In this document: one piece after another, positions 1-64,000 of the stretch
Layout: each line of letters begins with the position of its first letter
Position numbering within the stretch: the stretch's first letter is position 1
Assembly (NCBI RefSeq): GCF_024298825.1
Contig: NZ_CP101153.1
Coordinates: forward strand, 3,596,001-3,660,000
Direction of reading: 5' to 3'
DNA length: 64,000 nt
DNA from: Haloglomus salinum
Lineage (GTDB): Archaea; Halobacteriota; Halobacteria; Halobacteriales; Haloarculaceae
Program-made: the position numbers and the translations under genes
Notes under the pieces: generated by a model
What the model saw: only the letters and a program-made list of their open reading frames with translations
Databases searched by the model: none
Told to the model about the DNA's origin: nothing

Positions 1-77
1 GGTTCCTGCGGTCGAGCGGGTGGTTCGACAGGGGTGAGCGCGACGAGACCAGCACCCGTGAGGATGAGGACGAGCAT
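1..77 (-). CDS. possible N-terminus of a membrane or exported protein, cut by the window edge
   Basis: An open frame on the minus strand starts with ATG at 77 and runs off the left edge. Its first residues (MLVLILTGAG, then LVALTPVEPP) are hydrophobic, like a membrane anchor or signal segment. The frame is also open upstream of the ATG. It lies downstream of the hypothetical gene on the same strand. Only 25 codons are visible, so neither the start nor the reality of the gene is certain. Confidence 0.25.
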   Translation of the reverse strand, partial: MLVLILTGAGLVALTPVEPPARPQE

Positions 78-149
78 CCCGGCACCGAGACCCTGCTCGC
101 GCCGATTACCTTCAGGTCCGCGCTGGCGAGCTGGCGGCAAGTATCTTCC

Positions 150-557
150 TCACTCCCGTGTGAGAATCATCGGCGTGGCGCCGTCGAACGGCTCGGTGGA
201 CTCACCGCGGGTCTCGGCCGCACGACGGGCCTGCCGGTCGTGAACGGCGAGCAGGCGCTCGAAGTCCGCGTCGTCGATGTCGAGCGTATCGGCGAAGTCG
301 GCCCACACCTCCGGGAGGACCACGCAGTGGAACGCCTCGTCGGTGCGGGCGACCACGGGGTCGTGGGGGAGATACCTGCGCCACTCGTAGACGAGATTGT
401 CGATGCCGGGGAGCTCCCGGGCGGACTGCTGGTGGCGCCGGAGAAGGGTACGGAGCCGGTCCGGGTCCGCGTCCGTCCGGTCGGCCACCGTCGCGACGAT
501 ATCGTCGTCGAAGGGGACGAGCGGGCCGCGACGGGCCGAGGCGGTGGAGTCCGTCAC
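150..557 (-). CDS. hypothetical haloarchaeal protein, 135 aa
   Basis: The family is not recognised. The protein is small, acidic and soluble, with no membrane segment or cysteine motif that suggests a function. It starts VTDSTASARRGPL and is likely helical throughout, ending in a helix rich in Asp and Arg. The GTG at 557 is chosen because the frame upstream of it is basic and proline-rich, unlike a haloarchaeal protein, while everything after it is normal acidic sequence. It is transcribed away from the lipoprotein gene, with about 65 bp between them. A later start cannot be excluded. Confidence 0.65.
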   Translation of the reverse strand: MTDSTASARRGPLVPFDDDIVATVADRTDADPDRLRTLLRRHQQSARELPGIDNLVYEWRRYLPHDPVVARTDEAFHCVVLPEVWADFADTLDIDDADFERLLAVHDRQARRAAETRGESTEPFDGATPMILTRE

Positions 558-621
558 GGCCGGCTCTACCCGACCGGTGGATATAGGGGCATCGACCGGG
601 GGGAGGAGCGATACGGGTAGG

Positions 622-1212
622 CTACTCCGGCCCGCCCGCGCTCGCGCTCCCGTGTGCCGCGCTCGCGATGTCGCGGCCATCGTGGGCGACGGTCACCTCA
701 CGGGGGGCCTCGCCCTCGAACACGTAGCCTGCCTCGTACTCAATGTCGACGATGCACTGGGTGCACATCTCCGCGCCCCGACGCTCGTGCGCGCGGACGT
801 TCACGTGGAGCCGGTCGTTCTCGGCGTCGTACTCGACCGACTCCTGCTCGGCGGTGTAGCAGCCGTTCGCCCCGTCGATGACGCCGTCGAGGGTGACCTC
901 CGACCCGTCGAACCGGACATCCACCGTGTTCTTCCCCTCGCCACACCCTTGCGCGGTGACCTCGAAGGACTGGCTCACCATCTCGTTCCCATTCGGGGTC
1001 CCGGTTGGCGAGTCAGTCGCCGAGTCCGTGGGCGAATCGGTCGGGGAGTCTGTCGGGGAGTCTGTCGGGGAGTTCGTCGGTGAATCGGTTGGCGAGGCGT
1101 CGCCGCCGGCACCGCCGTCGCCGGAGTCGTCGGTCGGTTCGTCGCTGGTACAGCCTGCGATACCCGCTGCCCCGGCGAGTGCCGCGGCGCGGAGGAGGGC
1201 TCTGCGTCGCAT
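622..1212 (-). CDS. Tat-exported lipoprotein with SPTD repeats, 196 aa
   Basis: The N-terminus MRRRALLRAAALAG carries an arginine-rich Tat-like motif, a short hydrophobic stretch and a lipobox ending at Cys21 (GIAGC), so the mature protein should be lipid-anchored outside the cell. Residues 40-75 are a low-complexity linker of repeated S-P-T-D units, encoded by 12-bp DNA repeats. The globular part (about 80-190) has four cysteines (in QGCGEG, NGCYTA and MCTQC), which could form disulfides or bind a metal. The domain resembles small haloarchaeal surface lipoproteins of unknown function. Its ligand cannot be inferred. Confidence 0.85.
   Translation of the reverse strand: MRRRALLRAAALAGAAGIAGCTSDEPTDDSGDGGAGGDASPTDSPTNSPTDSPTDSPTDSPTDSATDSPTGTPNGNEMVSQSFEVTAQGCGEGKNTVDVRFDGSEVTLDGVIDGANGCYTAEQESVEYDAENDRLHVNVRAHERRGAEMCTQCIVDIEYEAGYVFEGEAPREVTVAHDGRDIASAAHGSASAGGPE
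1007..1090 (+). repeat. 12-bp tandem repeat array inside the lipoprotein gene
   Basis: Seven 12-bp units of the form GGCGAGTCAGTC / GGGGAGTCTGTC lie head to tail. On the minus strand they code for the four-residue unit D-S-P-T. Two neighbouring units (1043-1054 and 1055-1066) are identical, which suggests recent slippage. The array encodes the stalk between lipid anchor and domain, so copy number may vary between strains. Confidence 0.9.
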
Positions 1213-1327
1213 ACAGGTCCACCGAGACGGTGGGTGGATAAACCCTTCCGGGAGTCACAAACAGTCGTTTGAGCGACGGATGCTGGATGGCGTCGGATTC
1301 ATGTGTCGGCGCCGCGCCCGCCGGAAC

Positions 1328-1801
1328 ATGCATGAACGCGCACGTGAGTTCGCCGAGACGGCGTGCGACCGGTACGACTTCGACCCCGCCGTCCGCGAGT
1401 TCGAGGCCGGAACGAAGACCGCGAAGGCCGCGGCCGATGCCATCGGCTGCCGGGTCGCACAGATCGCCTCCAGTATCGTCGTCACGGACGGGGAGGCGGT
1501 GGCCGTGGTCGTCACGAGCGGCGCGAACCGGCTCGACACCGACCGGGTCGCGGACGTGCTGGGCTGGGCGGACGCCGACCTCGCCGACCCCGAAACCGTC
1601 CGCGAGGCGACCGGCTGGGCCATCGGCGGGGTGCCGCCGTTCTGTCACGCCTCGGACCTGCCGACGCTGCTCGACGAGACGCTGCTCGAGTTCGACGAGG
1701 TGTGGGCCGCGGCAGGGACGCCGGCGGCCGTCTTCCCGGTCGACCCGGAGCGACTCGCGGAGCTGGCGGCGGCCGAGCCGGCGGCGGTCGCCGAGTCCTG
1801 A
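1328..1801 (+). CDS. YbaK/EbsC-type aminoacyl-tRNA deacylase, 157 aa
   Basis: This is a single-domain YbaK/ProX-like protein. The family hydrolyses mischarged aminoacyl-tRNA (for example Cys-tRNA-Pro or Ala-tRNA-Pro) in trans. Family features are visible: the early A-x-x-I-G-C-x-x-x-Q-I-A-S-S-I segment, a central V-x-S-G-x-N-R-x-D, and the G-W-x-I-G-G-V-P-P loop with the family's characteristic glycines and prolines. The length is usual. The ATG at 1328 begins MHERAREFAE; upstream codons in frame overlap the lipoprotein repeats in antisense and are not credible. It stands alone, divergent from the lipoprotein gene. Confidence 0.88.
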   Translation: MHERAREFAETACDRYDFDPAVREFEAGTKTAKAAADAIGCRVAQIASSIVVTDGEAVAVVVTSGANRLDTDRVADVLGWADADLADPETVREATGWAIGGVPPFCHASDLPTLLDETLLEFDEVWAAAGTPAAVFPVDPERLAELAAAEPAAVAES

Positions 1802-1913
1802 CGGTGTCTACTGGTCGTTCTCGTCCGGCACTAGGGGCCTCCGGAGGGGGATGCTGCTCCGCGTCCAGTGGGTTTCCACACACTTACCAGCGCGGACCGA
1901 GAGGAGGCCGCAC

Positions 1914-3068
1914 ATGCACCGGGACGACCGCGTGACGACGGAGCCGGGCGACTCCCCGGTCACGTCCGTCCCGCGCGACTACGCCCCGGCCGACGCCGGC
2001 CACTGGTTCGAACTCTCCGAGGGCCGGGACGCGGGCAAGAAACTGTTCTTCTGGGACGTGACGCTCACCGCACAGGGGCTCGTCCCCACCGAGGCCACGG
2101 CGGAGACGGTCGCTGACCTCCCGGTCGTGCTGTTCGTCCACGGCAACCCGGAGTGCTCGTACGCCTACCGGAACGTCGTGCGCGCGTTGCGCGACCGCGC
2201 CGCCGCGGGGAAGTTCTCCCTGCCCGTCCGGCTGGTCGCGGTCGACCACATCGGCTTCGGGCTCTCCTCCACGGCCACCCACGAGGTGGTTCCGATGGAC
2301 CACGCCGAGAACCTCGACCAGCTGGTCGGGGCGCTCGACCTGTGGGACGTGACCCTCGTCGTCCACGACTGGGGCGGCCCCATCGGCATCGGCGCGCTCC
2401 TGCGCGAGCCGGACCGGGTGACGGGGCTCGTCGCCTGCAACACGACGGTGTTCCCGATGCCGTTCGTCGGGCCGACCTTCGACGACTACCCCATCGGCTG
2501 GCTCCCGTGGGCTGATTTCCCCCGCGTCACGCCGGACCGGTTCTGGCCCGCTGTCGCCTCGTACGCCGTCTTCCGTCGGCCCGCCGGGGAGTACCGCGTC
2601 CTGCTGGAACTGCTCTTCTACCTCGCGCGGGTCGAGGGGTTCGGCTGGTTCCCCGAGCACGAGCGCGACGCCCGCCGGGTCTACTACGAGCAGTTCGAGG
2701 ACGAGTGGAACACGCGCGCCTCGAAGCGCCTCGTCCGGCAGACACGCTACTGGGGGCACGGCAACACCTTCGAGGACCCACGCATCGGGACCCGGAACAC
2801 CGCACCGTTCTACCGCGCCATCCACGACGGCATCGGTCGTGAGTGGGGTCCTTCGGGCCGTGAGGTGGACGTCGAACTCGTGTTCGGCGGCTGGGACCCG
2901 CTCGCGAAGGACGCCGTCCTCGACCAGTGGGCCGAGGCGCTCCCGCAGGCCGAGGGCCACATGACGGTGCTAGACGGCGTCTCGCACTTCGTCGAGGAGG
3001 AACGCCCCGAGCGGGTCGCGAGGGCCGTCGTCGATGCGGGCGGGTTCGCCGCCGCTCACACGACGTGA
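1914..3068 (+). CDS. alpha/beta hydrolase, haloalkane dehalogenase-like, 384 aa
   Basis: The alpha/beta-hydrolase fold is visible in order. The oxyanion segment is FVHGNPECSY. The nucleophile elbow VVHDWGGPIG has aspartate rather than serine, as in haloalkane dehalogenases and some epoxide hydrolases. A late FGGWDPLAKD supplies the acid and GVSHFVEEE the catalytic His. At 384 residues it is longer than the roughly 300 of bacterial dehalogenases, through an N-terminal extension and an enlarged cap. The real substrate could be a haloalkane, an epoxide or another ester. A GAGGAGG ribosome-binding site lies 6-7 nt before the chosen ATG. Confidence 0.85.
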   Translation: MHRDDRVTTEPGDSPVTSVPRDYAPADAGHWFELSEGRDAGKKLFFWDVTLTAQGLVPTEATAETVADLPVVLFVHGNPECSYAYRNVVRALRDRAAAGKFSLPVRLVAVDHIGFGLSSTATHEVVPMDHAENLDQLVGALDLWDVTLVVHDWGGPIGIGALLREPDRVTGLVACNTTVFPMPFVGPTFDDYPIGWLPWADFPRVTPDRFWPAVASYAVFRRPAGEYRVLLELLFYLARVEGFGWFPEHERDARRVYYEQFEDEWNTRASKRLVRQTRYWGHGNTFEDPRIGTRNTAPFYRAIHDGIGREWGPSGREVDVELVFGGWDPLAKDAVLDQWAEALPQAEGHMTVLDGVSHFVEEERPERVARAVVDAGGFAAAHTT

Positions 3069-3162
3069 ACCCCGACGCGAGCCCGGTCGAGAGGCGACTC
3101 GCCAGCGTCCCGTCTGCTGACTGACGATTCCGGACGAGCACCGGCAACGGTCCACACAGACA

Positions 3163-3176
3163 AAGCTTTTATATGT
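3163..3176 (+). promoter_or_regulatory. TATA box of the TFB gene, setting a leaderless start
   Basis: The sequence AAGCTTTTATATG is a near-ideal haloarchaeal TATA element centred at about 3170. Transcription would start about 27 nt downstream, near 3197-3202. This places the mRNA end at the ATG at 3202 and rules out the ATG at 3175, which lies inside the promoter. Confidence 0.75.
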
Positions 3177-3201
3177 GGCTGGGTCCGACGACATAAGTAT
3201 A

Positions 3202-4149
3202 ATGGCAGGGCCGACTCGCCAGCGAGAGCGGAGTGTCGAATCCGAGGAGGAAGACGAAACACAGCGGGGCTGTCCTGAATGCGAGTCGACGGATCTTGTT
3301 CACGACGGGGAGGAGCTCGTCTGTGACGACTGTGGCCTGGTCATCGAGGAGGACCAGATCGACCGCGGGCCGGAGTGGCGTGCGTTCAACCACTCCGAGC
3401 GACAGTCCAAGTCCCGGGTCGGGGCGCCGACGACCCAGACGATGCACGACAAGGGGCTGACGACCCAGATCGACTGGAAGAACAAGGACGCCTACGGTCG
3501 CTCCATCTCCTCGGAGCGCCGCTCCCAGATGAACCGACTCCGGAAATGGCAGGAGCGGATCCGGACGAAGGACGCCGGCGAGCGCAACCTCCAGTTCGCG
3601 CTCTCGGAGATCGACCGGATGGCCTCCGCGCTCGGTGTTCCGCGCTCGGTCCGGGAGGTCGCCTCCGTCATCTACCGCCGCGCGCTCGACGAGGACCTCA
3701 TCCGTGGTCGCTCCATCGAGGGTGTCGCCACGGCCGCGCTGTACGCGGCGTGCCGACAGGAGGGTATCCCGCGCTCCCTCGACGAGGTCGCCGAGGTCGC
3801 ACGGGTGGAGCAGAAGGAGATCGGCCGGACCTATCGCTACGTCGCTCAGGAACTCTCGCTCGGGCTGGAACCGGTCGACCCCGTGCAGTACGTCCCGCGC
3901 TTCTGCTCCGAACTCGGCCTCAGCGAGGAGGTCGAGCAGAAGACCCGCGAGATAATCGAGGTCACGGCCGAGAAGGGGATGCTCTCGGGCAAGTCCCCGA
4001 CCGGCTACGCCGCAGCCGCCATCTACGCCGCCTCGCTGCTCTGCAACGAGAAGAAGACCCAGCGCGAGGTCGCCGAGGTCGCGCAGGTGACCGAAGTGAC
4101 GATTCGGAACCGATATCAGGAGCAGATCGAGGCGCTGGGCATCCACTGA
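3202..4149 (+). CDS. tfb: transcription initiation factor B (TFB), 315 aa
   Basis: TFB recruits RNA polymerase to the TBP-promoter complex and reads the BRE. An N-terminal zinc ribbon is seen at residues 25-50 (CPECES...CDDCGLVI). The conserved B-finger/linker follows ([16 protein letters not shown]). Two cyclin-like repeats occupy about 120-215 (with [17 protein letters not shown]) and 215-310 (with [16 protein letters not shown]). Length and order match archaeal TFB/TFIIB. The start at 3202 ([11 protein letters not shown]) is chosen from the TATA box. Haloarchaea usually carry several tfb paralogues, so a letter suffix is not assigned. Confidence 0.97.
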
Positions 4150-4341
4150 GTCGGACGGCGATTCCCCGATAACGGCGGACATTCACCTACTCTCGCTTGC
4201 GTTTATCGGATAGCGACGATATTGTCCTGTTCTCCACCACTCCTGCTATCTCTCCTGGGCGCCCGCCGTGAACCCGGCGAGACCTTCGTGGCGCCCGGCC
4301 AGCGGGCCCCGGTTAATACTCCCCCGCGTACCGTGCTACAC

Positions 4342-4349
4342 GCTTAAGG
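4342..4349 (+). promoter_or_regulatory. TATA-like box upstream of the aldehyde dehydrogenase gene
   Basis: GCTTAAGG is centred 28 nt before the ATG at 4374, the spacing expected for a leaderless transcript. It supports 4374 over the in-frame ATG at 4353, which sits only a few bases behind the box. Confidence 0.5.
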
Positions 4350-4373
4350 ACGATGGGGCCGGGAATACAGCAC

Positions 4374-5963
4374 ATGACCGTCAGCGAACAAGCGGGCGAG
4401 TTCGACATCGAGTCCGCCGAAGAGGACGAGCGCATCGCGGGGCTGGGGAAGTACGTCACGCTGGCCGACGGCGTCACGGAGACGTTCGACGTGAGCGAGC
4501 CGTTCACCGGCGACACCGCCGGGACGCTCCCGGCCTGCCAGGAGGCCGACATGCGCGAGGCGTTCGAGCGTGCTCGCGAGGCCCAGGAGGAGTGGGCGGC
4601 CCGGCCCGTCGAGGAGCGCGAGGAGATCATCCTCGACGCCCACGACATGACCCTCGACCGCGACGGCGAGTTCCTCGACGTCGTGCAGGTCGAGACGGGC
4701 AAGTCCCGGAAGCACGCCCACGAGGAGGTCATGGACGTGGCGATGAACGCGCGCTACTACGGCCACCGCGCGGAGGGCCTGCTCTCTCGCAAGCGCAAGA
4801 AGTCCGGCATTCCGGGCGCACAGAAGACCTGGGAGTACCACCAGCCCGTCGGCGTCGTCGGGATGATAACGCCGTGGAACTATCCCCTGAGCCTCACCAT
4901 CTCCGACGCCATCCCCGCGCTGCTCGCGGGCAACGCAGTCGTCATCAAGCCCGCGCCCGACACGCCGTACAGCGCGCTGAAGTCGAAGGAGCTACTGGAG
5001 GACGCCGGGCTCCCGAGCGACCTCTACCAGATCGTCCCCGGCTACGGGCCGGAGCTGGGCGACCCGCTCATCGAGGAGTGCGACTTCCTGGCCTTCACCG
5101 GCTCCTCCGAGACCGGGAGCATGCTCGCGGCGAAGGCCGCCGAGCAGCTCACGAAGTCCTCGATGGAACTCGGCGGCAAGAACCCCGCCGTCGTCTGCGA
5201 GGACGCCGACATCGAGAAGGCCGCCGAGGGGCTGGTCCGGGGCTGCTTCACGAACGCCGGCCAGCTGTGTATCTCCATCGAGCGCCTCTACGTCCACGAG
5301 TCCATCAGAGAGGAGTTCGTCGAGGAGTTCGTCCGTCAGACCGAGGCGATGGAACTGGGCACGGGCTACGACTACTCCTACGACCTGGGCTGTCTCATCA
5401 GCGAGGACCACCTCGAGAAGGTCGAGGAGCACGTCGAGGACGCCCGCGCGAAGGGCGCCAACGTGCTGACCGGCGGCACGGCGCGCCCGGATGTCGGCCC
5501 GACCTTCTACGAGCCGACCATCCTGACCGACGTGCCCGAGGAGAGCCTCCCGTGCTGTGACGAGACGTTCGGCCCGGTCGTCGGCATCTACGAGTTCTCC
5601 GACGAGGCCGAAGCCATCGAGCGAGCCAACGATTCGGAGTACGGCCTGAACGGCTCGGTCTGGACCGAGGATTACGACCGCGGCGTCGAACTCGCCTCGC
5701 AGATCGAGTGCGGCACCGTCAACGTCAACGAGGGGTACGCCGCGGCCTTCGCCGCCACCGACGCCCCGATGGGTGGCATGAAGAACTCCGGCATCGGCCG
5801 GCGCCACGCGTCCGAGGGCCTGCTCAAGTACACGGAGTCACAGAACGTGACGCTCCAGCAGGCCGGCACGATGTCCGCGCCACCGGGTGTTCCGTACGGC
5901 CTCTACGCGAAGGGCGTCAACTACGCGCTCCGCCTCATCGAGAAGGTCCCCGGCCTCCGGTAG
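4374..5963 (+). CDS. NAD(P)-dependent aldehyde dehydrogenase (succinate-semialdehyde type), 529 aa
   Basis: It oxidises an aldehyde to a carboxylate. The signatures of the ALDH superfamily are all present: the cofactor and oxyanion segment MITPWNYPLSL, FTGSSETGS, the catalytic Glu in SMELGGKNPAVV, and the catalytic Cys in NAGQLCISIER. The CISIERLYV context resembles succinate-semialdehyde or generic medium-chain dehydrogenases more than glyceraldehyde-3-phosphate types. A C-terminal extension of about 35 residues (ending EKVPGLR) follows the usual end of the domain. It is monocistronic, so the substrate cannot be narrowed by context. Confidence 0.93.
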   Translation: MTVSEQAGEFDIESAEEDERIAGLGKYVTLADGVTETFDVSEPFTGDTAGTLPACQEADMREAFERAREAQEEWAARPVEEREEIILDAHDMTLDRDGEFLDVVQVETGKSRKHAHEEVMDVAMNARYYGHRAEGLLSRKRKKSGIPGAQKTWEYHQPVGVVGMITPWNYPLSLTISDAIPALLAGNAVVIKPAPDTPYSALKSKELLEDAGLPSDLYQIVPGYGPELGDPLIEECDFLAFTGSSETGSMLAAKAAEQLTKSSMELGGKNPAVVCEDADIEKAAEGLVRGCFTNAGQLCISIERLYVHESIREEFVEEFVRQTEAMELGTGYDYSYDLGCLISEDHLEKVEEHVEDARAKGANVLTGGTARPDVGPTFYEPTILTDVPEESLPCCDETFGPVVGIYEFSDEAEAIERANDSEYGLNGSVWTEDYDRGVELASQIECGTVNVNEGYAAAFAATDAPMGGMKNSGIGRRHASEGLLKYTESQNVTLQQAGTMSAPPGVPYGLYAKGVNYALRLIEKVPGLR

Positions 5964-6100
5964 TCGGCGACCGTTCGCTCCTCACCGACCGTTCTCGTCA
6001 CGCAACCCGACCAGCGGCGCCGCCGTCGTCCCTCGCGACTGCCACTGGGTAATACCACCGAGTGCAAACAGTTAAGCCGGGAACGTCCGGAGGCGGCCGT

Positions 6101-7456
6101 ATGAACACGGCACGGATTCGTAACGGACTGCGCGAGATGGGTCCTGGCTGGGTGGCGGGCGCTATCGCGGCCGGGCCGGCGACCATCGGGTCGCTGGTGG
6201 CGGCTGCCGCCGGCTTCGGCTACGACCTGCTCTGGGTCGTCCTGTTGTCGGCACCGGCCGGCTTCCTCGCGCTCCTGCTCGCCGCGCACCTCGGGACGCG
6301 GACGGAACGGGGTATCGTGGCCACCGTCGAGGACCACCTCGGTGAGGGCTGGGCGTGGCTGCTCGTCGCCGACGCAGTCATCGTCTCGATGGTGGCCCAG
6401 TTACTCATCATGAAGACCCTGGCGGACATCTCCAGCACCTTGCTGGGCCTGGATGCCCGGGTCTGGGGCGTCGTCTGGGCGCTCGTCCTCGTGGTGGGGC
6501 TCGCGGGCGGCGGCTACCGCGTCGCCGAGGTCGGCGCGAAGGTCATCGTCTCGGCGGTCGTACTCGTCTTCCTCGCCACGCTCGTCGTCGTGCCACCGGA
6601 CCTCGGCGCGGCCGCGACCGGACTCGTGCCCGCTTCGCCGCCCGGGTCGGCCGACGCCATCGCCGGGGTACTGGGTGGCGCCGTCCACATCACGCTCATC
6701 ACGATGCACACGTACACGATGCACGCCCGTGGCTGGGGGAGCGAGGACTACGACCTGGCCGTGTTCGACGCGGGAGCCTCGATGCTCGCCGCCTTCGGTG
6801 TCTACAGCATCGCCATCTTCCTCGTCCTCGCGGGTGCCATCGGGGGACAGAACGTCGCCCCGACCGCCGCCGCCGCGGCGGGCGCGCTGGAACCCGTGGC
6901 CGGTGGTGCTGCGGTCACGCTGTTCCTCGTCGGCATCCTCGGCGCGGCCGTCTCGACGCTCGGCGGGAACACGGTCGTCCCGCCGTTCCTCGTCGCCGAC
7001 AAGCTCGGCTGGGGGACCACCGTCGAGGACACCCGCTACCGTGCGCTCATCGCGGTGACCGCGCTGGTCTCCGCGGCCGGCGCCTTCGTCGGCGGGAACT
7101 TCATCCCGCTCCTGCTGCAGGCACTCGTCATCGGCACCGTCGGCACGCCGTTCGCGCTCGCCATCGTCCTCTACCTGCTTCATAGCGACGCTGTCCCGAC
7201 CCGGCCCTCGCGGTCGGTGACGGGCGCGGGTGTCCTGCTGTTCGCGTTCGTCTCCTACGTCGCGGCCGACTCCGTCTACGGGACTGCCCGGGGACTCCTG
7301 GCCGCGGAGGGCGGCGTCGGGACGGCACTGCTCACCTCGCCGGCCGCCACGCTCTCGGTCGTGTTCGCGGCCGTCCTGGCCGTCGCGACCGTCGGCCTCG
7401 GTGCGAAGTTCCTCCTCCAGCGGGGTGACGTGCCGGCCGCCGAGCCGGCCGACTGA
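6101..7456 (+). CDS. Nramp-like divalent metal transporter with altered metal-site motifs, 451 aa
   Basis: This is an integral membrane protein with about 11 hydrophobic segments and the Nramp/LeuT-fold layout. The first segment reads GAIAAGPATIGS, where canonical Nramp has D-P-G-N. The sixth-helix region reads ITMHTYTMHARG, not M-P-H. It therefore belongs to the Nramp-related group that lacks the usual Asp and Met metal ligands, and its ion may differ from Mn or Fe. The ATG at 6101 is preceded by GGAGGCGG. A P-loop protein follows directly and may be cotranscribed. Confidence 0.85.
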   Translation: MNTARIRNGLREMGPGWVAGAIAAGPATIGSLVAAAAGFGYDLLWVVLLSAPAGFLALLLAAHLGTRTERGIVATVEDHLGEGWAWLLVADAVIVSMVAQLLIMKTLADISSTLLGLDARVWGVVWALVLVVGLAGGGYRVAEVGAKVIVSAVVLVFLATLVVVPPDLGAAATGLVPASPPGSADAIAGVLGGAVHITLITMHTYTMHARGWGSEDYDLAVFDAGASMLAAFGVYSIAIFLVLAGAIGGQNVAPTAAAAAGALEPVAGGAAVTLFLVGILGAAVSTLGGNTVVPPFLVADKLGWGTTVEDTRYRALIAVTALVSAAGAFVGGNFIPLLLQALVIGTVGTPFALAIVLYLLHSDAVPTRPSRSVTGAGVLLFAFVSYVAADSVYGTARGLLAAEGGVGTALLTSPAATLSVVFAAVLAVATVGLGAKFLLQRGDVPAAEPAD

Positions 7457-7477
7457 GTGCCTCCCGTGCCCGACGAT

Positions 7478-8053
7478 ATGGACCCGACGGACGCGGACGA
7501 CCCGCTGGCCGCCGGCGTCCCCGCGACCGGCCGGACGGTCCTGACGGGCCCCTCGAACGCGGGGAAGACGCGTCGGACCGCGGCCGCACTCCGGGAGTAC
7601 ATCGACCGATACGGGCGGGTTGGCGTGGTCGTGCTCGACTTCGCGCCGACGGTCGTTCGGGACGGAGCGGTGCTTGGCGGGCGGCTCGACCGGTTCGACG
7701 TTCCCCGCGTCGCGTGGACGGGGACCCTCGTCGCGCACGCGCCGCGCGCCGAGAGCGGCGGTGACCCAGAGCGTGCGCTCGAGCTGGCGCGTGCGAACGG
7801 ACGCAACGCCGAGCGGCTGTTCGACGCCGCCCCGCCGGCACGCGCGGTCTTCATCAACGACGCCACCATCCCGTTCCAGGCTACCGGTGACCCGTCGCCG
7901 CTCGATGTGGCCTGCGGCGGCGCCTCACTGGTCGTGGCCAACGCGTTCGACGGCGACCTGGGCGAGGGGCCGGTGAGCGACGCGGAGCGGACGGCCCTCG
8001 ACAGACTGACCGAGTGGGTGGACCGGCGGGTGCGGCTCCAGGGCGCCCGTTGA
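7478..8053 (+). CDS. small P-loop NTPase of unknown role, 191 aa
   Basis: A Walker A motif (TGPSNAGKTRRT, about residues 24-35) is followed by a strand with VVVLDFAPT that could hold a Walker B aspartate. A later strand reads AVFINDATI. No further domain is recognised, and the family is not known to me. The preceding transporter gene stops at 7456, and the frame also has a GTG immediately after at 7457. The ATG at 7478 is preferred because it gives the usual MDPTDADD acidic start. Close spacing suggests an operon with the Nramp-like transporter. Confidence 0.75.
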   Translation: MDPTDADDPLAAGVPATGRTVLTGPSNAGKTRRTAAALREYIDRYGRVGVVVLDFAPTVVRDGAVLGGRLDRFDVPRVAWTGTLVAHAPRAESGGDPERALELARANGRNAERLFDAAPPARAVFINDATIPFQATGDPSPLDVACGGASLVVANAFDGDLGEGPVSDAERTALDRLTEWVDRRVRLQGAR

Positions 8054-8070
8054 ACGCCCGGTTCCGGGAA

Positions 8071-8080
8071 CGCTTTTGTC
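8071..8080 (+). promoter_or_regulatory. TATA-like box of the Bat-type regulator
   Basis: CGCTTTTGTC lies about 31 nt before the ATG at 8107, which is consistent with a nearly leaderless transcript. It sits right behind the end of the P-loop gene at 8053. Confidence 0.45.
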
Positions 8081-8106
8081 ACAAGGGGTACACCGGAGCA
8101 TCAAGC

Positions 8107-8820
8107 ATGTCGAAGCCGGTGTCGTCACCGCTCGCGAGTTCGAACGCGGTCCACGCCCGGGTGGTGGTCCGGCCCGTCCGTGACTGTCCGGTCACGCGGC
8201 TGGCCGGGGAGTTCGGCATCCGCGAGCTGGTCGCACCCGGTGCGCCGGGCCGGGCGCCCCAGGTGGTCGTGGAATCCGCCCCGGAGGAGCGGCTGGTCGA
8301 ACTCGGCGCCCACCCTATCGTTCGCGCCGGCGACGGCACGGTCTGCCGACTCCCCTCGCTCGTCGAGAGCGAGGACGGGGCTGTGAGTGCCTGCGGGCAC
8401 GGACACTGCCTGGGTCACGGCTTCGGCTTCCTCCCGATCGATGCGTATCACACGCACTGGGAGGGTGACGCGCTCCGCTGCTCGTTCGCGGCCCTGGACA
8501 CGCGCGAGGTCGAACGCGTCATCGAGTCGTTCGGCGCGGCCGACTACGTGGTCGAGCTGGAACAGCTCATCCGCGCCGGCGACGACGCCCCGGAGGGTGT
8601 CTCGGCGGCCTCCGAGACGACCATCCTCGACATCGACGAGCTGACCGACCGCCAGCGCGAGGTCGCACGCGCGGCTGTCGAACGCGGGTACTTCGACCCG
8701 GACGGCCCCTCGGCGGCCGATGTCGCCGACGACCTCGGCATCGCGAAGGCCACGCTCTCCGAACACCTCCGCGCGGTCCAGCGCGAACTCGTGCAGCAGG
8801 CGTTCGATATCCCCGACTGA
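8107..8820 (+). CDS. Bat-type HTH transcriptional regulator (HTH_10), 237 aa
   Basis: The C-terminus carries the haloarchaeal Bat-type helix-turn-helix: LTDRQREVARAAVERGYFD, then ADVADDLGIAKATLSEHLR (about 180-225). The N-terminal part is a ligand-sensing region of the kind seen in this family. It includes a Cys/His-rich stretch (SACGHGHCLGHGFGF, about 97-111) that could bind a metal or heme. It is probably a transcription factor with an input domain; its target is unknown. The start at 8107 (MSKPVSSPL) agrees with the TATA-like box. Confidence 0.88.
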   Translation: MSKPVSSPLASSNAVHARVVVRPVRDCPVTRLAGEFGIRELVAPGAPGRAPQVVVESAPEERLVELGAHPIVRAGDGTVCRLPSLVESEDGAVSACGHGHCLGHGFGFLPIDAYHTHWEGDALRCSFAALDTREVERVIESFGAADYVVELEQLIRAGDDAPEGVSAASETTILDIDELTDRQREVARAAVERGYFDPDGPSAADVADDLGIAKATLSEHLRAVQRELVQQAFDIPD

Positions 8821-8956
8821 CCGAGCGGCGCTTCCGTTCGTCGCCCGATACGCGACGGGGGGGTCGTCCCCCCGGCCAGTTCCCGACCCGTTTTCGCTTC
8901 AGCCGGTCGCGGAATCTCGCTCCCCTCGCGCGGTTCTGCCGTACTACAAAAGGCCC

Positions 8957-8967
8957 CGAACTGTTCG
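8957..8967. repeat. palindrome CGAACTGTTCG upstream of the propeller gene
   Basis: An 11-bp near-perfect palindrome lies 41 nt before the ATG at 9009. A related copy with the central base complemented (CGAACAGTTCG) lies downstream of the same gene at 10165-10175. It could be an operator or chance; only two copies were noticed outside coding sequence. Confidence 0.3.
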
Positions 8968-9008
8968 CCGTCATCGATTGTGTGGCTCCCCCGTTACGAA
9001 GGAATGTG

Positions 9009-9962
9009 ATGCAGGAAGGTACGACCCGACGTGCGTTCATGCGAGGTATCGCCGGGACGGCGGTCGCGACGACCGTCGTCGGTAGCGCCGCTGCCGCCGA
9101 CTCGGATGCCGAGTGGACGGTCGAGGAGACCCCCACCGGCAGCACCATCTACGACGTGGAGTACACGAGCAACGGCGCGTACGCGGTCGGCGCCGGCGGC
9201 GTCGTCCTGCGGCGCGACGAGGCTGGCTGGACGAAGGTCCTCGACGGCGGCCCGACCGGCAACGGCAACTCGCTGTACGGCTCCGACGTCTCCTGCCACG
9301 GGTCCTGCCTCTGGTTCGTCGGGTCGTCCGGCGCCATCGGGATGTTCAACGTCGAGACCGGGAACCTCGAGGACTACTCCGCCCCGATGGACGTGACGAA
9401 CAACTTCAACGACGTGAGCACGCGACCGACCTCGAACGGGACGAACGTCTACGTCGCGGGCGACTCCGGGAAGGTCTACTTCTCCTTCGACGGCGGCAAG
9501 ACCGGCACCTGGAACTACACGACGCCCGGGAGCGGGTCGGCAGTCAACGCCATCGACTTCTTCGGCGGCCGCGACGGCCACGCGGTCGACGGGAACAAGA
9601 CCGTCTTCGAGACCGACGACGGCGGCACCTACGAGAAGACCGGCGTCGCCGACGCCAACAACAACTTCTTCGGTGTCGACTCGGACGCGTTCGACGACGT
9701 GACCGTCGTCGGCGGTGGCGGCACCGTCCTCGAGTGGGACGGGTCGAAGTGGACCCGGGCCGACCTCGGCGACGCCCAGCTCCGCGATGTGAGTGTCGGC
9801 GAGGTGTCCTACACCGTCGGCGGCGGCGGCGCCGTCTTCCGACGCGACGGCTCGAAGTGGGCACAGGAAGCCACGCCAACGGGCGATAACCTGAAATCCG
9901 TCGTCGACGGCCCCACGCCGCTCGCGGTCGGCGCCGGCGGCACCATCATCGCCCGGAAGTAG
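9009..9962 (+). CDS. Tat-exported beta-propeller protein (YCF48/WD-like), 317 aa
   Basis: The N-terminus TRRAFMRGIAGTAVATT is a Tat signal followed by an A-A-A-A-D cleavage region, so the protein is exported folded. The rest is a series of repeats of about 40 residues ending in G-x-V-x-x-x-D-x-G or equivalent (for example GKVYFSFDGGKTGTW and GAVFRRDGSKWAQE). This is typical of YCF48/photosystem-II-stability-like or BNR-type propellers. No catalytic residues are evident, so a scaffold or binding role is likely. The ATG at 9009 gives a normal Tat signal length. Confidence 0.85.
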   Translation: MQEGTTRRAFMRGIAGTAVATTVVGSAAAADSDAEWTVEETPTGSTIYDVEYTSNGAYAVGAGGVVLRRDEAGWTKVLDGGPTGNGNSLYGSDVSCHGSCLWFVGSSGAIGMFNVETGNLEDYSAPMDVTNNFNDVSTRPTSNGTNVYVAGDSGKVYFSFDGGKTGTWNYTTPGSGSAVNAIDFFGGRDGHAVDGNKTVFETDDGGTYEKTGVADANNNFFGVDSDAFDDVTVVGGGGTVLEWDGSKWTRADLGDAQLRDVSVGEVSYTVGGGGAVFRRDGSKWAQEATPTGDNLKSVVDGPTPLAVGAGGTIIARK

Positions 9963-10479
9963 GCGCGACGGTCGCCCCCGACACCACACCTCCCCCTGTC
10001 CGCTGTCCGCCGCCACCGTCCCGTTCTCGCCGTTCGGTCCGCGGTTCGTCTCTCGTCCGCTCCGCCCGAGGTCTTTGTCGTCCTCTCACGAAGGTACCTC
10101 CCGGAGCGCAGCCCACCCGCAGGCGCTGGAGCGTGCCCGTCTCGACCGCAGCGACATAAGGGACCGAACAGTTCGCCAGCAACCCCAGTATCCTGTCACC
10201 CTTCGTCGGTGGTGGGGCGGCACCGAGTGGTTCGCCCCGAACCGAGCGCGACCGCCGGCCGAGTGAGCGAATCAGGACATGGTGACTCGGCTGGCCACGG
10301 CAGCGCCGACGCGGCAGCGGGCACGAGCGCGCCGGGGCATCGGGCTCTGTGTCCCGCCCCTTCCCCCTCTCCCCTTCGCCGTTCTCCACACCACCAGGTG
10401 ACGAGCCAGGTCGGTCTGGTCCGGTCCGGAAAGACCTATACCGGGGTCCCGTGTAGCCGGCGCAACGAGGCGCTACGAC
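9963..10479. other. 517-bp intergenic stretch without a convincing gene
   Basis: Open frames here on both strands are arginine/proline-rich with no acidic bias, unlike real genes in this window. The only structure noted is the CGAACAGTTCG palindrome at 10165-10175. The promoter of the small gene at 10480 must lie at its right end, but no clear TATA box is seen. Confidence 0.6.
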
Positions 10480-10677
10480 GTGGACACTCCCGATACCCAA
10501 CTGGACGCGGACGACCGGTCGAACCGACGATATCCGACGCTCGGCATCGACGCCGTTTCGCTGTCACGGTACGACGATATCGAGGCCGACGACGGCGACC
10601 TGCTCGTGTACGACGTGGAGAACGAGGACGCCTGGATCCAGTCCACGGTACACGCCGACCGGGCCGACCTGGTCTGA
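10480..10677 (+). CDS. small acidic haloarchaeal protein (DUF7331-like), 65 aa
   Basis: A GTG start gives a 65-residue, strongly acidic protein (TPDTQLDADDRSN...; LLVYDVENEDAWIQS) with no membrane segment. Its composition and the pattern YDDIEADDGDLLVYDVENE match a family of small conserved haloarchaeal proteins of unknown function. The DUF number is given from memory. It is monocistronic and followed by an oligo-T run. The GTG at 10480 is the only reasonable start. Confidence 0.8.
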   Translation: MDTPDTQLDADDRSNRRYPTLGIDAVSLSRYDDIEADDGDLLVYDVENEDAWIQSTVHADRADLV

Positions 10678-10700
10678 CGGAACTCGCCCCGCGCCTGCCC

Positions 10701-10712
10701 CATTTTTGCTTT
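10701..10712 (+). terminator. oligo-T terminator after the small gene
   Basis: Five consecutive T (10703-10707) followed by GCTTT lie 25 nt after the stop at 10677. This matches U-rich archaeal intrinsic termination. Confidence 0.4.
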
Positions 10713-10920
10713 CGCGACCCACTTTGGGAGATATCTGCCGCAATTCAATAGAACGTCAGCGATAACGCGATTGCTTACGGCCAGATAACCATTCATCGGT
10801 CGGGATGGGGCGTCACTTCCGCTACGGAGGCGGCGCGTGGGCGTGTCCGCGGTGGTCGGCGCGCGCGTGGTGAGCGTCGAGTTGCTGGCCCGACCCGGAA
10901 CACGCCACGCGTCGGGCGTA

Positions 10921-10930
10921 GCGTTTTGTC
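10921..10930 (+). promoter_or_regulatory. TATA-like box of the bdhA-phaZ pair
   Basis: GCGTTTTGTC lies about 28 nt before the ATG at 10953, the distance expected for a leaderless mRNA. The roughly 180 bp before it are more AT-rich than the surroundings, but no further motif was recognised. Confidence 0.45.
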
Positions 10931-10952
10931 CTCCCCGGGTGTGGTGACTGGT

Positions 10953-11810
10953 ATGTCCGATGCCGACCTCCCTGATACGGACCTCACCCGTGAGTCGCTC
11001 CTCACGCTCGACGACCCGCGGTTCACCCCCGACAACGTCGCGCTCGTCACGGGCGCGGCGTCCGGCATCGGCCGGGCCACGGCCGCGGGCCTCGCGGCGA
11101 CCGGCCTCACGGTCGTCGGGGCCGACATCGACGAGGACGGCCTCGGCGGAACCGCCGACATCGTGGCCGACGTGGCCGACGAGGGAGCGTTCCACGAGGC
11201 CCCGACGGACCTCACCGACGACGAGGACGTGGCGGCGATGGTCGAGGCTGCCGCCGAGGCCGGCCAGCTCCGGTACGTCGCCAACATCGCCGGGATGCAG
11301 CACATCTCACCCATCTCGAACTTCCCGATGGAGCAGTACGACCTCCTGCTGGACGTGATGCTCCGCGCGCCGTTCCTCACGGCCAGGCACGCGATGCCCC
11401 ACATCCAGAACGCCGACGACGGCGCCGGCGCCATCGGCAACATGTGCTCGGTCCACGGCCACTACGCCACCCAGGACAAGGCGGCCTACATCACCGCCAA
11501 GCACGGCCTCCGCGGGCTGACACGCTCTATCGCAGCCGAGGGCGAGGGCTCGCTGCGCTCGTTCTCCGTCTCGGTGGGCTACGTCCTGACGCCGCTGATG
11601 GAGAACCAGATCGCCGACACGGCCGCGGAGCGGGGCATCTCCGAGAGCGAGGTCGTCGAGAACGTGATGCTGGGACAGGCCCGGACGAAGGAGATGATGA
11701 CGCCCGCGCAGGTGGCGAACCTGTTCACCTTCGGCTTCTCCTCGCACGGCCAGCACCTCAACGGCGGCGACATGCTCTGGGACGGCGGCTACACCACCAC
11801 GTATGAGTGA
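10953..11810 (+). CDS. bdhA: 3-hydroxybutyrate dehydrogenase-like SDR, 285 aa
   Basis: This is a short-chain dehydrogenase: the NAD loop TGAASGIGRA is at about residues 35-44, followed by NIAG (variant of NNAG). The catalytic Ser is in NMCSVHGH and the Tyr/Lys pair in AAYITAKHG. The sequence around the active site resembles 3-hydroxybutyrate dehydrogenases. The last codons overlap the following patatin gene by 8 bp, so the two are translationally coupled. In Haloferax mediterranei a patatin-type PHA depolymerase gene is adjacent to bdhA. By that precedent this enzyme would oxidise the 3-hydroxybutyrate released from PHB. The substrate is inferred from family and context. Confidence 0.85.
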   Translation: MSDADLPDTDLTRESLLTLDDPRFTPDNVALVTGAASGIGRATAAGLAATGLTVVGADIDEDGLGGTADIVADVADEGAFHEAPTDLTDDEDVAAMVEAAAEAGQLRYVANIAGMQHISPISNFPMEQYDLLLDVMLRAPFLTARHAMPHIQNADDGAGAIGNMCSVHGHYATQDKAAYITAKHGLRGLTRSIAAEGEGSLRSFSVSVGYVLTPLMENQIADTAAERGISESEVVENVMLGQARTKEMMTPAQVANLFTFGFSSHGQHLNGGDMLWDGGYTTTYE

Positions 11811-12789
11811 CGTTCTGGAAGGGGCCGACGACGAGGGGCCGAGCGTCGCCATCGCCTGCCAGGGCGGCGGCAGTCACACGGCCTTCACCGCCGGCGTCCT
11901 GCGGGGCCTCCTGCGGAACTGGAACGACGAGGACACGCTCGTCGGCCTCTCGGGGACCTCCGGCGGCGCGGTCAACGCCGTCACCGCGTGGTACGGGCTC
12001 ACCACCGAGGGGAGCGGCCGGGCCTGCGACCTGCTCGACGCCGTCTGGGCCGACATCGCGGCCGCGAGCCCGATGGAGCGGTGGACCAACGACTCGTTCG
12101 TCTGGCTCAACCGGGTCGAGGTCAGCGGCTTCCCGGTCCCGCGGGTCAGCCCGTACTACCTCCCCTCGGCGAAGCGGGCACAGCGGGAGTTCCGCGAGGT
12201 CGTCGAGCGCCACGTCGACTTCGCGGCGGTCCGGGACCTCTGCGACCGCGAGCACTGCCCGCATCTCGTCATCGGTACGGTCAACGTCAACGCCGGGGAG
12301 TTCGAGACGTTCACCGACCACGACGTGACCGCCGAGGCGGTGCTGGCATCCGCGGCCGTCCCCGAACTGTTTCCGGCGGTCGAGATCCACGGGCACTACC
12401 ACTGGGACGGGCTGTTCAGCCAGAACCCGCCGGTCAGAGACCTCATGCACGTCGCCCCCGAGCGCAAGCCCGACGAGCTGTGGGTCGTCCAGATAAACCC
12501 ACAGGAGCGGGAGGGCTTGCCGACCTCGCCGGACGAGATCGCCGACCGGCGCAACGAGCTCTCGGGGAACATCTCGCTCAACAAGGAGCTCCGGTTCATC
12601 GAACAGGTCAACGACTGGGTCGAGGCCGGGCGCCTCCCAGAATCGGAGTTCTCGCACACGACCATCCGGCGCATCGAACTGGACCAGCAGTTCGACCAGC
12701 CGAGCAAGCTCGACCGGTCGTCCGACTTCCTCACCGATCTGCTCGACCGTGGCGAGGCCAAGGCGGAAGCGTTCCTCGAGGAGCGCTGA
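11803..12789 (+). CDS. phaZh1: patatin-like hydrolase, probable PHA depolymerase, 328 aa
   Basis: Patatin fold: the glycine-rich oxyanion loop CQGGGSHTAF is at about residues 19-28. The nucleophile Ser is in LSGTSGGAVN (G-x-S-x-G) and the dyad Asp in HWDGLFSQNPP. No signal peptide is present, so it acts inside the cell. Its coupling to a 3-hydroxybutyrate dehydrogenase gene parallels PhaZh1, the granule-associated PHA depolymerase of Haloferax mediterranei. Degradation of native PHA granules is therefore the leading role. The alternative is a generic lipid acyl hydrolase. Confidence 0.85.
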   Translation: MSDVLEGADDEGPSVAIACQGGGSHTAFTAGVLRGLLRNWNDEDTLVGLSGTSGGAVNAVTAWYGLTTEGSGRACDLLDAVWADIAAASPMERWTNDSFVWLNRVEVSGFPVPRVSPYYLPSAKRAQREFREVVERHVDFAAVRDLCDREHCPHLVIGTVNVNAGEFETFTDHDVTAEAVLASAAVPELFPAVEIHGHYHWDGLFSQNPPVRDLMHVAPERKPDELWVVQINPQEREGLPTSPDEIADRRNELSGNISLNKELRFIEQVNDWVEAGRLPESEFSHTTIRRIELDQQFDQPSKLDRSSDFLTDLLDRGEAKAEAFLEER

Positions 12790-12806
12790 GCCGGGCGGCG
12801 AGCGGC

Positions 12807-14402
12807 TCAGGAGCTGCGGATGAGGTCGGCCGCACGCTCGGCGATGGCGACCGTGGGCGCGTTCGTGTTCCCGCCCGTGAGCGTCGGCATTATCGAGGCA
12901 TCGACGACACGGAGCCCCTCGACCCCGTGAACCCGGAGGTCGTCGTCGACGACAGCGTCGTCGCCGCTCCCCATCCGGCAGGTGCCGACGGGGTGGTAGA
13001 CGGTGTGTGAGGTCTCGCGGACGTGCTCGGCCAGCTCCTCGTCGGTGGTCCGGTCCGCACCGGGCCACACCTCCTCGCCGCGAACGTCGTCGAACGGCTC
13101 GGCTTGCGCTATCTCGCGGGCCCGTCGGAGCCCCTCGACCAGCGCGTCCACGTCGGCCTGCTCGTCGAGGTAGTTGGGGTCGATGGCCGGGTCGTCGAAG
13201 GGGTCCGCCGACGCCAGTCGAATCTCGCCGCGGCTCTGCGGCCGGAGTTGCGTCGCCCCGATGGACATCCCTCGGCCCTCCTCGGGGTTGTCGAACCCGT
13301 GGCGCATGAAGTACGTCGGGCCGAAGTGGAACTGCAGGTCCGGTGCGTCGAGGTCGTCGGCGGTTCCAGCGCGGATGAAGCCGCCGCCCTCCCCCACGTT
13401 CGAGGTGAGTCGCCCCCGGTTCGCTCCGAAGTAGAGCAGCAGGTCGATTGGGCTTCCGGCGTCGTCCAGCGTCGAGTGCCAGCCGGCGTCGACCTCGTGG
13501 ACGACGAACGCGAACAGGTGGTCCTGCAGGTGCTGGCCCACGGGCAGGTCACGCTCCACGTCGATGCCGTGCTCCCGGAGGTGGTCCTCGGGGCCGATAC
13601 CCGACAGCATCAGGAGTTTCGGCGAGTCCACCGCGCCCGCCGAGACCAGCACCTCCTCGCTCGCATCCGCGACGAGGCGCTCGCCCTCGTGCTGGTACTC
13701 GACGCCGGTCGCACGCCCGTCCTCGAGGACGACCTGTGTGGCGTGTGCGCCCGTCTTCGCGGTCAGGTTCGCCCGGTCGAGGACCGGCTTCAGGTAGCCG
13801 TCGGCCGTGCTGTGGCGGCGGCCCTTCTTCTGCGTGAGGTGGTAGAGGCCGACGCCCTGCTGCTGGGCGCCGTTGAAGTCGTCGTTGCATTCGTACCCGA
13901 CCTCGGCGGCCGCGTCGACGAACGTCTCCGAGATGCCGCGCGGCGACTGGGGCTCGCTCACGGCGAGCGGCCCGTTCGTGCCGTGGTACTCCCGGTTCCC
14001 GGGGCGGAAGTCCTCCGCACGCTCGAAGTACGGCAGCATGTCGTCGTACCCCCAGCCCTCGTTGCCGCGCCGGGCCCACTCGTCGTAGTCCTCGGCGTGC
14101 CCGCGGATGTAGATCATCGCGTTGATACTCGAGGACCCGCCGAGCGTCTTCCCGCGTGGCCAGTACAGCTCCCGGCCGTTCATCTCGTCCTGTGGCTCGG
14201 TGTGGTAGTCCCAGTCCGGTTCCTCGTGGAACAGCTCCGGGAACGCGGCGGGGATCGATATCTCGCGCTGGTCGTCCGGCTCGCCCGCCTCCAGCAGGAG
14301 GACCGTCGTCTGGTCATCCGCGCTCAGTCGGTTCGCGAGCACACAGCCCGCGGAGCCGGCGCCCACGATGATGTAGTCGTAGGTGGCCGTTCGTGGTGGC
14401 AT
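12807..14402 (-). CDS. GMC-family FAD oxidoreductase (choline dehydrogenase-like), 531 aa
   Basis: An N-terminal FAD-binding motif (IIVGAGSAGCVLANRL) and the GMC signature around WPRGKTLGGSSSINAM are clear. The catalytic His is in SHTVYHPVGTCRMG and the second active-site Asn is in GGNTNAPTVAIAERA near the C-terminus. Length is normal. The family oxidises alcohols such as choline, glucose or polyethylene glycol; the actual substrate cannot be read from sequence. ATG at 14402 gives MPPRTATYDY just before the FAD motif. It converges on the patatin gene with an 17-bp gap. Confidence 0.93.
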   Translation of the reverse strand: MPPRTATYDYIIVGAGSAGCVLANRLSADDQTTVLLLEAGEPDDQREISIPAAFPELFHEEPDWDYHTEPQDEMNGRELYWPRGKTLGGSSSINAMIYIRGHAEDYDEWARRGNEGWGYDDMLPYFERAEDFRPGNREYHGTNGPLAVSEPQSPRGISETFVDAAAEVGYECNDDFNGAQQQGVGLYHLTQKKGRRHSTADGYLKPVLDRANLTAKTGAHATQVVLEDGRATGVEYQHEGERLVADASEEVLVSAGAVDSPKLLMLSGIGPEDHLREHGIDVERDLPVGQHLQDHLFAFVVHEVDAGWHSTLDDAGSPIDLLLYFGANRGRLTSNVGEGGGFIRAGTADDLDAPDLQFHFGPTYFMRHGFDNPEEGRGMSIGATQLRPQSRGEIRLASADPFDDPAIDPNYLDEQADVDALVEGLRRAREIAQAEPFDDVRGEEVWPGADRTTDEELAEHVRETSHTVYHPVGTCRMGSGDDAVVDDDLRVHGVEGLRVVDASIMPTLTGGNTNAPTVAIAERAADLIRSS

Positions 14403-14590
14403 GGGCACACACCTCACGGCAGCGGCATAACGCTTCGCCCCGCGGACGCCGAGAACACGGTGGCGGCGGCCGGATACCACGCGCCGCCCAGCGGGGAGCG
14501 GACGGGTGGTCTGTCGGCGACGGACGGGCCGCGCGATACCCGTCCCGGGACCGTTCGCCGTGGAGCGCCCGCGCCGCCGGACGCGCTCGT

Positions 14591-14600
14591 GATTTATACA
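14591..14600 (+). promoter_or_regulatory. TATA box upstream of the MmgE/PrpD gene
   Basis: GATTTATACA is a good TATA element. Transcription would begin near 14622, so the mRNA has a leader of about 30 nt. That leader contains a nine-codon frame (ATG at 14626) whose TGA overlaps the ATG at 14652. Confidence 0.6.
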
Positions 14601-14651
14601 GCCCTACTTGAACGGGAACAGGACCATGCGGGAGTACCGGAACCGGGGTGT

Positions 14652-16823
14652 ATGAACGGATTCGACAGGCGGTCGGTACTCCAGGGAATCGGCGGGCTGG
14701 GTTCGCTCGCGTTGCTCGGCAAGCACGCCGTCGAGGAGGTCGACGCCGAGGAGACCGCCACGGCGGTTCCCGAGGAGGCACGGAGCGTCGAGGCGGGACT
14801 GGAACTGTTCGCAACGAAGTGGGCCGCCGGCGGGCCCATCATCACGGCCACGCGCTTCGGCCGCTTCCTCACGAACCAGACGTACAACGTCCACGTCGTC
14901 CAGCCGGAGACCGACGATGACACCGACGGACAGGCCGACCCGGCGCGCTCGTACACGCTCACGCTCGGGACCGCGGGCGCGACGGCGACCCCCGGCGTGA
15001 CGCCGACGGCCCACGCCGAACTGACGATGGACGAAGCCGACTGGGAGGCCGTGCTGTACGGCGACTACACCGGCCTCGCGCCCATCCTCGCGGGCGACAC
15101 CTACCCGAACAAGGACGACGCGAACACGCTCGTCGGGCTGGTGCTGGTGATGTACGTCCTCGCGCACGTCCCGCACCCGGACGAGGACCCGCGGTTCACG
15201 GCCGAGACGCTGGAGGGACTCTTCCAGCGCGGCGGCGTCCCGGAGTGCGAGGGCGAACCGGCCTCGTTCGCGACCGTCAACCGCGTCCAGAACGACCCTG
15301 CTGGCGAGGTGCGCGAGCGCGCGTTCGGCACCAACGACGCGCCCGACCTCACCCGCGAGTTCGCCGAGTGGGTCGCGGCGCTCTCCTACGACCGGCTGGG
15401 CGAGGAGCAGGTGCAACTCGCCAAGGAGCAACTGAAGAACATGCTCGGCTGTATGGTCGCGGGGGGCGCGACCGAGCCGGGACGCACCTTCTGTGACTCG
15501 ACGGTCGGGTTCAGCGAGGGGCCGGCGACCGTCGTCGGCTTCGATTCGGCCTCGCCCCACGAGGCCGCGATGGCCAACAGCTACCTCTGTCAGGTGCTGG
15601 AGTGGGAGGACTGGACCAACCTCGCACACTCGGGCGCGGCCATCATCCCGGCCGCCCTCGCGGCCGCCGAAGCCGCCAGCGAGGCGGGCAAGCCCGTCTC
15701 CGGGAAGGAGCTCATCACGGCCATCGTCGCCGGCAACGAGGTGCTCGCCCGGACCAGCCAGTTCATGACGGACCTGACGAACACGGGCCAGGCGCTCCCG
15801 CTCCATCAGGTCCAGACGCCACTCGTGGCTGGCAAACTCCTCGGCCTCGACGCCGGGCAACTGCAGGACGCCGTCGGCACGGCCGCCACGCAGCCACAGC
15901 TCACCTCCATCCCGGCGTGGACCGCCGAGGCGAAGGGGATGGTCACGGCGGATCCGACCGGTGCCGGCGTCCGCGCGGCCCTCTTCGCCCGTGACGGCCT
16001 GTCGGGCCGCCGCGACCTGCTGGAGAACCCGCTGGGCTACTGCTACCGTGTCTCCGACGTGCGCAGCCCCCGCGACATGTGGCCCGCCGTCGACGACCTC
16101 GCGACCGACGGGACGCCCGTCGACCAGTGGGGCTTCCGCCGGGAGCAGTACTTCAACAAGCGCTACCCCTGCGACGGCTTCACCATGACCGCCATCCAGG
16201 CGATGCTCAACGTCCGCGGACAGCTGGTCGAGGAGGGAGTCGACCCCACAGACCCGTCGAACATCGAGTCGGTCCGTGTCCACATGAACCTCCCCATGGC
16301 CTCGACGGCAACGATGTTCAACGAGGCCGACGACGCCGTCCTCGACCGTGTCCTCGACGAGGACCAGCCCGACTGGACCTACATCTCGCTCCTGTTCGGG
16401 GGGCGCTACCCGCTCGCCGCCGCGCTCCTTCACGGCGAACTCACCGACCGGCAGTACGAGCGCGATGCCATCGCCGACGACCGCATCCGCGACCTGTGGT
16501 TCAAGTTCGACGAGGCCCCGGACCTCGGCGTCGGTGTCCTCGGCGCACAGGTCAGCGTCACCACCAGCGGCGGCGGTCCCTTCCGCTCGGCGGTCGGCGT
16601 CGACGACACCGCCGCGGGGGACGACGCGACCTACGAGTCGTTCGTCCAGTGTATCACCCGGGATGTCAACGGCCGCGGCCGCGACGACATCCAGACCTAC
16701 ACGCCGGACGTGAAGTTCCACGAGACCGCCCGGCGACTCCCGGAGGGCAAGCGAGACACCATCCTGAGCCACGTCGATACCCTCGAAGGGCGCCCGGTCA
16801 CCGCGCTGACGGCGCTGCTCTGA
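14652..16823 (+). CDS. MmgE/PrpD-family protein with Tat-like leader and extra N-terminal domain, 723 aa
   Basis: Residues from about 235 to the end are an MmgE/PrpD domain, the family of 2-methylcitrate dehydratase and iminodisuccinate epimerase. Typical segments include ANSYLCQVLEWEDW, the HSGAAIIPAALAAAEA helix and KRYPCDGFT. The first 20 residues (FDRRSVLQGIGGLGSLALL) look like a Tat signal. Residues 40-210 form an additional domain whose AELTMDEADWEAVLYGDYTG segment recalls SCP2-like lipid-binding folds. Both features are unusual for this normally cytoplasmic family. Reaction and substrate are unknown. Confidence 0.85.
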   Translation: MNGFDRRSVLQGIGGLGSLALLGKHAVEEVDAEETATAVPEEARSVEAGLELFATKWAAGGPIITATRFGRFLTNQTYNVHVVQPETDDDTDGQADPARSYTLTLGTAGATATPGVTPTAHAELTMDEADWEAVLYGDYTGLAPILAGDTYPNKDDANTLVGLVLVMYVLAHVPHPDEDPRFTAETLEGLFQRGGVPECEGEPASFATVNRVQNDPAGEVRERAFGTNDAPDLTREFAEWVAALSYDRLGEEQVQLAKEQLKNMLGCMVAGGATEPGRTFCDSTVGFSEGPATVVGFDSASPHEAAMANSYLCQVLEWEDWTNLAHSGAAIIPAALAAAEAASEAGKPVSGKELITAIVAGNEVLARTSQFMTDLTNTGQALPLHQVQTPLVAGKLLGLDAGQLQDAVGTAATQPQLTSIPAWTAEAKGMVTADPTGAGVRAALFARDGLSGRRDLLENPLGYCYRVSDVRSPRDMWPAVDDLATDGTPVDQWGFRREQYFNKRYPCDGFTMTAIQAMLNVRGQLVEEGVDPTDPSNIESVRVHMNLPMASTATMFNEADDAVLDRVLDEDQPDWTYISLLFGGRYPLAAALLHGELTDRQYERDAIADDRIRDLWFKFDEAPDLGVGVLGAQVSVTTSGGGPFRSAVGVDDTAAGDDATYESFVQCITRDVNGRGRDDIQTYTPDVKFHETARRLPEGKRDTILSHVDTLEGRPVTALTALL

Positions 16824-16975
16824 CGGCACTGTTCGACGGCACTGTTCCGCGGCCGTCACGCCCGTTCCCGGCGACGGGTGTCGTACAGGGAGCTGCCGTG
16901 TGTCAGCCACCCACACTTCAATCCCCGGTGGATTCCGGCAGCAGGACGATGGTGAACGGGTGGTCAATAGCAGGT

Positions 16976-17251
16976 ATGGTGGGAGGATTCGCGTGTGCCC
17001 ACTGCGACCAGCTCTACCAGGAGCGGCCGGGGGCCTGTCACGAATGCGGCCACGAGGGGATGGAGACGCTCACGTTCAGCGAGTTCCGCCAGCGCCGACG
17101 GGCCGGTGACGAACCCTGGTCCGACTCGGGCACGGGACGGGGACGACTCCGGACGGCCGCACTGGTCGTCCTGGCCCTGGGGCTCGTTGCCGTCGGACTG
17201 GCCGCCATCGGGATGGGGACGATGGCGATGGGCGTCACCGTCCCGTTCTGA
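16976..17251 (+). CDS. small membrane protein with rubredoxin-like zinc ribbon, 91 aa
   Basis: Two cysteine pairs near the N-terminus (CAHC and CHECG, about 17 residues apart) form a zinc-ribbon or rubredoxin-like knuckle. A transmembrane helix rich in Ala, Leu, Val and Gly ends the protein (residues 65-88). The chain between is basic and polar. The ATG at 16976 (MVGGFACAHC) is chosen; an in-frame ATG at 16949 would add nine residues. Function is unknown. It sits between MmgE/PrpD and carbamate kinase on the same strand, with no sign of coupling. Confidence 0.7.
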   Translation: MVGGFACAHCDQLYQERPGACHECGHEGMETLTFSEFRQRRRAGDEPWSDSGTGRGRLRTAALVVLALGLVAVGLAAIGMGTMAMGVTVPF

Positions 17252-17333
17252 CTCGGCGGACGCGGCCCTGTCTCGCCTGCACCGCGTAGCTACGGGGGCA
17301 TCCCCGAGTGCGGTTCGCTCCCGGGGAGGCCAC

Positions 17334-17343
17334 CGATTTTTGC
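17334..17343 (+). promoter_or_regulatory. TATA-like box of carbamate kinase
   Basis: CCGATTTTTGC precedes the GTG start at 17368 by about 30 nt, which favours that GTG as a leaderless start over codons further upstream. Confidence 0.4.
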
Positions 17344-17367
17344 TCCGGCGGTTCGTGGGTGCCGGAC

Positions 17368-18282
17368 GTGTCGCGAGCCGTCATCGCCATCGGTGGGAAC
17401 GCCATCGCCGAGTCCGGCGCGGACGAGTGGGACGAACAGGTCGCCACCGTCCGCGAGACGGTCGGCGAACTCGCACCGCTCGTCCGTGACCGCTACGACG
17501 AGGTCGTATTCACCCACGGGAACGGCCCGCAGGTGGGGAACCGCCTGCTCGAACAGGAGGCCTCCGACGAGACGCCGTCGCTGCCGCTCGACGTACTGGT
17601 CGCCGAGACACAGGCACAGCTCGGCTACGCCCTCCAGCGAGCGCTCGACGGGCACCTCGACCGGAGCGTCGCGTCGCTGGTGACGCTGGTCGCCGTCGAC
17701 CGCGAGGCGTTCGAGGCCGCCGAGCCGACCAAGCCGGTCGGGCCGTGGTACACCGCCGCCGAGGCCGAGTCGAAGCCATTCGAGACCCGCGCGGTCGGCG
17801 ACGGCGAGCGGCCCTACCGGCGCGTGGTCCGCTCGCCGCGCCCAGAGCGCATCGTCGAGGCCCCCGAGATCGAGGCTATCCTCGACGCCGGCCACTCGCT
17901 CGTCTGCGGGGGCGGGGGTGGCGTTCCCGTCGTCGAACAGCCATCGGGCGGGTTCGAGGGCGTTCCCGCCGTCGTGGACAAGGATTACACCACCCGGCAG
18001 GTCGCCGAGGTGGTCGACGCGACGGACCTCGTCTTCCTCACCGACGTTCCACACATCTGTGTGGGTTACGGCACCGACGAGGAGCGAGCCCTGACGGACG
18101 TGTCGGCGGCCGCCCTCCGGGACCACCTCGAAGCCGGCGAGTTCCCGGAGGGCTCGATGGGGCCGAAGGTCTGGGCCTGCCTGGCGTTCCTCGACGGGGG
18201 CGGGGAACGGGCCATCGTCGTACATCCGGACGACGTGGCCGCGGCCGTCGAGGGTGAGGCCGGCACCCGAATCCACGGCTGA
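17368..18282 (+). CDS. arcC: carbamate kinase, 304 aa
   Basis: It transfers phosphate between carbamoyl phosphate and ADP. The amino-acid-kinase fold is clear: AVIAIGGNAI at the start, FTHGNGPQVGNRLL, the central VCGGGGGVPVV, AVVDKDYTT, then VFLTDVPHI, and GSMGPKVWACLAFL near the end. Length matches the family (about 300-315). It starts with GTG (VSRAVIAIGG). No arcA or arcB is next to it, so the usual arginine deiminase operon is absent here. It converges with the cyclic-diphosphoglycerate-synthetase-like gene, with 30 bp between the stops. Confidence 0.93.
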   Translation: MSRAVIAIGGNAIAESGADEWDEQVATVRETVGELAPLVRDRYDEVVFTHGNGPQVGNRLLEQEASDETPSLPLDVLVAETQAQLGYALQRALDGHLDRSVASLVTLVAVDREAFEAAEPTKPVGPWYTAAEAESKPFETRAVGDGERPYRRVVRSPRPERIVEAPEIEAILDAGHSLVCGGGGGVPVVEQPSGGFEGVPAVVDKDYTTRQVAEVVDATDLVFLTDVPHICVGYGTDEERALTDVSAAALRDHLEAGEFPEGSMGPKVWACLAFLDGGGERAIVVHPDDVAAAVEGEAGTRIHG

Positions 18283-18312
18283 GAGGCGCGCGTCAGTATA
18301 TCGCGAGCCCGG

Positions 18313-19644
18313 TCAGCTGCCGAGCAGGCCCGCGTACCGGTCGAGCAGGCCGTCGAACGTCGTGTCGTGGAGGTCGACCTCGTAGGTCACGTCCACGATG
18401 GGGGCATCCACGTCCACCCGCCGCGAGAGGTCGTGGGGCGTCCCCGAGACCACGACCTGGGGGTCGACGTTGCGGATGGTCGCCTCCAGGTCGGCGACCT
18501 GCTGGTCGCTGTAGCCCATCGCCGGGAGCACACGGTCGAGGTGTGGATAGCGCTCGAGCACGTCCGCGATGGAGCCGACGGCGCCGCTGCGGGGGTCGAG
18601 GCGTTCGGCCGCGCCGTACCGGTCGGCGGCGACGGCCCCCGCGCCGTGGCTCGCGTCGCCGTGGGTGAGTGTCGGACCGTCCTCGACGACGAGCACCGAC
18701 GCCCCCTCGACGAGCGAGGGGTCATCGACGGTCACGACGGAGTCGGCGTGGAACAGGTCGGCGCCGGGGGCGAGGTCTCGGACGTTCACCGCGACCTGCT
18801 CGATGTCGTCGGGGTCGGCGCTGTTCTCCTTGTTCGAGACGACGGCGTCGGCGCGCCGGAGGTTCGTCTCGCCGGGATGGTAGCGGGTCTCGTCACCCGG
18901 GCGGAGCGGGTCCACGAGCACGACGTGCAGGTCCGGGCGGACGAAGGGGAGTTCGTTGTTCCCGCCGTCCCAGACGAGCACGTCCGCCTCCTCGGCTGCG
19001 GCCGAGATGACATCGGCGTAGTCGACACCCGCGAAGACGACGTGGCCGGCGTCGATGTGTTGTTCGTACTCCTCGCGCTCCTCGATGGTCACGTCCGCGG
19101 CATCCAGGTCCTCGTGCGAGCCGAACCGCTGGACGCGGCTCTCGGCCAGGTCGCCGTACGGCATCGGTTCGCGGACGATACTCACGTCGAGCCCACGCCC
19201 CGAGAGCGCGTCCGCGAACGCGCCGGCGACCTGCGACTTGCCACACCCGGTGCGCACGGCGTCGACCGCCACGACGGGCACGTCGGCGTCCAGACAGATG
19301 TCCTCGGGCCCGAGGATGCCGAACGACGCGCCAGCCGACATCGCCCGCGAGGCGGCGTGCATCACGTGTTCGTGGGAGACATCTGAATACGAGAAGTAGA
19401 CCCGGTCGACGTTCCGTTCGCGGACGAGCCGCTCGAGGTCCGCCTCCGGCTCGATGGGGATGCCGTCGGGATATCCCTCCCCCGCGAGCGCCGGCGGGTA
19501 GCGGTCGTGCCCGCCCTCGACCTCCCCGAGGTTCTGGCCGGGGGCGCTGGTGAACGCGACCATCTCGATGTCCTCGCGACCCCGGAAGGCGACGTTGAAG
19601 TCGTGGAAGTCCCGGCCGGCCGCGCCCATGACGAGTACGCGCAT
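18313..19644 (-). CDS. cyclic 2,3-diphosphoglycerate synthetase-like P-loop protein, 443 aa
   Basis: The N-terminus MRVLVMGAAGRDFHDFNV is a nucleotide-binding strand-loop. A central P-loop-like motif reads DAVRTGCGKSQVAGAF (about residue 140), followed by DVLVWDGGNNELPFVRPDLH. This arrangement is that of the cyclic 2,3-diphosphoglycerate synthetase family, first known from Methanothermus. In haloarchaea and many bacteria homologues have no proven function, so the exact reaction is not assigned. The 443-residue length is usual. It is adjacent and convergent to carbamate kinase, a carboxyl/carbamoyl phosphate enzyme, which may be coincidence. Confidence 0.8.
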   Translation of the reverse strand: MRVLVMGAAGRDFHDFNVAFRGREDIEMVAFTSAPGQNLGEVEGGHDRYPPALAGEGYPDGIPIEPEADLERLVRERNVDRVYFSYSDVSHEHVMHAASRAMSAGASFGILGPEDICLDADVPVVAVDAVRTGCGKSQVAGAFADALSGRGLDVSIVREPMPYGDLAESRVQRFGSHEDLDAADVTIEEREEYEQHIDAGHVVFAGVDYADVISAAAEEADVLVWDGGNNELPFVRPDLHVVLVDPLRPGDETRYHPGETNLRRADAVVSNKENSADPDDIEQVAVNVRDLAPGADLFHADSVVTVDDPSLVEGASVLVVEDGPTLTHGDASHGAGAVAADRYGAAERLDPRSGAVGSIADVLERYPHLDRVLPAMGYSDQQVADLEATIRNVDPQVVVSGTPHDLSRRVDVDAPIVDVTYEVDLHDTTFDGLLDRYAGLLGS

Positions 19645-19700
19645 CGGTGAGAGCGGCACGTGCAGGGGGTAAAAGGTTGGCCACCCGGCCGCCGCGCTGG

Positions 19701-19871
19701 TCACACCGCCAGTTCGGTGCCGATGCCGACCGCGAGCCCGAGACTACCGAGTAGCACGGCGACCAGGCCGCCGGTCCAGACGGGCGTTCCCCGCCCGACG
19801 CCGGCCAGCACCCAGAGGCCGCCGACGAGCGCGATGCCCCCACCGAGGATGTACTGGACGAACCGTTCCAT
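19701..19871 (-). CDS. small two-helix membrane protein, 56 aa
   Basis: The protein MERFVQYILGGG... has two hydrophobic helices, VGGLWVLAGVG and GGLVAVLLGSLGLAVGIG, separated by a short loop. There are no conserved functional residues. Such short DUF membrane proteins are common in haloarchaea. The ATG at 19871 is chosen; an in-frame ATG at 19898 would add a polar nonapeptide. It lies between the LMF-like gene and the cyclic-diphosphoglycerate-synthetase-like gene on the same strand. Confidence 0.6.
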   Translation of the reverse strand: MERFVQYILGGGIALVGGLWVLAGVGRGTPVWTGGLVAVLLGSLGLAVGIGTELAV

Positions 19872-19933
19872 GTCGGGGGCATCTCGCCCCGGGAACAAGA
19901 GTCACATCCTCGGGGGAGTCACGCCCGCGGTCC

Positions 19934-21301
19934 TCATCGCAGACCCGCCCCGAAGCGATGGCTCCCGAGGTCTCCCTCCGAGATGGGCCGAACGTAGGTT
20001 CCGACCCGTTCGCGGCTCCACCACCGGCCGGTCTCAGCCCGCTCGGCGGGCGAGGTGAACGCGTAGCGGTAGCGGACGGCGCGGACGTGTTCGGGTGGTC
20101 CGTCCGGGAACGGGTCGTGGGCCAGCAGCGAGCGCGTCGCCTCGTCGCCCTCCAGTAGCTTCCGGAGGAACCGCGGGAACCAGGGGCTCCGACGGGGCGT
20201 GGGCGCCATCGCGGCGAACCAGAGCTGCCAGTCCAGCCGGAGGTGGTACGGCGCGACCTGTCCGGGGCGTTCCGCGGGGTCGGTGGGCTTGCCCTTGAAG
20301 TCGTACGTGCGCCACTCCGTGTCCGGGCCGGGGTCCTCGTCGGCGGTGCCCTGCACGACGAGCTCGTACCGGTCCCGCGTGATGGAGCCGAACGCGCCGT
20401 ACGTGTTGACGAGGTGGAGCGGGTCGTAGGAGGTGTTCATCACCTGCGTCTCCGAGACCGTGTTCAGCGCCGGGCGCACGCTGAGCGCGAGGACGATGGT
20501 GAGCGCATTGAGCCACGAGAAGTTGCCCGTGAGCAGTAGCCAGCCCTGGAAGGCGATGGTCGCGACGCCCGCGACGGCCGCGAACGGCTGCGGTGCGAAG
20601 TAGAGGAACGGCACCGCGAGTTCGACCACGTGGTTGCCCAGCGTCTCGACGCGGTGGAACCGGTCGGGCAGGTGGTGGGCGTACCACGAGAGCGGGTTGG
20701 GGATTGGCTGGGTCTCGTAGTGGTAGTCCATACAGGTCAACTCGCGCCAGCAGTCGTCACCGCGGAGTTTGATGAGTCCCGCGCCGAACATGTTGCGAAA
20801 GAGGACCCAGCGCAGGAGCCACACGACGACCCCGGGCGCCGCGGTCCCGGGGTCACCGAGGAAGACCGCGAGGAACCCGACCTCCAGCAGCATCGACTCC
20901 CAGCCGTAGCCGTAGAAGACGCCACCCGCGTTGACGAACGACTGGTAGAGCGCCCACAGCAGGAACCAGAGGAGCATCGAGGCCGGGAGCGCGAACGGCG
21001 CCGGGACGACGGCCGGGGCACCGACGAGCGCGAGCGCCGCGAGCCCGACCCCGGCCCACGCCGCGACGGCGATGGCGCGGTCGCTCGGGACGTAGTAGAA
21101 CAGGCTCGGCCGCTCGCGGAACTCGGCACGCTCGACGTACTCACGAAGCGGCCGGAGCCCGTCCTCACCGGCCAGGGGCCGGAACTGGAACGCCGCGACG
21201 AGGAAGGCCAGCAGGTAGAGCAGCGCCAGTCCCCGCCGGACGAGGAAGCGGGCGAACCAGTAGCTCCCGCCGGCCGGGAGCCCCAGCTCGGAGAGCACCA
21301 T
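19934..21301 (-). CDS. lipase maturation factor (LMF)-like membrane protein, 455 aa
   Basis: This is a polytopic membrane protein with about seven to eight hydrophobic segments in the first 280 residues, followed by a soluble C-terminal domain. The family landmarks are present: GVFYGYGWESMLLEVGFLA, RWVLFRNMFGAGLIKLRG, the CWRELTCMDYHYETQPIP segment and LVNTYGAFGSITRDRYELV. In animals LMF1 helps fold secreted lipases; in archaea the partner is unknown. Length is usual. It follows the VWA gene after 77 bp on the same strand. Confidence 0.88.
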   Translation of the reverse strand: MVLSELGLPAGGSYWFARFLVRRGLALLYLLAFLVAAFQFRPLAGEDGLRPLREYVERAEFRERPSLFYYVPSDRAIAVAAWAGVGLAALALVGAPAVVPAPFALPASMLLWFLLWALYQSFVNAGGVFYGYGWESMLLEVGFLAVFLGDPGTAAPGVVVWLLRWVLFRNMFGAGLIKLRGDDCWRELTCMDYHYETQPIPNPLSWYAHHLPDRFHRVETLGNHVVELAVPFLYFAPQPFAAVAGVATIAFQGWLLLTGNFSWLNALTIVLALSVRPALNTVSETQVMNTSYDPLHLVNTYGAFGSITRDRYELVVQGTADEDPGPDTEWRTYDFKGKPTDPAERPGQVAPYHLRLDWQLWFAAMAPTPRRSPWFPRFLRKLLEGDEATRSLLAHDPFPDGPPEHVRAVRYRYAFTSPAERAETGRWWSRERVGTYVRPISEGDLGSHRFGAGLR

Positions 21302-21378
21302 GCGCGAGCGTGAGTCGGGCGACGGACAAAGGCGTTGTCGACGGGTCCCTCGAACCTCCGGCCGTCGCGTCGGGCGGT

Positions 21379-23445
21379 TCAGCCCCGCCGGAACAGGGTC
21401 CGGACGAGCTGCGTGAGGGTCGTCCCGACGGCGTCCGGGTCGGTGACGACCAGCCGGTCGAAGAACTCGGTGTGGTCGGGGGCGGCGCCGTCGCCCGCAT
21501 CGATGTAGACGCCGAACACCGGGAAGTTGCAGGCGTCGAGTACGGCCCCGTAGCGCTCCTCGTCGTTCGGGGCGCCGTCGGTGACGACGAACACGAGTGG
21601 CTCGTGGCCCCGTCCGGTCCGGACACGCTCGCGGGCGATGGTGAGTGCGGCCGAGAGCGGCGTGCTGCCGCCGACCCGGCCGCTCAGCAGCCGGTCGACG
21701 TGGTCCCCCGGCGTCCCCCCGAACGGCAGCTCCAGCCACGGCAGGCTCTGGTGGACCGACAGCACGGAGACGTCGACACCGACGCCGGCCATCGCGACCG
21801 CGAGGCGGGCGGTGGCGTCCTCGGCGGCCGCGACGGCCCCGGACATCGAGCCGGACCGGTCGAGGACGAGGAGGCAGCTGTAGTCCTTCTCCGGGCCGCG
21901 CTCGACCCGCTCGAAGACCCGGCTGGACCCCCGCCGGACGTCGACGACGCGCCGGGAGTCGAGCGACCCGACGCGGTGGCCGCCGCTCCGGGTCGCGCGG
22001 CGCTCGCGGCGCAGCTGTGTCTCCAGCGCCGCGGACAGCCGCTGTGCGTCCCGGGCGGCGGTCTCCCACCGCTCGCGGTTGCCGCTGCCCGGTTCCGGCT
22101 CCGGAATCCCGACCCGGTCCAGTTCCTCGGACTCGCGAACCAGCTCCAGCAGCCGCTCGGCCTCCTGCCGGAGCGGGTCCGAGTCGTCGAGCGCCCGGCT
22201 GGCGTCGTCGCCCCGCAGCGACCGCTCGGCGCGGCGGACGGTCCCCCGGTCGAGCCGCCCCGGAAGCACCTCCCTGCCGGGACCAGTTCCGCGGCCCGTC
22301 CGGTCGCCGGAACGCCGCGTCCCGTCCTCGCCCTGGTCGGCGGCGAGTCCCGGCAGCCTGTCGGCCGGGCGCGGGTCGGTGATGGCGACGGGGATGGCGT
22401 CGTGCGGTCGTCCGGCGCGGCGCTGGCCGGCCTGCAGTTGTGCCGGGGGGAGGGCTTCCAGCGTTGGGCGCACGGTCCGGAAGAACGCGGCCGCCAGGTC
22501 GACCCGTCGGGTGCCGTCGGGCTCGGCGAACATCCGGTCCATGTACGTCTCGATGCTCGGCTGTAACTCGACCAGCACGTCGTGGCGGCCGTTCCGGACG
22601 ACGAGCGCCTCGTCGTCCGGGTCGAGGAGCGCCTCGAATCGACCGCTATCGCCGAAACCGTGGTCCAGCAGCCCGATGCCCAGCGCCTCCTTCACCGTGT
22701 ACTCGAGCGGTGGCCCGTCCCGGCTCGCCACACCAGGTGCGCCCGGGCCGGTGCCCGAGTGGCCGGCGGGGGAGCCCCCGCTGCGGGCACCTGGCTCTCG
22801 GGCCGGGTCGCCGCCACGACCGGACCCCGCTCCGGCCGGCTCCCCGTCGTCGAACAGGTCGACGTACGCGCGGTGACGACGGCGTTCGCGCTGTGCGAAG
22901 GCGTCGTTCAGGACGACGAAGTCCTCACCGACATCGAACTCGGCGGCCATCTGCGCCTCGACGACGCCGTCCTCGGCGGCGTTGTAGACGGTCCGGAACA
23001 GCTCCTCCCACTCCGGAGCGATATGCGAGCGCCAGTCGCCGAACCGCTGGAGGTCCGAGTAGAGCACGTGGCCGAGTTCGTGGAACAGAAGGCCGACCTG
23101 GACGCGCCGGTCCCAGCGTCGGGGATGCATGTCGGTCCGTCCCTGCTCGATGCGCTCGGTCGGGAGGCGGATGACGTACGACTCCGTCACGAGCGGGCCG
23201 GCGCTGCCCCCGTGCCGCTGGCGATGTTCCGCCCCGGTCCGGGACCCGGAGCCGTCGTCCTCGTCACCGGTGTCGGCGGGGCGGCAGGACGCCTCACGCT
23301 CCGTGAAGCTGACCGACACGTCGACCGACCGTGGCGTGCAGATGTTCGCCAGCCGCTCGAGTTCCCGACGGTTCTCCGCGGAGCGGCGGTCGGGCAGCGC
23401 GAGCCGGGAGAGCCGGCCGGGGTCGGTGTCCGGGGTCAGATACAT
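21379..23445 (-). CDS. VWA-domain protein with HELGH metalloprotease-like motif, 688 aa
   Basis: Residues 90-200 contain VGLLFHELGHVLYSD, an H-E-x-x-H motif with a following YNAAEDGVVEAQMA segment, as in the putative metallopeptidase domains that accompany MoxR/VWA pairs. A long polar, Arg/Gly-rich linker (about 200-500) leads to a C-terminal VWA domain (about 510-688). Its MIDAS signature is LVLDRSGSMSGA, with later GGSTPLSAAL and FVVTDGAPND. It directly follows the MoxR-type ATPase gene (35 bp gap), its expected partner. Architecture recalls NorD, CobT and DUF2201-type proteins. Target unknown. Confidence 0.85.
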   Translation of the reverse strand: MYLTPDTDPGRLSRLALPDRRSAENRRELERLANICTPRSVDVSVSFTEREASCRPADTGDEDDGSGSRTGAEHRQRHGGSAGPLVTESYVIRLPTERIEQGRTDMHPRRWDRRVQVGLLFHELGHVLYSDLQRFGDWRSHIAPEWEELFRTVYNAAEDGVVEAQMAAEFDVGEDFVVLNDAFAQRERRRHRAYVDLFDDGEPAGAGSGRGGDPAREPGARSGGSPAGHSGTGPGAPGVASRDGPPLEYTVKEALGIGLLDHGFGDSGRFEALLDPDDEALVVRNGRHDVLVELQPSIETYMDRMFAEPDGTRRVDLAAAFFRTVRPTLEALPPAQLQAGQRRAGRPHDAIPVAITDPRPADRLPGLAADQGEDGTRRSGDRTGRGTGPGREVLPGRLDRGTVRRAERSLRGDDASRALDDSDPLRQEAERLLELVRESEELDRVGIPEPEPGSGNRERWETAARDAQRLSAALETQLRRERRATRSGGHRVGSLDSRRVVDVRRGSSRVFERVERGPEKDYSCLLVLDRSGSMSGAVAAAEDATARLAVAMAGVGVDVSVLSVHQSLPWLELPFGGTPGDHVDRLLSGRVGGSTPLSAALTIARERVRTGRGHEPLVFVVTDGAPNDEERYGAVLDACNFPVFGVYIDAGDGAAPDHTEFFDRLVVTDPDAVGTTLTQLVRTLFRRG

Positions 23446-23480
23446 GTGTGTTCCTCGGGAGGTGGATGCGGGCCAACCGC

Positions 23481-24434
23481 TCAGAGCTGTTTGTCGATGA
23501 GCGTCTCGACCAGCGACTCGTCGTGGGCATGGACGCGAGCGAGCAGTTCGCTCCGCGTCGCGGTCACGAGGTCCATGAAACCGTCCTCCATGAACGTCGC
23601 GATGCGGACGAGTTCGCGGGTGGTGATGGGCGTCGACAGCTCGCCGTCGAGATACGCCTCCCGGAGCCGACCGGCGAACGCGACCAGTCGCTCGACATCG
23701 GGCTCGCGCTCGCGGGAGAGGTCACTCCGGCGGAACACCAGGTCGACCTCCAGCTCCGCGGGGAGGTAGTCGAGTTCGACGTGCCGGAAGCGGTCCTCGA
23801 ACGCCGCGTTCAGCTCGTAGGTGCCCTGATACCCCGGATTGGCCGTGGCGACGACGCGGAACTCCTCGTGCGGGATGATGGTCTCGCCGGTCTGTGGGAT
23901 CGTCAGCGACCGGGTCCGGTGGCTCTCCATCACGGCGTTGAGCGCGGCGACCGTGTTGGCGTCGGCGGCGTTGATCTCGTCGAGCAGGAGCACCCCGCCC
24001 TCGCGGACCGCCCGGGTCAGCGGGCCGTCGACCCACTCGGTCACGCTCTCGCCGCCCGGCGCCGTCACGAGGTGCATGTGCCCGAGCAGGTCCTCGCGGT
24101 AGGTCGTCTCGGAGAGGGTGATCCGGTAGAGCGGCCGGTTCGTCCGGGCACAGAGGTAGCGCGCGAGGAAGCTCTTGCCGACGCCGGGTGGTCCCTTGAG
24201 GACGACGTTCATCGACGCCTCCAGCGCCCGTGTGACGATGTCGACGTCCGTGTGGTCGCTCGTGGCTGGCCGGTGGAAGTAGGCGTCCTCTTCGACCTCG
24301 GGCACCTGCTCGTGGCTCACGTCCTCGAGGACGGTCAGGTGGCCGAACGTCGTCTCGGTCGGGGCGCCCGCCTCGGTGGGGCGGCCGCCGAACGTGTCCG
24401 TGTCGGTCTCGTGAGTGGGGTCACTCCCGGTCAT
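23481..24434 (-). CDS. MoxR-family AAA+ ATPase (CbbQ/NorQ/CobS-like), 317 aa
   Basis: A single AAA+ module: Walker A GPPGVGKSFLAR (about residue 82), Walker B GVLLLDEINAAD, sensor 1 VVATANPGYQGTYELN, and the arginine-finger region FEDRFRHVELDYLP. The domain belongs to the CbbQ/NorQ/GvpN branch of MoxR proteins. With a VWA partner these remodel or metallate a client complex. The next gene encodes the VWA partner and the preceding one a HEAT-repeat giant, so it is probably the motor of this system. A role as CobS in cobalt chelation is less likely, because a ChlI-ChlD fusion is already beside cobN. Confidence 0.9.
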   Translation of the reverse strand: MTGSDPTHETDTDTFGGRPTEAGAPTETTFGHLTVLEDVSHEQVPEVEEDAYFHRPATSDHTDVDIVTRALEASMNVVLKGPPGVGKSFLARYLCARTNRPLYRITLSETTYREDLLGHMHLVTAPGGESVTEWVDGPLTRAVREGGVLLLDEINAADANTVAALNAVMESHRTRSLTIPQTGETIIPHEEFRVVATANPGYQGTYELNAAFEDRFRHVELDYLPAELEVDLVFRRSDLSREREPDVERLVAFAGRLREAYLDGELSTPITTRELVRIATFMEDGFMDLVTATRSELLARVHAHDESLVETLIDKQL

Positions 24435-24661
24435 GATAGGTGGCTGCGGCGCGGCGTCGGTCGCGGCACCGTCGGGCCTCGACAGTCCCCGGCCCGGCCC
24501 CCGCCGTGAAGCAGTACCCGACACTCCCAGCGGGAGTGACAAATGCCTTGTCCAGGAGTGGGGGCCGATACCATATGCCGGGAGGCGGGCCACCGGGACG
24601 GGCGACGGTCGCCCCGCTCGGGTCGCTCCACACCGGCTGTCCCGGAGTCGGTCCGCCCCAC
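24435..24661 (-). promoter_or_regulatory. 227-bp gap with likely promoter for the MoxR-VWA pair
   Basis: The minus strand here contains GACAAGGCATTTGTCACTC about 100-120 nt before the MoxR ATG, which includes the inverted repeat GACAA-GGCATT-TTGTC in part. No coding potential is seen. A separate transcript for MoxR-VWA is therefore possible even though the HEAT gene precedes it on the same strand. Confidence 0.35.
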
Positions 24662-27600
24662 TCAGGCCGCCTCGGGGTCGGCCCGTCCCCGGAGGACGTC
24701 CAGTGCCGCCTCGGCGAACTCGTCGAGCGGAGTGTCCAGCCGGTCGGCCGCGGCCGTCAGTGCCTCGCGACAGTCCGCCCTGACGAACCGATGGCGGGCC
24801 CCGAGCACGCCCAGCGCCCGGAGTTCCCCGTGCGGCCCGTGGTCGGCTCCGACCCGGAGCCGGTAGGCGAGCAGCGCGACCACGCAGCGGACGCCGGCTC
24901 GTGTCTCCCGAGCGACGGTCGCGAGTGCGGTGCCCGCGGCGCGACGGACTCGCATCACGTCGTCTTCCAGCCGGCGGAACAGCAGTCCGGCGGCGGCGTC
25001 CGGGTCGAGCCCGCCTGCCTGCACCAGTGGCGGGATGGCCGTGACGGCGTCGACCCGGCGCTCCCACCCCGTGGCAGTGAGTTCCCGCCGTACCGGTGTC
25101 GCGGCCACCTCGGCCACCGCGTCGCCGTCCGCCTCGACGAGGCCACGGAGCGCCGCTATCGCCCCCTCCCGATGCCGCCCGTCGTCGTACATCTCGCGGA
25201 CGGCGAGCGCCGCCTCGCAGGTGTCGAGTGCCGACTCGGCAACCGTGGCGGTGGCCTCGTCACGGGCCCCGCGCTCGGTGTGGACGAGGTAGCGAGCGAC
25301 GTCCGCGGCCACCTCGCGGTCCGCCGACTCCTCCTCGAGATGGGCCAGGTGGAGCGACGTGCCGGTCCGGGCCAGCACCCGGGCGCCGAGCTGGAGCCAC
25401 CGGTTCGTCACCGTCGTCTCGTCGAGGAGATGGTCGAGCGACGCCTCCCCCGGCACGCACAGGGTGGGCAGTGTGGTGGTCAGCGTCGCCAGCGCCGGGA
25501 GCGTCCGCCGAACCGGGTGGGCGGGACCGGAGAGCCGGTCCTCCCAGTCGATCTCGGCCGGGAGTTCGTGGAACGCCACGCGGACCGCGTCGGGGTCGGT
25601 GCGAGCCAGTCGTTCGAGCAGGTGGCCGGCCGACACGCGCCCGACCTCCCCGTCCGGGCGCTCCGGGTCCAGCGGCCGCGCGAGGCCGTGCGTGGCGTCG
25701 GCCGCCGCTCCCGCCACCTCCTCGGAGCCGTCACCGTCGGCGGCACCGTCGTCGTAGCCGGCGAGCGCCCCCACCAGTCCGGTCGCGAGCCGTTCGGGGC
25801 TCTCGACGGCGGCCGACGGAACGGCCAGTAGCGCGACGGCGAGGGTCCACCGGGTGTCGGGGTCCGTCAGGAACCGGCGTTCGAGCGCCGGCGCCGCGTC
25901 GCTCGCCGCCGTCTCGTCGTGGCGGACGACACGCGCGAGTGCCGCGGCCGCCCGCCGGCGCACGCCCGGACTGGGGTCCCAGAGGCGCTCGACCAGCGCG
26001 TCGACCGACTCGGTTCCGTCCGTGGCGATACCGACCCGACCGAGCGCGGTCACAACCGCCTCGTCGGTCGCCGGCGGTCCGCCGGTGGCGGCCCGGAGTG
26101 CGGGGTCGAGCGGCCCGACCGCATCCGGCACGACCCGGGCGAGTTCCCCCGCCGCGCGAGCGGCGTGCGCCACGACGACAGGGTCGGAGTCGTCCAGCAG
26201 CCCGCAGACCGCCCCGGCGGCGTCCGCCGGGGCCCGATGCCCGACGAAGCCGAGCGCCGTCGCCGCCGCCCGCCGGACTTCCGGGTCGGCAGCCGTGGCC
26301 GCGCCCACCACGTCCAACCCCTTCGCGGCCGATTCGAGCCGGTCGCTGTCGGCCGACTCCGCGGGGGTCGCGAGAGGTCGTGTCACAGCGCGGACGGCCG
26401 GGACCGCTCCGGGGTCCGTGTCCGGCGCGGCCCCGGTCGTTCCCGTCGCGTCGTGAACCGGTCGGTCGTCGAGCGCCCGACGAGCCGTGGCCCGGGTGTC
26501 TGGGTCGGGGACGGACCGGGCCCGCTCCAGATACTCGGTCGCGGCCGCTCCCGGCACCTCGGCGAGGGCCTCGACGACGGTCCGCTCGAAGGCCCGCTCG
26601 TCCGGGACGCCGTCGTTCACCCGATGGCGGTAGCTCGGTCCGGGGACGGGCGACGCATGGTGGACGGTCGGCACCGGATTGTCGGGCGGGTCGGGCGCCC
26701 GGCAGCGGGCGGCCAGCGTGGGGACGAGCGCCGGCGCGAGCGCCGGGTAGGCCGCCAGCAGCCACAGGGCCGCCAGCGGGTCCCGGTGGCGAGCGGCGTC
26801 CGACGCGTCGGCGCCGCCGGTCCCGACGCCGTCGTCCGGCGTCCGGAGTCGAGCGAGCGCCTCGGACAGGTATCGTGGGTCGGCTATCGCGATTCGAGCC
26901 AGTGCCCGCTGCGTGGCCGTGGCCTCGCACGCGGCCAGCGTCCGAACCGCGGGCGCCACCGCGTCGGCGTCGTGTTCCGCGACGGCGACCAGCGCTCGGC
27001 TCGCGTCGACGACCACGTCGGAGCCGGCGGTCGCCTCGCGAGGACAGGCGACGGTCGTCTCCCGGGCGAGCAGCGTCCGCAGGCGTTCGACCGCGTACCG
27101 GCGGGTGTCGAAGTGGTCGGCGCGAATCGCCAGCGCCCCGGCCAGCGCCGCCACCACACTGTCGTCGTGGTCGGGTTGCCAGAGGAAGGGCTTGATTTCG
27201 GCAGGACCGATGACAGGCGTCTCGGGTACCGCCGCGACCCCAGCCAGCACCGCTCGCGCCGCCTCCCGCCGCGGGGCGACCGGGCTGCCGGTGTCCGGGC
27301 CCTCGTCCGCCTCCCCGTCGCCGAACAGTTCCCCCAGCGACATGGACTCCTCCGCCGAGTCCTCTGCTGTCTCGTCGTCCTCATCGGCGGTGGCACCGGG
27401 CGGGGGCGCTCCGGCGGCGACGCCGAGCAGGTCGAACAGCGCGGGCTCCAGCGCCGCCGGCGCGGCGAGCGTGGCCGCCCGGAACGCTGCGGGCGCGTCG
27501 CCCATCGCCGGGCCACGCTGCCGGCTGCAGAACCGCTCGACGACGACCGGTGCCATCGTCGGGTCCTGCTCGACGAGTGTCTGCAGGGCCTCCGAGAGAC

Positions 27601-29140
27601 GGTTCCGGGGGCTCTCCTCGGATGTCCGGTCGAGCGTGGTCGTCAGGGCGGCGACGGCGCTCTCACGGGCCGACGCCGTCGCAGCGCCGGTCGCGACGCG
27701 CTCCAGCGCCACCACGTACTCGGCGGGGCTCTCCGGGTCCTCGCCCTGGAACGCCGTGAGCACCTGCCCGACGGTCACCGAGGCGGCGTGTTCGTCGACA
27801 CGGCCCAGGACAGACAGGACCGCCAGCGCCGCCGTTCGATGCGGGTGCCCCGGCTCCTGTCGGAGTACCCGTGCCTCCCGGTGGGCCAGCGCGGCGGTGT
27901 CGAGCGGCTCGAAGACCGGTTCGGGTATCGAGCAGCAGAACGAGACGAGTGGCTCCCGAGCGTCGGCATCCCACACCTCCCAGTGGGGCAGCCCCAGCAG
28001 GTACCGGACCAGTCGCGTCCGGAGGTCCAGCGGGACAGCGGCGAGCGACCAGTCCTCCACGCGCTCCCGCCAGAGCGCCACCGCACGCTCCACGGCGCCC
28101 CACAGCGAGGGTCTCTCGAGGAGCGCGTCGGTGAGCTCCGTGAGGAGTTCCTGCCGGCGCTCCGGGCCACGGACGGCCGCGAGGCGCGCGAGTTCGACGG
28201 CCGCCACGCTCTGTTCCTGCGGGTGGTACGTCTCGTCGTGGAGCGCCCGCAGCAGCGGCGCCCAGGCGGCCGCCGCGAGCCGCGGCTCGGCGGCACCGAC
28301 CCGGCCGAGCGCCTCGTAGGCCGCCTGTCGCACCTCGTCCACCGGGTCCTCGGCCGCCACCGCGAGCGCGGAGACGACGCGGTCCGTCGTCGGCTCCTGG
28401 AACGGGAGCTGCCCCTCACGGTCGCGTGCGACCGTGGCGAGTGTCTCCGCGGCCTCCTCTCGGACCTCGGCGTCGTCGTGCGAGAGGCGGGCGACGATCG
28501 GCTCGACATCCGGAACCAGCGCCGGGAGGACCGTCCCGACGACCCGGAGTGTCTCCAGCGCCCGGCGCAGTGATTCCGGGTCGGGTCGCTCCCCGTCCGT
28601 CCCGTCCAGCGCCTCCACCGCGGCGGCGACGGTGGGTCGGGCCGCGGTGGGCGCCGTCGCCCCGGCGATACCGACCAGCCGGTAGCCGCCGTCCCCCTGG
28701 TAGATTCCCTCCTCGGCATGTGCGACGTGCCACGCGACCGCCCGCGTGAGGATACTCGGGACGCGGTGGGCGAGCGCGGCGAGCAGCCCCGTCACCGCCG
28801 GGTCCGCGTCGCCCATCCCGTCGCTGGCCGCTCGCACCAGTGGCTCGACGTTCCCCATGAAGGCCCGCGGACGGAGGACGGCGAGCGTCCGCAGCGTCAG
28901 TACTGCCGAGCCCGGGACCCCGGTTCTGTCGTTCCACTCGTACGCCGTCACGACGGCCGCCACCGCTCGGGAGGCCTCTGACGGGTCGGCACGGGCGGCG
29001 GCGACCAGGACCTCGTGGGCCGCCCGGCGAACCGGCGGCTCGCCGGGAAGGTGGTCGCTGGCCGTCTCGATGGCCTCGACCGGCGGCTCCTGCTCCAGCC
29101 GAACCGCCTCGGCCAGGCGGCGCAGCTCCGCGAGCGTCAT
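24662..29140 (-). CDS. giant HEAT-repeat scaffold protein, 1492 aa
   Basis: Almost the whole chain consists of HEAT-type helical pairs, many with the D-x-x-x-x-V-R-x-x-A-A-x-A-L-x-x-V pattern. Examples are HDDAEVREEAAETLATVAR, DPVDEVRQAAYEALGRVG and PEVRRAAATALGFVGHRAP. An acidic break near residues 595-625 (EDDETAEDSAEESMSLGELF) splits the array. No catalytic motif, signal peptide or membrane helix was found, so it is a cytoplasmic scaffold. The ATG at 29140 is chosen (MTLAELRRLAEAV); upstream in-frame sequence is basic and unlike the rest. It is flanked by a propeller gene and a MoxR-VWA pair, all on the same strand. Confidence 0.88.
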   Translation of the reverse strand: MTLAELRRLAEAVRLEQEPPVEAIETASDHLPGEPPVRRAAHEVLVAAARADPSEASRAVAAVVTAYEWNDRTGVPGSAVLTLRTLAVLRPRAFMGNVEPLVRAASDGMGDADPAVTGLLAALAHRVPSILTRAVAWHVAHAEEGIYQGDGGYRLVGIAGATAPTAARPTVAAAVEALDGTDGERPDPESLRRALETLRVVGTVLPALVPDVEPIVARLSHDDAEVREEAAETLATVARDREGQLPFQEPTTDRVVSALAVAAEDPVDEVRQAAYEALGRVGAAEPRLAAAAWAPLLRALHDETYHPQEQSVAAVELARLAAVRGPERRQELLTELTDALLERPSLWGAVERAVALWRERVEDWSLAAVPLDLRTRLVRYLLGLPHWEVWDADAREPLVSFCCSIPEPVFEPLDTAALAHREARVLRQEPGHPHRTAALAVLSVLGRVDEHAASVTVGQVLTAFQGEDPESPAEYVVALERVATGAATASARESAVAALTTTLDRTSEESPRNRLSEALQTLVEQDPTMAPVVVERFCSRQRGPAMGDAPAAFRAATLAAPAALEPALFDLLGVAAGAPPPGATADEDDETAEDSAEESMSLGELFGDGEADEGPDTGSPVAPRREAARAVLAGVAAVPETPVIGPAEIKPFLWQPDHDDSVVAALAGALAIRADHFDTRRYAVERLRTLLARETTVACPREATAGSDVVVDASRALVAVAEHDADAVAPAVRTLAACEATATQRALARIAIADPRYLSEALARLRTPDDGVGTGGADASDAARHRDPLAALWLLAAYPALAPALVPTLAARCRAPDPPDNPVPTVHHASPVPGPSYRHRVNDGVPDERAFERTVVEALAEVPGAAATEYLERARSVPDPDTRATARRALDDRPVHDATGTTGAAPDTDPGAVPAVRAVTRPLATPAESADSDRLESAAKGLDVVGAATAADPEVRRAAATALGFVGHRAPADAAGAVCGLLDDSDPVVVAHAARAAGELARVVPDAVGPLDPALRAATGGPPATDEAVVTALGRVGIATDGTESVDALVERLWDPSPGVRRRAAAALARVVRHDETAASDAAPALERRFLTDPDTRWTLAVALLAVPSAAVESPERLATGLVGALAGYDDGAADGDGSEEVAGAAADATHGLARPLDPERPDGEVGRVSAGHLLERLARTDPDAVRVAFHELPAEIDWEDRLSGPAHPVRRTLPALATLTTTLPTLCVPGEASLDHLLDETTVTNRWLQLGARVLARTGTSLHLAHLEEESADREVAADVARYLVHTERGARDEATATVAESALDTCEAALAVREMYDDGRHREGAIAALRGLVEADGDAVAEVAATPVRRELTATGWERRVDAVTAIPPLVQAGGLDPDAAAGLLFRRLEDDVMRVRRAAGTALATVARETRAGVRCVVALLAYRLRVGADHGPHGELRALGVLGARHRFVRADCREALTAAADRLDTPLDEFAEAALDVLRGRADPEAA

Positions 29141-29252
29141 CTGCCCGTGACTGCTCGCGTCACGTGTAAATCCCTTCGGGGGTCGTGCTGGCTGTGAACG
29201 CCCCCCGTGACGGAACCGACGACTCCCGTCCGGGGTCGGACGAAGGGCGCCA

Positions 29253-30389
29253 TCAGCCGTCGACGTACCCGGACAGGAACCCCGATGTCGGAGCGCTGTG
29301 CGGCCCCTCGGGGAGGGCTTCGCCGCCGACGAACAGTGCTCCATCGGCCAGCGTGGCCCGTGCCGTGGTCGCGTTCGACGGTGAGAGGTGGTACTCGACG
29401 TCGCCGTCGTACGTCAGCACGTACACCGAGCCGTCCGCCGTACCCAGGTGCAGCCGCCCCCCGACCGCCGCCGAACTGTGGACGTAATCGCAGTCGAGGT
29501 CTCGGACCCAGCGGACCGTGCCGTCGCCCACGTCGAGCGCGAAGACCGCGTTGCAGGTCCCCACGAACGCCGTGTCCGCCGTGACACTCAGCGTGCTGAT
29601 GGCCGACCGGTTGGCCGGCGGCCCCTGTCCGTCACGGCCCATGTTCCGGAGGTCGTCGTGGAACGCCGGCCGGAAGAGGTCGGCAGTCCAGCGTGGCTCG
29701 CCGGTCCCGGCGTCGAGCGCGTACAGGTCCCCAGACCGCCGGCCGGTCAGGACGAGGCCGTCGACGGCGACGGGTGCCGTGGTGCTGTTGCCGTCGAGCG
29801 TCCGGCTCCAGCACGGTTCGCCGTCCGAGAGCCCGTAGGCCGCCACTCCGTCGCCGGTCGCGTGGAAGACGGTTCCCCGAGCGACCGCGGCGTCGCCGCT
29901 GGCCGCGGCCGCGTCCCACGCCACCGTTCCGTCGCTCGCGCGGCGGACGACGAGCGAGTCGTCGGCGTGACTCACGACGACACGATTCCCGGCGACGACC
30001 GGCGGCGCGCGCGACCCACGGGCGGTGCCCGCCGCCCAGCGGTCCTCGCCGGTCCCGGCGTCGAGGGCGTGGACCGTGGTCTCGGCACGCCCGAAGTCGT
30101 CGAAGCCAGCGACGAAGACCGCCCCGCTCCGGAGGACGACGGGCGCCGTGACCGTCTCTGCCGGGAGCTCCCGCTCCCAGACGACCCGCCCATCGGTGCG
30201 GTCGACCGCCAGGACGCGTCCACTCCGGGTCCCGGTGTAGACCCGCCGGTCGCCCACCGCCGGCCGGGCGAGGATGGGCTCCTCCGTCGTGTGGGTCCAG
30301 GTCGGCGTCCCCGGGCCGGCGAAGGCCGCGCCGTCGTGGTCGTGGCCTCGCCGCTCCGGGTCGGCGTTGCGCGCCGGCGGCCGGGTCAT
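29253..30389 (-). CDS. PQQ-like beta-propeller protein, 378 aa
   Basis: Repeated blades follow the V-x-A-L-D-x-x-T-G-x-x-x-W pattern (VLAVDRTDGRVVWERE, VHALDAGTGEDRW, LYALDAGTGEPRW, FALDVGDGTVRWVRD). This is an eight-bladed PQQ-type propeller without signal peptide, hence cytoplasmic. The PQQ-binding residues of dehydrogenases are not evident, so a binding platform is more likely than an enzyme. The ATG at 30389 overlaps the TGA of the phosphoesterase gene (ATGA), which indicates coupling. An in-frame ATG at 30395 would add two residues. The HEAT gene follows after 112 bp. Confidence 0.85.
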   Translation of the reverse strand: MTRPPARNADPERRGHDHDGAAFAGPGTPTWTHTTEEPILARPAVGDRRVYTGTRSGRVLAVDRTDGRVVWERELPAETVTAPVVLRSGAVFVAGFDDFGRAETTVHALDAGTGEDRWAAGTARGSRAPPVVAGNRVVVSHADDSLVVRRASDGTVAWDAAAASGDAAVARGTVFHATGDGVAAYGLSDGEPCWSRTLDGNSTTAPVAVDGLVLTGRRSGDLYALDAGTGEPRWTADLFRPAFHDDLRNMGRDGQGPPANRSAISTLSVTADTAFVGTCNAVFALDVGDGTVRWVRDLDCDYVHSSAAVGGRLHLGTADGSVYVLTYDGDVEYHLSPSNATTARATLADGALFVGGEALPEGPHSAPTSGFLSGYVDG

Positions 30390-31342
30390 CGCCATCCCAC
30401 CTCGACCGCCTCCGTGCGGAGGGTTCCGTCCCGGCTGACGGAGACGCTCGACACCCCGGCGTCGCCCGGGTTGTGGGCGTACGAGTGGCCGGCGGTCGTC
30501 GGCACCGCGGTCAGGCCGCGCTGGTGGGTGTGTCCGGAGAGGCAGCCGCTGACGGCGGTCGCCGCCAGGGCGAGGCGGAGCGCCACGGAGCCGAAGTGGT
30601 GGCTCCCGTCGTGGGAGTGCTGACCGCGGATGTCGAACGGCACACCGAACGGGGAGACGTGGCTCGCGATTACGGTCGGCTGCGCGTCCCCGAGCAGTTC
30701 GACGAGCGTCCCGAAGCGCTCGTCGAGGCGTGCCAGCGAGGCCTCGAACGCGGCGTCCGACGGGTCGGTCCCGAGGCGGTCGGCGAGCTGTGCCGCGCTC
30801 AGCGCGCCATCGAGGTACGCCCCCACTGCGCCGAGGAGGCTCTCGGCGACGGCCTCGGGCGTCCGGTGGTCGCTCCCGACCGGAATCTCCGGGTAGTCCG
30901 GCGAAAGCAGGGCCGGCGTGAAGTCGAACTGCTCACAGCCCCAGCCCGCGAGCGCCAGCGACCAGCCCGCATCGACCGCCACCCGGCGGGTCTCACCGTG
31001 GAGCGGGTGGACGTTCGCCAGGCCGTCGCTCAGCCGCCGTGTGCAGGTGAGGGGGTCGTGGTTCCCGGGCACCGCGAGGACGGGAACGCCCCGCTCGTCG
31101 AGGCGCTCCAGGAACGCGCGGCCCCGTTCCTCGTAGGCTTCGCCCGCTGCTGCCGACGGGGCGTGTTCGCGGTTCTCGTCGATGATGTCGCCCAGCGATA
31201 CCACGAGGTCGTGCGCCGCGACCGGGAGGTCATCGACCGGGTATCGTCCGCCCGTCGCGCGGAGGTGGAGGTCCGAGACGACCAGCAGGTCGACCGTCGG
31301 GCCCGCGACACGACATACCGGGCCGCCCTCGGAGTCAGTCAT
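30386..31342 (-). CDS. calcineurin-like metallophosphoesterase, 318 aa
   Basis: All metal-ligand motifs are present in order: VVSDLHLRA (D-x-H), SLGDIIDEN (G-D-x-x-D), VPGNHDPL (G-N-H-D), ASHVSPFG and LSGHTHQRG (G-H-x-H). The enzyme should hydrolyse a phosphomonoester or phosphodiester using a two-metal site; substrate unknown. The ATG at 31342 (MTDSEGGPV) lies within the end of the previous phosphoesterase gene (8 bp overlap), and its TGA overlaps the ATG of the propeller gene. It is thus the middle gene of a tightly coupled trio. Confidence 0.9.
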   Translation of the reverse strand: MTDSEGGPVCRVAGPTVDLLVVSDLHLRATGGRYPVDDLPVAAHDLVVSLGDIIDENREHAPSAAAGEAYEERGRAFLERLDERGVPVLAVPGNHDPLTCTRRLSDGLANVHPLHGETRRVAVDAGWSLALAGWGCEQFDFTPALLSPDYPEIPVGSDHRTPEAVAESLLGAVGAYLDGALSAAQLADRLGTDPSDAAFEASLARLDERFGTLVELLGDAQPTVIASHVSPFGVPFDIRGQHSHDGSHHFGSVALRLALAATAVSGCLSGHTHQRGLTAVPTTAGHSYAHNPGDAGVSSVSVSRDGTLRTEAVEVGWR

Positions 31343-31907
31343 CGTCCCCCACCGTGCGCTCGGCGGCGGCCCGGTCGGTGAATCGCTCGCCACGGGCCAG
31401 GTAGTCGACCAGCCGGTCGGTCGCGAGCGGCCGGTAGTCCAGCAGTTCGACCGAGAGGTTGACGCGCCGCGTGTCGTGGTCGACGAACGGGAACTCGTCC
31501 GGCCAGTTGTTGTGGTGGTGGCCGTGGAGGAGCCAGCCCGCGTGGTTCGAGGGGCCGTCCGCCGGGTCGTGGACGGCGTGGAACGGGACCCCACGATGCT
31601 CGAAGCGGTACTCCTCGGCGAACCGGACCCGGTCCAGCCCCTCCAGCACGGTCCCGTCGTGGTTGCCCAGCAGGAACACCAGCTCGCCGTGGAGTTCCTC
31701 GAGCCAGTCCAGCAGCGCCGCGGCGGACGAGCGGATGGTCAGGTCACCACCGTACAGCACCTCGTCGCCCGGGTCGACGACCGCGTTCCAGCGCTCCACC
31801 AGCGTCTCGTTCATCTCCGTGACCGAGTCGAACGGCCGGTCACAGTACTCGATGATGTTGTCGTGGTCGAGATGGAGGTCCGAGACGAGATAGTCCACTG
31901 GTGTCAC
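31335..31907 (-). CDS. small metallophosphoesterase (YfcE/MJ0936-like), 190 aa
   Basis: Calcineurin-like motifs are visible: YLVSDLHLDHDN, VLYGGDLTI (G-D-x-T rather than G-D-x-x-D), LLGNHDGTV and LLHGHHHNNW. Its small size matches single-domain phosphoesterases. The start is uncertain. GTG at 31907 (VTPVDYLVSDLHL) is used; a GTG at 31898 would begin directly at the first strand, and one at 31956 would add an unlikely extension. It overlaps the next phosphoesterase gene by 8 bp. Confidence 0.85.
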   Translation of the reverse strand: MTPVDYLVSDLHLDHDNIIEYCDRPFDSVTEMNETLVERWNAVVDPGDEVLYGGDLTIRSSAAALLDWLEELHGELVFLLGNHDGTVLEGLDRVRFAEEYRFEHRGVPFHAVHDPADGPSNHAGWLLHGHHHNNWPDEFPFVDHDTRRVNLSVELLDYRPLATDRLVDYLARGERFTDRAAAERTVGDDD

Positions 31908-31990
31908 GTGGTCGGGCGGGTACTCGTAGATTGTGCCGGGGTGAGGGAGAGTGACACGGCGCGCGTTGCGCCCACACCGGCCGCCCCGAT

Positions 31991-32932
31991 TCAGTCGTCC
32001 GCCCGCAGCCGCTCGACGGTCGATGCGATGGCATCTGGGGGCGCATCGCCCGGTTCGAGGACGACGGGCACGTCGTGTTCGCGGCAGAACGCGAGTACCC
32101 ACGCCAGGCCGTCGGAGCCGTGGTCGCCGCCCGGCAGGCCGTCCGAGCCGTGGCTGTCGCCGGGCAGACCGTCGGTGGCGGGGTCGTTCAGGTGGAGCGC
32201 TCCCACCGTCCCGCCGGCGAGGGCGAGCATGACGAAGACCGGGCGCCACGGGCTGTCCGGTGCCGGCGGCTCGACGCCCGGGCCGATGCGGTCCTGCACA
32301 CGGTCGTGGTTCGTCCGCAGGAACGACCCGAGCGCGTCCGCCAGGCGCTCGCGGAGCGCCCCGTCGAGTCGCGCCAGTACCGTCTCGAGCGCGTCGTCGT
32401 CGACCGTCGGCTCGCGCCGGTCCATCGGGACGTGGGCCGTGTCGACCAGCACGGAGACCGCGCCGAGCCGCGGGACCCGGTCGGCGAGAAGCGCCACCGC
32501 GGCCACGTCCTCGGGGGTGTGGTAGTGGCTGGGGTCCGGGAGGTTCTCGACGGCGAGCGGGTAGCCGCCGACCTCGGTGATGGTCTCGAGCCGGTCGACC
32601 TGCTCACGGTAGTCGAACTCGCGGGTGGTGTGGACCGTCAGCCAGTCGGGCGCGACCTCGGCCCCGAACGCCCGGTTGGTGAAGTCGGTGATGGTGCCCA
32701 CTGCCCCCGGCGCGACGCTCATCCCCTGCGGGTGGGTCGTCCCGGGCGGGAGGTGGACGCTGGTGACGGCCGCCGGGTCGACCCCCCGCTGAGTGTACTC
32801 GTCGGCGAGCGTGTGGTCGGCCGAGAGGCGCTCGGCGTGCTGCCAGTCGAGTTTACATTCGAGGCCGTCCCCGAGGTGCGCGACGCTCGCGGCCCGCTCG
32901 GGCGACGCCGATATCAGGACGGTGAGCGTCAC
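31991..32932 (-). CDS. TIM-barrel sugar-isomerase/endonuclease IV-like protein, 313 aa
   Basis: The protein looks like a xylose-isomerase-type TIM barrel (AP endonuclease 2 superfamily). Candidate metal ligands lie at barrel strand ends: LAVENLPD (Glu), VSVLVDTAHVP (Asp/His) and GALHLND (His/Asp). The usual loop after H-L-N-D is replaced by two ten-residue repeats (GLPGDSHGSD, GLPGGDHGSD). It may be an isomerase, epimerase or nuclease of nucleic-acid or sugar substrates; which cannot be told. It lies 83 bp upstream of the metallophosphoesterases on the same strand. Confidence 0.75.
   Translation of the reverse strand: MTLTVLISASPERAASVAHLGDGLECKLDWQHAERLSADHTLADEYTQRGVDPAAVTSVHLPPGTTHPQGMSVAPGAVGTITDFTNRAFGAEVAPDWLTVHTTREFDYREQVDRLETITEVGGYPLAVENLPDPSHYHTPEDVAAVALLADRVPRLGAVSVLVDTAHVPMDRREPTVDDDALETVLARLDGALRERLADALGSFLRTNHDRVQDRIGPGVEPPAPDSPWRPVFVMLALAGGTVGALHLNDPATDGLPGDSHGSDGLPGGDHGSDGLAWVLAFCREHDVPVVLEPGDAPPDAIASTVERLRADD
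32105..32164 (-). repeat. 30-bp tandem duplication in the TIM-barrel gene
   Basis: Two 30-bp units beginning CAGGCCGTCGGAGCCGTGG (32105-32134) and CAGGCCGTCCGAGCCGTGG (32135-32164) lie head to tail, followed by a short partial third (CAGACCGTC). They encode the ten-residue repeat with His and Asp in the loop after the last predicted metal ligand. Confidence 0.85.
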
Positions 32933-33013
32933 GGAGCGGGATTCCGGCCCAGGTCACGTAACCCTTCGGCAGCCGTGGCGCCGTCCGGCGTGTCGGGTCG
33001 GCCGCGCTCGACC

Positions 33014-33514
33014 TCAGTGGTCCGCCGAGTCGTCGGCGACCCCCGGAACGTCGACCTCGGACTCGAACAGGGCGTAGTAGCCGCCGCGGTCGGCCGCTCG
33101 CCACAGTATCGGCTCGGCGTCGAGCTGCCGGCAGTGCCACAGATACACCAGCCGCCCGATGCGGCCGTTCCCGTCGGCGAAGGGGTGGACTCGCTCGATG
33201 GCGACGTGCCACTCCAGTGCCTCGACGGGGTCGGCCGGCTGCCAGTCGAGCAGGCCGTCCATTGCGGGCCGCACGAACCCCGGCGGTGGCGGGCGCCGCC
33301 CGCCGACCGTCACCCGGACGTCGCGGTACTCCCCGGCGATTCCGGGCTGGCGGTTCCGGAGAATCCGTCTGTGGCTCTCCCTGACGACCTCGTGGGTGAG
33401 TTCGTCCCGGTCACGGAGATACGCCCAGGCGTCGAGGCTGTCCGCGAGGGCGGCCTCGCTCTCGACGCCCTCTATCGCGTTCGACTCACGCAGGTACTCG
33501 CGTACGTCGACCAT
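33014..33514 (-). CDS. Fic-domain protein with its own inhibitory motif, 166 aa
   Basis: The active-site motif HPFADGNGRIGR (about residue 123) matches H-x-F-x-D-G-N-G-R-x-x-R, so AMPylation or another nucleotidyl transfer is chemically possible. Near the start RESNAIEGVES contains S-x-x-x-E-G, the glutamate-bearing inhibitory helix of class II Fic proteins, so the enzyme can restrain itself. The protein is shorter than most class II Fic proteins and lacks a C-terminal wHTH. The ATG at 33514 gives MVDVREYLRESN. It is divergent from ndk. Confidence 0.85.
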   Translation of the reverse strand: MVDVREYLRESNAIEGVESEAALADSLDAWAYLRDRDELTHEVVRESHRRILRNRQPGIAGEYRDVRVTVGGRRPPPPGFVRPAMDGLLDWQPADPVEALEWHVAIERVHPFADGNGRIGRLVYLWHCRQLDAEPILWRAADRGGYYALFESEVDVPGVADDSADH

Positions 33515-33632
33515 CCGTCGCTCTGCGGGTACGTTCCGGGGCAGGCCCTTCAACGCTCCCCCGCCGTCCACGAGGCCGGTGGCGCCGCCGGGCCGGAGCA
33601 AACGTAATGACGGCGGCCCGACGGGTGGGCGT

Positions 33633-34115
33633 ATGGAGACCATCGAGCGAACTCTCGTGCTCGTGAAGCCGGACGGTGTCGAGCGTGGCCTCGTCGGGTC
33701 GGTGTTACACCGCATCGAGCGGGTCGGCCTGACGCTGGCCGCGGTCGAATCCCGCGCGCCGGACCGGGACCTGGTCGCGGCCCACTACGACGACCTCGCG
33801 GACGAGCCGTTCTACGACGACCTCGTCGACTACGTGACCGGCGGGCCGGTGGTCGCCGCCGTCTTCGAGGGCGTGGAGGCGGTCACAGAGGTGCGGAAGC
33901 TGGTCGGCGAGACGGCCCCGCAGGACGCGGCGCCGGGGACGATTCGCGGCGACTTCGCCCACGTGAGCTACGGCCACGCCGACACCGCGGGCAAGCCGGT
34001 CAAGAACCTCGTCCACGCCTCCGAACCGGGGAGCGCCGAGAAGGAACTGGACATCTGGTTCCCCGACCGGGAGTTCCTGGACGTAGAGCGGGTGGATACG
34101 GCACACACGCAGTGA
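33633..34115 (+). CDS. ndk: nucleoside diphosphate kinase, 160 aa
   Basis: It balances nucleoside triphosphate pools by ping-pong phosphotransfer. It starts METIERTLVLVKPDGVERGL, has the ERVGLTLAA strand, the YVTGGPVVAAVFEG segment, and the phosphorylated His in NLVHASEPG (N-x-x-H-x-S-x). Length is usual for haloarchaeal NDK. Fic faces away on the other strand. It converges with the winged-helix regulator. Confidence 0.97.
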   Translation: METIERTLVLVKPDGVERGLVGSVLHRIERVGLTLAAVESRAPDRDLVAAHYDDLADEPFYDDLVDYVTGGPVVAAVFEGVEAVTEVRKLVGETAPQDAAPGTIRGDFAHVSYGHADTAGKPVKNLVHASEPGSAEKELDIWFPDREFLDVERVDTAHTQ

Positions 34116-34178
34116 CCACGGGCCGTTCGCCGGACGTTCGTCGGGAGCGCCGAACGCCCGTCCGCGCTGCCCGTCGCC

Positions 34179-35012
34179 TTACCGCTGCTCGCCGTCGACG
34201 ACGTCGTAGCCGAGGTCACCCTCCCGGAGCGCGTCGGTGATGGCCGACAGTTCCGTGACACTCGCCACGACGAGCACGTCCAGCCCACGATGGGCCGCCT
34301 CGGTCACGGCCGCGGGCACGCCGAACCGGATGTCCGGGTCGAGGGGCGCTCGCTCGACGGCCGCCAGCGCCTCCCCCCCGGCGACCGCGAGCAGGTCCAG
34401 GTCCGCCGCCCGCTCGACGAGGGCGTCGGTGTCGACCGCGGCGCTTCCCCCTTCGTGGACGCGGGGGACGCTCACGACCCGGACCTCACCCCACTCGTAA
34501 TCGACGAGCCCCTCGAACTCGGTCACGCCGACGTCCTGCCCGGCCTCGGCGCTCGTGACCGCCACGCCCGTCGCGCTGCCCGCGCTCCCGGGGGTCGCCC
34601 GCAGCACACCGTCGCGCATCGACAGCGACACCGGCTGCCCCTCGTCGATGGTGGCGGTCGCGATGGCGGTGTCGACCTCGACCCGCCCGAGGACGTCCTC
34701 GGAGACGTGGCCCACGTAGTCCCGGAGCGCCTCCGTCCGGGACATCAGCCAGTCGACGCCCTCGTTCGTCACCTCGTAGCGGCCGCGGCCGTGTTTCTCG
34801 ACGTACCCCTCCGCGACGAGTCCCTGGAGGTAGTCGCTCACCGCCTGGGCCGTCACGCCGATGGCGTCGGCCACCTCCTGCTGGCTCACGGCCGGCTGGC
34901 GCTGGGCGATCTCCACGAGAATCTGGTACCGCGTCGCATCGCGCTTGCTCCGCAGGACGCCGGCGCGGTCGCCGGCGTCCGTCGACCCGCCGCCCGCCTC
35001 GTCGCCACTCAT
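34179..35012 (-). CDS. winged-helix transcriptional regulator divergent from the cobalamin operon, 277 aa
   Basis: An N-terminal winged helix is seen at about residues 30-95: RYQILVEIAQRQPAVSQQEVADAIGVT, then AVSDYLQGLVAEGYVEKHGRGRYEVT. The remaining 180 residues form a sensor-like domain with beta-rich stretches and a Rossmann-like end (LDLLAVAGGEAL, GLDVLVVASVTELSAI). I do not recognise the effector. The gene is transcribed away from cbiT across a 148-bp region holding two overlapping inverted repeats, so control of the cobalamin genes is the natural hypothesis. ATG at 35012 is preferred. Confidence 0.85.
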   Translation of the reverse strand: MSGDEAGGGSTDAGDRAGVLRSKRDATRYQILVEIAQRQPAVSQQEVADAIGVTAQAVSDYLQGLVAEGYVEKHGRGRYEVTNEGVDWLMSRTEALRDYVGHVSEDVLGRVEVDTAIATATIDEGQPVSLSMRDGVLRATPGSAGSATGVAVTSAEAGQDVGVTEFEGLVDYEWGEVRVVSVPRVHEGGSAAVDTDALVERAADLDLLAVAGGEALAAVERAPLDPDIRFGVPAAVTEAAHRGLDVLVVASVTELSAITDALREGDLGYDVVDGEQR

Positions 35013-35106
35013 ACCACCGTGTCCCCCCGCCGAGTGCAAGTAATTTTGGACTCGATTCCCGGATTCCACGCATCTGACCCGATTCTACCCGCACAATATC
35101 GATTTG

Positions 35107-35136
35107 GCTTGTTCTAAAACAAGCACAATTGTTTTA
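35107..35136. promoter_or_regulatory. overlapping inverted repeats at the cbiT promoter
   Basis: GCTTGTT-CTAA-AACAAGC (35107-35124) is a perfect repeat with 7-bp arms. It overlaps TAAAACAA-GCACAA-TTGTTTTA (35115-35136), perfect with 8-bp arms. The TATA-like GTTTTACTC (35131-35139) lies at its right end, about 27 nt before the leaderless ATG at 35161. The position at the BRE/TATA suits a repressor or activator operator. The regulator gene on the other strand has a TATA-like CAAAATTAC near 35045. Confidence 0.65.
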
Positions 35137-35160
35137 CTCCCGGGTGCGTTTGTGCTCAGC

Positions 35161-35775
35161 ATGTCACGGGTACGACTCCCCCACGACGCGAAAGCCGGGC
35201 CGACGAAACCGGAGGTCCGGGCGGTGACGCTCGCGAAACTCGACCCAGGTCCGGACGCCCACGCCGTCGAGGTCGGTGCCTGCACCGGGGCCGTCACCGT
35301 CGGCCTCGCGCGCCGGGCCGGCCGCGTGACCGCGCTCGAACGGAAGTCCGAGCGCCTCGACACGGCACGGAAGAACCTCGCCGCCAACGGTGTTCCGCTC
35401 GCAGACGCCCCCGACGCGGCAGCCGACGGTGGGGCCGTCGCCGCTGCGGCAGACCGTTCCCCCCGGAGCGCCGCGCCCGTCACGCTCCGCGAGGCCGAGG
35501 CACCCGGCGGACTGCCCGACGACGCCGACACGCTGTTCCTGGGCGGGAGCCGGAACTACGAGGCTGTTCTCGACCACGCCGCCGAGACGGGCGTCGCCAG
35601 AGTGGTCATGAACGTCTCGCGGCTGGAGGTCGCGGGCGATGCCGTCCGGGCGTTCCGCGAGCGCGACCTGCTGGACGGGGTCTGCCAGTTCCAGGTGAGC
35701 CACGGCTACGAGCTGGCCGGCGCCACCTCGTTCGACTCGGACAACCCCGTCTACTGCATCGTGGGGGGCGCGTGA
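35161..35775 (+). CDS. cbiT: cobalt-precorrin-6B C15-methyltransferase/decarboxylase, 204 aa
   Basis: First gene of the cobalamin operon. It adds the C15 methyl and removes the C12 acetate carboxyl. N-terminal AGPTKPEVRAVTLAKL is the family's T-K-x-E-V-R segment. SAM motif I is AVEVGACTGAVTVGLA. A later LFLGGSRNYEAVLDH and a C-terminal YCIVGG agree with CbiT. The partner CbiE (C5) is encoded separately at 52.5 kb rather than fused. A roughly 35-residue insert (ADAPDAAADGGAVAAA...) is unusual. GTGA overlap with cbiL. Confidence 0.92.
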   Translation: MSRVRLPHDAKAGPTKPEVRAVTLAKLDPGPDAHAVEVGACTGAVTVGLARRAGRVTALERKSERLDTARKNLAANGVPLADAPDAAADGGAVAAAADRSPRSAAPVTLREAEAPGGLPDDADTLFLGGSRNYEAVLDHAAETGVARVVMNVSRLEVAGDAVRAFRERDLLDGVCQFQVSHGYELAGATSFDSDNPVYCIVGGA

Positions 35776-36554
35776 CCCTCTACGGCGTCGGCCTGGGCCC
35801 CGGTGACGCGGGCCTGGTCACGGTGCGGGGCCGCGAGGTCCTACAGGCGGCCGAGGTGGTCTACTCGCCCGGGCGCCTGTCGCGCTCGGTCGCGACCGAG
35901 CACGTTCCGGAGGAGCGTATCGGAGAGCTGGACTTCCCGATGACCCGGGACGAGGACGAACTGCGCGAGGCCTGGCGCGAAGCGGCCGCCGAAATCGCGC
36001 CGTCGGCTCGCGACGGGACCGTCGCGTTCGTCACGCTGGGCGACCCGAACGTCTACTCCACCTTCGGCCACCTCCGGCGCACGCTGGCGGCGTTCCACCC
36101 GGATGTCGACCTCGAGGTCGTGCCGGGCGTGAGCGCGCTCACCGCCTTCGCCACCGCGCTCGGCGTCGAGGTCGCGGCCGGGTCCAGCATCGCGCTCCGG
36201 GAGGCCGCCCGCGGCGCGGCCCCGACCGGACCGGACCGGATGGTCCTGTTCAAGGTGACCGACGCGCCCGCCACCCACGAGGGACTCGTCGAGGCGGGTT
36301 ACGAGGTGACCTACGGCCGGCGGCTGTTCATGGAGCAGGGCGAGACGCTCGTCACGGACGACCCGGCGGACCTCGCCGAGCGTGATTATTACACGCTGGC
36401 CTATGCCGAGCGACCGGAGGCCCGCGTCGAGCAGGCCACCGACGCGTTCGTGGAGGCGGGTGCCGACGGCGGCCGCGCGGTCACGGACGGTGGCGACACG
36501 GAGCGGCTCGAACGCTCCGAAGCCGCCCTGTCCGGCGACGAGGTGAGTCGATGA
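35772..36554 (+). CDS. cbiL: cobalt-factor II C20-methyltransferase, 260 aa
   Basis: This SUMT-fold tetrapyrrole methylase has the usual pattern YGVGLGPGDAGLVTV at the start, VAFVTLGDPNVYSTFGHL in the middle and VVPGVSALTAFATALG. The D-P-N-V-Y-S pattern and initial block fit CbiL/CobI, which methylates C20 before ring contraction. It starts with GTG, overlapping the cbiT stop (GTGA). About 30 extra acidic residues end the protein. The next gene overlaps by four bases, so cbiT-L-F are translationally coupled. Confidence 0.92.
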   Translation: MTLYGVGLGPGDAGLVTVRGREVLQAAEVVYSPGRLSRSVATEHVPEERIGELDFPMTRDEDELREAWREAAAEIAPSARDGTVAFVTLGDPNVYSTFGHLRRTLAAFHPDVDLEVVPGVSALTAFATALGVEVAAGSSIALREAARGAAPTGPDRMVLFKVTDAPATHEGLVEAGYEVTYGRRLFMEQGETLVTDDPADLAERDYYTLAYAERPEARVEQATDAFVEAGADGGRAVTDGGDTERLERSEAALSGDEVSR

Positions 36555-37459
36555 GCGACGCACCCGACGAGCCGACCGACCCGCAGGATGCCATCGATGC
36601 GGCCTCGGCGGCCCGCGCGACCGGGCGCGACCCCCGGGTCCAAGAGCACACCGCCGGCGACGACCAGGAGGGAATCCCCTTCGTCGGCGCCGGGCCGGGC
36701 GACCCCCGCCTGCTCACCGTCGCCGGTCGGGACCTCCTGGCCGAGGCGGACCTCGTGGTCCACGCCGGCTCGCTGGTCAACAGCGAACTGCTCGACGAAT
36801 ACTGCGCCGACGCCGAGACCGTCTCCTCCATCGGGAAGGACCTGGAGGAGCTGATTCCCCTGATGCGGGACGCGTACGAGGCGGGCCAGAACGTGGTCCG
36901 GCTCCACAGCGGCGACCCCGCGGTGTACGGTGCCGCCCTCGAGCAGATGGACGCGCTGGAACACGAGGGCGTCCCGACCTACATCGTCCCCGGCGTCACC
37001 TCGGCGTTCGCCGCCGCCGCGACGCTGCGTACCCAGCTCACCCTCAACGGTGCCGCCGACCACGTCGCCTTCACCCGGCCGCAGGGGAAGACCCTCGACC
37101 CGGAGGACGACCACATCGCCGAGTTCGTCGAGATGGGCGACGTGACGACCTGCATCTACCTCGGGACCCACGCCGTCGCGGAGACGATGGACCGGCTGGT
37201 CGACGAGGGTATCGACCCCGAGACGCCCGTCGCGGTCGTCTACCACGCCTCCTGGCCCGACGAGGACGTGCTGACGGGCACGGTCGCCGACATCGGCGCC
37301 GCCATCGAGGACGCGGGCTATCGCGCCTCCGCGATGGTCGTCATCGGCGACGCCGTCGGCGCGGGCGACTACGAGCGGTCCTACCTGTACGGCGGCTGGG
37401 CGAACCGTGGCGAGGACGACTCGGACACCTCGGCGGACGAGGAGGCGGGGGCTGACTGA
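36551..37459 (+). CDS. cbiF: cobalt-precorrin-4 C11-methyltransferase, 302 aa
   Basis: The core reads PFVGAGPGDPRLLTVAG, VVHAGSLVNSELL, RLHSGDPAVYGAALEQM, VPGVTSAFAAAATL and TRPQGKTLDPEDD, typical of CbiF/CobM. It methylates C11 of cobalt-precorrin-4. About 40 acidic residues precede the core and 20 follow it, a common haloarchaeal decoration. ATGA overlap with cbiL at 36551-36554; one base separates it from cbiG. Confidence 0.94.
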   Translation: MSDAPDEPTDPQDAIDAASAARATGRDPRVQEHTAGDDQEGIPFVGAGPGDPRLLTVAGRDLLAEADLVVHAGSLVNSELLDEYCADAETVSSIGKDLEELIPLMRDAYEAGQNVVRLHSGDPAVYGAALEQMDALEHEGVPTYIVPGVTSAFAAAATLRTQLTLNGAADHVAFTRPQGKTLDPEDDHIAEFVEMGDVTTCIYLGTHAVAETMDRLVDEGIDPETPVAVVYHASWPDEDVLTGTVADIGAAIEDAGYRASAMVVIGDAVGAGDYERSYLYGGWANRGEDDSDTSADEEAGAD

Positions 37460-37460
37460 C

Positions 37461-38459
37461 ATGAGTACTGACAGCAACAGCGGTACGACGGACGAGGCAT
37501 CGGACGACGACAGCTCGGGCGGGCACTGCTCGACTCCCGACAGCGACGGCGAGGTGGCCGAGGACATCGCCGTCGTCGCCTTCGAGCGCAAGTGGGAGAC
37601 TGCCGAGGACATCCGCGAGGGCATCGGCGACCGCTACAACAGTATCGACCTGCTGGAGTACCACGGCGACGTGTTCGCCGAGCACTGGGGCGAGTACGAC
37701 TGCTTCGTCGGGCTGATGGCCAGCGGCATCGCGATGCGCAAGACTGCCGGCCTGCTCGACGACAAGTGGGCGGACCCCGCCGTCGTCGTGGTCGACGAGG
37801 AACTCACGTGGGCCATCCCGCTCACCGGCGGACACCACGGGGCCAACCAGGTGGCCGACGACCTCGCGTCGATGGGCGCGGTGCCCGCGATGACCACGGC
37901 CAGCGAGGCGGCCGGCAAGCAGGGCGTCGAGGAGCGCGCGAAGGCGCTGGACGCCCACGTCGTCAACGGCGACTCGACGGTCGCGACGAACCTCGCCGTG
38001 CTGGACGAGGAACTCGGCCCCGTCGCCCGACTCGACGGCCCAACCGCGGTACTGGCTGGAGAGGACGTGACGGTCCTGAAACGGAACTCGAACGACAGCG
38101 TCGTCCTCGGCACCGGGAGCGTCGCGGGCGCCGAGGCCGAGCAGTTCGAGGCGGCGTGGGAGGCGGCCCTCGCCGACACCGACTACGACCTCTCGGACGT
38201 GGAGTTCGTCGCGACTGGCACCCGGAAAGCCGAGGAGGACGGCCTGCTCGCGGCCGCCGAAGCACTCGGCCTCGGGGTCGTCTCCTTCGAGAAGGAGACG
38301 CTGGAGGAGTTCGAGGGCCCCACACCCTCGCGCTCGCGCGAACTCATCGGCTGGCCGGGCATCGCCGAGGCCTCGGCCATCGCGGGCGGCCGCGACCACG
38401 ACCTGCTCGTCGAGAAGGTGAGCCACGAGGACGCCGTCACGGTGGCGGTCGGCCGATGA
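37461..38459 (+). CDS. cbiG: cobalt-precorrin-5A hydrolase, 332 aa
   Basis: It opens the delta-lactone of cobalt-precorrin-5A, releasing acetaldehyde. CbiG blocks are evident: LEYHGDVFAEHWGEYDCFV, LMASGIAMRKTAGLLDDKW, PLTGGHHGANQVADDLAS, then the C-terminal FVATGTRKAEEDGLLAAAE region. The N-terminal 30 residues are low-complexity Ser/Asp. The next gene starts within its stop (ATGA at 38456). Confidence 0.94.
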   Translation: MSTDSNSGTTDEASDDDSSGGHCSTPDSDGEVAEDIAVVAFERKWETAEDIREGIGDRYNSIDLLEYHGDVFAEHWGEYDCFVGLMASGIAMRKTAGLLDDKWADPAVVVVDEELTWAIPLTGGHHGANQVADDLASMGAVPAMTTASEAAGKQGVEERAKALDAHVVNGDSTVATNLAVLDEELGPVARLDGPTAVLAGEDVTVLKRNSNDSVVLGTGSVAGAEAEQFEAAWEAALADTDYDLSDVEFVATGTRKAEEDGLLAAAEALGLGVVSFEKETLEEFEGPTPSRSRELIGWPGIAEASAIAGGRDHDLLVEKVSHEDAVTVAVGR

Positions 38460-39358
38460 GCACCGATAGTCCGGACAGCGATGGCGTGGAGTTCGACCTC
38501 GATGGCGAGGTCGTCCCCGAGTCCGAGTACGGCACGCTGTACGTCGTCGGTATCGGCCCCGGCCTGCCCGACGAGATGACCCAGCGCGCCCGCGACGTGA
38601 TTCGCACGGCGGACTGCGTGGTCGCCTCGAACCTCTACCAGGAGTTCCTCCGGAAGGACGGAACCCTGCCCCCGGCGGACCGAGTCGACGAGGACGGCGC
38701 CTTCGAGCGACCCGACGGCTCGACGGGCGAACTCGTCCGGTCCTCGATGGGCCGGCAGGTGGAGCTGGCGAAGGAGGCGTTCGCTCGTGTCCGCCGCGGC
38801 GAGGACGTGGCGCACGTCTCCGGCGGCGACCCGAACGTGTACGGCAAGAGCGACCTCGTGTTCACGATGGCCGAGGCGGAGGGCGCGACGGACGTGCCCA
38901 TCGAGATCGTCCCGGGCGTCACGGCCGCCCTGGGACTGGCGGGCAACCTCGGCGCCCCGCTCTCGAACGACTTCTGCACCGTCTCGCTCTCGGACAAGTG
39001 GCGCGGCTGGGCGGAGATAGAGGAGAAGCTCCGGGCCGCCGCCATCTCCGGGTTCGTCGTCGTCCTCTACAACTGCTGGCGCGACTACGAGCGCGCCATC
39101 GACACCCTCCGGGAGGAGCGCGCCGCCGACGTCCCCGTCGCCATCGTCAACGACGCCGGCCGCGGCGAGGCCGGGCGCAACCTGGAGGGCGAGACGTTCA
39201 CCATCACGACGCTGGGCGAGGCCGACCAGCACGACGAGGAGGTCGGCGGGATGGGGACCTCCATCCTCGTCGGCACCCACGAGACCGAGGTCTGGAGCAA
39301 CGACCACCGCGAGTACCTCGTCACGCCCCGCGGCGGGCGCGACGTGGAGGACTTCTGA
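38456..39358 (+). CDS. cbiH: cobalt-precorrin-3B C17-methyltransferase (first copy), 300 aa
   Basis: SUMT-fold methylase of the CbiH/CobJ type: YVVGIGPGLPDEMTQRARD, HVSGGDPNVYGKSDLVFT, VPGVTAALGLAGNLGAPL and VLYNCWRDYERAIDTL. CbiH contracts the ring by forming C16-C19 bond while methylating C17. A second CbiH-like gene lies six bases downstream, so this copy may have another role. The N-terminus carries an acidic extension of 25 residues. ATGA overlap with cbiG. Confidence 0.88.
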   Translation: MSTDSPDSDGVEFDLDGEVVPESEYGTLYVVGIGPGLPDEMTQRARDVIRTADCVVASNLYQEFLRKDGTLPPADRVDEDGAFERPDGSTGELVRSSMGRQVELAKEAFARVRRGEDVAHVSGGDPNVYGKSDLVFTMAEAEGATDVPIEIVPGVTAALGLAGNLGAPLSNDFCTVSLSDKWRGWAEIEEKLRAAAISGFVVVLYNCWRDYERAIDTLREERAADVPVAIVNDAGRGEAGRNLEGETFTITTLGEADQHDEEVGGMGTSILVGTHETEVWSNDHREYLVTPRGGRDVEDF

Positions 39359-39364
39359 TTCACC

Positions 39365-40354
39365 ATGAGCACCGAGAACACCGACACCACGACCGAGGCA
39401 TCGACTTCGACAGACACCGAGAGCACGTGCGGCGCATCCACTGACGCGACCGAGGAAACCGAGAGCAAGTGTGGTACATCCACCTCCTCGTCCAGTTCCT
39501 CATCGTCGTCGGGCTGTGGCGGCTCGAAGTCCGAGACGACCGACGAGAACGTGAGCGCGACCGCCGCCGACTTCGAGGGCGACCCCGGCCGCCTGGTCGC
39601 CGTCGGCCTCGGCCCCGGCCACGCCGAGGGGATGACCCAGCGCGCGAGGGCCGCGCTCCTCGAGGCCGAACACATCGTCGGCTACACCACCTACATCGAC
39701 CTGCTGCCCGACGAGGTGACCGAGCAGGCCGACGAGCTGTACGACACACCGATGTGCGGCGAGGTCTCCCGCACGGAGGAGGCCGTCGACCGGACGCTGG
39801 CGGGCAACGACGTCGCCATCGTCGGCAGCGGCGACCCGAACGTCTACGCGCTCGGGGGACTCGCCCTAGAGATTGTCGAGTCGAAGGGCACCACCCCGAG
39901 CGCCGTGGACTTCGAGGTCGTCCCCGGTGTCCCGGCCGCACAGTCCTGCGCGGCCCGGCTGGGCGCCCCCCTCGTCAACGACACCGTCACCGTCTCGCTG
40001 TCGGACCATCTGACGCCGATGGAGGACATCGAGTCGCGGCTCCACGCCGTCGCACCCAAGGGGTTCACCATCGCCATCTACAACCCCTGGAGCCGGAAGC
40101 GTCGCGAGAACTGGGAGACGTGCTGTGACATCCTGCTGGAGCACCGCGACCCCGACACCGCCGTCGGTGTCGTCCACGGTGCCGGCCGCGAGGACGAACA
40201 GGTCGAAATCGTCGACCTGGGCGAGCTGAAGGAACTGGGTGAGACGGACCTCGTCGACATGACGACCACCGTCCTCGTCGGCAACGAGGAGACGTACGTC
40301 GAGGACGGCCGGATGGTCACCCCCCGTGGGTACGAGAGCAAGTACGACTACTGA
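39365..40354 (+). CDS. cbiH2: cobalt-precorrin-3B C17-methyltransferase (second copy) with Cys/Ser-rich N-terminus, 329 aa
   Basis: The methylase core (about residues 78-329) reads VAVGLGPGHAEGMTQRARA, HIVGYTTYIDLL, AIVGSGDPNVYALGGLALE, VPGVPAAQSCAARLGAPL and IYNPWSRKRRENWET. GYTTYIDLL and the IYNPWS loop are the closest to classical CbiH/CobJ. Residues 1-65 are unusual: Thr/Ser-rich, with cysteines in TCGAST, KCGTST and SGCGGS and a run of nine serines. They might bind a metal or be a disordered tail. Confidence 0.9.
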   Translation: MSTENTDTTTEASTSTDTESTCGASTDATEETESKCGTSTSSSSSSSSSGCGGSKSETTDENVSATAADFEGDPGRLVAVGLGPGHAEGMTQRARAALLEAEHIVGYTTYIDLLPDEVTEQADELYDTPMCGEVSRTEEAVDRTLAGNDVAIVGSGDPNVYALGGLALEIVESKGTTPSAVDFEVVPGVPAAQSCAARLGAPLVNDTVTVSLSDHLTPMEDIESRLHAVAPKGFTIAIYNPWSRKRRENWETCCDILLEHRDPDTAVGVVHGAGREDEQVEIVDLGELKELGETDLVDMTTTVLVGNEETYVEDGRMVTPRGYESKYDY

Positions 40355-40355
40355 G

Positions 40356-40604
40356 ATGTCCGAGCGATACCGCGTCACCGTCGACAAGGAGGCGTGCGAT
40401 GGCATCTTCGCCTGCCTCGTCCGCGACGACCGGCTCGTCGAGGCCGACGACGGCCTCGCCGGGTTCGACCCGGACGAGGCGGTCGCCGTCGAGCAGACCG
40501 CCGACAGCGTGACCGCGACGTTCGAGGACGACCGGCGCGACGAGGCCGAGAGTGCAGCCCGGGCCTGTCCGCCGAACGCGATTTCCGTAGAGGTGCTGGA
40601 ATGA
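40356..40604 (+). CDS. ferredoxin-like protein of the cobalamin operon, 82 aa
   Basis: A short protein with cysteines spaced CDGIFAC near residue 14 and ACPPNAISVE near the C-terminus. This is the pattern of a 3Fe-4S or reduced bacterial-type ferredoxin in which other ligands are lost (only three cysteines). The conserved ending C-P-x-x-A-I suggests an electron-transfer partner for a corrin-ring step, perhaps the reduction assigned to CbiJ or the flavin-free ring steps. It starts two bases after cbiH2 stops and overlaps the following micro-ORF by ATGA. Confidence 0.85.
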   Translation: MSERYRVTVDKEACDGIFACLVRDDRLVEADDGLAGFDPDEAVAVEQTADSVTATFEDDRRDEAESAARACPPNAISVEVLE

Positions 40605-40681
40605 CTGTCGAAAATGCTGATTTTTCGATAGACGTGGATAATAACTCGAATATTGTCATCTCCGAGGAGGTCTCGCGATGA
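40601..40681 (+). CDS. 26-residue micro-ORF coupled to both neighbours
   Basis: An ATG overlapping the ferredoxin stop (ATGA at 40601) opens a 26-codon frame. It ends in a TGA overlapping the next gene's ATG (ATGA at 40678). It starts MTVENADFSI and ends ISEEVSR. Only 34 of 81 bases are G or C, far below the surrounding genes. The end contains GAGGAGGT, a strong ribosome-binding site for the next gene. It may be a microprotein, or a translational bridge whose peptide is irrelevant. Confidence 0.5.
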   Translation: MTVENADFSIDVDNNSNIVISEEVSR

Positions 40682-41379
40682 GCGACGCCCCGACCGGCAC
40701 TGCCGACCGCGACCCGCCGCGGGACCTGCTCTCGGCCCACCCGGAGACGGCGTACTTCTGGGGCCGGGTCGGCGGCGACGGCGACCTGACGAGCGAGCGC
40801 GTTCTCGTCCGGGCCGCCGAGGAGTCGGTCGCCCGGCGGCTCGCTGCCATCGCCGGCGACGACGGCCGCATCGCGGGCGAGCGCACGGTCGAGCGACCGT
40901 ACGCCCACGACGCCTCGCTCGCGCGCGTCGAGGACGAGTACACCGTCAAGGTGTTCGGCGGCGCCGCCGACCGCGCGGCCGCGGCCTTCGGCCTCCCCAT
41001 CGACGGCACCGACGGCGGCTACCGGCTGGACGCGCTGGCCGACCACGACCGTCAGCTCCTGCGCGGCCTTCTCGAAGCCACAGGTACCGTCTGCTTCCGG
41101 GAGTCCGAGGGCAAGGTGGGCGTCTCCTTCGTTCACGACGACCGGGCGCTGCTGGAGTGGGTCCGCAGCGCGCTCGCCGACCACGGCTTCGGGAGCGACG
41201 ACCTCGCGGAGACCTCCTCGGGCGGGTACTGGTTCGGCGTCGCGGACGCCGACACCGCCGCGTTCGGCGAGTGGGTGTACGAGGGGAGCGACGCGACCGG
41301 CCTGTTCGCCGACGACCGCCGGACGAAGCTCCTCCGGAGCATCGAGCGTGCGGCTCAGGTCTCGGCGGGGGCCGACTGA
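40678..41379 (+). CDS. cobalamin-operon protein with two LAGLIDADG-like motifs, 233 aa
   Basis: I recognise it only as a conserved member of haloarchaeal cobalamin clusters without assigned function. Two parallel halves are visible. AYFWGRVGGDGDL (about 25-37) and LLRGLLEATGTVCF (about 131-144) resemble the helices of LAGLIDADG/DOD homing-endonuclease folds. They are followed by FVHDDRALLEWVRSAL and a late FGEWVYEG...RRTKLL segment. The first motif retains the acidic residue, the second has Thr. A domesticated, possibly DNA-binding, regulator is one reading. It is coupled to the micro-ORF by ATGA and separated from cbiX by three bases. Confidence 0.7.
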   Translation: MSDAPTGTADRDPPRDLLSAHPETAYFWGRVGGDGDLTSERVLVRAAEESVARRLAAIAGDDGRIAGERTVERPYAHDASLARVEDEYTVKVFGGAADRAAAAFGLPIDGTDGGYRLDALADHDRQLLRGLLEATGTVCFRESEGKVGVSFVHDDRALLEWVRSALADHGFGSDDLAETSSGGYWFGVADADTAAFGEWVYEGSDATGLFADDRRTKLLRSIERAAQVSAGAD

Positions 41380-41382
41380 CCG

Positions 41383-42633
41383 ATGAGCGACGCACCACCC
41401 ACGGCGGCGCCGACCGACGGCCCCGAACTCCCCGACGAGTTCGACGACGAGGCGGTCCTCCTCGTGGGGCACGGTTCCCGGCGCGAGAAGTCCAACGAGC
41501 AGGTGCGCGCCCTCGCGGTCATGCTGGAGGACCGGCTTGGCCTTCCCGTCGATGCGGGCTTTCTCGAACTCGCCGAGCCGTCCATCCCGGACGCGCTCGC
41601 CGGCCTGATGCCGAGCGTCTCGCGGGTGACCGTCGTGCAACTGTCGCTGTTCGCCGCGAGCCACGTCAAGAACGACGTCCCGCTCGCCGTCGACCAGGCA
41701 CGAGCCGACCATCCGGCGGCGACGTTCCACGTCGGTGGCCACCTCGGGGTCCACCCTGCCATCGTCGACCTGCTGGACGACCGTGCCGCGGCCGTCGAGG
41801 CCGAACTCGGCGTCGACCGCGAGACGGACGAGGTGGCCGTCGTACTCTGTGCGCGCGGGTCCTCGGACCCCGACGCGAACGCCGACGTGCACAAACTCGC
41901 GCGCCTGCTCCACGAGGGGCGCGACTTCGCCCGCGTCGACCCGACCTTCATCGGCGTCACGGAGCCGACGCTCGGCGAGACGCTCCACCGCGTCGCCCGC
42001 GCCCGCCCGGACGCCGTCGTCGTGCTGCCGTACATGCTCGGCGACGGCGTCCTCACGGGGCGCATCCGCGACGGCGCCGCCGAGTTCGGCGCCGACTACC
42101 CGTACGTCGCTGCTGCTGCTGGCGACCCGCTCGGGACCGACGACCGACTGCTGGACGTGCTGGGCGACCGCTGGCAGGCCGCCCGGACAGACAGCGTCGA
42201 GATGTCCTGCGACACGTGCAAGTACAAGGTCGAACTCGACGGCTACGAGCGCGACGTGGGCGGCGCCCGCGCGCAGTTGCGCGCGCTCACGCACCTCGAG
42301 ACCCACGCCGACCGCGACGACGTCGACGACGACCCGCACGTCCACGACCACCCCGAGAAGCACGTCGCCGTCTGCACGAACACCACCTGCGCGAACGACG
42401 GCGCGCCCGCCGTCCTCGAACGGCTCCGGCAGGGCGTCCGCGACTCGGAGGCCTGCGACGCGCGCGTGACCCGCACGTCCTGTCTCGGGCGCTGTGGCGA
42501 CGGCCCCATCGTCGCCGTCTATCCGGACGGGGTCTGGTACGGCGACGTGGCGCCCGACGACGCCGAGCGCGTCGTCGGCGACCACCTCGACCGCGACCGC
42601 ATCGTGAGCGACCTCGTCGACGGCACCCTGTAG
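41383..42633 (+). CDS. cbiX: sirohydrochlorin cobaltochelatase with C-terminal 2Fe-2S domain, 416 aa
   Basis: Residues 20-250 are two CbiX half-domains. The first has VLLVGHGSRREKSNEQV, with the metal-binding His in G-H-G-S. The second has VVLCARGSSDPDANADVHKL. HLGVHPAIVD supplies another His. It inserts Co2+ into sirohydrochlorin. A SCDTCKYK pair is at about 268. Residues 330-416 form a thioredoxin-like 2Fe-2S ferredoxin (CTNTTCAND...SCLGRCGDGP...GVWYGDV). CbiX with a fused Fe-S domain is known from some archaea and bacteria. Confidence 0.93.
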   Translation: MSDAPPTAAPTDGPELPDEFDDEAVLLVGHGSRREKSNEQVRALAVMLEDRLGLPVDAGFLELAEPSIPDALAGLMPSVSRVTVVQLSLFAASHVKNDVPLAVDQARADHPAATFHVGGHLGVHPAIVDLLDDRAAAVEAELGVDRETDEVAVVLCARGSSDPDANADVHKLARLLHEGRDFARVDPTFIGVTEPTLGETLHRVARARPDAVVVLPYMLGDGVLTGRIRDGAAEFGADYPYVAAAAGDPLGTDDRLLDVLGDRWQAARTDSVEMSCDTCKYKVELDGYERDVGGARAQLRALTHLETHADRDDVDDDPHVHDHPEKHVAVCTNTTCANDGAPAVLERLRQGVRDSEACDARVTRTSCLGRCGDGPIVAVYPDGVWYGDVAPDDAERVVGDHLDRDRIVSDLVDGTL

Positions 42634-42682
42634 CATCGCCCGCGCACCGACCCAGCTGTCAGATTCACACCACACACCACCC

Positions 42683-43108
42683 ATGACCTGTCACGAACTC
42701 GAAGCCCTGCGACTCGGCCTGATGAACGTCCTCGGCACGACCGACCGGAGCGCCCGCGAGCACGCCGAGAAGGAACTCGACGGCCACCTGGAGGGTCCCA
42801 TTGGGGCACTCGCGGAGGCCGATACGCTGGACGGTGTCCAGCGCCACCTCGACGCCGCGCTCGTCGAGCTGGAGGAGGAGGTGGCCGCGGCCGGCGGTGA
42901 GCCGAGCGACGCGAGGCGAGCCTCGTCGGACGAGTCCGACGGTGAGAGCACCGACCGGTACGACTACCTCCGCGGGCGACTCGTGGCAGTGCGCGACGCC
43001 GAGCGCGCCGTCCGCCGGCTCACGAATCAGGGCGAGTCCGTCCTCGACGGCCTGGACGACGCCCACCACCTGCTCCACGAGGCGTTCCCCGTCGATGACG
43101 ACGACTGA
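42683..43108 (+). CDS. DUF3209 protein of the cobalamin operon, 141 aa
   Basis: This small helical protein begins MTCHELEALRLGLMNVLG and contains LDGVQRHLDAALVELEEEV and LTNQGESVLDGLDDAHHLLHE. The family is conserved in haloarchaeal cobalamin clusters and is called DUF3209. Early Cys/His (TCHELE) and late His-His may bind metal. Function unknown, probably cobalt handling or chelatase accessory. It starts 49 bp after cbiX; the following propeller gene begins inside its end. Confidence 0.85.
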   Translation: MTCHELEALRLGLMNVLGTTDRSAREHAEKELDGHLEGPIGALAEADTLDGVQRHLDAALVELEEEVAAAGGEPSDARRASSDESDGESTDRYDYLRGRLVAVRDAERAVRRLTNQGESVLDGLDDAHHLLHEAFPVDDDD

Positions 43109-44447
43109 GCCACGGAGTGGGGTAGCCGAGCCGCTCATCGAGACCGCCGCCGTCTCCCTTGGTGATGTCGACCCGGCCCGCTCGCGTCACGCCGGCCGGC
43201 GGTCAGCGATTGCACTCGTACCGGGGGCGGACGCCGACGCGGACGCGCCGCTCGCGGTGGCTGGCCTCGCCGACGGCTCGCTCGTCGCCGTCGCGCCCGA
43301 CGGGACCGAACGCTGGCGAGATACCCCAGATACTGCGGGCAGCGTCGTCACCCTCGTCACGTTCGCCGGCGGCGTCCTCGTCGGCGAACGCGGTGCCGAC
43401 GGGGCCGTCCGCTATCACGACAGCGCAACCGGCGACTGTCGATGGCATCACGAGAGCGCGACCGACGTGGGCGACCCCCAGCGCCACTCGCGGTTCTACC
43501 TCCCGTTCGTCGCGAGCGCGGCCACCGCCAGCGTCGACGGCGAGTCTCGGGCGTTCGTTGCCGTGCGACGGTACGAGCGCTCGGGCGACGACCAGCCGCG
43601 TCACTTCGAGAGCGCCGTCTACGCGTTCGACCCGGACGGGACCATCGCGTGGCAGTACGAGGCGGCCGCCTCGCCCATCGCCGTCGATGTCCGGAACGGC
43701 CGGGTCGCGGTCGCCTACAACCGCTGTCCCGAGCCCGACGACCACGATGATGGCCTGGTCGTGCTCGACGCCGCCAACGGCGCCGAACGCTGGTGCTGGG
43801 ACCCCGGCGTGGCGATGCCCGGGCCACCCGGGCAGCGCCGGGTCGGCGACGTATCGCTGACACCTGGCGGCCCGGTTGTCGCGAGCCACGCCGACTACCG
43901 CGGCTACGGGCTGAACTGGCACGGCACGGTGCGCTGGCAGCTCGACCTCGCGCGGCCGGTCGAGCGGGCCGTCTCGGACAGTTCCGCAGCGGACGACACC
44001 CGCGAGGAGGGCGCCGACACCGTCTACGCCTATCCCAACCACGTCCACGCGACCGAATCCAGGGCGCTGTTCGTCACGGGCAACACCTATCCCGAGGCGG
44101 GCCGCGAGACCGAGGCCCGGCATCCGCGCGAGCACACGGCTGTCGGTGTCCAGACTGGCGTGGAGCAGTGGTCGGCCCCGGTCGGCGGCTTCGCCACCGA
44201 CCTCGGCGCCGCCGAAGCGGGTGTGGCGGTCCCATCGGGCCAGCACTTCCGGGACCGGGACGCCGCGACCCACGCGCTCCGGGTGTTCGACCTCGCCGAC
44301 GGGTCGTCCGCCACGGTCGAGACCGACGGTATCGTCACCTGTGCGGCCGTCCGCGACGGCCGTGTTGCGGCGGTGGAGGAGCCCGTGATCTACCACGACG
44401 AGGGCGTCGAGCACGGTTCGTACCGGCTACGGCTGTTCGAGCGGTAA
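43095..44447 (+). CDS. PQQ-like beta-propeller protein of the cobalamin operon, 450 aa
   Basis: Blade-like repeats are seen: VAVAPDGTERWRD, YHDSATGDCRWHHE, YAFDPDGTIAWQYE, VVLDAANGAERWCWD and LNWHGTVRWQLD. No signal peptide or membrane segment, so it is cytoplasmic. It begins 14 bp inside the DUF3209 gene, which makes it the last member of the cobalamin operon. A role in assembling or holding the pathway enzymes is possible but unproven. The ATG at 43095 is chosen because further upstream the frame overlaps DUF3209. Confidence 0.85.
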   Translation: MTTTEPRSGVAEPLIETAAVSLGDVDPARSRHAGRRSAIALVPGADADADAPLAVAGLADGSLVAVAPDGTERWRDTPDTAGSVVTLVTFAGGVLVGERGADGAVRYHDSATGDCRWHHESATDVGDPQRHSRFYLPFVASAATASVDGESRAFVAVRRYERSGDDQPRHFESAVYAFDPDGTIAWQYEAAASPIAVDVRNGRVAVAYNRCPEPDDHDDGLVVLDAANGAERWCWDPGVAMPGPPGQRRVGDVSLTPGGPVVASHADYRGYGLNWHGTVRWQLDLARPVERAVSDSSAADDTREEGADTVYAYPNHVHATESRALFVTGNTYPEAGRETEARHPREHTAVGVQTGVEQWSAPVGGFATDLGAAEAGVAVPSGQHFRDRDAATHALRVFDLADGSSATVETDGIVTCAAVRDGRVAAVEEPVIYHDEGVEHGSYRLRLFER

Positions 44448-44531
44448 TCGAGAACCTGTCTGATTACCGCCTTATCCGAGAGGTATTCGGAGAATATCTG
44501 CTGTCTGTCTATTGTTAGTCGGATTTAACAG

Positions 44532-45299
44532 TTAGTCGCCGGGGGCGACTGCGGGGCTATCGGCCGTGACCATCGCGTCACGGTCGAGTCCGCGCCGGTG
44601 GAACCGTGCGAACGCCGCCGTCAGGACGAGCCACAGGCCGACCTGGCCCGCGAGCACGACACCGCGGTAGGCCGCGACCAGCGGTTCCCCCGCGGCCGCG
44701 GTGGGGCCGACGACCGGGAGCGCGAGCAGCGCGGCGAGTGGGACCGTCGCGACGAGTGCGGCGACCCGGCGGCCGTGACCGATGTCGGCCAGCCGGTCGT
44801 ACAGCGCCCCGCTCGCGAGGCAGGCTACGGCCCCGGCGACGAGCGCGCCGCCGTACCAGAGGCCGCGCACGTCGAGCGCCGCGCCCTCGACGCCCGGGGG
44901 CTGGGGCGGCACCGCGAGCCAGGGCGCCCCCGAGACGGTGAGCAGCCCGGCCGCACCGAGCAGGTAGACCTGGGTGTCGCTCGTGCCGGGAACGGCCGGT
45001 TCCAGCAGGTAGAACGCGACGGCGAAGCCGACGCCCAGCAGGACGCCCCAGCCGAGACCGCCCAGCAGGTTCGTCAGCGTCGATAGCGCTCCCGTCGACA
45101 CGGAGAGCGGCCCCACGTCGATGGCTGCGTGCGCTGTCTCGTCCGCGTGTCCGCCGTCGGCTGCGTGTCCGCCGTGGTGCCCCGCGCGCTCCTCGGCCAC
45201 GGCCACCAGCGGCGAGGCCACCAGCACGACGAACAGCCCGAACGCGAGGCCCGCGACTGCGCCGGCCTTCAGGCCACGGAGCACGTAGGCCGCGAACAT
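44532..45299 (-). CDS. cbtA: CbtA predicted cobalt transporter subunit, 255 aa
   Basis: CbtA proteins are predicted cobalt uptake subunits next to cobalamin genes. The sequence has five to six hydrophobic segments, e.g. LKAGAVAGLAFGLFVVLVAS and VLLGVGFAVAFYLLEPAVPG. An extracellular loop GHHGGHAADGGHADETAH has five histidines, a plausible metal-collecting site. Its ATG shares a base with the cbtB stop (TGATG), so the two are coupled. Confidence 0.92.
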   Translation of the reverse strand: MFAAYVLRGLKAGAVAGLAFGLFVVLVASPLVAVAEERAGHHGGHAADGGHADETAHAAIDVGPLSVSTGALSTLTNLLGGLGWGVLLGVGFAVAFYLLEPAVPGTSDTQVYLLGAAGLLTVSGAPWLAVPPQPPGVEGAALDVRGLWYGGALVAGAVACLASGALYDRLADIGHGRRVAALVATVPLAALLALPVVGPTAAAGEPLVAAYRGVVLAGQVGLWLVLTAAFARFHRRGLDRDAMVTADSPAVAPGD

Positions 45300-45505
45300 C
45301 AGTGACAGACGATGCCGGCGGCGTGGCGCGCGTCGTGGAGTGACTCGTGGACCGCGGGCTCGCCCGCGAACACGAGCAGGAACAGGAGGCCGGCGACCAG
45401 CGCGGTGCCGACCGCGACCTGCGTGGCGGTCAGCGACGTGCGTGCGGCAGTGAAACGGTCCTGGACGGTCGAGGCCCGCGAGACGGGCTGTGATGACTGC
45501 GACAT
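45299..45505 (-). CDS. cbtB: CbtB predicted cobalt transporter subunit, 68 aa
   Basis: A single transmembrane helix (VAVGTALVAGLLFLLVFAG) is followed by a His-rich end HESLHDARHAAGIVCH. The terminal histidines and cysteine are the CbtB hallmark and presumably bind cobalt for CbtA. Size is normal. Its upstream region shares the spaced CTTGT-ATTGT motif with the cbiT promoter, so the two units may be controlled together. Confidence 0.93.
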   Translation of the reverse strand: MSQSSQPVSRASTVQDRFTAARTSLTATQVAVGTALVAGLLFLLVFAGEPAVHESLHDARHAAGIVCH

Positions 45506-45515
45506 CGGAAACTCG

Positions 45516-45546
45516 ACTTGTCAAAAGTAAAGCTAGATTGTAAAAC
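45516..45546. promoter_or_regulatory. candidate operator upstream of cbtB
   Basis: ACTTGTCAAAAG (45516-45527) and ATTGTAAAAC (45537-45546) lie 11-41 nt before cbtB. CTTGT and ATTGT start 20 nt apart, exactly as in the cbiT promoter (35108 and 35128). On the coding strand the region reads GTTTTACAATCTAGC, and the TATA element is probably CTTTAC near 45532. Confidence 0.5.
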
Positions 45547-45577
45547 TTTCGAGCGAGCCACAGCTCGATTGCACAGC

Positions 45578-47815
45578 TCAGGTGTCGGTGTCGCCCGCGT
45601 CCCGGGCGGCCGCGTCAACGCGCTCGGCCGAGAGCGCGTCGAGCCCGACGACGGTCGCATCCGTCGCCCCTGCGACCGTCCCGACCAGGCCACGCTCCTC
45701 ACCGGCGTCCACCACCAGCACGTCGTCGGCCACCTCGGCGAGTCCCCGCGCCGCGTCGCGGGTCGCCGCCGTCGGGCTCTCACCGTCGGCGACGTTCGCG
45801 CGGCCGTCCGTCACGAGTACGGCCACGCTCGCGTCCGGACCGGCCCGCGCCAGCACCTCGCTCGCGGTCCGGAGCCCGGCCGGCAGCGGCGTTCGGTCCG
45901 CCGTCGGCAGTTCCTTCAGGTGGCGCGCCGCCCGACTCGTGCTGTCCGTCGGCGGCAACACCACGTCCGCCCCGTCGCCGGCGAACGCCACCAGCCCGAC
46001 CTCGTCGCGGGCCTGGTAGGAGTCCCGGAGCAACTCCAGCAGCGTCCCCTTCGCGGCGCGCATCGCCGGCCGCATCGATGCGCTCGCGTCCACGACGAAC
46101 AGGACGAGCGTCGTCGCGTCGCCGGCCCGGACGGAGGCGCGGAGGTCGCGCGCAGCCACACCGTCCCCGCCGCGGGCGGCCGCCGCCCGGACCGACGCCG
46201 CCGCGTCGACCTGGTCGTCCGTGTCCGCTCGCCGCGTCCGAATCCGCGGGCCCGACTCGCTCCCGCGGACCGTCGCCGACCCGCCGCTCGACCCGTCGGT
46301 CGCCTCGGGTCCATCCGGCGTCGGCAGGTCGGGGGCTCGCGCCTCGCCTGCCTCGGCACGTGTCTGTCCCGGAAGGAGCGGCGTCGGTGGCGCGGCCTCG
46401 TCGGCGTCCTCGCCTGGTTCGCCGTCGACCGGTTCCTCGGGCTCCCCTCCATCCGCCGTCTGTTCCCCGTCGGCGGGCATCGGGTTCGGACTCTCCATGG
46501 GTGTCTCGCTGTCGTCCGCATCCGTACCGGACTCCTCTGGGGTCGTGCCGGGGTCGTGCGTGCCGCCGCCCGCGGACCCGTCTCCTGGCTCCGACTCCGG
46601 CTCGTGGTCCCCCGGGTCGGCGGTGCTGGCGGTGTCGTCATCAGCCTCGCCAGCATCGCCATCACCGGCGTCATCGTCGGCTTCTCTCGACTCACCCTCG
46701 CCCTCGCTCTGCCCCTCACCGTTCGCGCCATCGTCGAACCGCTCGTCCAGGAGGTCGTCCGGGGCGGGGGCGTCCTCGAACGGCCGGGACCGCAACCGGT
46801 GGGGCAGCGCCAGTTCGGCGGCCCGCCGTACGTCCGGTTCGAGGACGCGCGGCCGGTCGTCCAGGGCGGCGAAGGCGAGCGCCGCACGTGCCGTGGCGAT
46901 ATCGGCGCGGTGCCCGTCGACGCCCGCATCACGACAGAGTTCGGCCACCTCGGCGGCGAACTCGTCGGGGAGATGGGTGTCGCCCGCCGCCAGCCGCTCG
47001 CGGGCGCGCCGGAGCTGGGCGGCGTGGTCGGTCTCGTCGGCTGCCGTCTCGTCCTCCAGCGGGTCCTCGCCCCGGTCCCGGGCCAGCGCGCCGCGGAGCA
47101 CCCGGACACGGTCCTCGGTATCCTGGAGCCCGGCGACGGTCGCCTGGAGGTCGAACCGGTCGCGGAACTGCGGGCGCAGGTCCCCCTCCTCCGGGTTCAT
47201 CGTCCCGACCAGCGTGAACGAGGCCGGGTGCCGAACCGAGACGCCGTCGCGCTCGACGCGGTTGACGCCGCTCGCCGCCGCGTCCAGCAGCGCGTCCACG
47301 AGGTGGTCGTCCAGCAGGTTCACCTCGTCCACGTACAGCACCCCGCGGTTCGCCCGGGCCAGTAGCCCCGGATCGAACGTCGCCTCGCCGTCCAGCGCGT
47401 CCGCGACCGACAGCGTCCCGACGAGTCGGTCACGAGTCGCGCCGAGCGGGAGCGTCACAAGTGGTGTCGGCCGCGTCTCGACGGGCGGGTCCGCCCGCTC
47501 TCGGCAGTCCGGGCACTGTGGCGGTGCGGCCACCGCGCCGGGCCCCTCGCCGTCCGGGTCTGGGTGGCAGCCGAACGGGCAGTCTGCGACGATCCGCTGG
47601 TCGGGCAGCAGGTCGGCCAGTGCCCGCACGGCGGTCGATTTCGCGGTCCCCTTCTCCCCCCGGACGAGCAGGCCCGAGAGCGCGTCACTGGCGCCGACTG
47701 CGAGTAAAGCTCGCTTGAGCTCCGACTGGCCGACCACCTCGTCGAACCTCGGTCCATCGCGCTCCTGGGGCGGTCCGGGCCCCGATAGGCTTTTGCCCCG
47801 TGCGAATTCAACCAT
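45578..47815 (-). CDS. ChlI-ChlD-type fusion subunit of cobaltochelatase, 745 aa
   Basis: Residues 20-340 are the AAA+ ChlI/BchI domain: LLVRGEKGTAKSTAVRAL (Walker A), a Cys motif CPFGCHPD...PQCPDC, GVLYVDEVNLLDDHLVD (Walker B), and LVGTMNPEEGDLRPQFRDRFDL. A Pro/Glu/Asp-rich linker runs from about 355 to 560. Residues about 570-745 form a VWA domain with MIDAS VVDASASMRP and VLVTDGRANV. In haloarchaea this magnesium-chelatase-like fusion is assumed to work with CobN to insert cobalt. It starts only 34 bp from cobN. Confidence 0.93.
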   Translation of the reverse strand: MVEFARGKSLSGPGPPQERDGPRFDEVVGQSELKRALLAVGASDALSGLLVRGEKGTAKSTAVRALADLLPDQRIVADCPFGCHPDPDGEGPGAVAAPPQCPDCRERADPPVETRPTPLVTLPLGATRDRLVGTLSVADALDGEATFDPGLLARANRGVLYVDEVNLLDDHLVDALLDAAASGVNRVERDGVSVRHPASFTLVGTMNPEEGDLRPQFRDRFDLQATVAGLQDTEDRVRVLRGALARDRGEDPLEDETAADETDHAAQLRRARERLAAGDTHLPDEFAAEVAELCRDAGVDGHRADIATARAALAFAALDDRPRVLEPDVRRAAELALPHRLRSRPFEDAPAPDDLLDERFDDGANGEGQSEGEGESREADDDAGDGDAGEADDDTASTADPGDHEPESEPGDGSAGGGTHDPGTTPEESGTDADDSETPMESPNPMPADGEQTADGGEPEEPVDGEPGEDADEAAPPTPLLPGQTRAEAGEARAPDLPTPDGPEATDGSSGGSATVRGSESGPRIRTRRADTDDQVDAAASVRAAAARGGDGVAARDLRASVRAGDATTLVLFVVDASASMRPAMRAAKGTLLELLRDSYQARDEVGLVAFAGDGADVVLPPTDSTSRAARHLKELPTADRTPLPAGLRTASEVLARAGPDASVAVLVTDGRANVADGESPTAATRDAARGLAEVADDVLVVDAGEERGLVGTVAGATDATVVGLDALSAERVDAAARDAGDTDT

Positions 47816-47849
47816 ACTTGTCCGATTGCAACGGAGGTTTAACAAGATT
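47816..47849. promoter_or_regulatory. 34-bp divergent promoter between the chelatase subunit gene and cobN
   Basis: Only 34 bp separate the two ATGs. CTTGT (47817-47821) and its complement ACAAG (47842-47846) sit at both ends. AACGGAGGTTT in the middle provides a possible ribosome-binding site for cobN. For both leaderless mRNAs the TATA element would lie inside or beside the other gene's first codons, so transcription in the two directions should interfere or be co-controlled. Confidence 0.5.
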
Positions 47850-50800
47850 ATGCCTACCATCGGCCTGTACACGGCGACGGAGAACGAACTGGGGGCGGTC
47901 GGCCGGGCCGCCGGCGAGGTGGACGCGGACCTCGTGGTGCGCTCGGAGAGCGACCTCGACGGTCCGGAGGACGCCGACGCGTTCGTCGACGAACTGACCG
48001 ACGCGACCGCGGTGGTGCTGTGGCTCCACGGCGCCGAGGACTCGATGCCCGGCTACGGGCACGTCGTCGAGCGGCTACGCGAGGCGGGCGTCCCGCTCGT
48101 GGTGAAGGCGACCGGTGACGCCTTCGCTATCGAGGACACGACCGTCGACACGGCGACCCGCGACCAGGTCTGCGACTACCTCGACCGCGGCGGCACCGCG
48201 AACGTCGCCAGCTGCGTCCGCTACCTGATGGACCAGTTCAGCGACGCGTCACGCGAGTTCGATGACCCCGTGGCGCTCCCGACGGAGGGCGTCTACCACC
48301 CGGACCATCCGGGCGCGAACTACGAGGACCTCGCCGCGACCCTCGACCCCGACACGCCCACCGTCGGCGTCTGGTTCTACGAGTCCCACTGGACCCACGA
48401 GAACCTGCGCTACGTCGACGCACAGGTCCGTGCCATCGAGGCCGAGGGCGCCGACGCGTTCCCGGTCTTCTGTAACCCTGCGGAGGATGCCCCCGACCAA
48501 CGAGACGCGGAGTGGGTCGTCGACAACTGGCTCACGGACGACGCGGGCGACCCCATCGTGGACGCGATGCTCTCCTCGTTCATGTTCTCGCTCTCGATGG
48601 ACGAGCGCGGTCGGAGCGCCGACGACGAGGGCAGTGGCGACGTGTTCCTGGACCGACTGGGCGTGCCGGTCGTCCAGACCGTGACGACGATGCGCTCGCG
48701 GTCGCGCTACGAGTCCAGCGACACGGGCGTGATGGGCTTCGAACTTGCGCTCTCCGTGGCGCTCCCGGAGTTCGACGGCAACGTCATCACCCACCCCATC
48801 AGCGGGAAGGAACGCACGGGCGACGAGGCCGGCATCGGTACCGCGCCGAAGCAGCACTTCCCCATCGAGGACCGGGTGAGCCACGCCGCGAGTCTCGCAG
48901 TCAACTGGGCCCAACTCCGGCACACACCGAACGCCGAGAAGAATGTCGCCGTCGTCCTCCACAACTACCCGCCCAGCGACGACGGCATCGGCACCGCGTT
49001 CGGCCTGGACTCGCCGGCTAGCACGGTCAATCTGCTCGAGGAACTGGACGGGCGAGGGTACGACCTCGGCGCGGGGGCGGGAGGTGCCGGGGCCGACCCG
49101 CTGCCCGAGAGCGGCCAGGCGCTCGTCGACCAGCTCACCGCCCAGCTCACGCTCGACGACCGCTGGGTCGCGCCCGAGGACGTGCGGGACCTGTCGGTCG
49201 ACACGGTCGCGCCGGACATGTACGCCGAGTGGTTCGCGAAGATGGACGACGGATTCTGCCAGAACGTCGTCGAGGAGTGGGGCGACCCGCCCGAGCGCCC
49301 GTTCGCCATCCCCGGCGTCGAGTTCGGCAACGTGCTCGTCACGGTCCAGCCCCCGCGTGGCTTCGGGATGGACCCCTCGAAGGTGTACCACGACTCGGAC
49401 CTCCAGCCCCCCCACGACTACGCGGCGTTCTACGGCTGGCTCCGCCACGACTTCGACGCCGACGCCGTCGTCCACCTCGGCACCCACGGCTCGCTGGAGT
49501 GGCTCCCCGGGAAGACCGTCGGCCTCGACGGCGAGAGCGCCCCCGACGCGCTGGTCGGCGACCTCCCGAACGTCTACCCGTACATCGTCAACAACCCCGG
49601 CGAGGGGACGCAGGCGAAACGGCGCTCCTACGCCGCCGTCGTCGACTACCTCACGCCGCCGATGGCGAACGCGGGGACGTACGACGAACTCGCCGAACTG
49701 GAGGAACTCGCGAGCGAGTACCGCGAGGCCGGGACGACCGGCGCCCGCCCGGACGAGGGGCAGGCACTCGAGGAGCGGATTCGCGCAGCTGTCGACGAGG
49801 CCGACCTCGCCGTCGAACTCGGCATCGAAGGCGACATCGAGGAGCGGGCGGACGTGCGCGGACCGGAGGAGGCCGGCACCACGCTCGCCGAGGGCACAGT
49901 CGACGGCGACGACGTCTCCGTCGACGAACTCGTCGAGCGGGTCCACGACTACCTGACCGACGTGAAGACGACCCAGATTCGGATGGGGCTCCACACGATG
50001 AGCGAGCCGCCCGCCGGTGACCGCCTGGTCGAGTACCTCGTCGCGCTGACGCGCCTGGAGAACCCGGGTGCCCCGAGCCTCCGGGACAGCGTCGCCGGCG
50101 TGCTGGGCGTCGACCCCGACCGGATGCTCGAATCGCCGGGCGCGTACGACGACGCCCTCGGGATGACCTACGCCGAGGCCGCCGACGAGGTGTACGAGAC
50201 GTGCTGTGAGCTGGTGCGGACGCTCGCAGCGCACGAGTTCGACCTGCCGGCCTCCGAACGCGAGGCCGGGGCCGGGGACGAACTCAACCTGAACCTGCTG
50301 GTCGTCGACATCGACCCGCTCGGAGATGCCCGTGCCCAACCGGGCGCCCACGACGACCTGCGGGAGGCGCTGCAGTTCATCTGCGAGGAGGCCGCACCGC
50401 GGGTCGGTGGCGCGCGTCAGGAGGTCCCCCGGACGGCCGACGCGCTCGCGGGCGAGTACGTCCCGCCGGGCGGGAGCGGTGCGCCCACGCGCGGCGGCGT
50501 GGACCTGCTCCCGACGGGGCGGAACTTCTACACGCTCGACCCGCGCAAGGTGCCGGCGAAACACGCGTACGACGCGGGCAGGGAGGTCGCCGAGGGCGTG
50601 GCTGCTCGGCACCACGACGAGGAAGGTGAGTATCCCGAGGAGATCGGCGTCGTCGCCTGGGGGACCCCGACCGTCCGCACGCGCGGCGAGACCATCGGCC
50701 AGGTGCTCGCGCTGATGGGCGTCCGTCCGGTCTGGACCGACGCCGGCCGCGTCGACGACGTGGAGGCCATCCCGCTCGACGAACTGGGTCGGCCCCGTAT

Positions 50801-51746
50801 CGACGTGACCACGCGCGTCTCCGGGCTGTTCCGGGACGCCTTCCCCGCGGCGGCGGGCGTCGTCCACGACGCGGTCGACCTCGTGGCGGGGCTGGACGAG
50901 TCCCACGAGGAGAACTTCGTGAAGAAGCACGTCGACGAGGAGGCCGACACACTCGAAGCCGATGGGTGTGCCCGCGACGCCGCCAAACAGCGCGTGTTCA
51001 CCACGCGCCCGGGCGGCTACGGCGCGGGGACGAACAAGGCCGTCGACGAGGGGAACTGGGAGTCCCGTGCGGACCTCGCCGAGGTGTACGTCCAGTGGGG
51101 CGGCTACGCGATGGGGTCGCGCGGGACGGTCAGCGAGGCCCACGACGCCTTCGAGCGCCGCCTCGGGAGCGTCGAGGCGACCGTGAAGATCGAGGACACC
51201 GCCGAACAGGACGAGTTCGACTCTTCGGACTGGTACGCCTTCCACGGCGGCTTCATCACCGCCGTCGCGGAGACCGCGGGCGAGGAGCCGGCCTCCTACG
51301 TCGGCGACACCTCCGACCCCTCGCGGGTCGACGTCTACACCAACGAGGAGAAGGTCCGCAAGGCGATGCGGGCCCGCGTCCTCAATCCCTCGTGGCTGGA
51401 GTCGATGGAGGAGCACGGCTACAAGGGCGCCGGCGACCTCTCGACGACGGTCGATGTCGTTCTCGGGTGGGACGCCACGACTGGCGTCATCAGTGACGGG
51501 TTGTGGAACGACGTGGCCGAGAGGTTCGCGCTCGACGAGGACCGCCAGGAGTGGCTCCGGGAGGTGAACCCGTGGGCACTGGAATCCATCACGGACACCC
51601 TCCTCGAAGCGAGCGAACGCGGCCTCTGGGATGCCGACGAGGAGATGCTGGACGACCTGCGCGACGCCAACCTGCGGGCCGACGGCGATATCGAGGCGCG
51701 TGATGCTGGCGGTGCGACGCAGGGGGTGACCAGCGATGACGACTGA
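47850..51746 (+). CDS. cobN: cobaltochelatase large subunit CobN, 1298 aa
   Basis: This is a full-length CobN/ChlH-family protein. Family blocks include FCNPAEDAPDQRDAEWVV, GKERTGDEAGIG, KNVAVVLHNYPPSDDGIGTAFGLD, the porphyrin-binding LQPPHDYAAFYGWLRHDF, VHLGTHGSLEWLPGKTVGL, PYIVNNPGEGTQAKRRSYA, and RPVWTDAGRVDDVEAIPLDELGRPR. It holds the tetrapyrrole and cobalt while the ChlI-ChlD fusion supplies ATP-driven remodelling. The presence of CbiX as well suggests both early and late chelatases. ATG at 47850; it overlaps cbiC by 11 bp. Confidence 0.97.
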   Translation: MPTIGLYTATENELGAVGRAAGEVDADLVVRSESDLDGPEDADAFVDELTDATAVVLWLHGAEDSMPGYGHVVERLREAGVPLVVKATGDAFAIEDTTVDTATRDQVCDYLDRGGTANVASCVRYLMDQFSDASREFDDPVALPTEGVYHPDHPGANYEDLAATLDPDTPTVGVWFYESHWTHENLRYVDAQVRAIEAEGADAFPVFCNPAEDAPDQRDAEWVVDNWLTDDAGDPIVDAMLSSFMFSLSMDERGRSADDEGSGDVFLDRLGVPVVQTVTTMRSRSRYESSDTGVMGFELALSVALPEFDGNVITHPISGKERTGDEAGIGTAPKQHFPIEDRVSHAASLAVNWAQLRHTPNAEKNVAVVLHNYPPSDDGIGTAFGLDSPASTVNLLEELDGRGYDLGAGAGGAGADPLPESGQALVDQLTAQLTLDDRWVAPEDVRDLSVDTVAPDMYAEWFAKMDDGFCQNVVEEWGDPPERPFAIPGVEFGNVLVTVQPPRGFGMDPSKVYHDSDLQPPHDYAAFYGWLRHDFDADAVVHLGTHGSLEWLPGKTVGLDGESAPDALVGDLPNVYPYIVNNPGEGTQAKRRSYAAVVDYLTPPMANAGTYDELAELEELASEYREAGTTGARPDEGQALEERIRAAVDEADLAVELGIEGDIEERADVRGPEEAGTTLAEGTVDGDDVSVDELVERVHDYLTDVKTTQIRMGLHTMSEPPAGDRLVEYLVALTRLENPGAPSLRDSVAGVLGVDPDRMLESPGAYDDALGMTYAEAADEVYETCCELVRTLAAHEFDLPASEREAGAGDELNLNLLVVDIDPLGDARAQPGAHDDLREALQFICEEAAPRVGGARQEVPRTADALAGEYVPPGGSGAPTRGGVDLLPTGRNFYTLDPRKVPAKHAYDAGREVAEGVAARHHDEEGEYPEEIGVVAWGTPTVRTRGETIGQVLALMGVRPVWTDAGRVDDVEAIPLDELGRPRIDVTTRVSGLFRDAFPAAAGVVHDAVDLVAGLDESHEENFVKKHVDEEADTLEADGCARDAAKQRVFTTRPGGYGAGTNKAVDEGNWESRADLAEVYVQWGGYAMGSRGTVSEAHDAFERRLGSVEATVKIEDTAEQDEFDSSDWYAFHGGFITAVAETAGEEPASYVGDTSDPSRVDVYTNEEKVRKAMRARVLNPSWLESMEEHGYKGAGDLSTTVDVVLGWDATTGVISDGLWNDVAERFALDEDRQEWLREVNPWALESITDTLLEASERGLWDADEEMLDDLRDANLRADGDIEARDAGGATQGVTSDDD

Positions 51747-52461
51747 GGGCCAGCAGAGCGATGCCGAGGCGGACGAGTTCGACGACTACGCCGACCTCGG
51801 CGCGACGACGGAGAACGCGATGGAGATCGCCGAGACGAGCATGGACCGAGTCCACGAACTCGTCCCGCAGGAGACTCTGGCCGACCGGTTCCGCGCGAAG
51901 GCGGTCCACGCGACCGGCGACCCCGAGTTCCAGTACCTCGTCCGGTTCACGGGCGCCGACGAGTCCGAACCCGCCCGTGCCGGCGCCCGTGCCGTGCTCG
52001 ACGAGGCACCCATCGTGACCGACATCACGATGGTGAAATCCGGAATCACGGGACGCGGTCACGCCTGCGAGGTGCGGAAGGCCATCGGCAACGGCGCCGA
52101 GCTGGCGGCCGAGACGGGGATGACCCGGACCGCCGCCTCCGTGCTGGAGCTGGACCGTGAGGGCGTCTACGACGGCGCGGTCGCGGTCGTCGGCAACGCG
52201 CCGACGGCTGCGCTGGCGCTCGCGGACTGCATCGAGGACGGCACCCGGCCCGCCGTCGTGGTCGCCACGCCCGTCGGCTTCGTGAAGGCCGCCGAATCCC
52301 GGAAGCGGCTCCGCGAGGTCGCAGGCGAGCACGGCGTGCCCGCTATCACCAACGTCGGGCGGCGCGGCGGGAGCGGCCTCGCCGCCGGCCTGACGAACGA
52401 ACTGGTGCACGTCGCGAGCGATGCCCACGAGGGAGACGTGGAACTGGAGGGGTCGCCGTGA
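51736..52461 (+). CDS. cbiC: cobalt-precorrin-8 methylmutase, 241 aa
   Basis: It moves the methyl from C11 to C12, giving cobyrinate. Typical blocks are ETSMDRVHELV, RAKAVHATGDPEFQYLVRF, VTDITMVKSGITGRGH, TRTAASVLEL, VVGNAPTAALALADCI and PAVVVATPVGFVKAAESR. The N-terminal acidic segment of 30 residues is haloarchaeal. It is coupled to cobN (11-bp overlap) and to cbiE (GTGA). Confidence 0.96.
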   Translation: MTTEGQQSDAEADEFDDYADLGATTENAMEIAETSMDRVHELVPQETLADRFRAKAVHATGDPEFQYLVRFTGADESEPARAGARAVLDEAPIVTDITMVKSGITGRGHACEVRKAIGNGAELAAETGMTRTAASVLELDREGVYDGAVAVVGNAPTAALALADCIEDGTRPAVVVATPVGFVKAAESRKRLREVAGEHGVPAITNVGRRGGSGLAAGLTNELVHVASDAHEGDVELEGSP

Positions 52462-53249
52462 GCGACGCCGAGTGGGGGAGCGACGAGGACCTCGGCGACT
52501 CGTTCGACGACCCGACCGCGTACGCGGCGCGGGCGCCCGAGCCGGCGAGTATCGTCGAGGACGGCGACGACCCACCCGTGTTCGCGGTCGGCGTCGGCCC
52601 CGGCAACTCGGAGTACCTGGTCCCGCGTGCCGAGCGTGCCGTCCGCGAGGCCGACGTGCTGGTGGGCTTCGAGACCGTCGTCGACGTGGTCCGCGAACAC
52701 GCCACCGGCGAGGTGCTCGAATGCGGCTACCGCGACCAGGCCGCCACCCTCGAAACGTTCGCCGACCGCGTCCACGAGGGCGCGCGCGGGACGGCCGTCC
52801 TGATGGGCGACCCGAACCACTCGGGCTACCAGCTGGTCGGGCGCGTCGAGCGCCACGTCGACCGACCGGTGCGCGTGATTCCGGGCATCTCGTCGCTCCA
52901 GCTCGCAGCCTCGCGGGCCCGCACCCCGATGGAGGAGAGCACGTTCGTCACACTCCACCGCCGCGGCGACCTGACCGAGGCGCGCGAGCGGCTCCGCCGG
53001 GACGTGGGTGACCGACACCTGCTCGTGCTGCCCCGGCCGTTCGACCTGATGCCCGGCGACATCGCCGCGGACCTGCTCGACGCAGGGGCTGGCCCGTCCC
53101 TGCCGGCACTGGTTCTGGAGCGGCTGACCCACGACGACGAGGCGGCGACGCGGTCGACGCTCGGCGAGCTGGCCGAGTACGCGGGCGGTGATGGGGTCGA
53201 GGACACGCCGTTCTCGGACCTGTCGGTGCTGGTCGTCCGACGAACGTAA
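52458..53249 (+). CDS. cbiE: cobalt-precorrin-7 C5-methyltransferase, 263 aa
   Basis: SUMT-fold methylase of the CbiE/CobL-N type: FAVGVGPGNSEYLVPRAE, VLVGFETVVDVVREHATG, VLMGDPNHSGYQLVGRVER and IPGISSLQLAASRARTPMEES. It acts at C5 as partner of CbiT, which is encoded separately at the head of the operon. The start is a GTG overlapping the cbiC stop by four bases. A 45-residue polar N-terminal extension precedes the core. Confidence 0.94.
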   Translation: MSDAEWGSDEDLGDSFDDPTAYAARAPEPASIVEDGDDPPVFAVGVGPGNSEYLVPRAERAVREADVLVGFETVVDVVREHATGEVLECGYRDQAATLETFADRVHEGARGTAVLMGDPNHSGYQLVGRVERHVDRPVRVIPGISSLQLAASRARTPMEESTFVTLHRRGDLTEARERLRRDVGDRHLLVLPRPFDLMPGDIAADLLDAGAGPSLPALVLERLTHDDEAATRSTLGELAEYAGGDGVEDTPFSDLSVLVVRRT

Positions 53250-53298
53250 TCGGAACTGCGTTGCCGTCGTGGCGGCGTCGGTGCCGCCGTCCGTCACG

Positions 53299-54099
53299 CT
53301 ACAGCGGCCGGCCGTCACCGTCCGCCGCGAGTCGCTGGGCGTCGCGGGCGAGCTGGTCCTCGAACGAGGTCCCCGGCGTATCGGTGCCCGTCCGTCGCTC
53401 GGCCACGCGGGCGGCGATGGCGTCGGTGACAGCGTGATGCTCGCCGAGCGGGTCGGCGTAGGAGAGCCCACCCCGGTCGACCTCCAGCTTGCGCGGTATC
53501 TCCTCGGTCGTGGCCGTCGACGGGACCAGCGGTAGCGGCACCGCAACCACGCGGTCGTTGGAGACGGTGTAGCGGGCACATTCGACCGCCGGGTTCTGGA
53601 GCAGGAACGCGCTCGTCACCTCACCGTAGGTGCTCGTCTCGCGGAGTCGCGAGGCGTGGTAGTCAGCAGCCTGTCGTTCGAAGGGCTGGTCACCACTTCC
53701 CAGCCCGACCAGCAGGAGCGATGCATCCGGTGTCGGCGTGACGTGCTCGGCCGCGCGTGTGGCGAGCGCGTTGGTCACGGCCGGCGAGGGGCCGACGGGC
53801 TCGCAGTACACTACCGCGCCATCGACGGCGTCGAAGGCGGCCGGAACGCCGTCGGTCGTGGCGCGGGCGTGTGCAGCCCGGACCGGGACGACGAAGACCC
53901 GGTCGGCAGCGATGTCGGCGAACGATGCCCGGAGTTCGCGGCCGGGTTCCTCGCGCCAGGTCGCGACGTGGACGGCATCGGTTGCACCTCGGTCGCGAAG
54001 TCGACCAGCGTGCGTCTCGAGAACGTCCGTCGTGGCGGGTGACGCTCGGGCGACCAGAACGAGGGCGTCGGTAGCCCGTGTCTCGTTTACAATCTTCAT
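53299..54099 (-). CDS. CbiX-like protein lacking the usual active-site His, 266 aa
   Basis: Two CbiX-like halves are visible. The G-H-G-S motif is replaced by VLVARASPATTD in the first and LLLVGLGSGDQPFE in the second, so the classical metal His is lost. Two other candidate ligands remain: VFVVPVRAAHARATTDGVP and GEHHAVTDAIAARV. It may be a regulatory or degenerate chelatase, or act on another tetrapyrrole. It converges with cbiE. The ATG at 54099 (MKIVNETRATD) lies in an inverted repeat. Confidence 0.8.
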   Translation of the reverse strand: MKIVNETRATDALVLVARASPATTDVLETHAGRLRDRGATDAVHVATWREEPGRELRASFADIAADRVFVVPVRAAHARATTDGVPAAFDAVDGAVVYCEPVGPSPAVTNALATRAAEHVTPTPDASLLLVGLGSGDQPFERQAADYHASRLRETSTYGEVTSAFLLQNPAVECARYTVSNDRVVAVPLPLVPSTATTEEIPRKLEVDRGGLSYADPLGEHHAVTDAIAARVAERRTGTDTPGTSFEDQLARDAQRLAADGDGRPL

Positions 54100-54103
54100 T
54101 GTA
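54088..54103. promoter_or_regulatory. inverted repeat over the start of the CbiX-like gene
   Basis: TACAAT-CTTC-ATTGTA is a perfect repeat with 6-bp arms and spans the ATG (54099-54097). ACAAT/ATTGT is also the core of the palindromes at cbiT and cbtB. A repressor or RNA-hairpin role would act at the start codon. Confidence 0.4.
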
Positions 54104-54250
54104 TTAGTAAAAGTCCAGTTGTTACTCGGCGTGCGAGGGCATCCCACATATAGCTGATGATGGTCTCGTAATCGCCATCGACTGCGGCCGGTCAGCCGGG
54201 GCTCCCACGAAACGGCGCGAGTAGCGTGTGAGGCGCCAGGAGAGAGCGGG

Positions 54251-54264
54251 CGGCTCCGGAGCCG
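54251..54264. terminator. perfect 14-bp palindrome CGGCTCCGGAGCCG
   Basis: It lies 105 nt downstream of the glycosyltransferase stop and 150 nt upstream of the CbiX-like start. As RNA it would fold, though without an adjacent loop or T-run; it may be an end marker or chance. Confidence 0.25.
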
Positions 54265-54268
54265 TTTC

Positions 54269-54290
54269 TGTATAGCGACATAGAGTTTAC
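54269..54290 (-). repeat. near-copy A of a 22-24 nt element
   Basis: Read on the minus strand it is GTAAACTCTATGTCGCTATA plus CA. An inverted near-copy on the plus strand at 58002-58025 begins GTAAACTGCATATCGCTATA. The first 20 positions match at 17, and copy B has two extra bases. The copies enclose the glycosyltransferase, DUF7124-like, DUF5805 and recombinase genes. Confidence 0.5.
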
Positions 54291-54368
54291 GAGTTGGAAA
54301 CGGGACGCCACGATAGCCACGGTCTGGGTAAGAATATGACACTTCTGGTGCTGGCGATCCGAGAGAGG

Positions 54369-55109
54369 CTACCGGAAGCGCTCCTCGAGCGAGACCTTCA
54401 GGATGGACTTGAGTATCTCGGCGCCGCCCTGGATCGGGTCGAGCTTCGTCTCCCCCGCCCGCTCGGCGTACGTGATGGGCTCCTCGCGGACCTCGTACCC
54501 GCGCATCAGCGGTCGGATGAGGAGTTCCGCAGACAGTCCGGTGTTCTCCGTCCACTCGATCTTCTCGATGACCTCCCGGCGGTACGCACGCATCCCCGTG
54601 GTCGTATCGTGGACCCGCTCACCCATCAGGATGGATGCGAGCGCGGCGAACGAGGCGTTCCCGAAGCGGTTGAACGCCGGCATGGCGTCGGCCCCGTAGT
54701 AGAGGCGGTCGCCGGAGACGACGTCGTAGCCCTCGTTGACGAAGTCGAGGAACTCCGGAAGCGCGTCCATCGGATAGGTGTCGTCGCAGTCCGTCGTCAC
54801 CACGACCGGTCTCGAGGCTGTCAGCAGTGCCTCACGGACGGCTACGCCGTACCCCTGTGGCTCCTGCTCGACGACCGTCGCGCCGTGCTCACGGGCGATC
54901 TCGGGCGTCCTGTCGCTGGAGCCGTCCACGCAGACGACCTCGGCGCGCCCATCAGTCACACGGCCGATATCGTCCAGCACCGTGCCGATGGCTGCCTCCT
55001 CGTTGTACGTCCCCATCACGACGCTGAGGTCGTCGAAGGTGAATTGCTCCGTCTCGTCCGCCGCGGCCACGGACTCGTCTGCCGACCTGTCGGCCTGCTG
55101 CTGGCTCAT
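54369..55109 (-). CDS. GT2-family glycosyltransferase, 246 aa
   Basis: A dolichyl-phosphate-sugar-synthase-like enzyme: LSVVMGTYNEEAAIGTVLDD at the start, VVCVDGSSDRTPEIA, the metal-binding aspartates in VVTTDCDDTYPMD, and the acceptor loop RVHDTTTGMRAYRREV. It would transfer a hexose from a nucleotide sugar to a polyprenyl phosphate for surface glycosylation. No membrane helices are present in 246 residues. The ATG at 55109 (MSQQQADRS) is used. Confidence 0.92.
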   Translation of the reverse strand: MSQQQADRSADESVAAADETEQFTFDDLSVVMGTYNEEAAIGTVLDDIGRVTDGRAEVVCVDGSSDRTPEIAREHGATVVEQEPQGYGVAVREALLTASRPVVVTTDCDDTYPMDALPEFLDFVNEGYDVVSGDRLYYGADAMPAFNRFGNASFAALASILMGERVHDTTTGMRAYRREVIEKIEWTENTGLSAELLIRPLMRGYEVREEPITYAERAGETKLDPIQGGAEILKSILKVSLEERFR

Positions 55110-55667
55110 ACGTCCGCCTTCGTGAGCGCCCACTTGAGAGTTTAGGTTTGCCAAAAACGACGGCCGGTCGAGATTCGCTCCAGAACTCGGCCGTTTCCGA
55201 GTGTAGCAGCCGCTACCATACGAACGGAGCTGAAGAACCAGAAATCAGGAGATTTCGTAGCTTACCGCAGGTCGGCCGCGCCGGGTTCGATCTCCTCGCG
55301 GTGTCGGTCGGCCTCACTGCAGGCTGTCTCGGGTGGGCGCTCGAATCGCTGTCGCTGTCGCTCTCCCCCGTCCGTTCGGGTCGTGTGGGTCGTCGGGTTG
55401 TTCATGTACGGGACCATCGGAGCCGTGTCGTTGGAGTCGTCCATCGGTATCTGGTGAGTTCGTGAGTGCGTTCGCGCGTCGATGCCGCTGTCGTGGCCTC
55501 GCGCGGAGCGCGAGGAGGCCGGGGGAGAATCAGTTGCGTACGTGTACAGCGAGCATCGGTCTTCACTCTCCCATCGGGGGCATCCATCATAAACGTTCAT
55601 GTCGTAACAACGGTTGCCATCGATGTCGGTCGCTACGCTTACGAGCGTCCGCTCCCCTCGTTCGCCC
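55110..55667. other. 558-bp region with one doubtful small gene and a GC-rich hairpin
   Basis: Besides the tentative minus-strand frame at 55262-55444, the main structure is CCTCGCGC-GGA-GCGCGAGG (55497-55515), a perfect 8-bp stem with a three-base loop. A TATA-like CATCATAAACG sits at 55585-55595. Other frames have no haloarchaeal amino-acid bias. Confidence 0.6.
55262..55444 (-). CDS. possible 60-aa acidic small protein
   Basis: ATG at 55444 opens a frame starting MDDSNDTAPMVPYMNN with third positions mostly G or C and many Asp/Glu/Arg, ending in TAA. A single Cys is present (PETACSEAD). No TATA box or ribosome-binding site is clear, and the family is not recognised. It could be a chance frame. 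Confidence 0.35.
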   Translation of the reverse strand: MDDSNDTAPMVPYMNNPTTHTTRTDGGERQRQRFERPPETACSEADRHREEIEPGAADLR

Positions 55668-56069
55668 GTGGCGACCGGACTGACGCTCGCGTTCGACCTG
55701 GAGGCGCTCAGAGCGTTCTCTGAGCCCGCTGTGGCGTTCGAGGACGCGCGGCGCTGGAGTGAGAACCTCGGTATCGTCTCGGACCAGCCGCCGTACGTTC
55801 TGACCAAGTTCACCCGCGAACACGCCCTCCGGAACGATTTCCCACCCGAGCCTGCCCCCGCCGTGGAGACGCTCGACCACATGCGCACGCACCACGACAC
55901 CGACCGGTACGTGTACGTCGTGCCCGACGACGTGACAACGACGCCGGACGGATGGGAACGCCTCCCGGTCTCCGAGGCCGCGGAGCGAGCCGACTGGGAA
56001 CTGGCACCCGACGACTCGGTGGATGTGGCGGAACCAGCCATCGAGGACGAGGACTCGGACTGGCCCTGA
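55668..56069 (+). CDS. DUF7124-like protein, 133 aa
   Basis: The sequence GLTLAFDLEALRAFSEP...EDARRWSENLGIVSD followed by YVYVVPDD and WERLPVSEAAERADWELA resembles a conserved haloarchaeal family (DUF7124, from memory) that has a HAD-like or Rossmann-like strand order. Function unknown. The GTG at 55668 matches the usual family N-terminus. A TATA-like box at about 55590 instead points to an ATG at 55623, which would add 15 residues. Both are possible. Confidence 0.75.
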   Translation: MATGLTLAFDLEALRAFSEPAVAFEDARRWSENLGIVSDQPPYVLTKFTREHALRNDFPPEPAPAVETLDHMRTHHDTDRYVYVVPDDVTTTPDGWERLPVSEAAERADWELAPDDSVDVAEPAIEDEDSDWP

Positions 56070-56266
56070 CGGCCCGGGTGTGGGACTGGCGGTCCGGAGT
56101 GTCTCTTTCCGCTGGTGGACTTCGAGCAATTCGGCTCCACAGGCCGCCCCATTACACCACCACGACCAGGGGCCGCCCGTCGCCCCGAACAATCCTGAGT
56201 TCGCCCACCGATATCGGAGCTAGATGAGGCACCCACCTCTCGCGGAGTCTCATCGGGACCGATTTG

Positions 56267-56389
56267 TTATCGTCTAATGTGATATGTGGAAAGGCGCACC
56301 TGTGGGCTGGGCAGTCAGTTATCGTCGAATAAGTGGGCAGACCACCCCGATTCACACCATCATGTTCGGTGATAACTGCCCTTATCGTC
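56267..56389. repeat. direct and inverted repeats before the DUF5805-recombinase pair
   Basis: TTATCGTC occurs three times (56267, 56319 and 56382). CAGTTATC (56316-56323) and GATAACTG (56371-56378) form a perfect 8-bp inverted pair. ATAAGTGGGCAG and CTGCCCTTAT nearly mirror each other inside it. The rest of 56070-56433 shows no gene. The arrangement could be a recombinase site, an operator or a structured leader. Confidence 0.55.
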
Positions 56390-56433
56390 GTGTCTGACGC
56401 AGATTGAAGTAGCGCCCGTTCGAGGGGGAGACC

Positions 56434-56913
56434 ATGAGTACGGACGGGTCGGAGACCGAACGCGTCTCGGTCAGCACCTACATCCCGGCCTACCAGCGCG
56501 CCACCTGGGAGGCCGAGGCCGAGTCGATGGGCGTGAGCCGGAGCGAGTACGTTCGACTGATGGTGCAGGCGGGCCGTCGGAGCTTCGAACTGGGAGATAC
56601 CGACGATAGCAGTCCTCCCCCTGACACTGACGACCGTTCGAGCGAACACACCGCCGGCGGCTCCGATGCGGTTACCAGACACAACTCCGAGAAGACCCGT
56701 TCCTCCCCCTCCGACCCCGGGGATGACGGCCTCGAAGACCGTGTCCTCGACCTCCTCGATTCGGACTCGTATCTCGGCTGGGACGAACTGGTCGCCGGGT
56801 TGACCGACGACCTGGAGGACCGACTCGAGGAGTCCCTCGACTCGCTCCAGTCCGCGGGCCGGGTCCGACACAGTGGCCGGCACGGTGGGTACACGGTGGT
56901 CGCCGATGAGTGA
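56434..56913 (+). CDS. DUF5805 protein, 159 aa
   Basis: The N-terminal 45 residues (RVSVSTYIPAYQRATWEAEA, MGVSRSEYVRLMVQAGRR) look like a ribbon-helix-helix DNA-binding domain. A long polar linker follows. The C-terminal 60 residues (LEDRVLDLLDSDSYLGWDELV...LQSAGRVRHSGRHGGYTVV) form a winged-helix-like end. The family (DUF5805) is regularly placed before a tyrosine recombinase in haloarchaea. The recombinase start overlaps its end by 8 bp (ATGAGTGA). Confidence 0.88.
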   Translation: MSTDGSETERVSVSTYIPAYQRATWEAEAESMGVSRSEYVRLMVQAGRRSFELGDTDDSSPPPDTDDRSSEHTAGGSDAVTRHNSEKTRSSPSDPGDDGLEDRVLDLLDSDSYLGWDELVAGLTDDLEDRLEESLDSLQSAGRVRHSGRHGGYTVVADE

Positions 56914-57952
56914 GGCCCGCGCCGGGGAGACCGGTGCGGTCGAGGACCCGGTCGCGTACTTCCTGGAGGACCTCACCTACCACGGCAAGACCGAACGGAC
57001 CCGGGACGCCTACGAGCGCGTGCTGCGCTCGGCCGAGACGTTCATGGAGGGCCGCCGGACCACCCTCGCCGACGCCACGCGCCGGGACTGCATGGCCTGG
57101 GTCCACCGGCTCCGCGGGGAGTACGCCGACAGCACGGTCGCCTCCTACGCCTCCTACCTCCACCGGTTCTACGGGTACATGGTCGAGGTCGGCACGTTCG
57201 ACCGGAACCCGATGGCGCTGGTCACCGACGAGATGGACGAGACCATCGATACGGACCCTGCACGCCGGGAGATCGACCTGCCCCGGATGCGCGCGTTCGT
57301 CGCGGACCTCGACCACCCACTCGAACAGGCCGTCGTCGTCACGCTCCTGAAGACCGGGATGCGCGTCGGTGAGCTCTGCAACCTCGACATCCGGGACTGC
57401 TCGCTCACCGACGAGGAGGTCCGGGAGGCGTACGATATCGCTCCACGCGGAGGGCTCGACGGCCGCCCGGACTCCATCTACGTGGCCAGTGACCCGGCTC
57501 GCGGGGAGCCGTACAACGGCGAGGAGCGGACCGCCTCGAACAAGCGCAAACGCGACACCGTCGTCCCTGTCGATGACGAACTGGCCGCTGCCCTGAAACG
57601 CTGGCTCGCCGTCCGCCCGGACGCGAGGTCGGACGCGGAACCCCTGTTCTGCAGCACGAAGGACGAGTGGGGCGCCCGCCTCACGCCGAAGATGGCCCGG
57701 TCGTTCGTCACCAACCACGCCCGCGAGGCGGGCTGGTACCGCTCGGGTGGCGGCGCCGAGGAGAACGTCACGCCCCACTACTTCCGGCACTTCTTCACCA
57801 CGCATCTCCGGGACCGAACCGGTGACAGGGGCGTCGTGAAGTACCTCCGCGGCGACGTGGCCCAGGACGTCATCGACACCTACACCCACAACTGGGGCGA
57901 CCGCGTCCGGGAGGTCTACGAGGCGAACATCTACTCGCTCGGGACGAAATAG
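56906..57952 (+). CDS. tyrosine recombinase/integrase (XerC/D-like), 348 aa
   Basis: The N-terminal SAM-like core-binding domain (about 1-110; TRDAYERVLRSAETFM, YASYLHRFYGYMVE) is followed by a catalytic domain. Arg I is in LLKTGMRVGELCNLD, Lys probably in SNKRKRDTVVPV, HxxR in PHYFRHFFTTH, and the nucleophilic Tyr in DVIDTYTHNWG. All catalytic residues are present, so it is likely active. No tRNA or att duplication is seen next to it, so a resident recombinase is as likely as a mobile-element integrase. It is coupled to the DUF5805 gene. Confidence 0.93.
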   Translation: MSEARAGETGAVEDPVAYFLEDLTYHGKTERTRDAYERVLRSAETFMEGRRTTLADATRRDCMAWVHRLRGEYADSTVASYASYLHRFYGYMVEVGTFDRNPMALVTDEMDETIDTDPARREIDLPRMRAFVADLDHPLEQAVVVTLLKTGMRVGELCNLDIRDCSLTDEEVREAYDIAPRGGLDGRPDSIYVASDPARGEPYNGEERTASNKRKRDTVVPVDDELAAALKRWLAVRPDARSDAEPLFCSTKDEWGARLTPKMARSFVTNHAREAGWYRSGGGAEENVTPHYFRHFFTTHLRDRTGDRGVVKYLRGDVAQDVIDTYTHNWGDRVREVYEANIYSLGTK

Positions 57953-58001
57953 TGCGGTACTTCGATAGCTCTCGGCAGGTGGACTGTCGTCGACACGACC
58001 C

Positions 58002-58025
58002 GTAAACTGCATATCGCTATATACA
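58002..58025 (+). repeat. near-copy B of the element at 54269-54290
   Basis: GTAAACTGCATATCGCTATA followed by TACA, about 50 nt after the recombinase stop. See copy A. As it contains CTATATAC it could also act as a TATA element for a transcript towards 58050-58140. Confidence 0.5.
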
Positions 58026-58140
58026 ATCTCCGGTGGCTCGCATCCGATTCCCGTGTCGCGAACACGACGGAATACGGGCCTGAGGGCCCCTGTGAGTCGG
58101 ATTCGGGTATCGGGCGGAGCGACTGGCGCGGCCGCGAGCG
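58026..58140 (+). other. structured intergenic stretch, possible small RNA
   Basis: GGGCC-TGAG-GGCCC (58076-58089) is a short perfect hairpin. It is preceded by a looser mirrored block (GATTCCCGTGTCG/CACGACGGAAT) at about 58047-58074. It lies behind a CTATATAC TATA-like sequence. No frame has coding character. A small RNA is only one possibility. Confidence 0.25.
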
Positions 58141-58242
58141 GACTACCTGACAACTTGTTCACCGTGCGTGATTGGTTGAATCAGGTCCCAGTCCACCGGG
58201 AAAAGGTTAAAGCGCGAGCATTGCGACGGTGCGCCACGACCC

Positions 58243-58893
58243 ATGCGGTTCGTGGAACTGGTGGTGAACCCGGACGAGGGCTGGTCCCGGTTCGGCCGGG
58301 CGGCCGCCGCCGACCAGCGGGTCACGCGCGAGGCCATCCACCAGCTGGAGCCGATGGACGACGGCAGCGTCGTGATGCTGTACGAGCTGTCGGGCGACCA
58401 CGACACCATCCACGACCTGCTGGCCGAGCATTTCGATGCCAAGGGGTCGGAACTCTCCGAGGTGGCGGGGAACGTCCTCGTCTACGCGCACCACGACCCG
58501 AGCCCGACCGTCGACGGCCTGTTGCGGATCCCACGCGAGCTCGGCGTCGTGGTCGATACACCGCTCGAGTTCACCCGTGACGGCGGCATCAGGCTCACCC
58601 TCGTCGGCGACGAGGCGGACATCCGGCAGGCTATCGCGGCGATTCCCGAGTCAGTGCAGCACACCGTCGAACGCACCGGTGAGTACCGGCCCGAGCAGCA
58701 GCGTCTGTTCGCGGAGCTCACCGACCGACAGCAGGAGATCCTCCTCACAGCACTCGAGATGGGCTACTACGAACAGCCGCGGCGAGCGACCTACGAGGAC
58801 CTGGCCGGGGAGCTGGGCTGCACGAAGACGACCGTCGGGGAGCATCTCCGGAAGGCGGAGGAGAAGGTCCTGACCGGTATCGCCCCCGACTGA
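58243..58893 (+). CDS. Bat-type HTH transcriptional regulator (HTH_10), 216 aa
   Basis: The C-terminal domain (LTDRQQEILLTALEMGYYEQPRRAT, EDLAGELGCTKTTVGEHLRKAEEKV, about 150-210) is the Bat-type HTH of haloarchaea. The first 145 residues form a sensor region with beta-strands (VVMLYELSG, NVLVYAHHD, IRLTLVGDE). The target is unknown. A TATA-like GGTTAAAGCG at 58206-58215 lies about 32 nt before the ATG. Confidence 0.88.
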   Translation: MRFVELVVNPDEGWSRFGRAAAADQRVTREAIHQLEPMDDGSVVMLYELSGDHDTIHDLLAEHFDAKGSELSEVAGNVLVYAHHDPSPTVDGLLRIPRELGVVVDTPLEFTRDGGIRLTLVGDEADIRQAIAAIPESVQHTVERTGEYRPEQQRLFAELTDRQQEILLTALEMGYYEQPRRATYEDLAGELGCTKTTVGEHLRKAEEKVLTGIAPD

Positions 58894-58901
58894 AGGACAG
58901 C

Positions 58902-59822
58902 TCAGGTCGCCGGGGCGACCAGTTCCGTCTCGGACTCGTCGATGAGCAGGTCCGCCAGTGCCTGGGCCCCGTCGTCCAGCTCGGCGACGTTCTCCAGCAG
59001 GACCGTCTCCGAAGGGAACAGCTGCTCGCCCAGCAACAATCCGTGTTCCCGGGCTGTCGAGCCCGTCACGGTGAGATAGACCCCCAGCCCGGTGTCGGCG
59101 ATGGCGGCCTCCTCCTCCCGCTCGGGGTCCGTATAGGTGAACTCGATGCCGTCCAGCGCGTCGCTCCCGAGCACGGCCTCGACGAGGCGCTCGTACCGCG
59201 GCGAGATGCAGAGGTCGCCCTCGTAGTCGGCGACGAACGAGCGGTCCAGCGGGGTCCCGCCGTCGCCCCGGACCTCGGGCGAGGCCAGCAGCGTGTGATA
59301 GACCGTATCGCCGAGGCCCCCGGTGACGCGGACGTCCGTGTCCCTCGGGTCGATGCGCTGGTTCACGTCCGCCAGCGAGGTCAGCGGGTCCGGGCGCAGC
59401 CCGACGACCTCCTCCAGCACGAGGTCGGCCGAGTCGAAGCCCAGTGCGAACTCGTGCTTCCGGAGGGCGCGAAACGGCTCCTCGCGCCCGACGAGCTGTA
59501 CCTCACCGGCCGGTGTCGGCACCAGTAGCGAATCGAACACGATGCGGCGAGGAAATCCGTCGCGGGCGTCACGGAGCAGGGTGTACTCGGGGGCGTATCG
59601 GTCGTCGGGGTCGGAGTAGTCCGCAAGCCGCTCGTACACGGACCGGTCGAGTGTTCGCTCTCCCTTCGTGACGGCCTTCTCCAGCCGGAGGGTGGAGATG
59701 ACCTCGTCGACACGGTCGGTCACGTCCACGGAGCCTGTCGACTCCCCATGGTCGGCCACCCGTTCCAGCACTGCCTCCAGCGGGCGACCCTTCCGTGGCA
59801 CGGCGACCTGGACGGTCGTCAT
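58902..59822 (-). CDS. divergent HisG-like (ATP phosphoribosyltransferase-like) protein, 306 aa
   Basis: The start MTTVQVAVPRKGRPLEAVLE resembles the HisG N-terminus. A later AAIADTGLGVYLTVTGSTAREHGL corresponds to the PRPP-binding loop (E-x-x-D-x-x-x-D-x-x-x-T-G-x-T) with changes. Between them SFVADYEGDLCISPRYERLVE and DSADLVLEEVVGL show the HisG strand order. Because the acidic PRPP residues are altered, histidine synthesis is not assured; it may be a paralogue with regulatory or other transferase function. It converges with the Bat-type gene with an 8-bp gap. Confidence 0.7.
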   Translation of the reverse strand: MTTVQVAVPRKGRPLEAVLERVADHGESTGSVDVTDRVDEVISTLRLEKAVTKGERTLDRSVYERLADYSDPDDRYAPEYTLLRDARDGFPRRIVFDSLLVPTPAGEVQLVGREEPFRALRKHEFALGFDSADLVLEEVVGLRPDPLTSLADVNQRIDPRDTDVRVTGGLGDTVYHTLLASPEVRGDGGTPLDRSFVADYEGDLCISPRYERLVEAVLGSDALDGIEFTYTDPEREEEAAIADTGLGVYLTVTGSTAREHGLLLGEQLFPSETVLLENVAELDDGAQALADLLIDESETELVAPAT

Positions 59823-59861
59823 TAGCGGGCAATCGGAACTGCAGGAGAAAAGCCGTCCGGT

Positions 59862-61172
59862 TCAGTTCCCGGCCAGCGCCTGTCGAAGGTTGTCCAGCGT
59901 CTCGATGTCGTCCTCCATCTCCTCCAGCTCGGCCTCGACGTCGGCGACGCGGTCGGAGAGGTCCTCGCCGAGTTCGTCCTGCATCGTCTCGAGGTCGGTC
60001 CGGAGGGACGCGAGGTCGTCCTCGATGGTCCCGATGCGTCCGTCCAGCGACTCCGTGGTCTCGGCCATCGACCCGACGCGGTCGTCGATGCTGTCGACCC
60101 GCTCGTCGACCGCTGTCACGTCGCTCTCGACGGCCGACACCGTGCCTTCGAGCCGTTCGAGGCTCCCCTCCACGTCGTCGAACCGCTCGCGCATGGCCAG
60201 GAGGTCGTCGGCCGTGCCGGTGTCGTCGAGGAACTCCTCGAGAGCGCCCGTGTACGCGACGACCTCGTCGACATCGGACTGCAGTTTGTCGAGTTTCGCC
60301 TCGACGTGCCCCGGGAGTTCGGCCTCGGCACTCATCGCCTCGATGTCGGTACCGAGGGCCTCGCTGAGCGTCTCGAGGTCCTCCTCGGCCACGTCTCCCG
60401 ACCGAATCTCGGCTGCGAGCGTCGCGGCGACATCGTCGACGGCGACGGCCTCGGCGGTGCCGTTCCCGTGTTCGGCCTCGGCAGTCCGGGCCGCTGTGGA
60501 CTCGTCGACGGCGGCCTCGCTCTCCCCCTCCGTCTCCTCGTCCTCGGCTTCGGTGTCGGCTTCGTCGACGTTGGCGATGGCGGATTCGAGGTCGTCGGCC
60601 GACGCCTCGGCCGGCGACGGCGCGTCAGTGTCCGCCTCGTCGGTGTCGCCCTCGGCTTCGGCTCCCTCGGTATCGGCATCGAGCGGGTCGTCCAGGTCTA
60701 TCGAGGTATCGGGCTCCTCGTCCGCCGCCTCCTCGCCGATGTCGTCCTCGGCCTCGGAGTCGGTTTCATCCTCCTCCTCGCCGCCGATGATGTCGCTGAC
60801 GCTCTCCTCCCCCTCGACACCCTCGATGGCGGGCTCCGTGAGGAACCGCTCGATATCGTCCGTGTCCTTCGCACGGAGGCCGTAGACGGTCGTGTACTCC
60901 TCGCCAGCCTCGAACTCGCGCTCGAAGACGATCTGCTCGTCCTCGACGCGCCAGAAGTCGGCCCCGTACTTGGGGTGGAACCCGATGTCCTGTGCCGGAA
61001 CGTCGTCCGGTACGTCGTCCACGATCCGGACGTCCGTGGCCTCCTCGCGGTCGGAGTGGATGACGAAGGCGATGGCGGGGACGGGGAAGTCGTCGGGTTC
61101 GAAGGACTTCTCGACGGTGATCCCTCCTCGTTCGACGACTACGCTCACCTCCTCTGAATCGGCGTTGCTCAT
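59862..61172 (-). CDS. acidic coiled-coil protein, 436 aa
   Basis: The first 115 residues form a beta-rich domain (VVVERGGITVEKSFEPDD, ADFWRVEDEQIVFERE). They are followed by about 150 residues rich in Asp/Glu/Ala/Thr and a coiled coil from about 290 to 430, with heptads such as LERLEGTVSAVESDVTAVDER and DRVADVEAELEEMEDDIETLD. No catalytic motif was found. The family is common in haloarchaea and of unknown role, perhaps structural or chromosome-associated. The ATG at 61172 starts MSNADSEEVSV. Confidence 0.85.
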   Translation of the reverse strand: MSNADSEEVSVVVERGGITVEKSFEPDDFPVPAIAFVIHSDREEATDVRIVDDVPDDVPAQDIGFHPKYGADFWRVEDEQIVFEREFEAGEEYTTVYGLRAKDTDDIERFLTEPAIEGVEGEESVSDIIGGEEEDETDSEAEDDIGEEAADEEPDTSIDLDDPLDADTEGAEAEGDTDEADTDAPSPAEASADDLESAIANVDEADTEAEDEETEGESEAAVDESTAARTAEAEHGNGTAEAVAVDDVAATLAAEIRSGDVAEEDLETLSEALGTDIEAMSAEAELPGHVEAKLDKLQSDVDEVVAYTGALEEFLDDTGTADDLLAMRERFDDVEGSLERLEGTVSAVESDVTAVDERVDSIDDRVGSMAETTESLDGRIGTIEDDLASLRTDLETMQDELGEDLSDRVADVEAELEEMEDDIETLDNLRQALAGN

Positions 61173-61262
61173 GCTGTGCTATGAACCTGCAACCTCAGTC
61201 CCATAAAGGTACCCTGAAACCCGAGGTCGCTCACCTGACCAGCGTGTCCGGGCCGTGCCGGC

Positions 61263-62114
61263 TCAGAGCGACACCCGGTCGCCGATTTCGACGACCTCGA
61301 CGGTCCGCGGGTGGGTGAACGACCGCGTGTGGTCGCGGACGCTCCGCGGGTCCGCTGTCAGTCCCTTCCATATATCCCAGTGCGACGGAAGCAGCCGGTC
61401 GAGTTCGAGCTGGGCGGCCGCCTCGGCCACCTCGTTGGGCGAGGAGTACCACCGTTTGTAGACGGGCTCACGGGTCTCCTTGTCCAGCAGCATCCCCGAG
61501 GAGCCGAACGCCAGCACCCCCAGGTCGATGTCGTAGCGCTCCCCCACGTCGACGAACGCGTCGCTCGGGCGGGCGTCGCCGCCGTGGAAGAACGTCCCCG
61601 ACTCGTGCTCGACGACGTAGGAGACCGGGTGGGTCGCGTCCGGGTCGTGAGCCGGTTCGACGTGGATACGCAGCGAGCCGACCGACAGCGTGTCGCCCTC
61701 CACGACCTCGTCGATATCGGCCGTTTCGACACCCTCACGGTCGGTCCAGCTCTCCTCCTCGACGACCGCGACGGAGTCGTCCGGGGCGACGTAGTCGGCG
61801 CCGCTCGCCACCAGCGGGGCCTGTGTCTCCTCGTGGACGTGGTCGGAGTGCTCGTGCGTGGCGAGAACCGCGTCCGGTTCGACGAGGTCACCGAACGTCT
61901 CCGGGTCGAACGGTACCGGCACCATCCGCACGGTACGTGGCGGGTCGCCCAGCCCGCAGTACGGGTCGACAAGTACCGTGGCGCCACAGGAGGCCTTCAG
62001 GACGAACCCGTTGCAGCCCAGATACCAGATGTCGACGCCTTCGGGTTCGGCATCGGCCACCTCGCGTGGGAGCCAGTCGCTCCAGTCGGAGGTGCCGAGT
62101 TCGTGTGCGCACAT
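61263..62114 (-). CDS. metallo-beta-lactamase-fold hydrolase (UlaG-like), 283 aa
   Basis: The MBL metal motif is ATHEHSDHVHE (H-x-H-x-D-H, residue about 96), with a later EPAHDPDATHP (H) and FHGGDARPS (D), the sequence of ligands of UlaG/RomA-like lactonases or phosphodiesterases. LPSHWDIWKG supplies the last His. Substrate is not clear. ATG at 62114 (MCAHELGTSD) is used; an earlier ATG at 62138 would add eight residues. Confidence 0.88.
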   Translation of the reverse strand: MCAHELGTSDWSDWLPREVADAEPEGVDIWYLGCNGFVLKASCGATVLVDPYCGLGDPPRTVRMVPVPFDPETFGDLVEPDAVLATHEHSDHVHEETQAPLVASGADYVAPDDSVAVVEEESWTDREGVETADIDEVVEGDTLSVGSLRIHVEPAHDPDATHPVSYVVEHESGTFFHGGDARPSDAFVDVGERYDIDLGVLAFGSSGMLLDKETREPVYKRWYSSPNEVAEAAAQLELDRLLPSHWDIWKGLTADPRSVRDHTRSFTHPRTVEVVEIGDRVSL

Positions 62115-62197
62115 GCGTGTACGGGGCTGGATGCGCACGCGGGTTGAACGTTCCTCCTCGGGGCAAGGCCTACCCGGGAGCCGGCACCAGCGCCCGT

Positions 62198-62545
62198 ATG
62201 GACCCGCGCCACCGCGACGGCCTGCTGGCGCTCCTTGCTCTGGTCGGGCTGGCGCTCCCGCTCGAGCACGACCGCCGCCGGCGGCTGCGCGACCCCGGCG
62301 CGGCCTTGGCCGGTGTCGGGACCGCGCTCGCCGTGGAGTGGGCCTTCCTCCGGTGTCCGCACCGGTTGCTGTCTGTGTGGGAACGCCCGGCCGTCAATCT
62401 GGGGAGCGCCCTCGCGGTGGTCATGGGTGGGATGCTGGCCCGTCGTCGTCCCCGACTCCTGGTCGCCGGGGTATGGGGAATCCTGACCTACCTGGGGCTG
62501 CTCGCACGGCTCCTCCGGAGGGGCGAAGCGGCTGATAATCGATAA
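62198..62545 (+). CDS. small membrane protein, 115 aa
   Basis: It has three or four hydrophobic segments: GLLALLALVGLALPL, GAALAGVGTALAVEWAFL, NLGSALAVVMGGML and LLVAGVWGILTYLGLLARLL, separated by Arg-rich loops. The family is not recognised. The ATG at 62198 (MDPRHRDGLL) is divergent from the MBL gene. No TATA box or ribosome-binding site is evident, so the start is provisional. Confidence 0.65.
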   Translation: MDPRHRDGLLALLALVGLALPLEHDRRRRLRDPGAALAGVGTALAVEWAFLRCPHRLLSVWERPAVNLGSALAVVMGGMLARRRPRLLVAGVWGILTYLGLLARLLRRGEAADNR

Positions 62546-62708
62546 TGGGGCCCACGGAACGCCCAGATGACGTATCTATGGGACGTTCTCGTCTCGAAGG
62601 GGACTCGTCATCCGGGAATTTGCGGCTGCCGCATCGACCCGTGAATCCGAGGCCCGACACGTAAACCGTATGGCCCGATATCGAAGTCCGGGCCGGGACG
62701 GGTCGGCG

Positions 62709-64000
62709 TTACTCTCCGGACCGGTGTCCGGGGTTCCACTCGCCGTCGAAGTCCTCGTGGCGGAAGGGTTTCGCATCGTCGCCGGCGTACGTGCCGACGA
62801 GTTGGCCGTCGCCTTCCAGATACCACTTGTAGGTGGTCAGGCCCTCCAGGCCGACGGGACCGCGGGCGTGGGTTTTGCCGGTGCTGATGCCGACCTCTGC
62901 GCCGAGTCCGTAGCGGAAGCCGTCGGCGAAGCGGGTGGAGGCGTTGTGGAAGACGCTCGAGGAGTCGACCCCGCGCATGAACCGGGCGGCGCGGTCGGCG
63001 TCCTCGGTCAGGACCGACTCGGTGTGCTTCGAGCCGTATTCGGTGACGTGCCCGACGGCCGCGGTCAGGGAATCGACCACCCTGATGTCGAGTTCGAGGT
63101 CGCCGTACTCCTGGCCCCAGTGCTCCTCCGTGGCCTCTCCGACATCGACGTGTTCGCGCGTGCGCTCGCAGCCGCGCAGGGTCACGTCGTGGTCGCGGTA
63201 CGTCTCGACCATGTCCGGCAGGAACTCCGCGGCCACGTCCTGATGGACCAGCAGCGTCTCGACGGCGTTGCAGACCGCGGGGTACTGCACCTTCGCGTCG
63301 AGCGCGACCTCTTCGGCCATGGCGAGGTCGGCCTCGCAGTCGACGAAGACGTGACAGACACCCTCCGTGTGCCCGAGGACGGGGATGGAGGTGTTATCCT
63401 GGATGTACTGGACGAACGCCGAGGAGCCTCGCGGCATCAGGAGGTCGACGGACTCGTCCATCCCGAGCACCTCGTCGACGTCCTCGCGGGCCTCGATGTT
63501 GGCCGCCCAGCCGTCGGGCACGTCGCTGGTCGCCTCGACGATGCACTCGTAGAGGACGCGGTTGGAGTGGAGCGCCTCGCTCCCGCCCTTCAGGATGACC
63601 GCGTTGCCTGACTTCAGGCCGAGCGAGGCGATCTGGACCAGGGCGTCCGGGCGCGACTCGAAGACGGCCGCGACCACGCCGATGGGGACGCTCACCTTGT
63701 AGAGGTCGAGGTCGTCGTCGAGGTGGCGGGCGCTGAGCGTCCGGCCGAGGGGGTCCTCCTGCCCGGCGACGCTGCGCACCATCTCGATGATGCTGTCGAG
63801 CTTGCTGTCCGAGAGCTTCAGCCGGTCGACCAGGGCCTGCGTGTACTCGCCCTGTTCGAGCAGCGTCTCTGCCTCGGCCACGTCGCGCTCGTTGGCCTCG
63901 AGGATGCGGTCCCGGTTCGCGTCGATGGCGTCTGCGATGTCCTGCAGCGCCTCGCTGCGGGCCTCGTCCGACAGCGTGGCCAGTTCGAGCGCTGCGCGCT
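62709..64000 (-). CDS. proA: gamma-glutamyl phosphate reductase, 5' end beyond the window
   Basis: It reduces gamma-glutamyl phosphate to glutamate semialdehyde in proline synthesis. ProA blocks are present: LGLKSGNAVILKGGSEALHS, LLMPRGSSAFVQYIQDN, PVLGHTEGVCHVFVD, the catalytic Cys in KVQYPAVCNAVETLLV, GSKHTESVLTED, and VFHNASTRFADGFRYGLGAEVG. The reading frame stays open to position 64000. The visible residues just before MAEAETL (IADAIDANRDRILEANERDV) are also ProA-like, so the start lies outside the window. The other proline genes (proB, proC) would be expected nearby. Confidence 0.95.
   Translation of the reverse strand, partial: RAALELATLSDEARSEALQDIADAIDANRDRILEANERDVAEAETLLEQGEYTQALVDRLKLSDSKLDSIIEMVRSVAGQEDPLGRTLSARHLDDDLDLYKVSVPIGVVAAVFESRPDALVQIASLGLKSGNAVILKGGSEALHSNRVLYECIVEATSDVPDGWAANIEAREDVDEVLGMDESVDLLMPRGSSAFVQYIQDNTSIPVLGHTEGVCHVFVDCEADLAMAEEVALDAKVQYPAVCNAVETLLVHQDVAAEFLPDMVETYRDHDVTLRGCERTREHVDVGEATEEHWGQEYGDLELDIRVVDSLTAAVGHVTEYGSKHTESVLTEDADRAARFMRGVDSSSVFHNASTRFADGFRYGLGAEVGISTGKTHARGPVGLEGLTTYKWYLEGDGQLVGTYAGDDAKPFRHEDFDGEWNPGHRSGE

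Follow-up and report, generated by a model that had tools for sequence, protein, structure and literature searches.

A co-inherited haloarchaeal gene module of a MoxR ATPase, a VWA protein and a giant HEAT-repeat protein, a candidate protein-remodelling machine

Results

Gene content of the locus

The window analysed here is a 64,000-nucleotide stretch of the chromosome of Haloglomus salinum. It holds a run of seven minus-strand open reading frames, all of which exist at the positions given in a first-pass annotation, or nearly so. The core of the system is three genes: a VWA adaptor protein of 688 residues (21379..23445; assigned from Pfam VWA_2, profile and fold matches and a 17-sequence alignment), a MoxR AAA+ ATPase of 317 residues belonging to the NorQ/CbbQ/CobS clade (23481..24434; AAA_5 and CbbQ_C) and a giant HEAT-repeat protein of 1492 residues (24662..29140; Pfam HEAT and HEAT_2). 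Next to the giant lies a gene for a PQQ/BamB-like beta-propeller protein of 378 residues (29253..30389; PQQ_2, E=7e-33), a recurrent accessory. The remaining genes of the run encode two calcineurin-like phosphoesterases, MPE2 (318 residues, 30386..31342) and MPE1 (187 residues, 31335..31898, with a GTG start and an alternative start at 31907), and a TIM-barrel-like protein of 313 residues (31991..32932). The two phosphoesterase genes overlap by 8 bp, in line with the overlap first claimed, and the ATGA coupling between the propeller gene and MPE2 holds provided that the propeller starts at the second ATG, as it does in the H. halophilum ortholog. The TIM-barrel label itself found no confirmation in Pfam, NCBIfam, the PDB or PHROG.

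An identical gene order is present in H. halophilum ZY41, where the genes of the locus are 88–97% identical to those of H. salinum; this species was the sole match in a contig search with one query sequence. Stretches resembling leaderless promoters were read by eye upstream of the HEAT, MPE1 and TIM genes, which suggests that the locus is probably split over more than one transcript. When an empty site was sought in Haloglomus genomes that lack the module, the TIM-like query gave no match. The run is neighboured, also on the minus strand, by a gene for a Fic protein of 166 residues with a canonical HPFADGNGRIGR motif (33014..33514; Fic, E=4.5e-15). Truncated or broken Fic homologues also lie close to the system locus of BOL3-1 and that of G006.

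Distribution and co-inheritance of the core trio

MoxR-VWA loci of this type number 14 and are spread over nine genera and four families. At 13 of them the pair is adjoined by a HEAT giant of 1423–1536 residues, so that the search proposed by the first-pass annotation, for such pairs beside giant HEAT proteins across haloarchaea, recovered the association almost throughout. The profile of the giant matches 5 of 195 genomes of the order, and these are exactly the genomes that carry the MoxR-VWA subfamily (Fisher 4e-10, uncorrected for phylogeny). In eight genera the three genes are kept together although their order has been shuffled. Median identity is 71% for MoxR, 44% for the VWA protein and 22% for the HEAT protein, making the giant the fastest evolving of the three, and the distance matrices of all three co-vary (Spearman 0.68–0.83). 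Two paralogous types, which lie adjacent to one another in two genomes, pair off alike in the MoxR+VWA tree and in the HEAT tree. The module is rare (about 10 of 392 genomes of the class), patchily distributed and, in several genera, often located on megaplasmids; beyond the class, no relatives were found among 393 genomes of the phylum at E<=1e-20. Thus, the trio is a conserved, co-inherited and patchily distributed module. Gaps of 227 and 112 bp, with possible separate promoters, would fit independent genes that merely adjoin, and that reading is already contradicted by the strict co-occurrence and by the retention of the trio in shuffled order, so that chance neighbourhood is scarcely credible.

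The MoxR ATPase and the HEAT giant

The MoxR protein matches AAA_5 (6.6e-30) and, just above the cut-off, CbbQ_C (5e-5; 23.7 versus 20.6 bits), and its profile matches in the PDB are Midasin, NorQ, CbbQ and CobS. The Walker A motif (GPPGVGKS, 24171..24194, minus strand), the Walker B motif and the arginine finger are conserved in the alignment. The protein therefore has the features of the NorQ/CbbQ/CobS group: an AAA+ core, both Walker motifs, the arginine finger and a lid of the CbbQ_C type. The giant is a HEAT solenoid: its first 900 residues were modelled as an all-helix solenoid, with fold matches to CAND1, SF3B1 and karyopherins.

The VWA protein and its HELGH domain

The VWA protein consists of an N-terminal domain with a HELGH motif, an acidic linker, a conserved basic "finger" region, which was assigned by homology alone, and a C-terminal VWA domain. 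Its profile matches CobT and NorD. The AlphaFold model has a mean pLDDT of 75.6, with low-confidence linker segments at about residues 341–421, and the top fold match in the PDB is NorD of NorQD. The MIDAS motif, DRSGS (residues 529–533; 21847..21861, minus strand), is completed by T595 and D623; in the 17-sequence alignment, D529, S531, T595 and D623 are invariant and S533 is almost so. A C-terminal MIDAS VWA domain, a finger region, a separate N-terminal domain and a disordered linker are the hallmarks of a NorD/CobT/CbbO-type partner. As judged from the alignments, MoxR and the VWA protein share the architecture of NorQ-NorD, CbbQ-CbbO and CobS-CobT, with the predicted ATPase and MIDAS sites intact.

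The HELGH motif (residues 122–126; 23068..23082, minus strand) and the residues N155, E158, D159 and E163 make up a putative metal site of the zincin type. H122, H126 and the latter four residues are invariant among 17 aligned relatives, E123 and G125 are conserved in more than 90%, and the site is retained in haloviral relatives. The domain could accordingly be an active zinc protease, the motor opening the HEAT giant or the propeller and the VWA protein cutting it, in an ATP-dependent proteolytic switch. These residues are among the few that are conserved in the relatives, and in the model the motif lies in helix 108–129 and the second set in helix 144–170, a placement that we take to resemble that of gluzincins. 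Against this, no Pfam peptidase family matches the VWA protein and the best fold matches span the VWA part alone. Moreover, one distant relative has HAMAH, in which the catalytic glutamate is lost and both histidines are kept; this variant suggests a structural metal site, and we regard proteolysis as unlikely.

Phosphoesterases, propellers and kinases

MPE1 has no Pfam match; it does match a phosphoesterase PHROG and the structure 1XM7, and its metallophosphoesterase motifs (DxH, GD, GNHD, H and GHxH) are kept in 14 homologues, one of which has GDHD. It is present in 11 of 12 genomes with the system, in most cases no more than 35 kb from it, versus 14 of 142 other genomes, and is absent from some loci; it is thus a recurrent accessory. 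MPE2, a calcineurin-like phosphoesterase by its Metallophos match (E=8e-11), has homologues at the BOL3-1 locus (29%) and in G100 (48%), a genome without MoxR-VWA. The single, distant homologue of the TIM-like protein is also in G100, beside MPE1 and MPE2. The TIM-like protein and MPE2 are both absent at almost every other system locus, and with their presence in G100 this led us to reject them as core components and to treat them as locus-specific neighbours. Of the single seven-gene system first proposed, the MoxR, VWA and HEAT genes therefore stand as the module, with propellers and one phosphoesterase in its orbit, and the TIM-like protein and MPE2 fall away.

The propeller is fused to the HEAT giant in L033 and to a kinase beside MoxR in Halomicrobium; propellers also occur at the G261 and G350 loci and are absent from some others. 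Hanks kinases are scarce in haloarchaea, with none or one in most genomes surveyed. They cluster at the system locus in four genera, compared with 0–1 kinase in controls. Haloglomus has no Hanks kinase and therefore kinase gating cannot be general.

Comparison with known systems

NorQ-NorD, CbbQ-CbbO and CobS-CobT have a MoxR AAA+ protein of the same clade by profile and a like VWA partner, in which an N-terminal domain, a disordered linker and a finger precede a C-terminal MIDAS VWA domain. They differ in that the N-terminal domain of the Haloglomus-type protein has the HELGH site, and in that the partner here is an obligate HEAT protein of about 1,490 residues, and neither NOR, Rubisco nor CobN is linked to it as a client. 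In addition, the proteins of the module miss the cut-offs of these named families.

The MoxR-vWA ternary conflict systems (Kaur et al. 2020, PMC7159879) likewise combine MoxR, VWA and a further protein, have propellers and are accessory and patchy. Their beta-propeller subsystem, described mostly from four bacterial groups, has a VWA protein with a C-terminal propeller of about four blades, unlike that found here: the VWA domain ends the protein in the aligned loci, and the propeller is a separate gene or is fused to HEAT or kinase. The MoxR protein here has an ordinary P-loop, unlike those systems, and the bpMoxR model (PF20030) scores below its cut-off (25.9 versus 27 bits) and far below AAA_5. 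The lack of a C-terminal propeller and the low bpMoxR score led to rejection of this subsystem. In place of VMAP, iSTAND, FtsH or a TPR-propeller, the module has a HEAT solenoid as its third component; VMAP, iSTAND and FtsH domains were not found in proteins of the window or in the neighbours scanned.

The vWA/kinase/FtsZ-like 1 loci (Makarova & Koonin 2010, PMC2875224) also join Hanks kinases, VWA and tubulin-like proteins in haloarchaea; MoxR and the HEAT giant do not figure in the part of that description available to us. Tubulin-like genes lie near three loci of the system. As a component, the tubulin-like protein was rejected: Tubulin_2 occurs in many of the control genomes and lies far from the module in most carriers. 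Haloviruses (HVTV-1, Hardycor1) and Acidianus two-tailed virus have neighbouring AAA and VWA genes, as here, and the VWA protein of HVTV-1 is co-linear with that of Haloglomus, its HExxH, finger and MIDAS residues being retained. These viral pairs differ in their low identity (27–31%) and in having no HEAT giant, propeller or phosphoesterase adjoining in the stretches read. The first-pass annotation could not match the combination to a known complex, and no described system of this make-up was found in the literature consulted either.

Discussion

On balance, we favour a haloarchaeal MoxR-VWA protein-remodelling machine with a dedicated giant HEAT-repeat partner. The template for its mechanism is NorQD and CbbQO (PMC13036017, PMC9976466). 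By analogy with these, MoxR would form a hexamer, the VWA protein would insert its finger into the pore and the MIDAS metal would bind an acidic site on the client. The HELGH domain may be a second anchor on the client, which ATP hydrolysis would twist. We infer the client, trigger and output as follows. From its co-inheritance, the HEAT giant is most likely the client, or else the arm presenting it, and it could alternatively be an adaptor or effector. The motor would toggle the solenoid between a state with bound partners and a free one, with propellers as likely partners or sensors on it. Gating of the switch would come from a phosphorylation or nucleotide signal set by the recurrent phosphoesterase and, in genera other than Haloglomus, by the Hanks kinases; the machine is probably phosphorylation-controlled. 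A response to stress or conflict is the most likely output, given that the module is an accessory one with a patchy distribution and is often carried on megaplasmids.

A rival reading is an anti-viral or inter-element conflict system on the pattern of those of Kaur et al. 2020: MoxR-VWA would set a threshold, and invader recognition or the effector role would fall to the fast-evolving HEAT and propeller parts. The rarity, megaplasmid location, rapidly evolving giant and adjacent paralogous types described above fit such a role, as do defence-like genes (HerA-like and E1-type ThiF) in the neighbourhood of two loci, and MoxR-vWA has been noted in all morphogenetic haloarchaea (PMC10067837). However, beyond weak AAA and phosphoesterase matches, PADLOC returned nothing convincing for the proteins of the window, and effector domains, nucleases and toxins included, are absent from the core. 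Between the two Haloglomus species the HEAT protein keeps 92% identity, so that at short range it is not hypervariable. A conflict role is thus possible and is put forward tentatively. More speculative, and doubtful at present, is a machine of a new archaeal kind that joins signalling to remodelling: kinases and calcineurin-like phosphoesterases would set the state of a propeller-bearing HEAT scaffold, MoxR-VWA would reset it, and the whole would act as an immunity or stress switch carried on plasmids. It would draw on the three fold classes of eukaryotic PP2A (HEAT scaffold, calcineurin-like phosphatase and propeller) without homology to it.

The best matches of MoxR and the VWA protein are CobS, CobT, NorQ and NorD, and the window encodes CobN and a ChlI/ChlD-type AAA-VWA chelatase at 45.6–51.7 kb, which could point to a chaperone that inserts a metal or cofactor into an enzyme encoded elsewhere in the genome, with the HEAT protein as no more than an adaptor. 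Yet the CobS model (PD_CobS) reaches 71 bits versus a cut-off of 558 and CobN has its own AAA-VWA partner adjoining; on this score and context, cobaltochelatase CobST was rejected. Since the module is also restricted to so few genomes and no metalloenzyme recurs beside it, insertion of a metal or cofactor is improbable. Capture from tailed haloviruses, with a role in virion or particle assembly for an integrated element, would account for the VWA relatives (about 30% identity) of HVTV-1, HCTV-1, HCTV-5 and HCTV-16, for the AAA gene adjoining them where read (MoxR identity 27%) and for the match of PHROG 23795 to the VWA protein (2e-59). In the loci read, no virion genes were recognised around the module, an IMG/VR scan found no contig encoding a relative, and the viral pairs have no giant beside them in the stretches read; an assembly role is very improbable. 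A viral origin of the module itself was rejected on the IMG/VR result and on the distance of the haloviral pairs.

For the remodelling machine favoured here, a function in stress, conflict or protein maturation may be envisaged, and the module looks like an undescribed stress or conflict machine. Only a handful of client enzymes are known for MoxR-VWA motors and for most motors the client is unknown. Here, genomics alone indicates a single dedicated giant partner, and the client question is therefore directly testable. In addition, the module marks where Hanks-type kinases gather in haloarchaea and connects these kinases with a remodelling motor. Should its role be one of conflict, the idea of MoxR-vWA immunity would reach archaea as well, with a third component of a new kind.

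Conservation of the MoxR, VWA and HEAT trio

The system is composed of a MoxR ATPase (window 23481–24434), a VWA protein (21379–23445) and a HEAT-repeat giant of approximately 1,490 residues (24662–29140), all encoded on the minus strand. The first-pass annotation had placed these in one candidate system, and a neighbourhood search for MoxR–VWA pairs beside HEAT giants across haloarchaea bears this out: a giant of the same family adjoins the pair in 13 of 14 loci, a count which includes Haloglomus halophilum. At these loci the giant is 1423–1536 aa long, the exception being copy a of G006 (G-numbers denote the haloarchaeal genomes compared), where it is 1821–1945 aa and runs on into a PQQ propeller. 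The order is giant–MoxR–VWA in the window, H. halophilum, G006a and G310b, and MoxR–VWA–giant in G006b, G103, G059, G172, G261, G273, G277 and G310a; in G350 the giant is transcribed divergently from MoxR–VWA. The G304 locus looks incomplete. Its MoxR call is short, and where the HEAT giant would be (L088:13376–19203) it has a HerA-like ATPase as neighbour, together with an 850-aa protein that belongs to no known family.

A giant-specific profile, with two candidates scored per genome, matched 5 of 195 genomes of the order, and these are precisely the genomes with the VWA subfamily. Between non-close loci, median identity is 71% for MoxR, 44% for VWA and 22% for HEAT, and the distance matrices of the three proteins correlate (Spearman 0.68–0.83). 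G006 and G310 each carry two paralogous module types, ~17 kb apart, which pair off identically in the MoxR+VWA tree and in the HEAT tree. In Natribaculum luteum, an E1-type ThiF adenylyltransferase (L104:34340–36136), like those of E1–E2 defence operons, lies beside the second module copy.

Distribution of the VWA subfamily

The genome set is a sample, with gene calls outside plasmids made in this analysis. An initial search of 243 genomes of the order found close relatives of the VWA protein in four genomes besides that of the window. A profile built from seven VWAs, when run over 392 genomes of the class, gave high-scoring members (>600 bits) in the window genome, G059, G103 and G172, which are of the same family, and in G261, G273, G277, G350, G304, G006 and G310, the last two with two copies each. 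Outside the class, none was found at E≤1e-20 in 393 genomes of the phylum, and IMG/VR yielded no relative. Four of the module-bearing stretches are named plasmids: pHmuk01 of Halomicrobium mukohataei, p117 of Halorubrum sp. BOL3-1, and those of Halomicrobium sp. LC1Hm and N. luteum.

The window itself spans 3,596,001–3,660,000 of a chromosome of 4.19 Mb. Among named relatives, H. halophilum ZY41 is the closest, with the genes in identical order and proteins that are 88–97% identical; the MoxR gene is present in 2/4 Haloglomus genomes.

The window locus

All seven ORFs claimed for 21379–32932 are real. Pfam matches are VWA_2, AAA_5 with a CbbQ_C lid, HEAT repeats, a PQQ propeller (29253–30389) and one calcineurin-like phosphoesterase. 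The phosphoesterase MPE1 (31335–31898) is without a Pfam match and instead matches structure 1XM7 and a phosphoesterase PHROG, while the TIM-barrel label for 31991–32932 was not confirmed in Pfam, NCBIfam, PDB or PHROG searches. The minus-strand run extends past the seven genes on both sides. Directly downstream of the VWA gene is a minus-strand lipase maturation factor 1-like gene (19934–21301; LMF1 and LMF1_C, E ~1e-62), here encoded in an archaeon. Upstream of the run is a Fic gene (33014–33514, minus strand) with an intact motif; related Fic genes near two other system loci (L032:2029–2483; L103:15065–15310) look truncated or frame-broken.

Elsewhere in the window, a 1266-aa ORF (13023–16823) has an MmgE/PrpD domain in its C-terminal part only, preceded by ~770 unassigned residues. 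In addition, CobN (1298 aa) with a ChlI/ChlD-type AAA–VWA chelatase partner forms a cobaltochelatase locus (45578–51746), so that two different AAA–VWA motors are present within 30 kb.

Phosphoesterases, propellers and Hanks kinases

MPE1 is present in 11/12 system genomes vs 14/142 others (Fisher 2e-9, ignoring phylogeny) or, by genus, in 8/9 with the system vs 8/54 without (3e-5, again ignoring phylogeny). It lies <35 kb from the system, a limit chosen afterwards, in 7/8 system genera having MPE1, and in G261 is directly upstream of MoxR. Tailed phages commonly encode MPE1, at <60% identity. The window's second phosphoesterase, MPE2 (30386–31342), and the TIM-like gene are best taken as a joined cassette, because in G100 MPE1, MPE2, another metallophosphoesterase, the TIM-like gene and a SIMPL protein sit together as one cassette (L109:5394–9730) without MoxR–VWA. 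Upstream of the p117 module (L103:3654–14502), one run encodes four metallophosphoesterases, a DHH phosphoesterase, a DUF1810 protein and a tubulin-like protein.

Propellers recur at the system loci of Halomicrobium, G006a, G261 and G350. Hanks kinases, of which 18 control genomes have 0–1 each, cluster at the system in G350 (6/6), G261 (2/2), G006 (1/1) and Halomicrobium, where 12 of the 13 in H. mukohataei are on the module's 222-kb plasmid, pHmuk01; none was found in Haloglomus. Some of those at system loci are fusions with HEAT repeats, a propeller or FHA. On pHmuk01 (L102), fusions are to HEAT, PQQ propeller, or HTH and ferredoxin domains.

Comparison with described systems

No description of a MoxR–VWA–HEAT system was found in the open-access papers searched. 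The window system lacks the defining features of the MoxR–vWA–beta-propeller ternary system, and the MoxR–vWA module reported in all morphogenetic haloarchaea (2023; PMC10067837) may belong to the present clade or to another. Both motor proteins have distant, co-linear relatives in haloviruses. Pairs in the tailed Druskaviridae (L121:3196–7052; L122:2347–5965) conserve the HExxH, finger and MIDAS residues; that of HCTV-16 is annotated CobS/CobT.

The motor and its putative client

The closest PDB entries to MoxR are Midasin, NorQ, CbbQ and CobS, and its Walker A, Walker B and arginine-finger residues are conserved. For the VWA protein, the nearest matches are CobT and NorD. An AlphaFold model of it (mean pLDDT 75.6) has a helical domain at the N terminus, followed by a disordered linker and by a VWA domain, for which the best fold matches are the NorD chains of NorQD. 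Conservation covers the MIDAS residues and, around HELGH, residues H122, H126, N155, E158, D159 and E163; in one distant relative HAMAH replaces that motif. Residues 1–900 of the giant are predicted, with modest confidence (pLDDT 62), to form an unbroken helical repeat that has no strands, and this model matches CAND1, SF3B1 and karyopherins in fold.

In NorQD, the finger of the VWA protein is inserted into the pore of the ring, and twisting of the linker has been proposed as what remodels the client (PMC13036017). NorD and CbbO have unrelated N-terminal domains, and these bind different targets (PMC9976466). By analogy with NorQD, the finger of the haloarchaeal VWA protein would enter the MoxR ring pore and a twist of the linker would remodel a client. 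Going beyond the conserved trio, we infer that this client is the HEAT giant, remodelled by the MoxR–VWA motor, in a system whose trigger and output we likewise infer.

Follow-up and report, generated by a model that had tools for sequence, protein, structure and literature searches.

The window studied here, a stretch of 64,000 nucleotides from the genome of Haloglomus salinum, carries GTAAACTNNATNTCGCTATA twice without mismatch, at 54271-54290 on the minus strand and at 58002-58021 on the plus strand; the inverted near-copies of the original prediction are thus exact over 20 bases. No further matches were present in the 64-kb window at up to 3 mismatches, and 100 shuffles gave none. The pair were also the only copies with at most 2 mismatches in the 4.19-Mb genome, where the reversed pattern gave 0 matches. 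With a relaxed 25-base pattern (up to 3 mismatches) the genome had 14 matches compared to 2 for the reversed control, and thus weaker relatives of the site exist there. A weaker third copy (26.4 bits) is located downstream at 62661-62685 (+), and further copies are found 5.3 and 3.8 kb beyond the recombinase gene in loci L035/L285 and L034/L286, respectively.

The conserved element is longer than originally described, about 43 bp in the family profile: YGTY at -17 to -14, ACT at -4 to -2, and then RTAAAYYRYATRYCGCTATAYMRAAT. Its distal copy (54265-54307 with the extent taken from the family profile, core 54271-54290, minus strand, exact match, 45.3 bits) lies between the 3' end of a glycosyltransferase gene and the 5' end of cbiX and faces left. 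The proximal copy (57985-58027, core 58002-58021, plus strand, exact match, 46.5 bits) lies 50 bp beyond the stop codon of a tyrosine recombinase gene and faces right. The pair encloses the glycosyltransferase and recombinase genes that the original prediction had placed there, together with two more: a family-2 glycosyltransferase (54369-55109, minus strand), a DUF7124 gene (55614-56069, plus), a gene for a DUF5805 protein (56434-56913, plus; DUF5805 3.4e-27) and, overlapped at its start by the latter, the Xer-type tyrosine recombinase (56906-57952, plus; Phage_integrase 7.1e-17). A leader RNA or riboswitch at either site was considered and set aside, since no Rfam family was found at either of them (the sole match, with E 0.82, scored 20.2 bits where the gathering score is 46.5). 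The RNA fold z-scores were -1.98 to the right of the site pair and 0.32 to the left.

The recombinase is a core gene of the class. It was found in all 116 Halobacteria genomes, with a single match in 109, and in 131 of the 146 genomes of the family, including all 96 of high quality, with a single match in 127 of the 131. Its Phage_integrase domain and its solved relatives, XerA (5hxy, 4a8e) and XerD (1a0p), place it in the Xer/tyrosine recombinase superfamily. R142, H280, R283 and Y315, which we take to be catalytic residues, were invariant in 18 sequences, and the usual His/Trp position appears, as judged by eye, to be changed. The protein matched the archaeal XerA, XerC and XerD models at 1.7e-31 to 9.9e-25, every one below its cut-off; with archaeal XerA (NF040815) it reached 109.7 bits, the curated cut-off being 220. 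No protein exceeded those 220 bits in the 24 genomes of the family that were searched. Three of the 24 carry another protein just under it (202-210 bits), and a second XerA-like enzyme could therefore act as resolvase in those three.

Among the neighbours of the recombinase gene, that for DUF5805 is the constant one, being present in 93 of 94 loci of the family. In the AlphaFold2 model (pLDDT 69.8, pTM 0.34) its N-terminus resembles a ribbon-helix-helix and its C-terminus a winged helix, and with modest confidence we predict a two-domain, DNA-binding-like protein. Foldseek gave weak matches to the model, the best with E 0.72; a likeness of the winged helix to FtsK gamma was given no weight, such entries appearing only at E of about 3. 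It is reasonable to suppose that the DUF5805 protein is an accessory factor of the recombinase.

An outward-facing inverted pair of sites brackets the DUF5805-recombinase operon in nearly all loci examined. A same-strand site was found just past the recombinase stop codon in all 94 loci of the family (within 400 bp in 89, overlapping the stop in 4 and at 548 bp in 1), whereas no opposite-strand site above 20 bits was seen at this place in any of the 94. Upstream, an opposite-strand site was present in 88 of the 94, while the control, 1.37 Mb of reversed sequence, gave 19 matches above 15 bits. Among 20 loci from other families, all had the 3' site and 18 the upstream opposite-strand site; the corresponding numbers for 71 long named loci were 70 and 68, while the other orientation gave 3 and 3 matches and reversed sequence 16. 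The thresholds were 15 bits for the 94 family loci and the 71 named loci, and 13 bits for the other families. As 57 sites of loci L001-L052 served to train the scoring matrix, those loci and the genomes sampled again later are not independent tests, and the named loci partly duplicate genomes of the other sets (e.g. L285 and G047). The strict site pattern (at most 2 mismatches) was found in 120 of the 146 genomes of the family, with outward pairs in several among the matches listed.

The other two genes of the window are less constant members of the bracketed segment. A close homologue of the glycosyltransferase, which the original prediction had counted as part of the block, lay inside the pair in 12 of the 94 loci and outside it in 3 (L112, L127 and L130), and was not found in the remaining loci. 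The DUF7124 gene, which lies inside the site pair in Haloglomus and occurs in L033-L035, was enclosed by the pair in 6 of the 94 loci and lay beyond it in 5.

The bracketed operon has been inverted between its flanks several times in evolution. Within the family, comparing the 88 of 94 loci that have both sites, pairs of loci with both flanks in common showed the same orientation in 108 cases and the flipped one in 7, six of which involve a single genome, G076, where the operon is inverted relative to its congener G075. When one flank above 300 bits was considered, 601 pairs were same only and 66 flipped only. Class-wide (93 of 100 loci), 681 syntenic pairs had the same and 619 the flipped orientation, or 90 and 15 with both flanks in common. 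Eighty-seven loci formed one component that could be signed into two states, 55 loci against 32 relative to common flanking genes; 9 of the 1265 edges disagreed with this assignment. When loci of opposite states were compared, 1325 of 1451 flank matches changed both side and strand, and between equal states 2580 of 2757 retained both, the states being derived from those same matches. On a recombinase tree built with a quick method at least 9 orientation changes were required, compared with a mean of 26 after shuffling, and 4 of them were forced by well-supported branches. The 9 may be 8 or fewer, since L299/L364, scored as a flip, proved in its map to be a partial rearrangement. Gene-by-gene maps of six pairs of loci showed both flanks swapped in four (L270/L274, L279/L362, L112/L127 and L268/L363) and one flank swapped in L338/L351, the sixth being L299/L364. 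In the best-mapped pair, L279/L362, between which the operon is inverted, a common neighbour gene lies about 95 and about 80 bp away from a site, which puts one breakpoint within about 100 bp of it; most other breakpoints could be placed no more closely than to 0.6-3.2 kb on one side or both. These inversions are likely, but not proven, to stem from exact recombination at the site.

In contrast to this evolutionary record, orientation is stable over shorter distances. Within genera, 229 pairs with common flanks had the same orientation and 4 were flipped, and all 6 pairs from Haloglomus agreed in orientation. A genome's two sites also differ at their centres: positions 7-13 were identical in only 2 of 85 genomes (1.6 expected), with a mean of 2.5 mismatches, and the centres matched no better within one genome's pair than between sites of different genomes. 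The stable orientation within genera, together with the unlike centres, indicates that flipping of the operon is not a routine switch. The original prediction that the 3.7-kb block could invert thus held insofar as the sites belong with the recombinase and the operon has turned over in evolution, but not for a freely flipping switch. A phase-variable inverton, in which the block would flip often within a culture and switch genes, would suit a recombinase gene flanked by inverted sites and the occurrence of both orientations in nature; with 229 of 233 within-genus pairs alike and unlike centres in 83 of 85 site pairs, we regard it as very improbable. Tyrosine-recombinase invertons, as far as the sources consulted describe them, likewise have the recombinase gene beside inverted sites and both orientations of the segment, but the haloarchaeal segment keeps a stable orientation within genera, and its sites are not identical repeats.

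The proximal (n=93) and distal (n=86) sites have nearly one common profile, including the boxes at -17 to -14 and -4 to -2, and columns -3 and 13 co-vary between both sites of a genome (z 4.3 each). For these reasons one protein probably reads both sites of a pair. Judged from their centres, the two sites of one genome nevertheless look like poor partners for recombining with each other. A dif site consists of two 11-bp arms around a 6-bp spacer and is usually single per chromosome. The best placement of Xer arms on the present site called for a spacer of 9 bp, an equally good score was reached by 29 of 2000 column-permuted profiles, and the reverse complement of the site scored the same as the forward strand; the likeness to Xer arms is suggestive only. 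A palindrome between the arms was not persuasive, the best symmetry falling elsewhere. Bases 9-10 in the centre are nearly invariant across sites, which is unusual for a spacer.

The element is not confined to the recombinase operon, and 4-19 relaxed matches per genome were counted in 60 genomes. Tight outward pairs surround rio2 in most of 60 loci of the family (threshold 12 bits). The 5' site was on the opposite strand in 58 and the 3' site was present in 55 of the 60, with 1 and 2 in the wrong orientation, respectively, and 20 matches in 0.78 Mb of reversed sequence. The distance from the outer edge of the 5' site to the start codon is 77-78 bp in 44 of 58 loci (76-80 bp in 52), and the site was seen by eye, in 24 loci, to lie just upstream of a TATA-like box. 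Among 1770 pairs of rio2 loci, 682 had a common flank and the same orientation and 1087 were without any common flank. An invertible rio2 module was rejected, with a single, one-sided flip among 683 syntenic pairs. More pairs or single sites, some of them weak, are located by genes for an alpha/beta hydrolase, hemC, a glycerate-kinase-like gene and an alcohol dehydrogenase.

The rio2 pairs argue for a boundary or regulatory element, in which a DNA-binding protein, perhaps the DUF5805 protein, would sit at outward sites on both ends of selected transcription units and insulate or regulate them, recombination being incidental. The near-fixed distance from the start codon upstream of a TATA-like box, the retained orientation of rio2 and the nearly invariant central bases 9-10 all agree with such a role, and because rio2 carries the sites without inverting, this remains the main rival explanation. 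We consider it rather unlikely, as the constant chromosomal neighbour of the site is a recombinase, plasmid copies also lie upstream of a recombinase, inversions of the operon have recurred, their breakpoints falling at the sites or close to them, and the bracketed genes seen so far form no obvious regulon. The shared promoter offered in the original prediction found no support, because sites on the 3' side of genes are about as common as those on the 5' side, and they face outward from the unit that they bracket. That the core ends in CTATA and is AT-rich within GC-rich genomes would fit a promoter with a TATA box, but about half of the copies read away from the unit from its 3' side, at rio2 a separate TATA-like box stands between the site and the start codon, and the element has extra upstream boxes at -17 and -4; a promoter is therefore extremely unlikely. 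The original prediction took many more copies, all in front of genes, as a sign against itself. Extra copies do exist, but they flank genes on both sides.

On plasmids the site occurs singly. Among 269 records with a match to the plasmid recombinase, 8 were examined, and each of these carries one site scoring above 20 bits, placed upstream of a gene for a tyrosine recombinase and separated from it in L233 by two small ORFs. The plasmid and chromosomal recombinases associated with the site are only distantly related. In 5 of the 8 the site lies between the recombinase gene and a parA operon. When contigs were treated as replicons, a hand count of the 12 multi-contig genomes listed in full (2-4 contigs each) found a relaxed match to the site on 32 of 34 contigs, with 2 lacking one, as would be expected of a dif or res site; these genomes had 116 relaxed matches compared to 6 for the reversed pattern. 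The frequent proximity to parA genes and the presence of nearly one or more sites per replicon could also suggest parS-like partition sites, bound by the partner of ParA. In three plasmids (L228, L229 and L233), however, a transposase takes the place of parA and the site remains upstream of the recombinase, the chromosomal anchor is likewise a recombinase rather than a parA gene, and we know of no parS layout with outward-facing pairs. Partition sites are thus improbable.

With moderate confidence, and from sequence comparison, we propose that the site pair represents candidate recognition sites of a haloarchaeal Xer-type system, formed by the core recombinase and the DUF5805 protein, whose main job would be dif-like. 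The association of the site with two distantly related recombinases, its presence on nearly every contig and the repeated inversion point to recombinase recognition sites, whereas the stable orientation and the unlike centres point to reactions between identical site copies, as at dif. The recombinase would bind both sites, possibly with the DUF5805 protein as an accessory factor, and would act on sister or dimeric molecules, chromosomes as well as plasmids, by recombining copies of a single site that are identical. Members of a pair would rarely recombine with each other, because their centres usually differ, and the rare events would appear as the evolutionary inversions of the operon. Several observations count against the dif-like reading: the multiple sites per chromosome, the 9-bp best spacer, the near-invariant centre, the scores of the recombinase below all Xer equivalog cut-offs, the other protein close to the archaeal XerA cut-off in three of 24 genomes, and rio2, which is similarly bracketed yet flipped in 1 of 683 pairs and whose site pairs dif function leaves unexplained. 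A more specific version is also possible, though tentative and somewhat doubtful. In this version the DUF5805 protein would be an FtsK-independent factor of a haloarchaeal Xer/dif-like system, the inverted pairs would fix the operon, rio2 and other core genes as 'modules', each site being private through its own spacer, and single sites would resolve plasmid multimers.

Two described systems resemble the proposed one in part. The archaeal XerA/dif systems of Thermococcales and Sulfolobales, as presented in the excerpts of PMC2958812, also combine an Xer-type recombinase with a short recurrent site. According to the same excerpts, the predicted dif of Sulfolobales is a near neighbour of xerA, two copies occur at a single place in S. 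solfataricus, and conservation of a short stretch is limited to one side. Here, in contrast to that account, an outward inverted pair surrounds a gene, the spacer would be 9 rather than 6 bp, each chromosome has several sites, and the haloarchaeal protein falls below the XerA equivalog cut-off. The pdif sites of Acinetobacter plasmids, in the sections consulted of PMC13141974, are inversely oriented Xer-type sites with intrinsic polarity that bracket genes; inversion between them is documented and uses identical or nearly identical 6-bp spacers, and the modules move between plasmids. An inversely oriented pair bracketing a gene unit is equally found around the recombinase operon and rio2. The haloarchaeal units, however, are core chromosomal genes, rio2 has not been seen to invert, and the centres differ, with positions 7-13, which stand in here for the spacer, identical in 2 of 85 pairs.

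Neither such a site, nor a haloarchaeal dif, nor a pair of inverted sites conserved around core genes across a class was described among the matches listed in the open-licence literature. A 2020 review on Haloferax, in the portion available (PMC7776575), states that 4 of 12 xerC/D-like genes have been deleted without loss of viability and that a role in termination is still to be determined. For the resolution of chromosome and plasmid dimers in haloarchaea, it is now possible to name one core recombinase, the operon partner of this enzyme and an explicit candidate site. Since the operon segment was turned around several times in evolution and plasmids carry this site too, it may be put to the test as a candidate for the site at which haloarchaea resolve their chromosomes and plasmids, and with the recombinase, the partner and the site defined on both chromosome and plasmids, the question of dimer resolution becomes directly testable.

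The profile of the recombinase encoded between the inverted sites matched, over its SAM-like domain at positions 3-104, residues 6-109 of PDB chain 9i5v_14 (E 1.4e-14; window 56939-57937). This 401-residue chain is labelled as the ribosome-associated translation inhibitor RaiA. Proteins scoring 202-210 bits against the archaeal XerA model, just below its cut-off of 220 bits (NF040815), are encoded in three of the compared genomes (G144:C2:1018497, G082:C1:453235 and G009:C25:191929), and they are different from the core recombinase.

A third, weaker site is located on the plus strand at window 62661-62685, downstream of the inverted pair. Elsewhere in the same genome, weak sites form an outward-facing pair enclosing hemC and its neighbour gene (G000:C1:1281946-1284036). 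In Halorubrum recombinase loci, including L308, L313 and L325, a second site of the same direction was found upstream, approximately 5.7-6.0 kb from the stop codon of the recombinase gene and farther out than the usual distal site.

Outward-facing sites also occur on both sides of rio2, at L151:3078-3986 and in the rio2 loci L167-L226, with a near-constant spacing between the rio2 start codon and the 5' site. At L223, rio2 is surrounded by seven sites of strictly alternating orientation, a site layout which recalls that of the alternating pdif modules, i.e. Acinetobacter plasmid genes bracketed by inversely oriented Xer-type sites.
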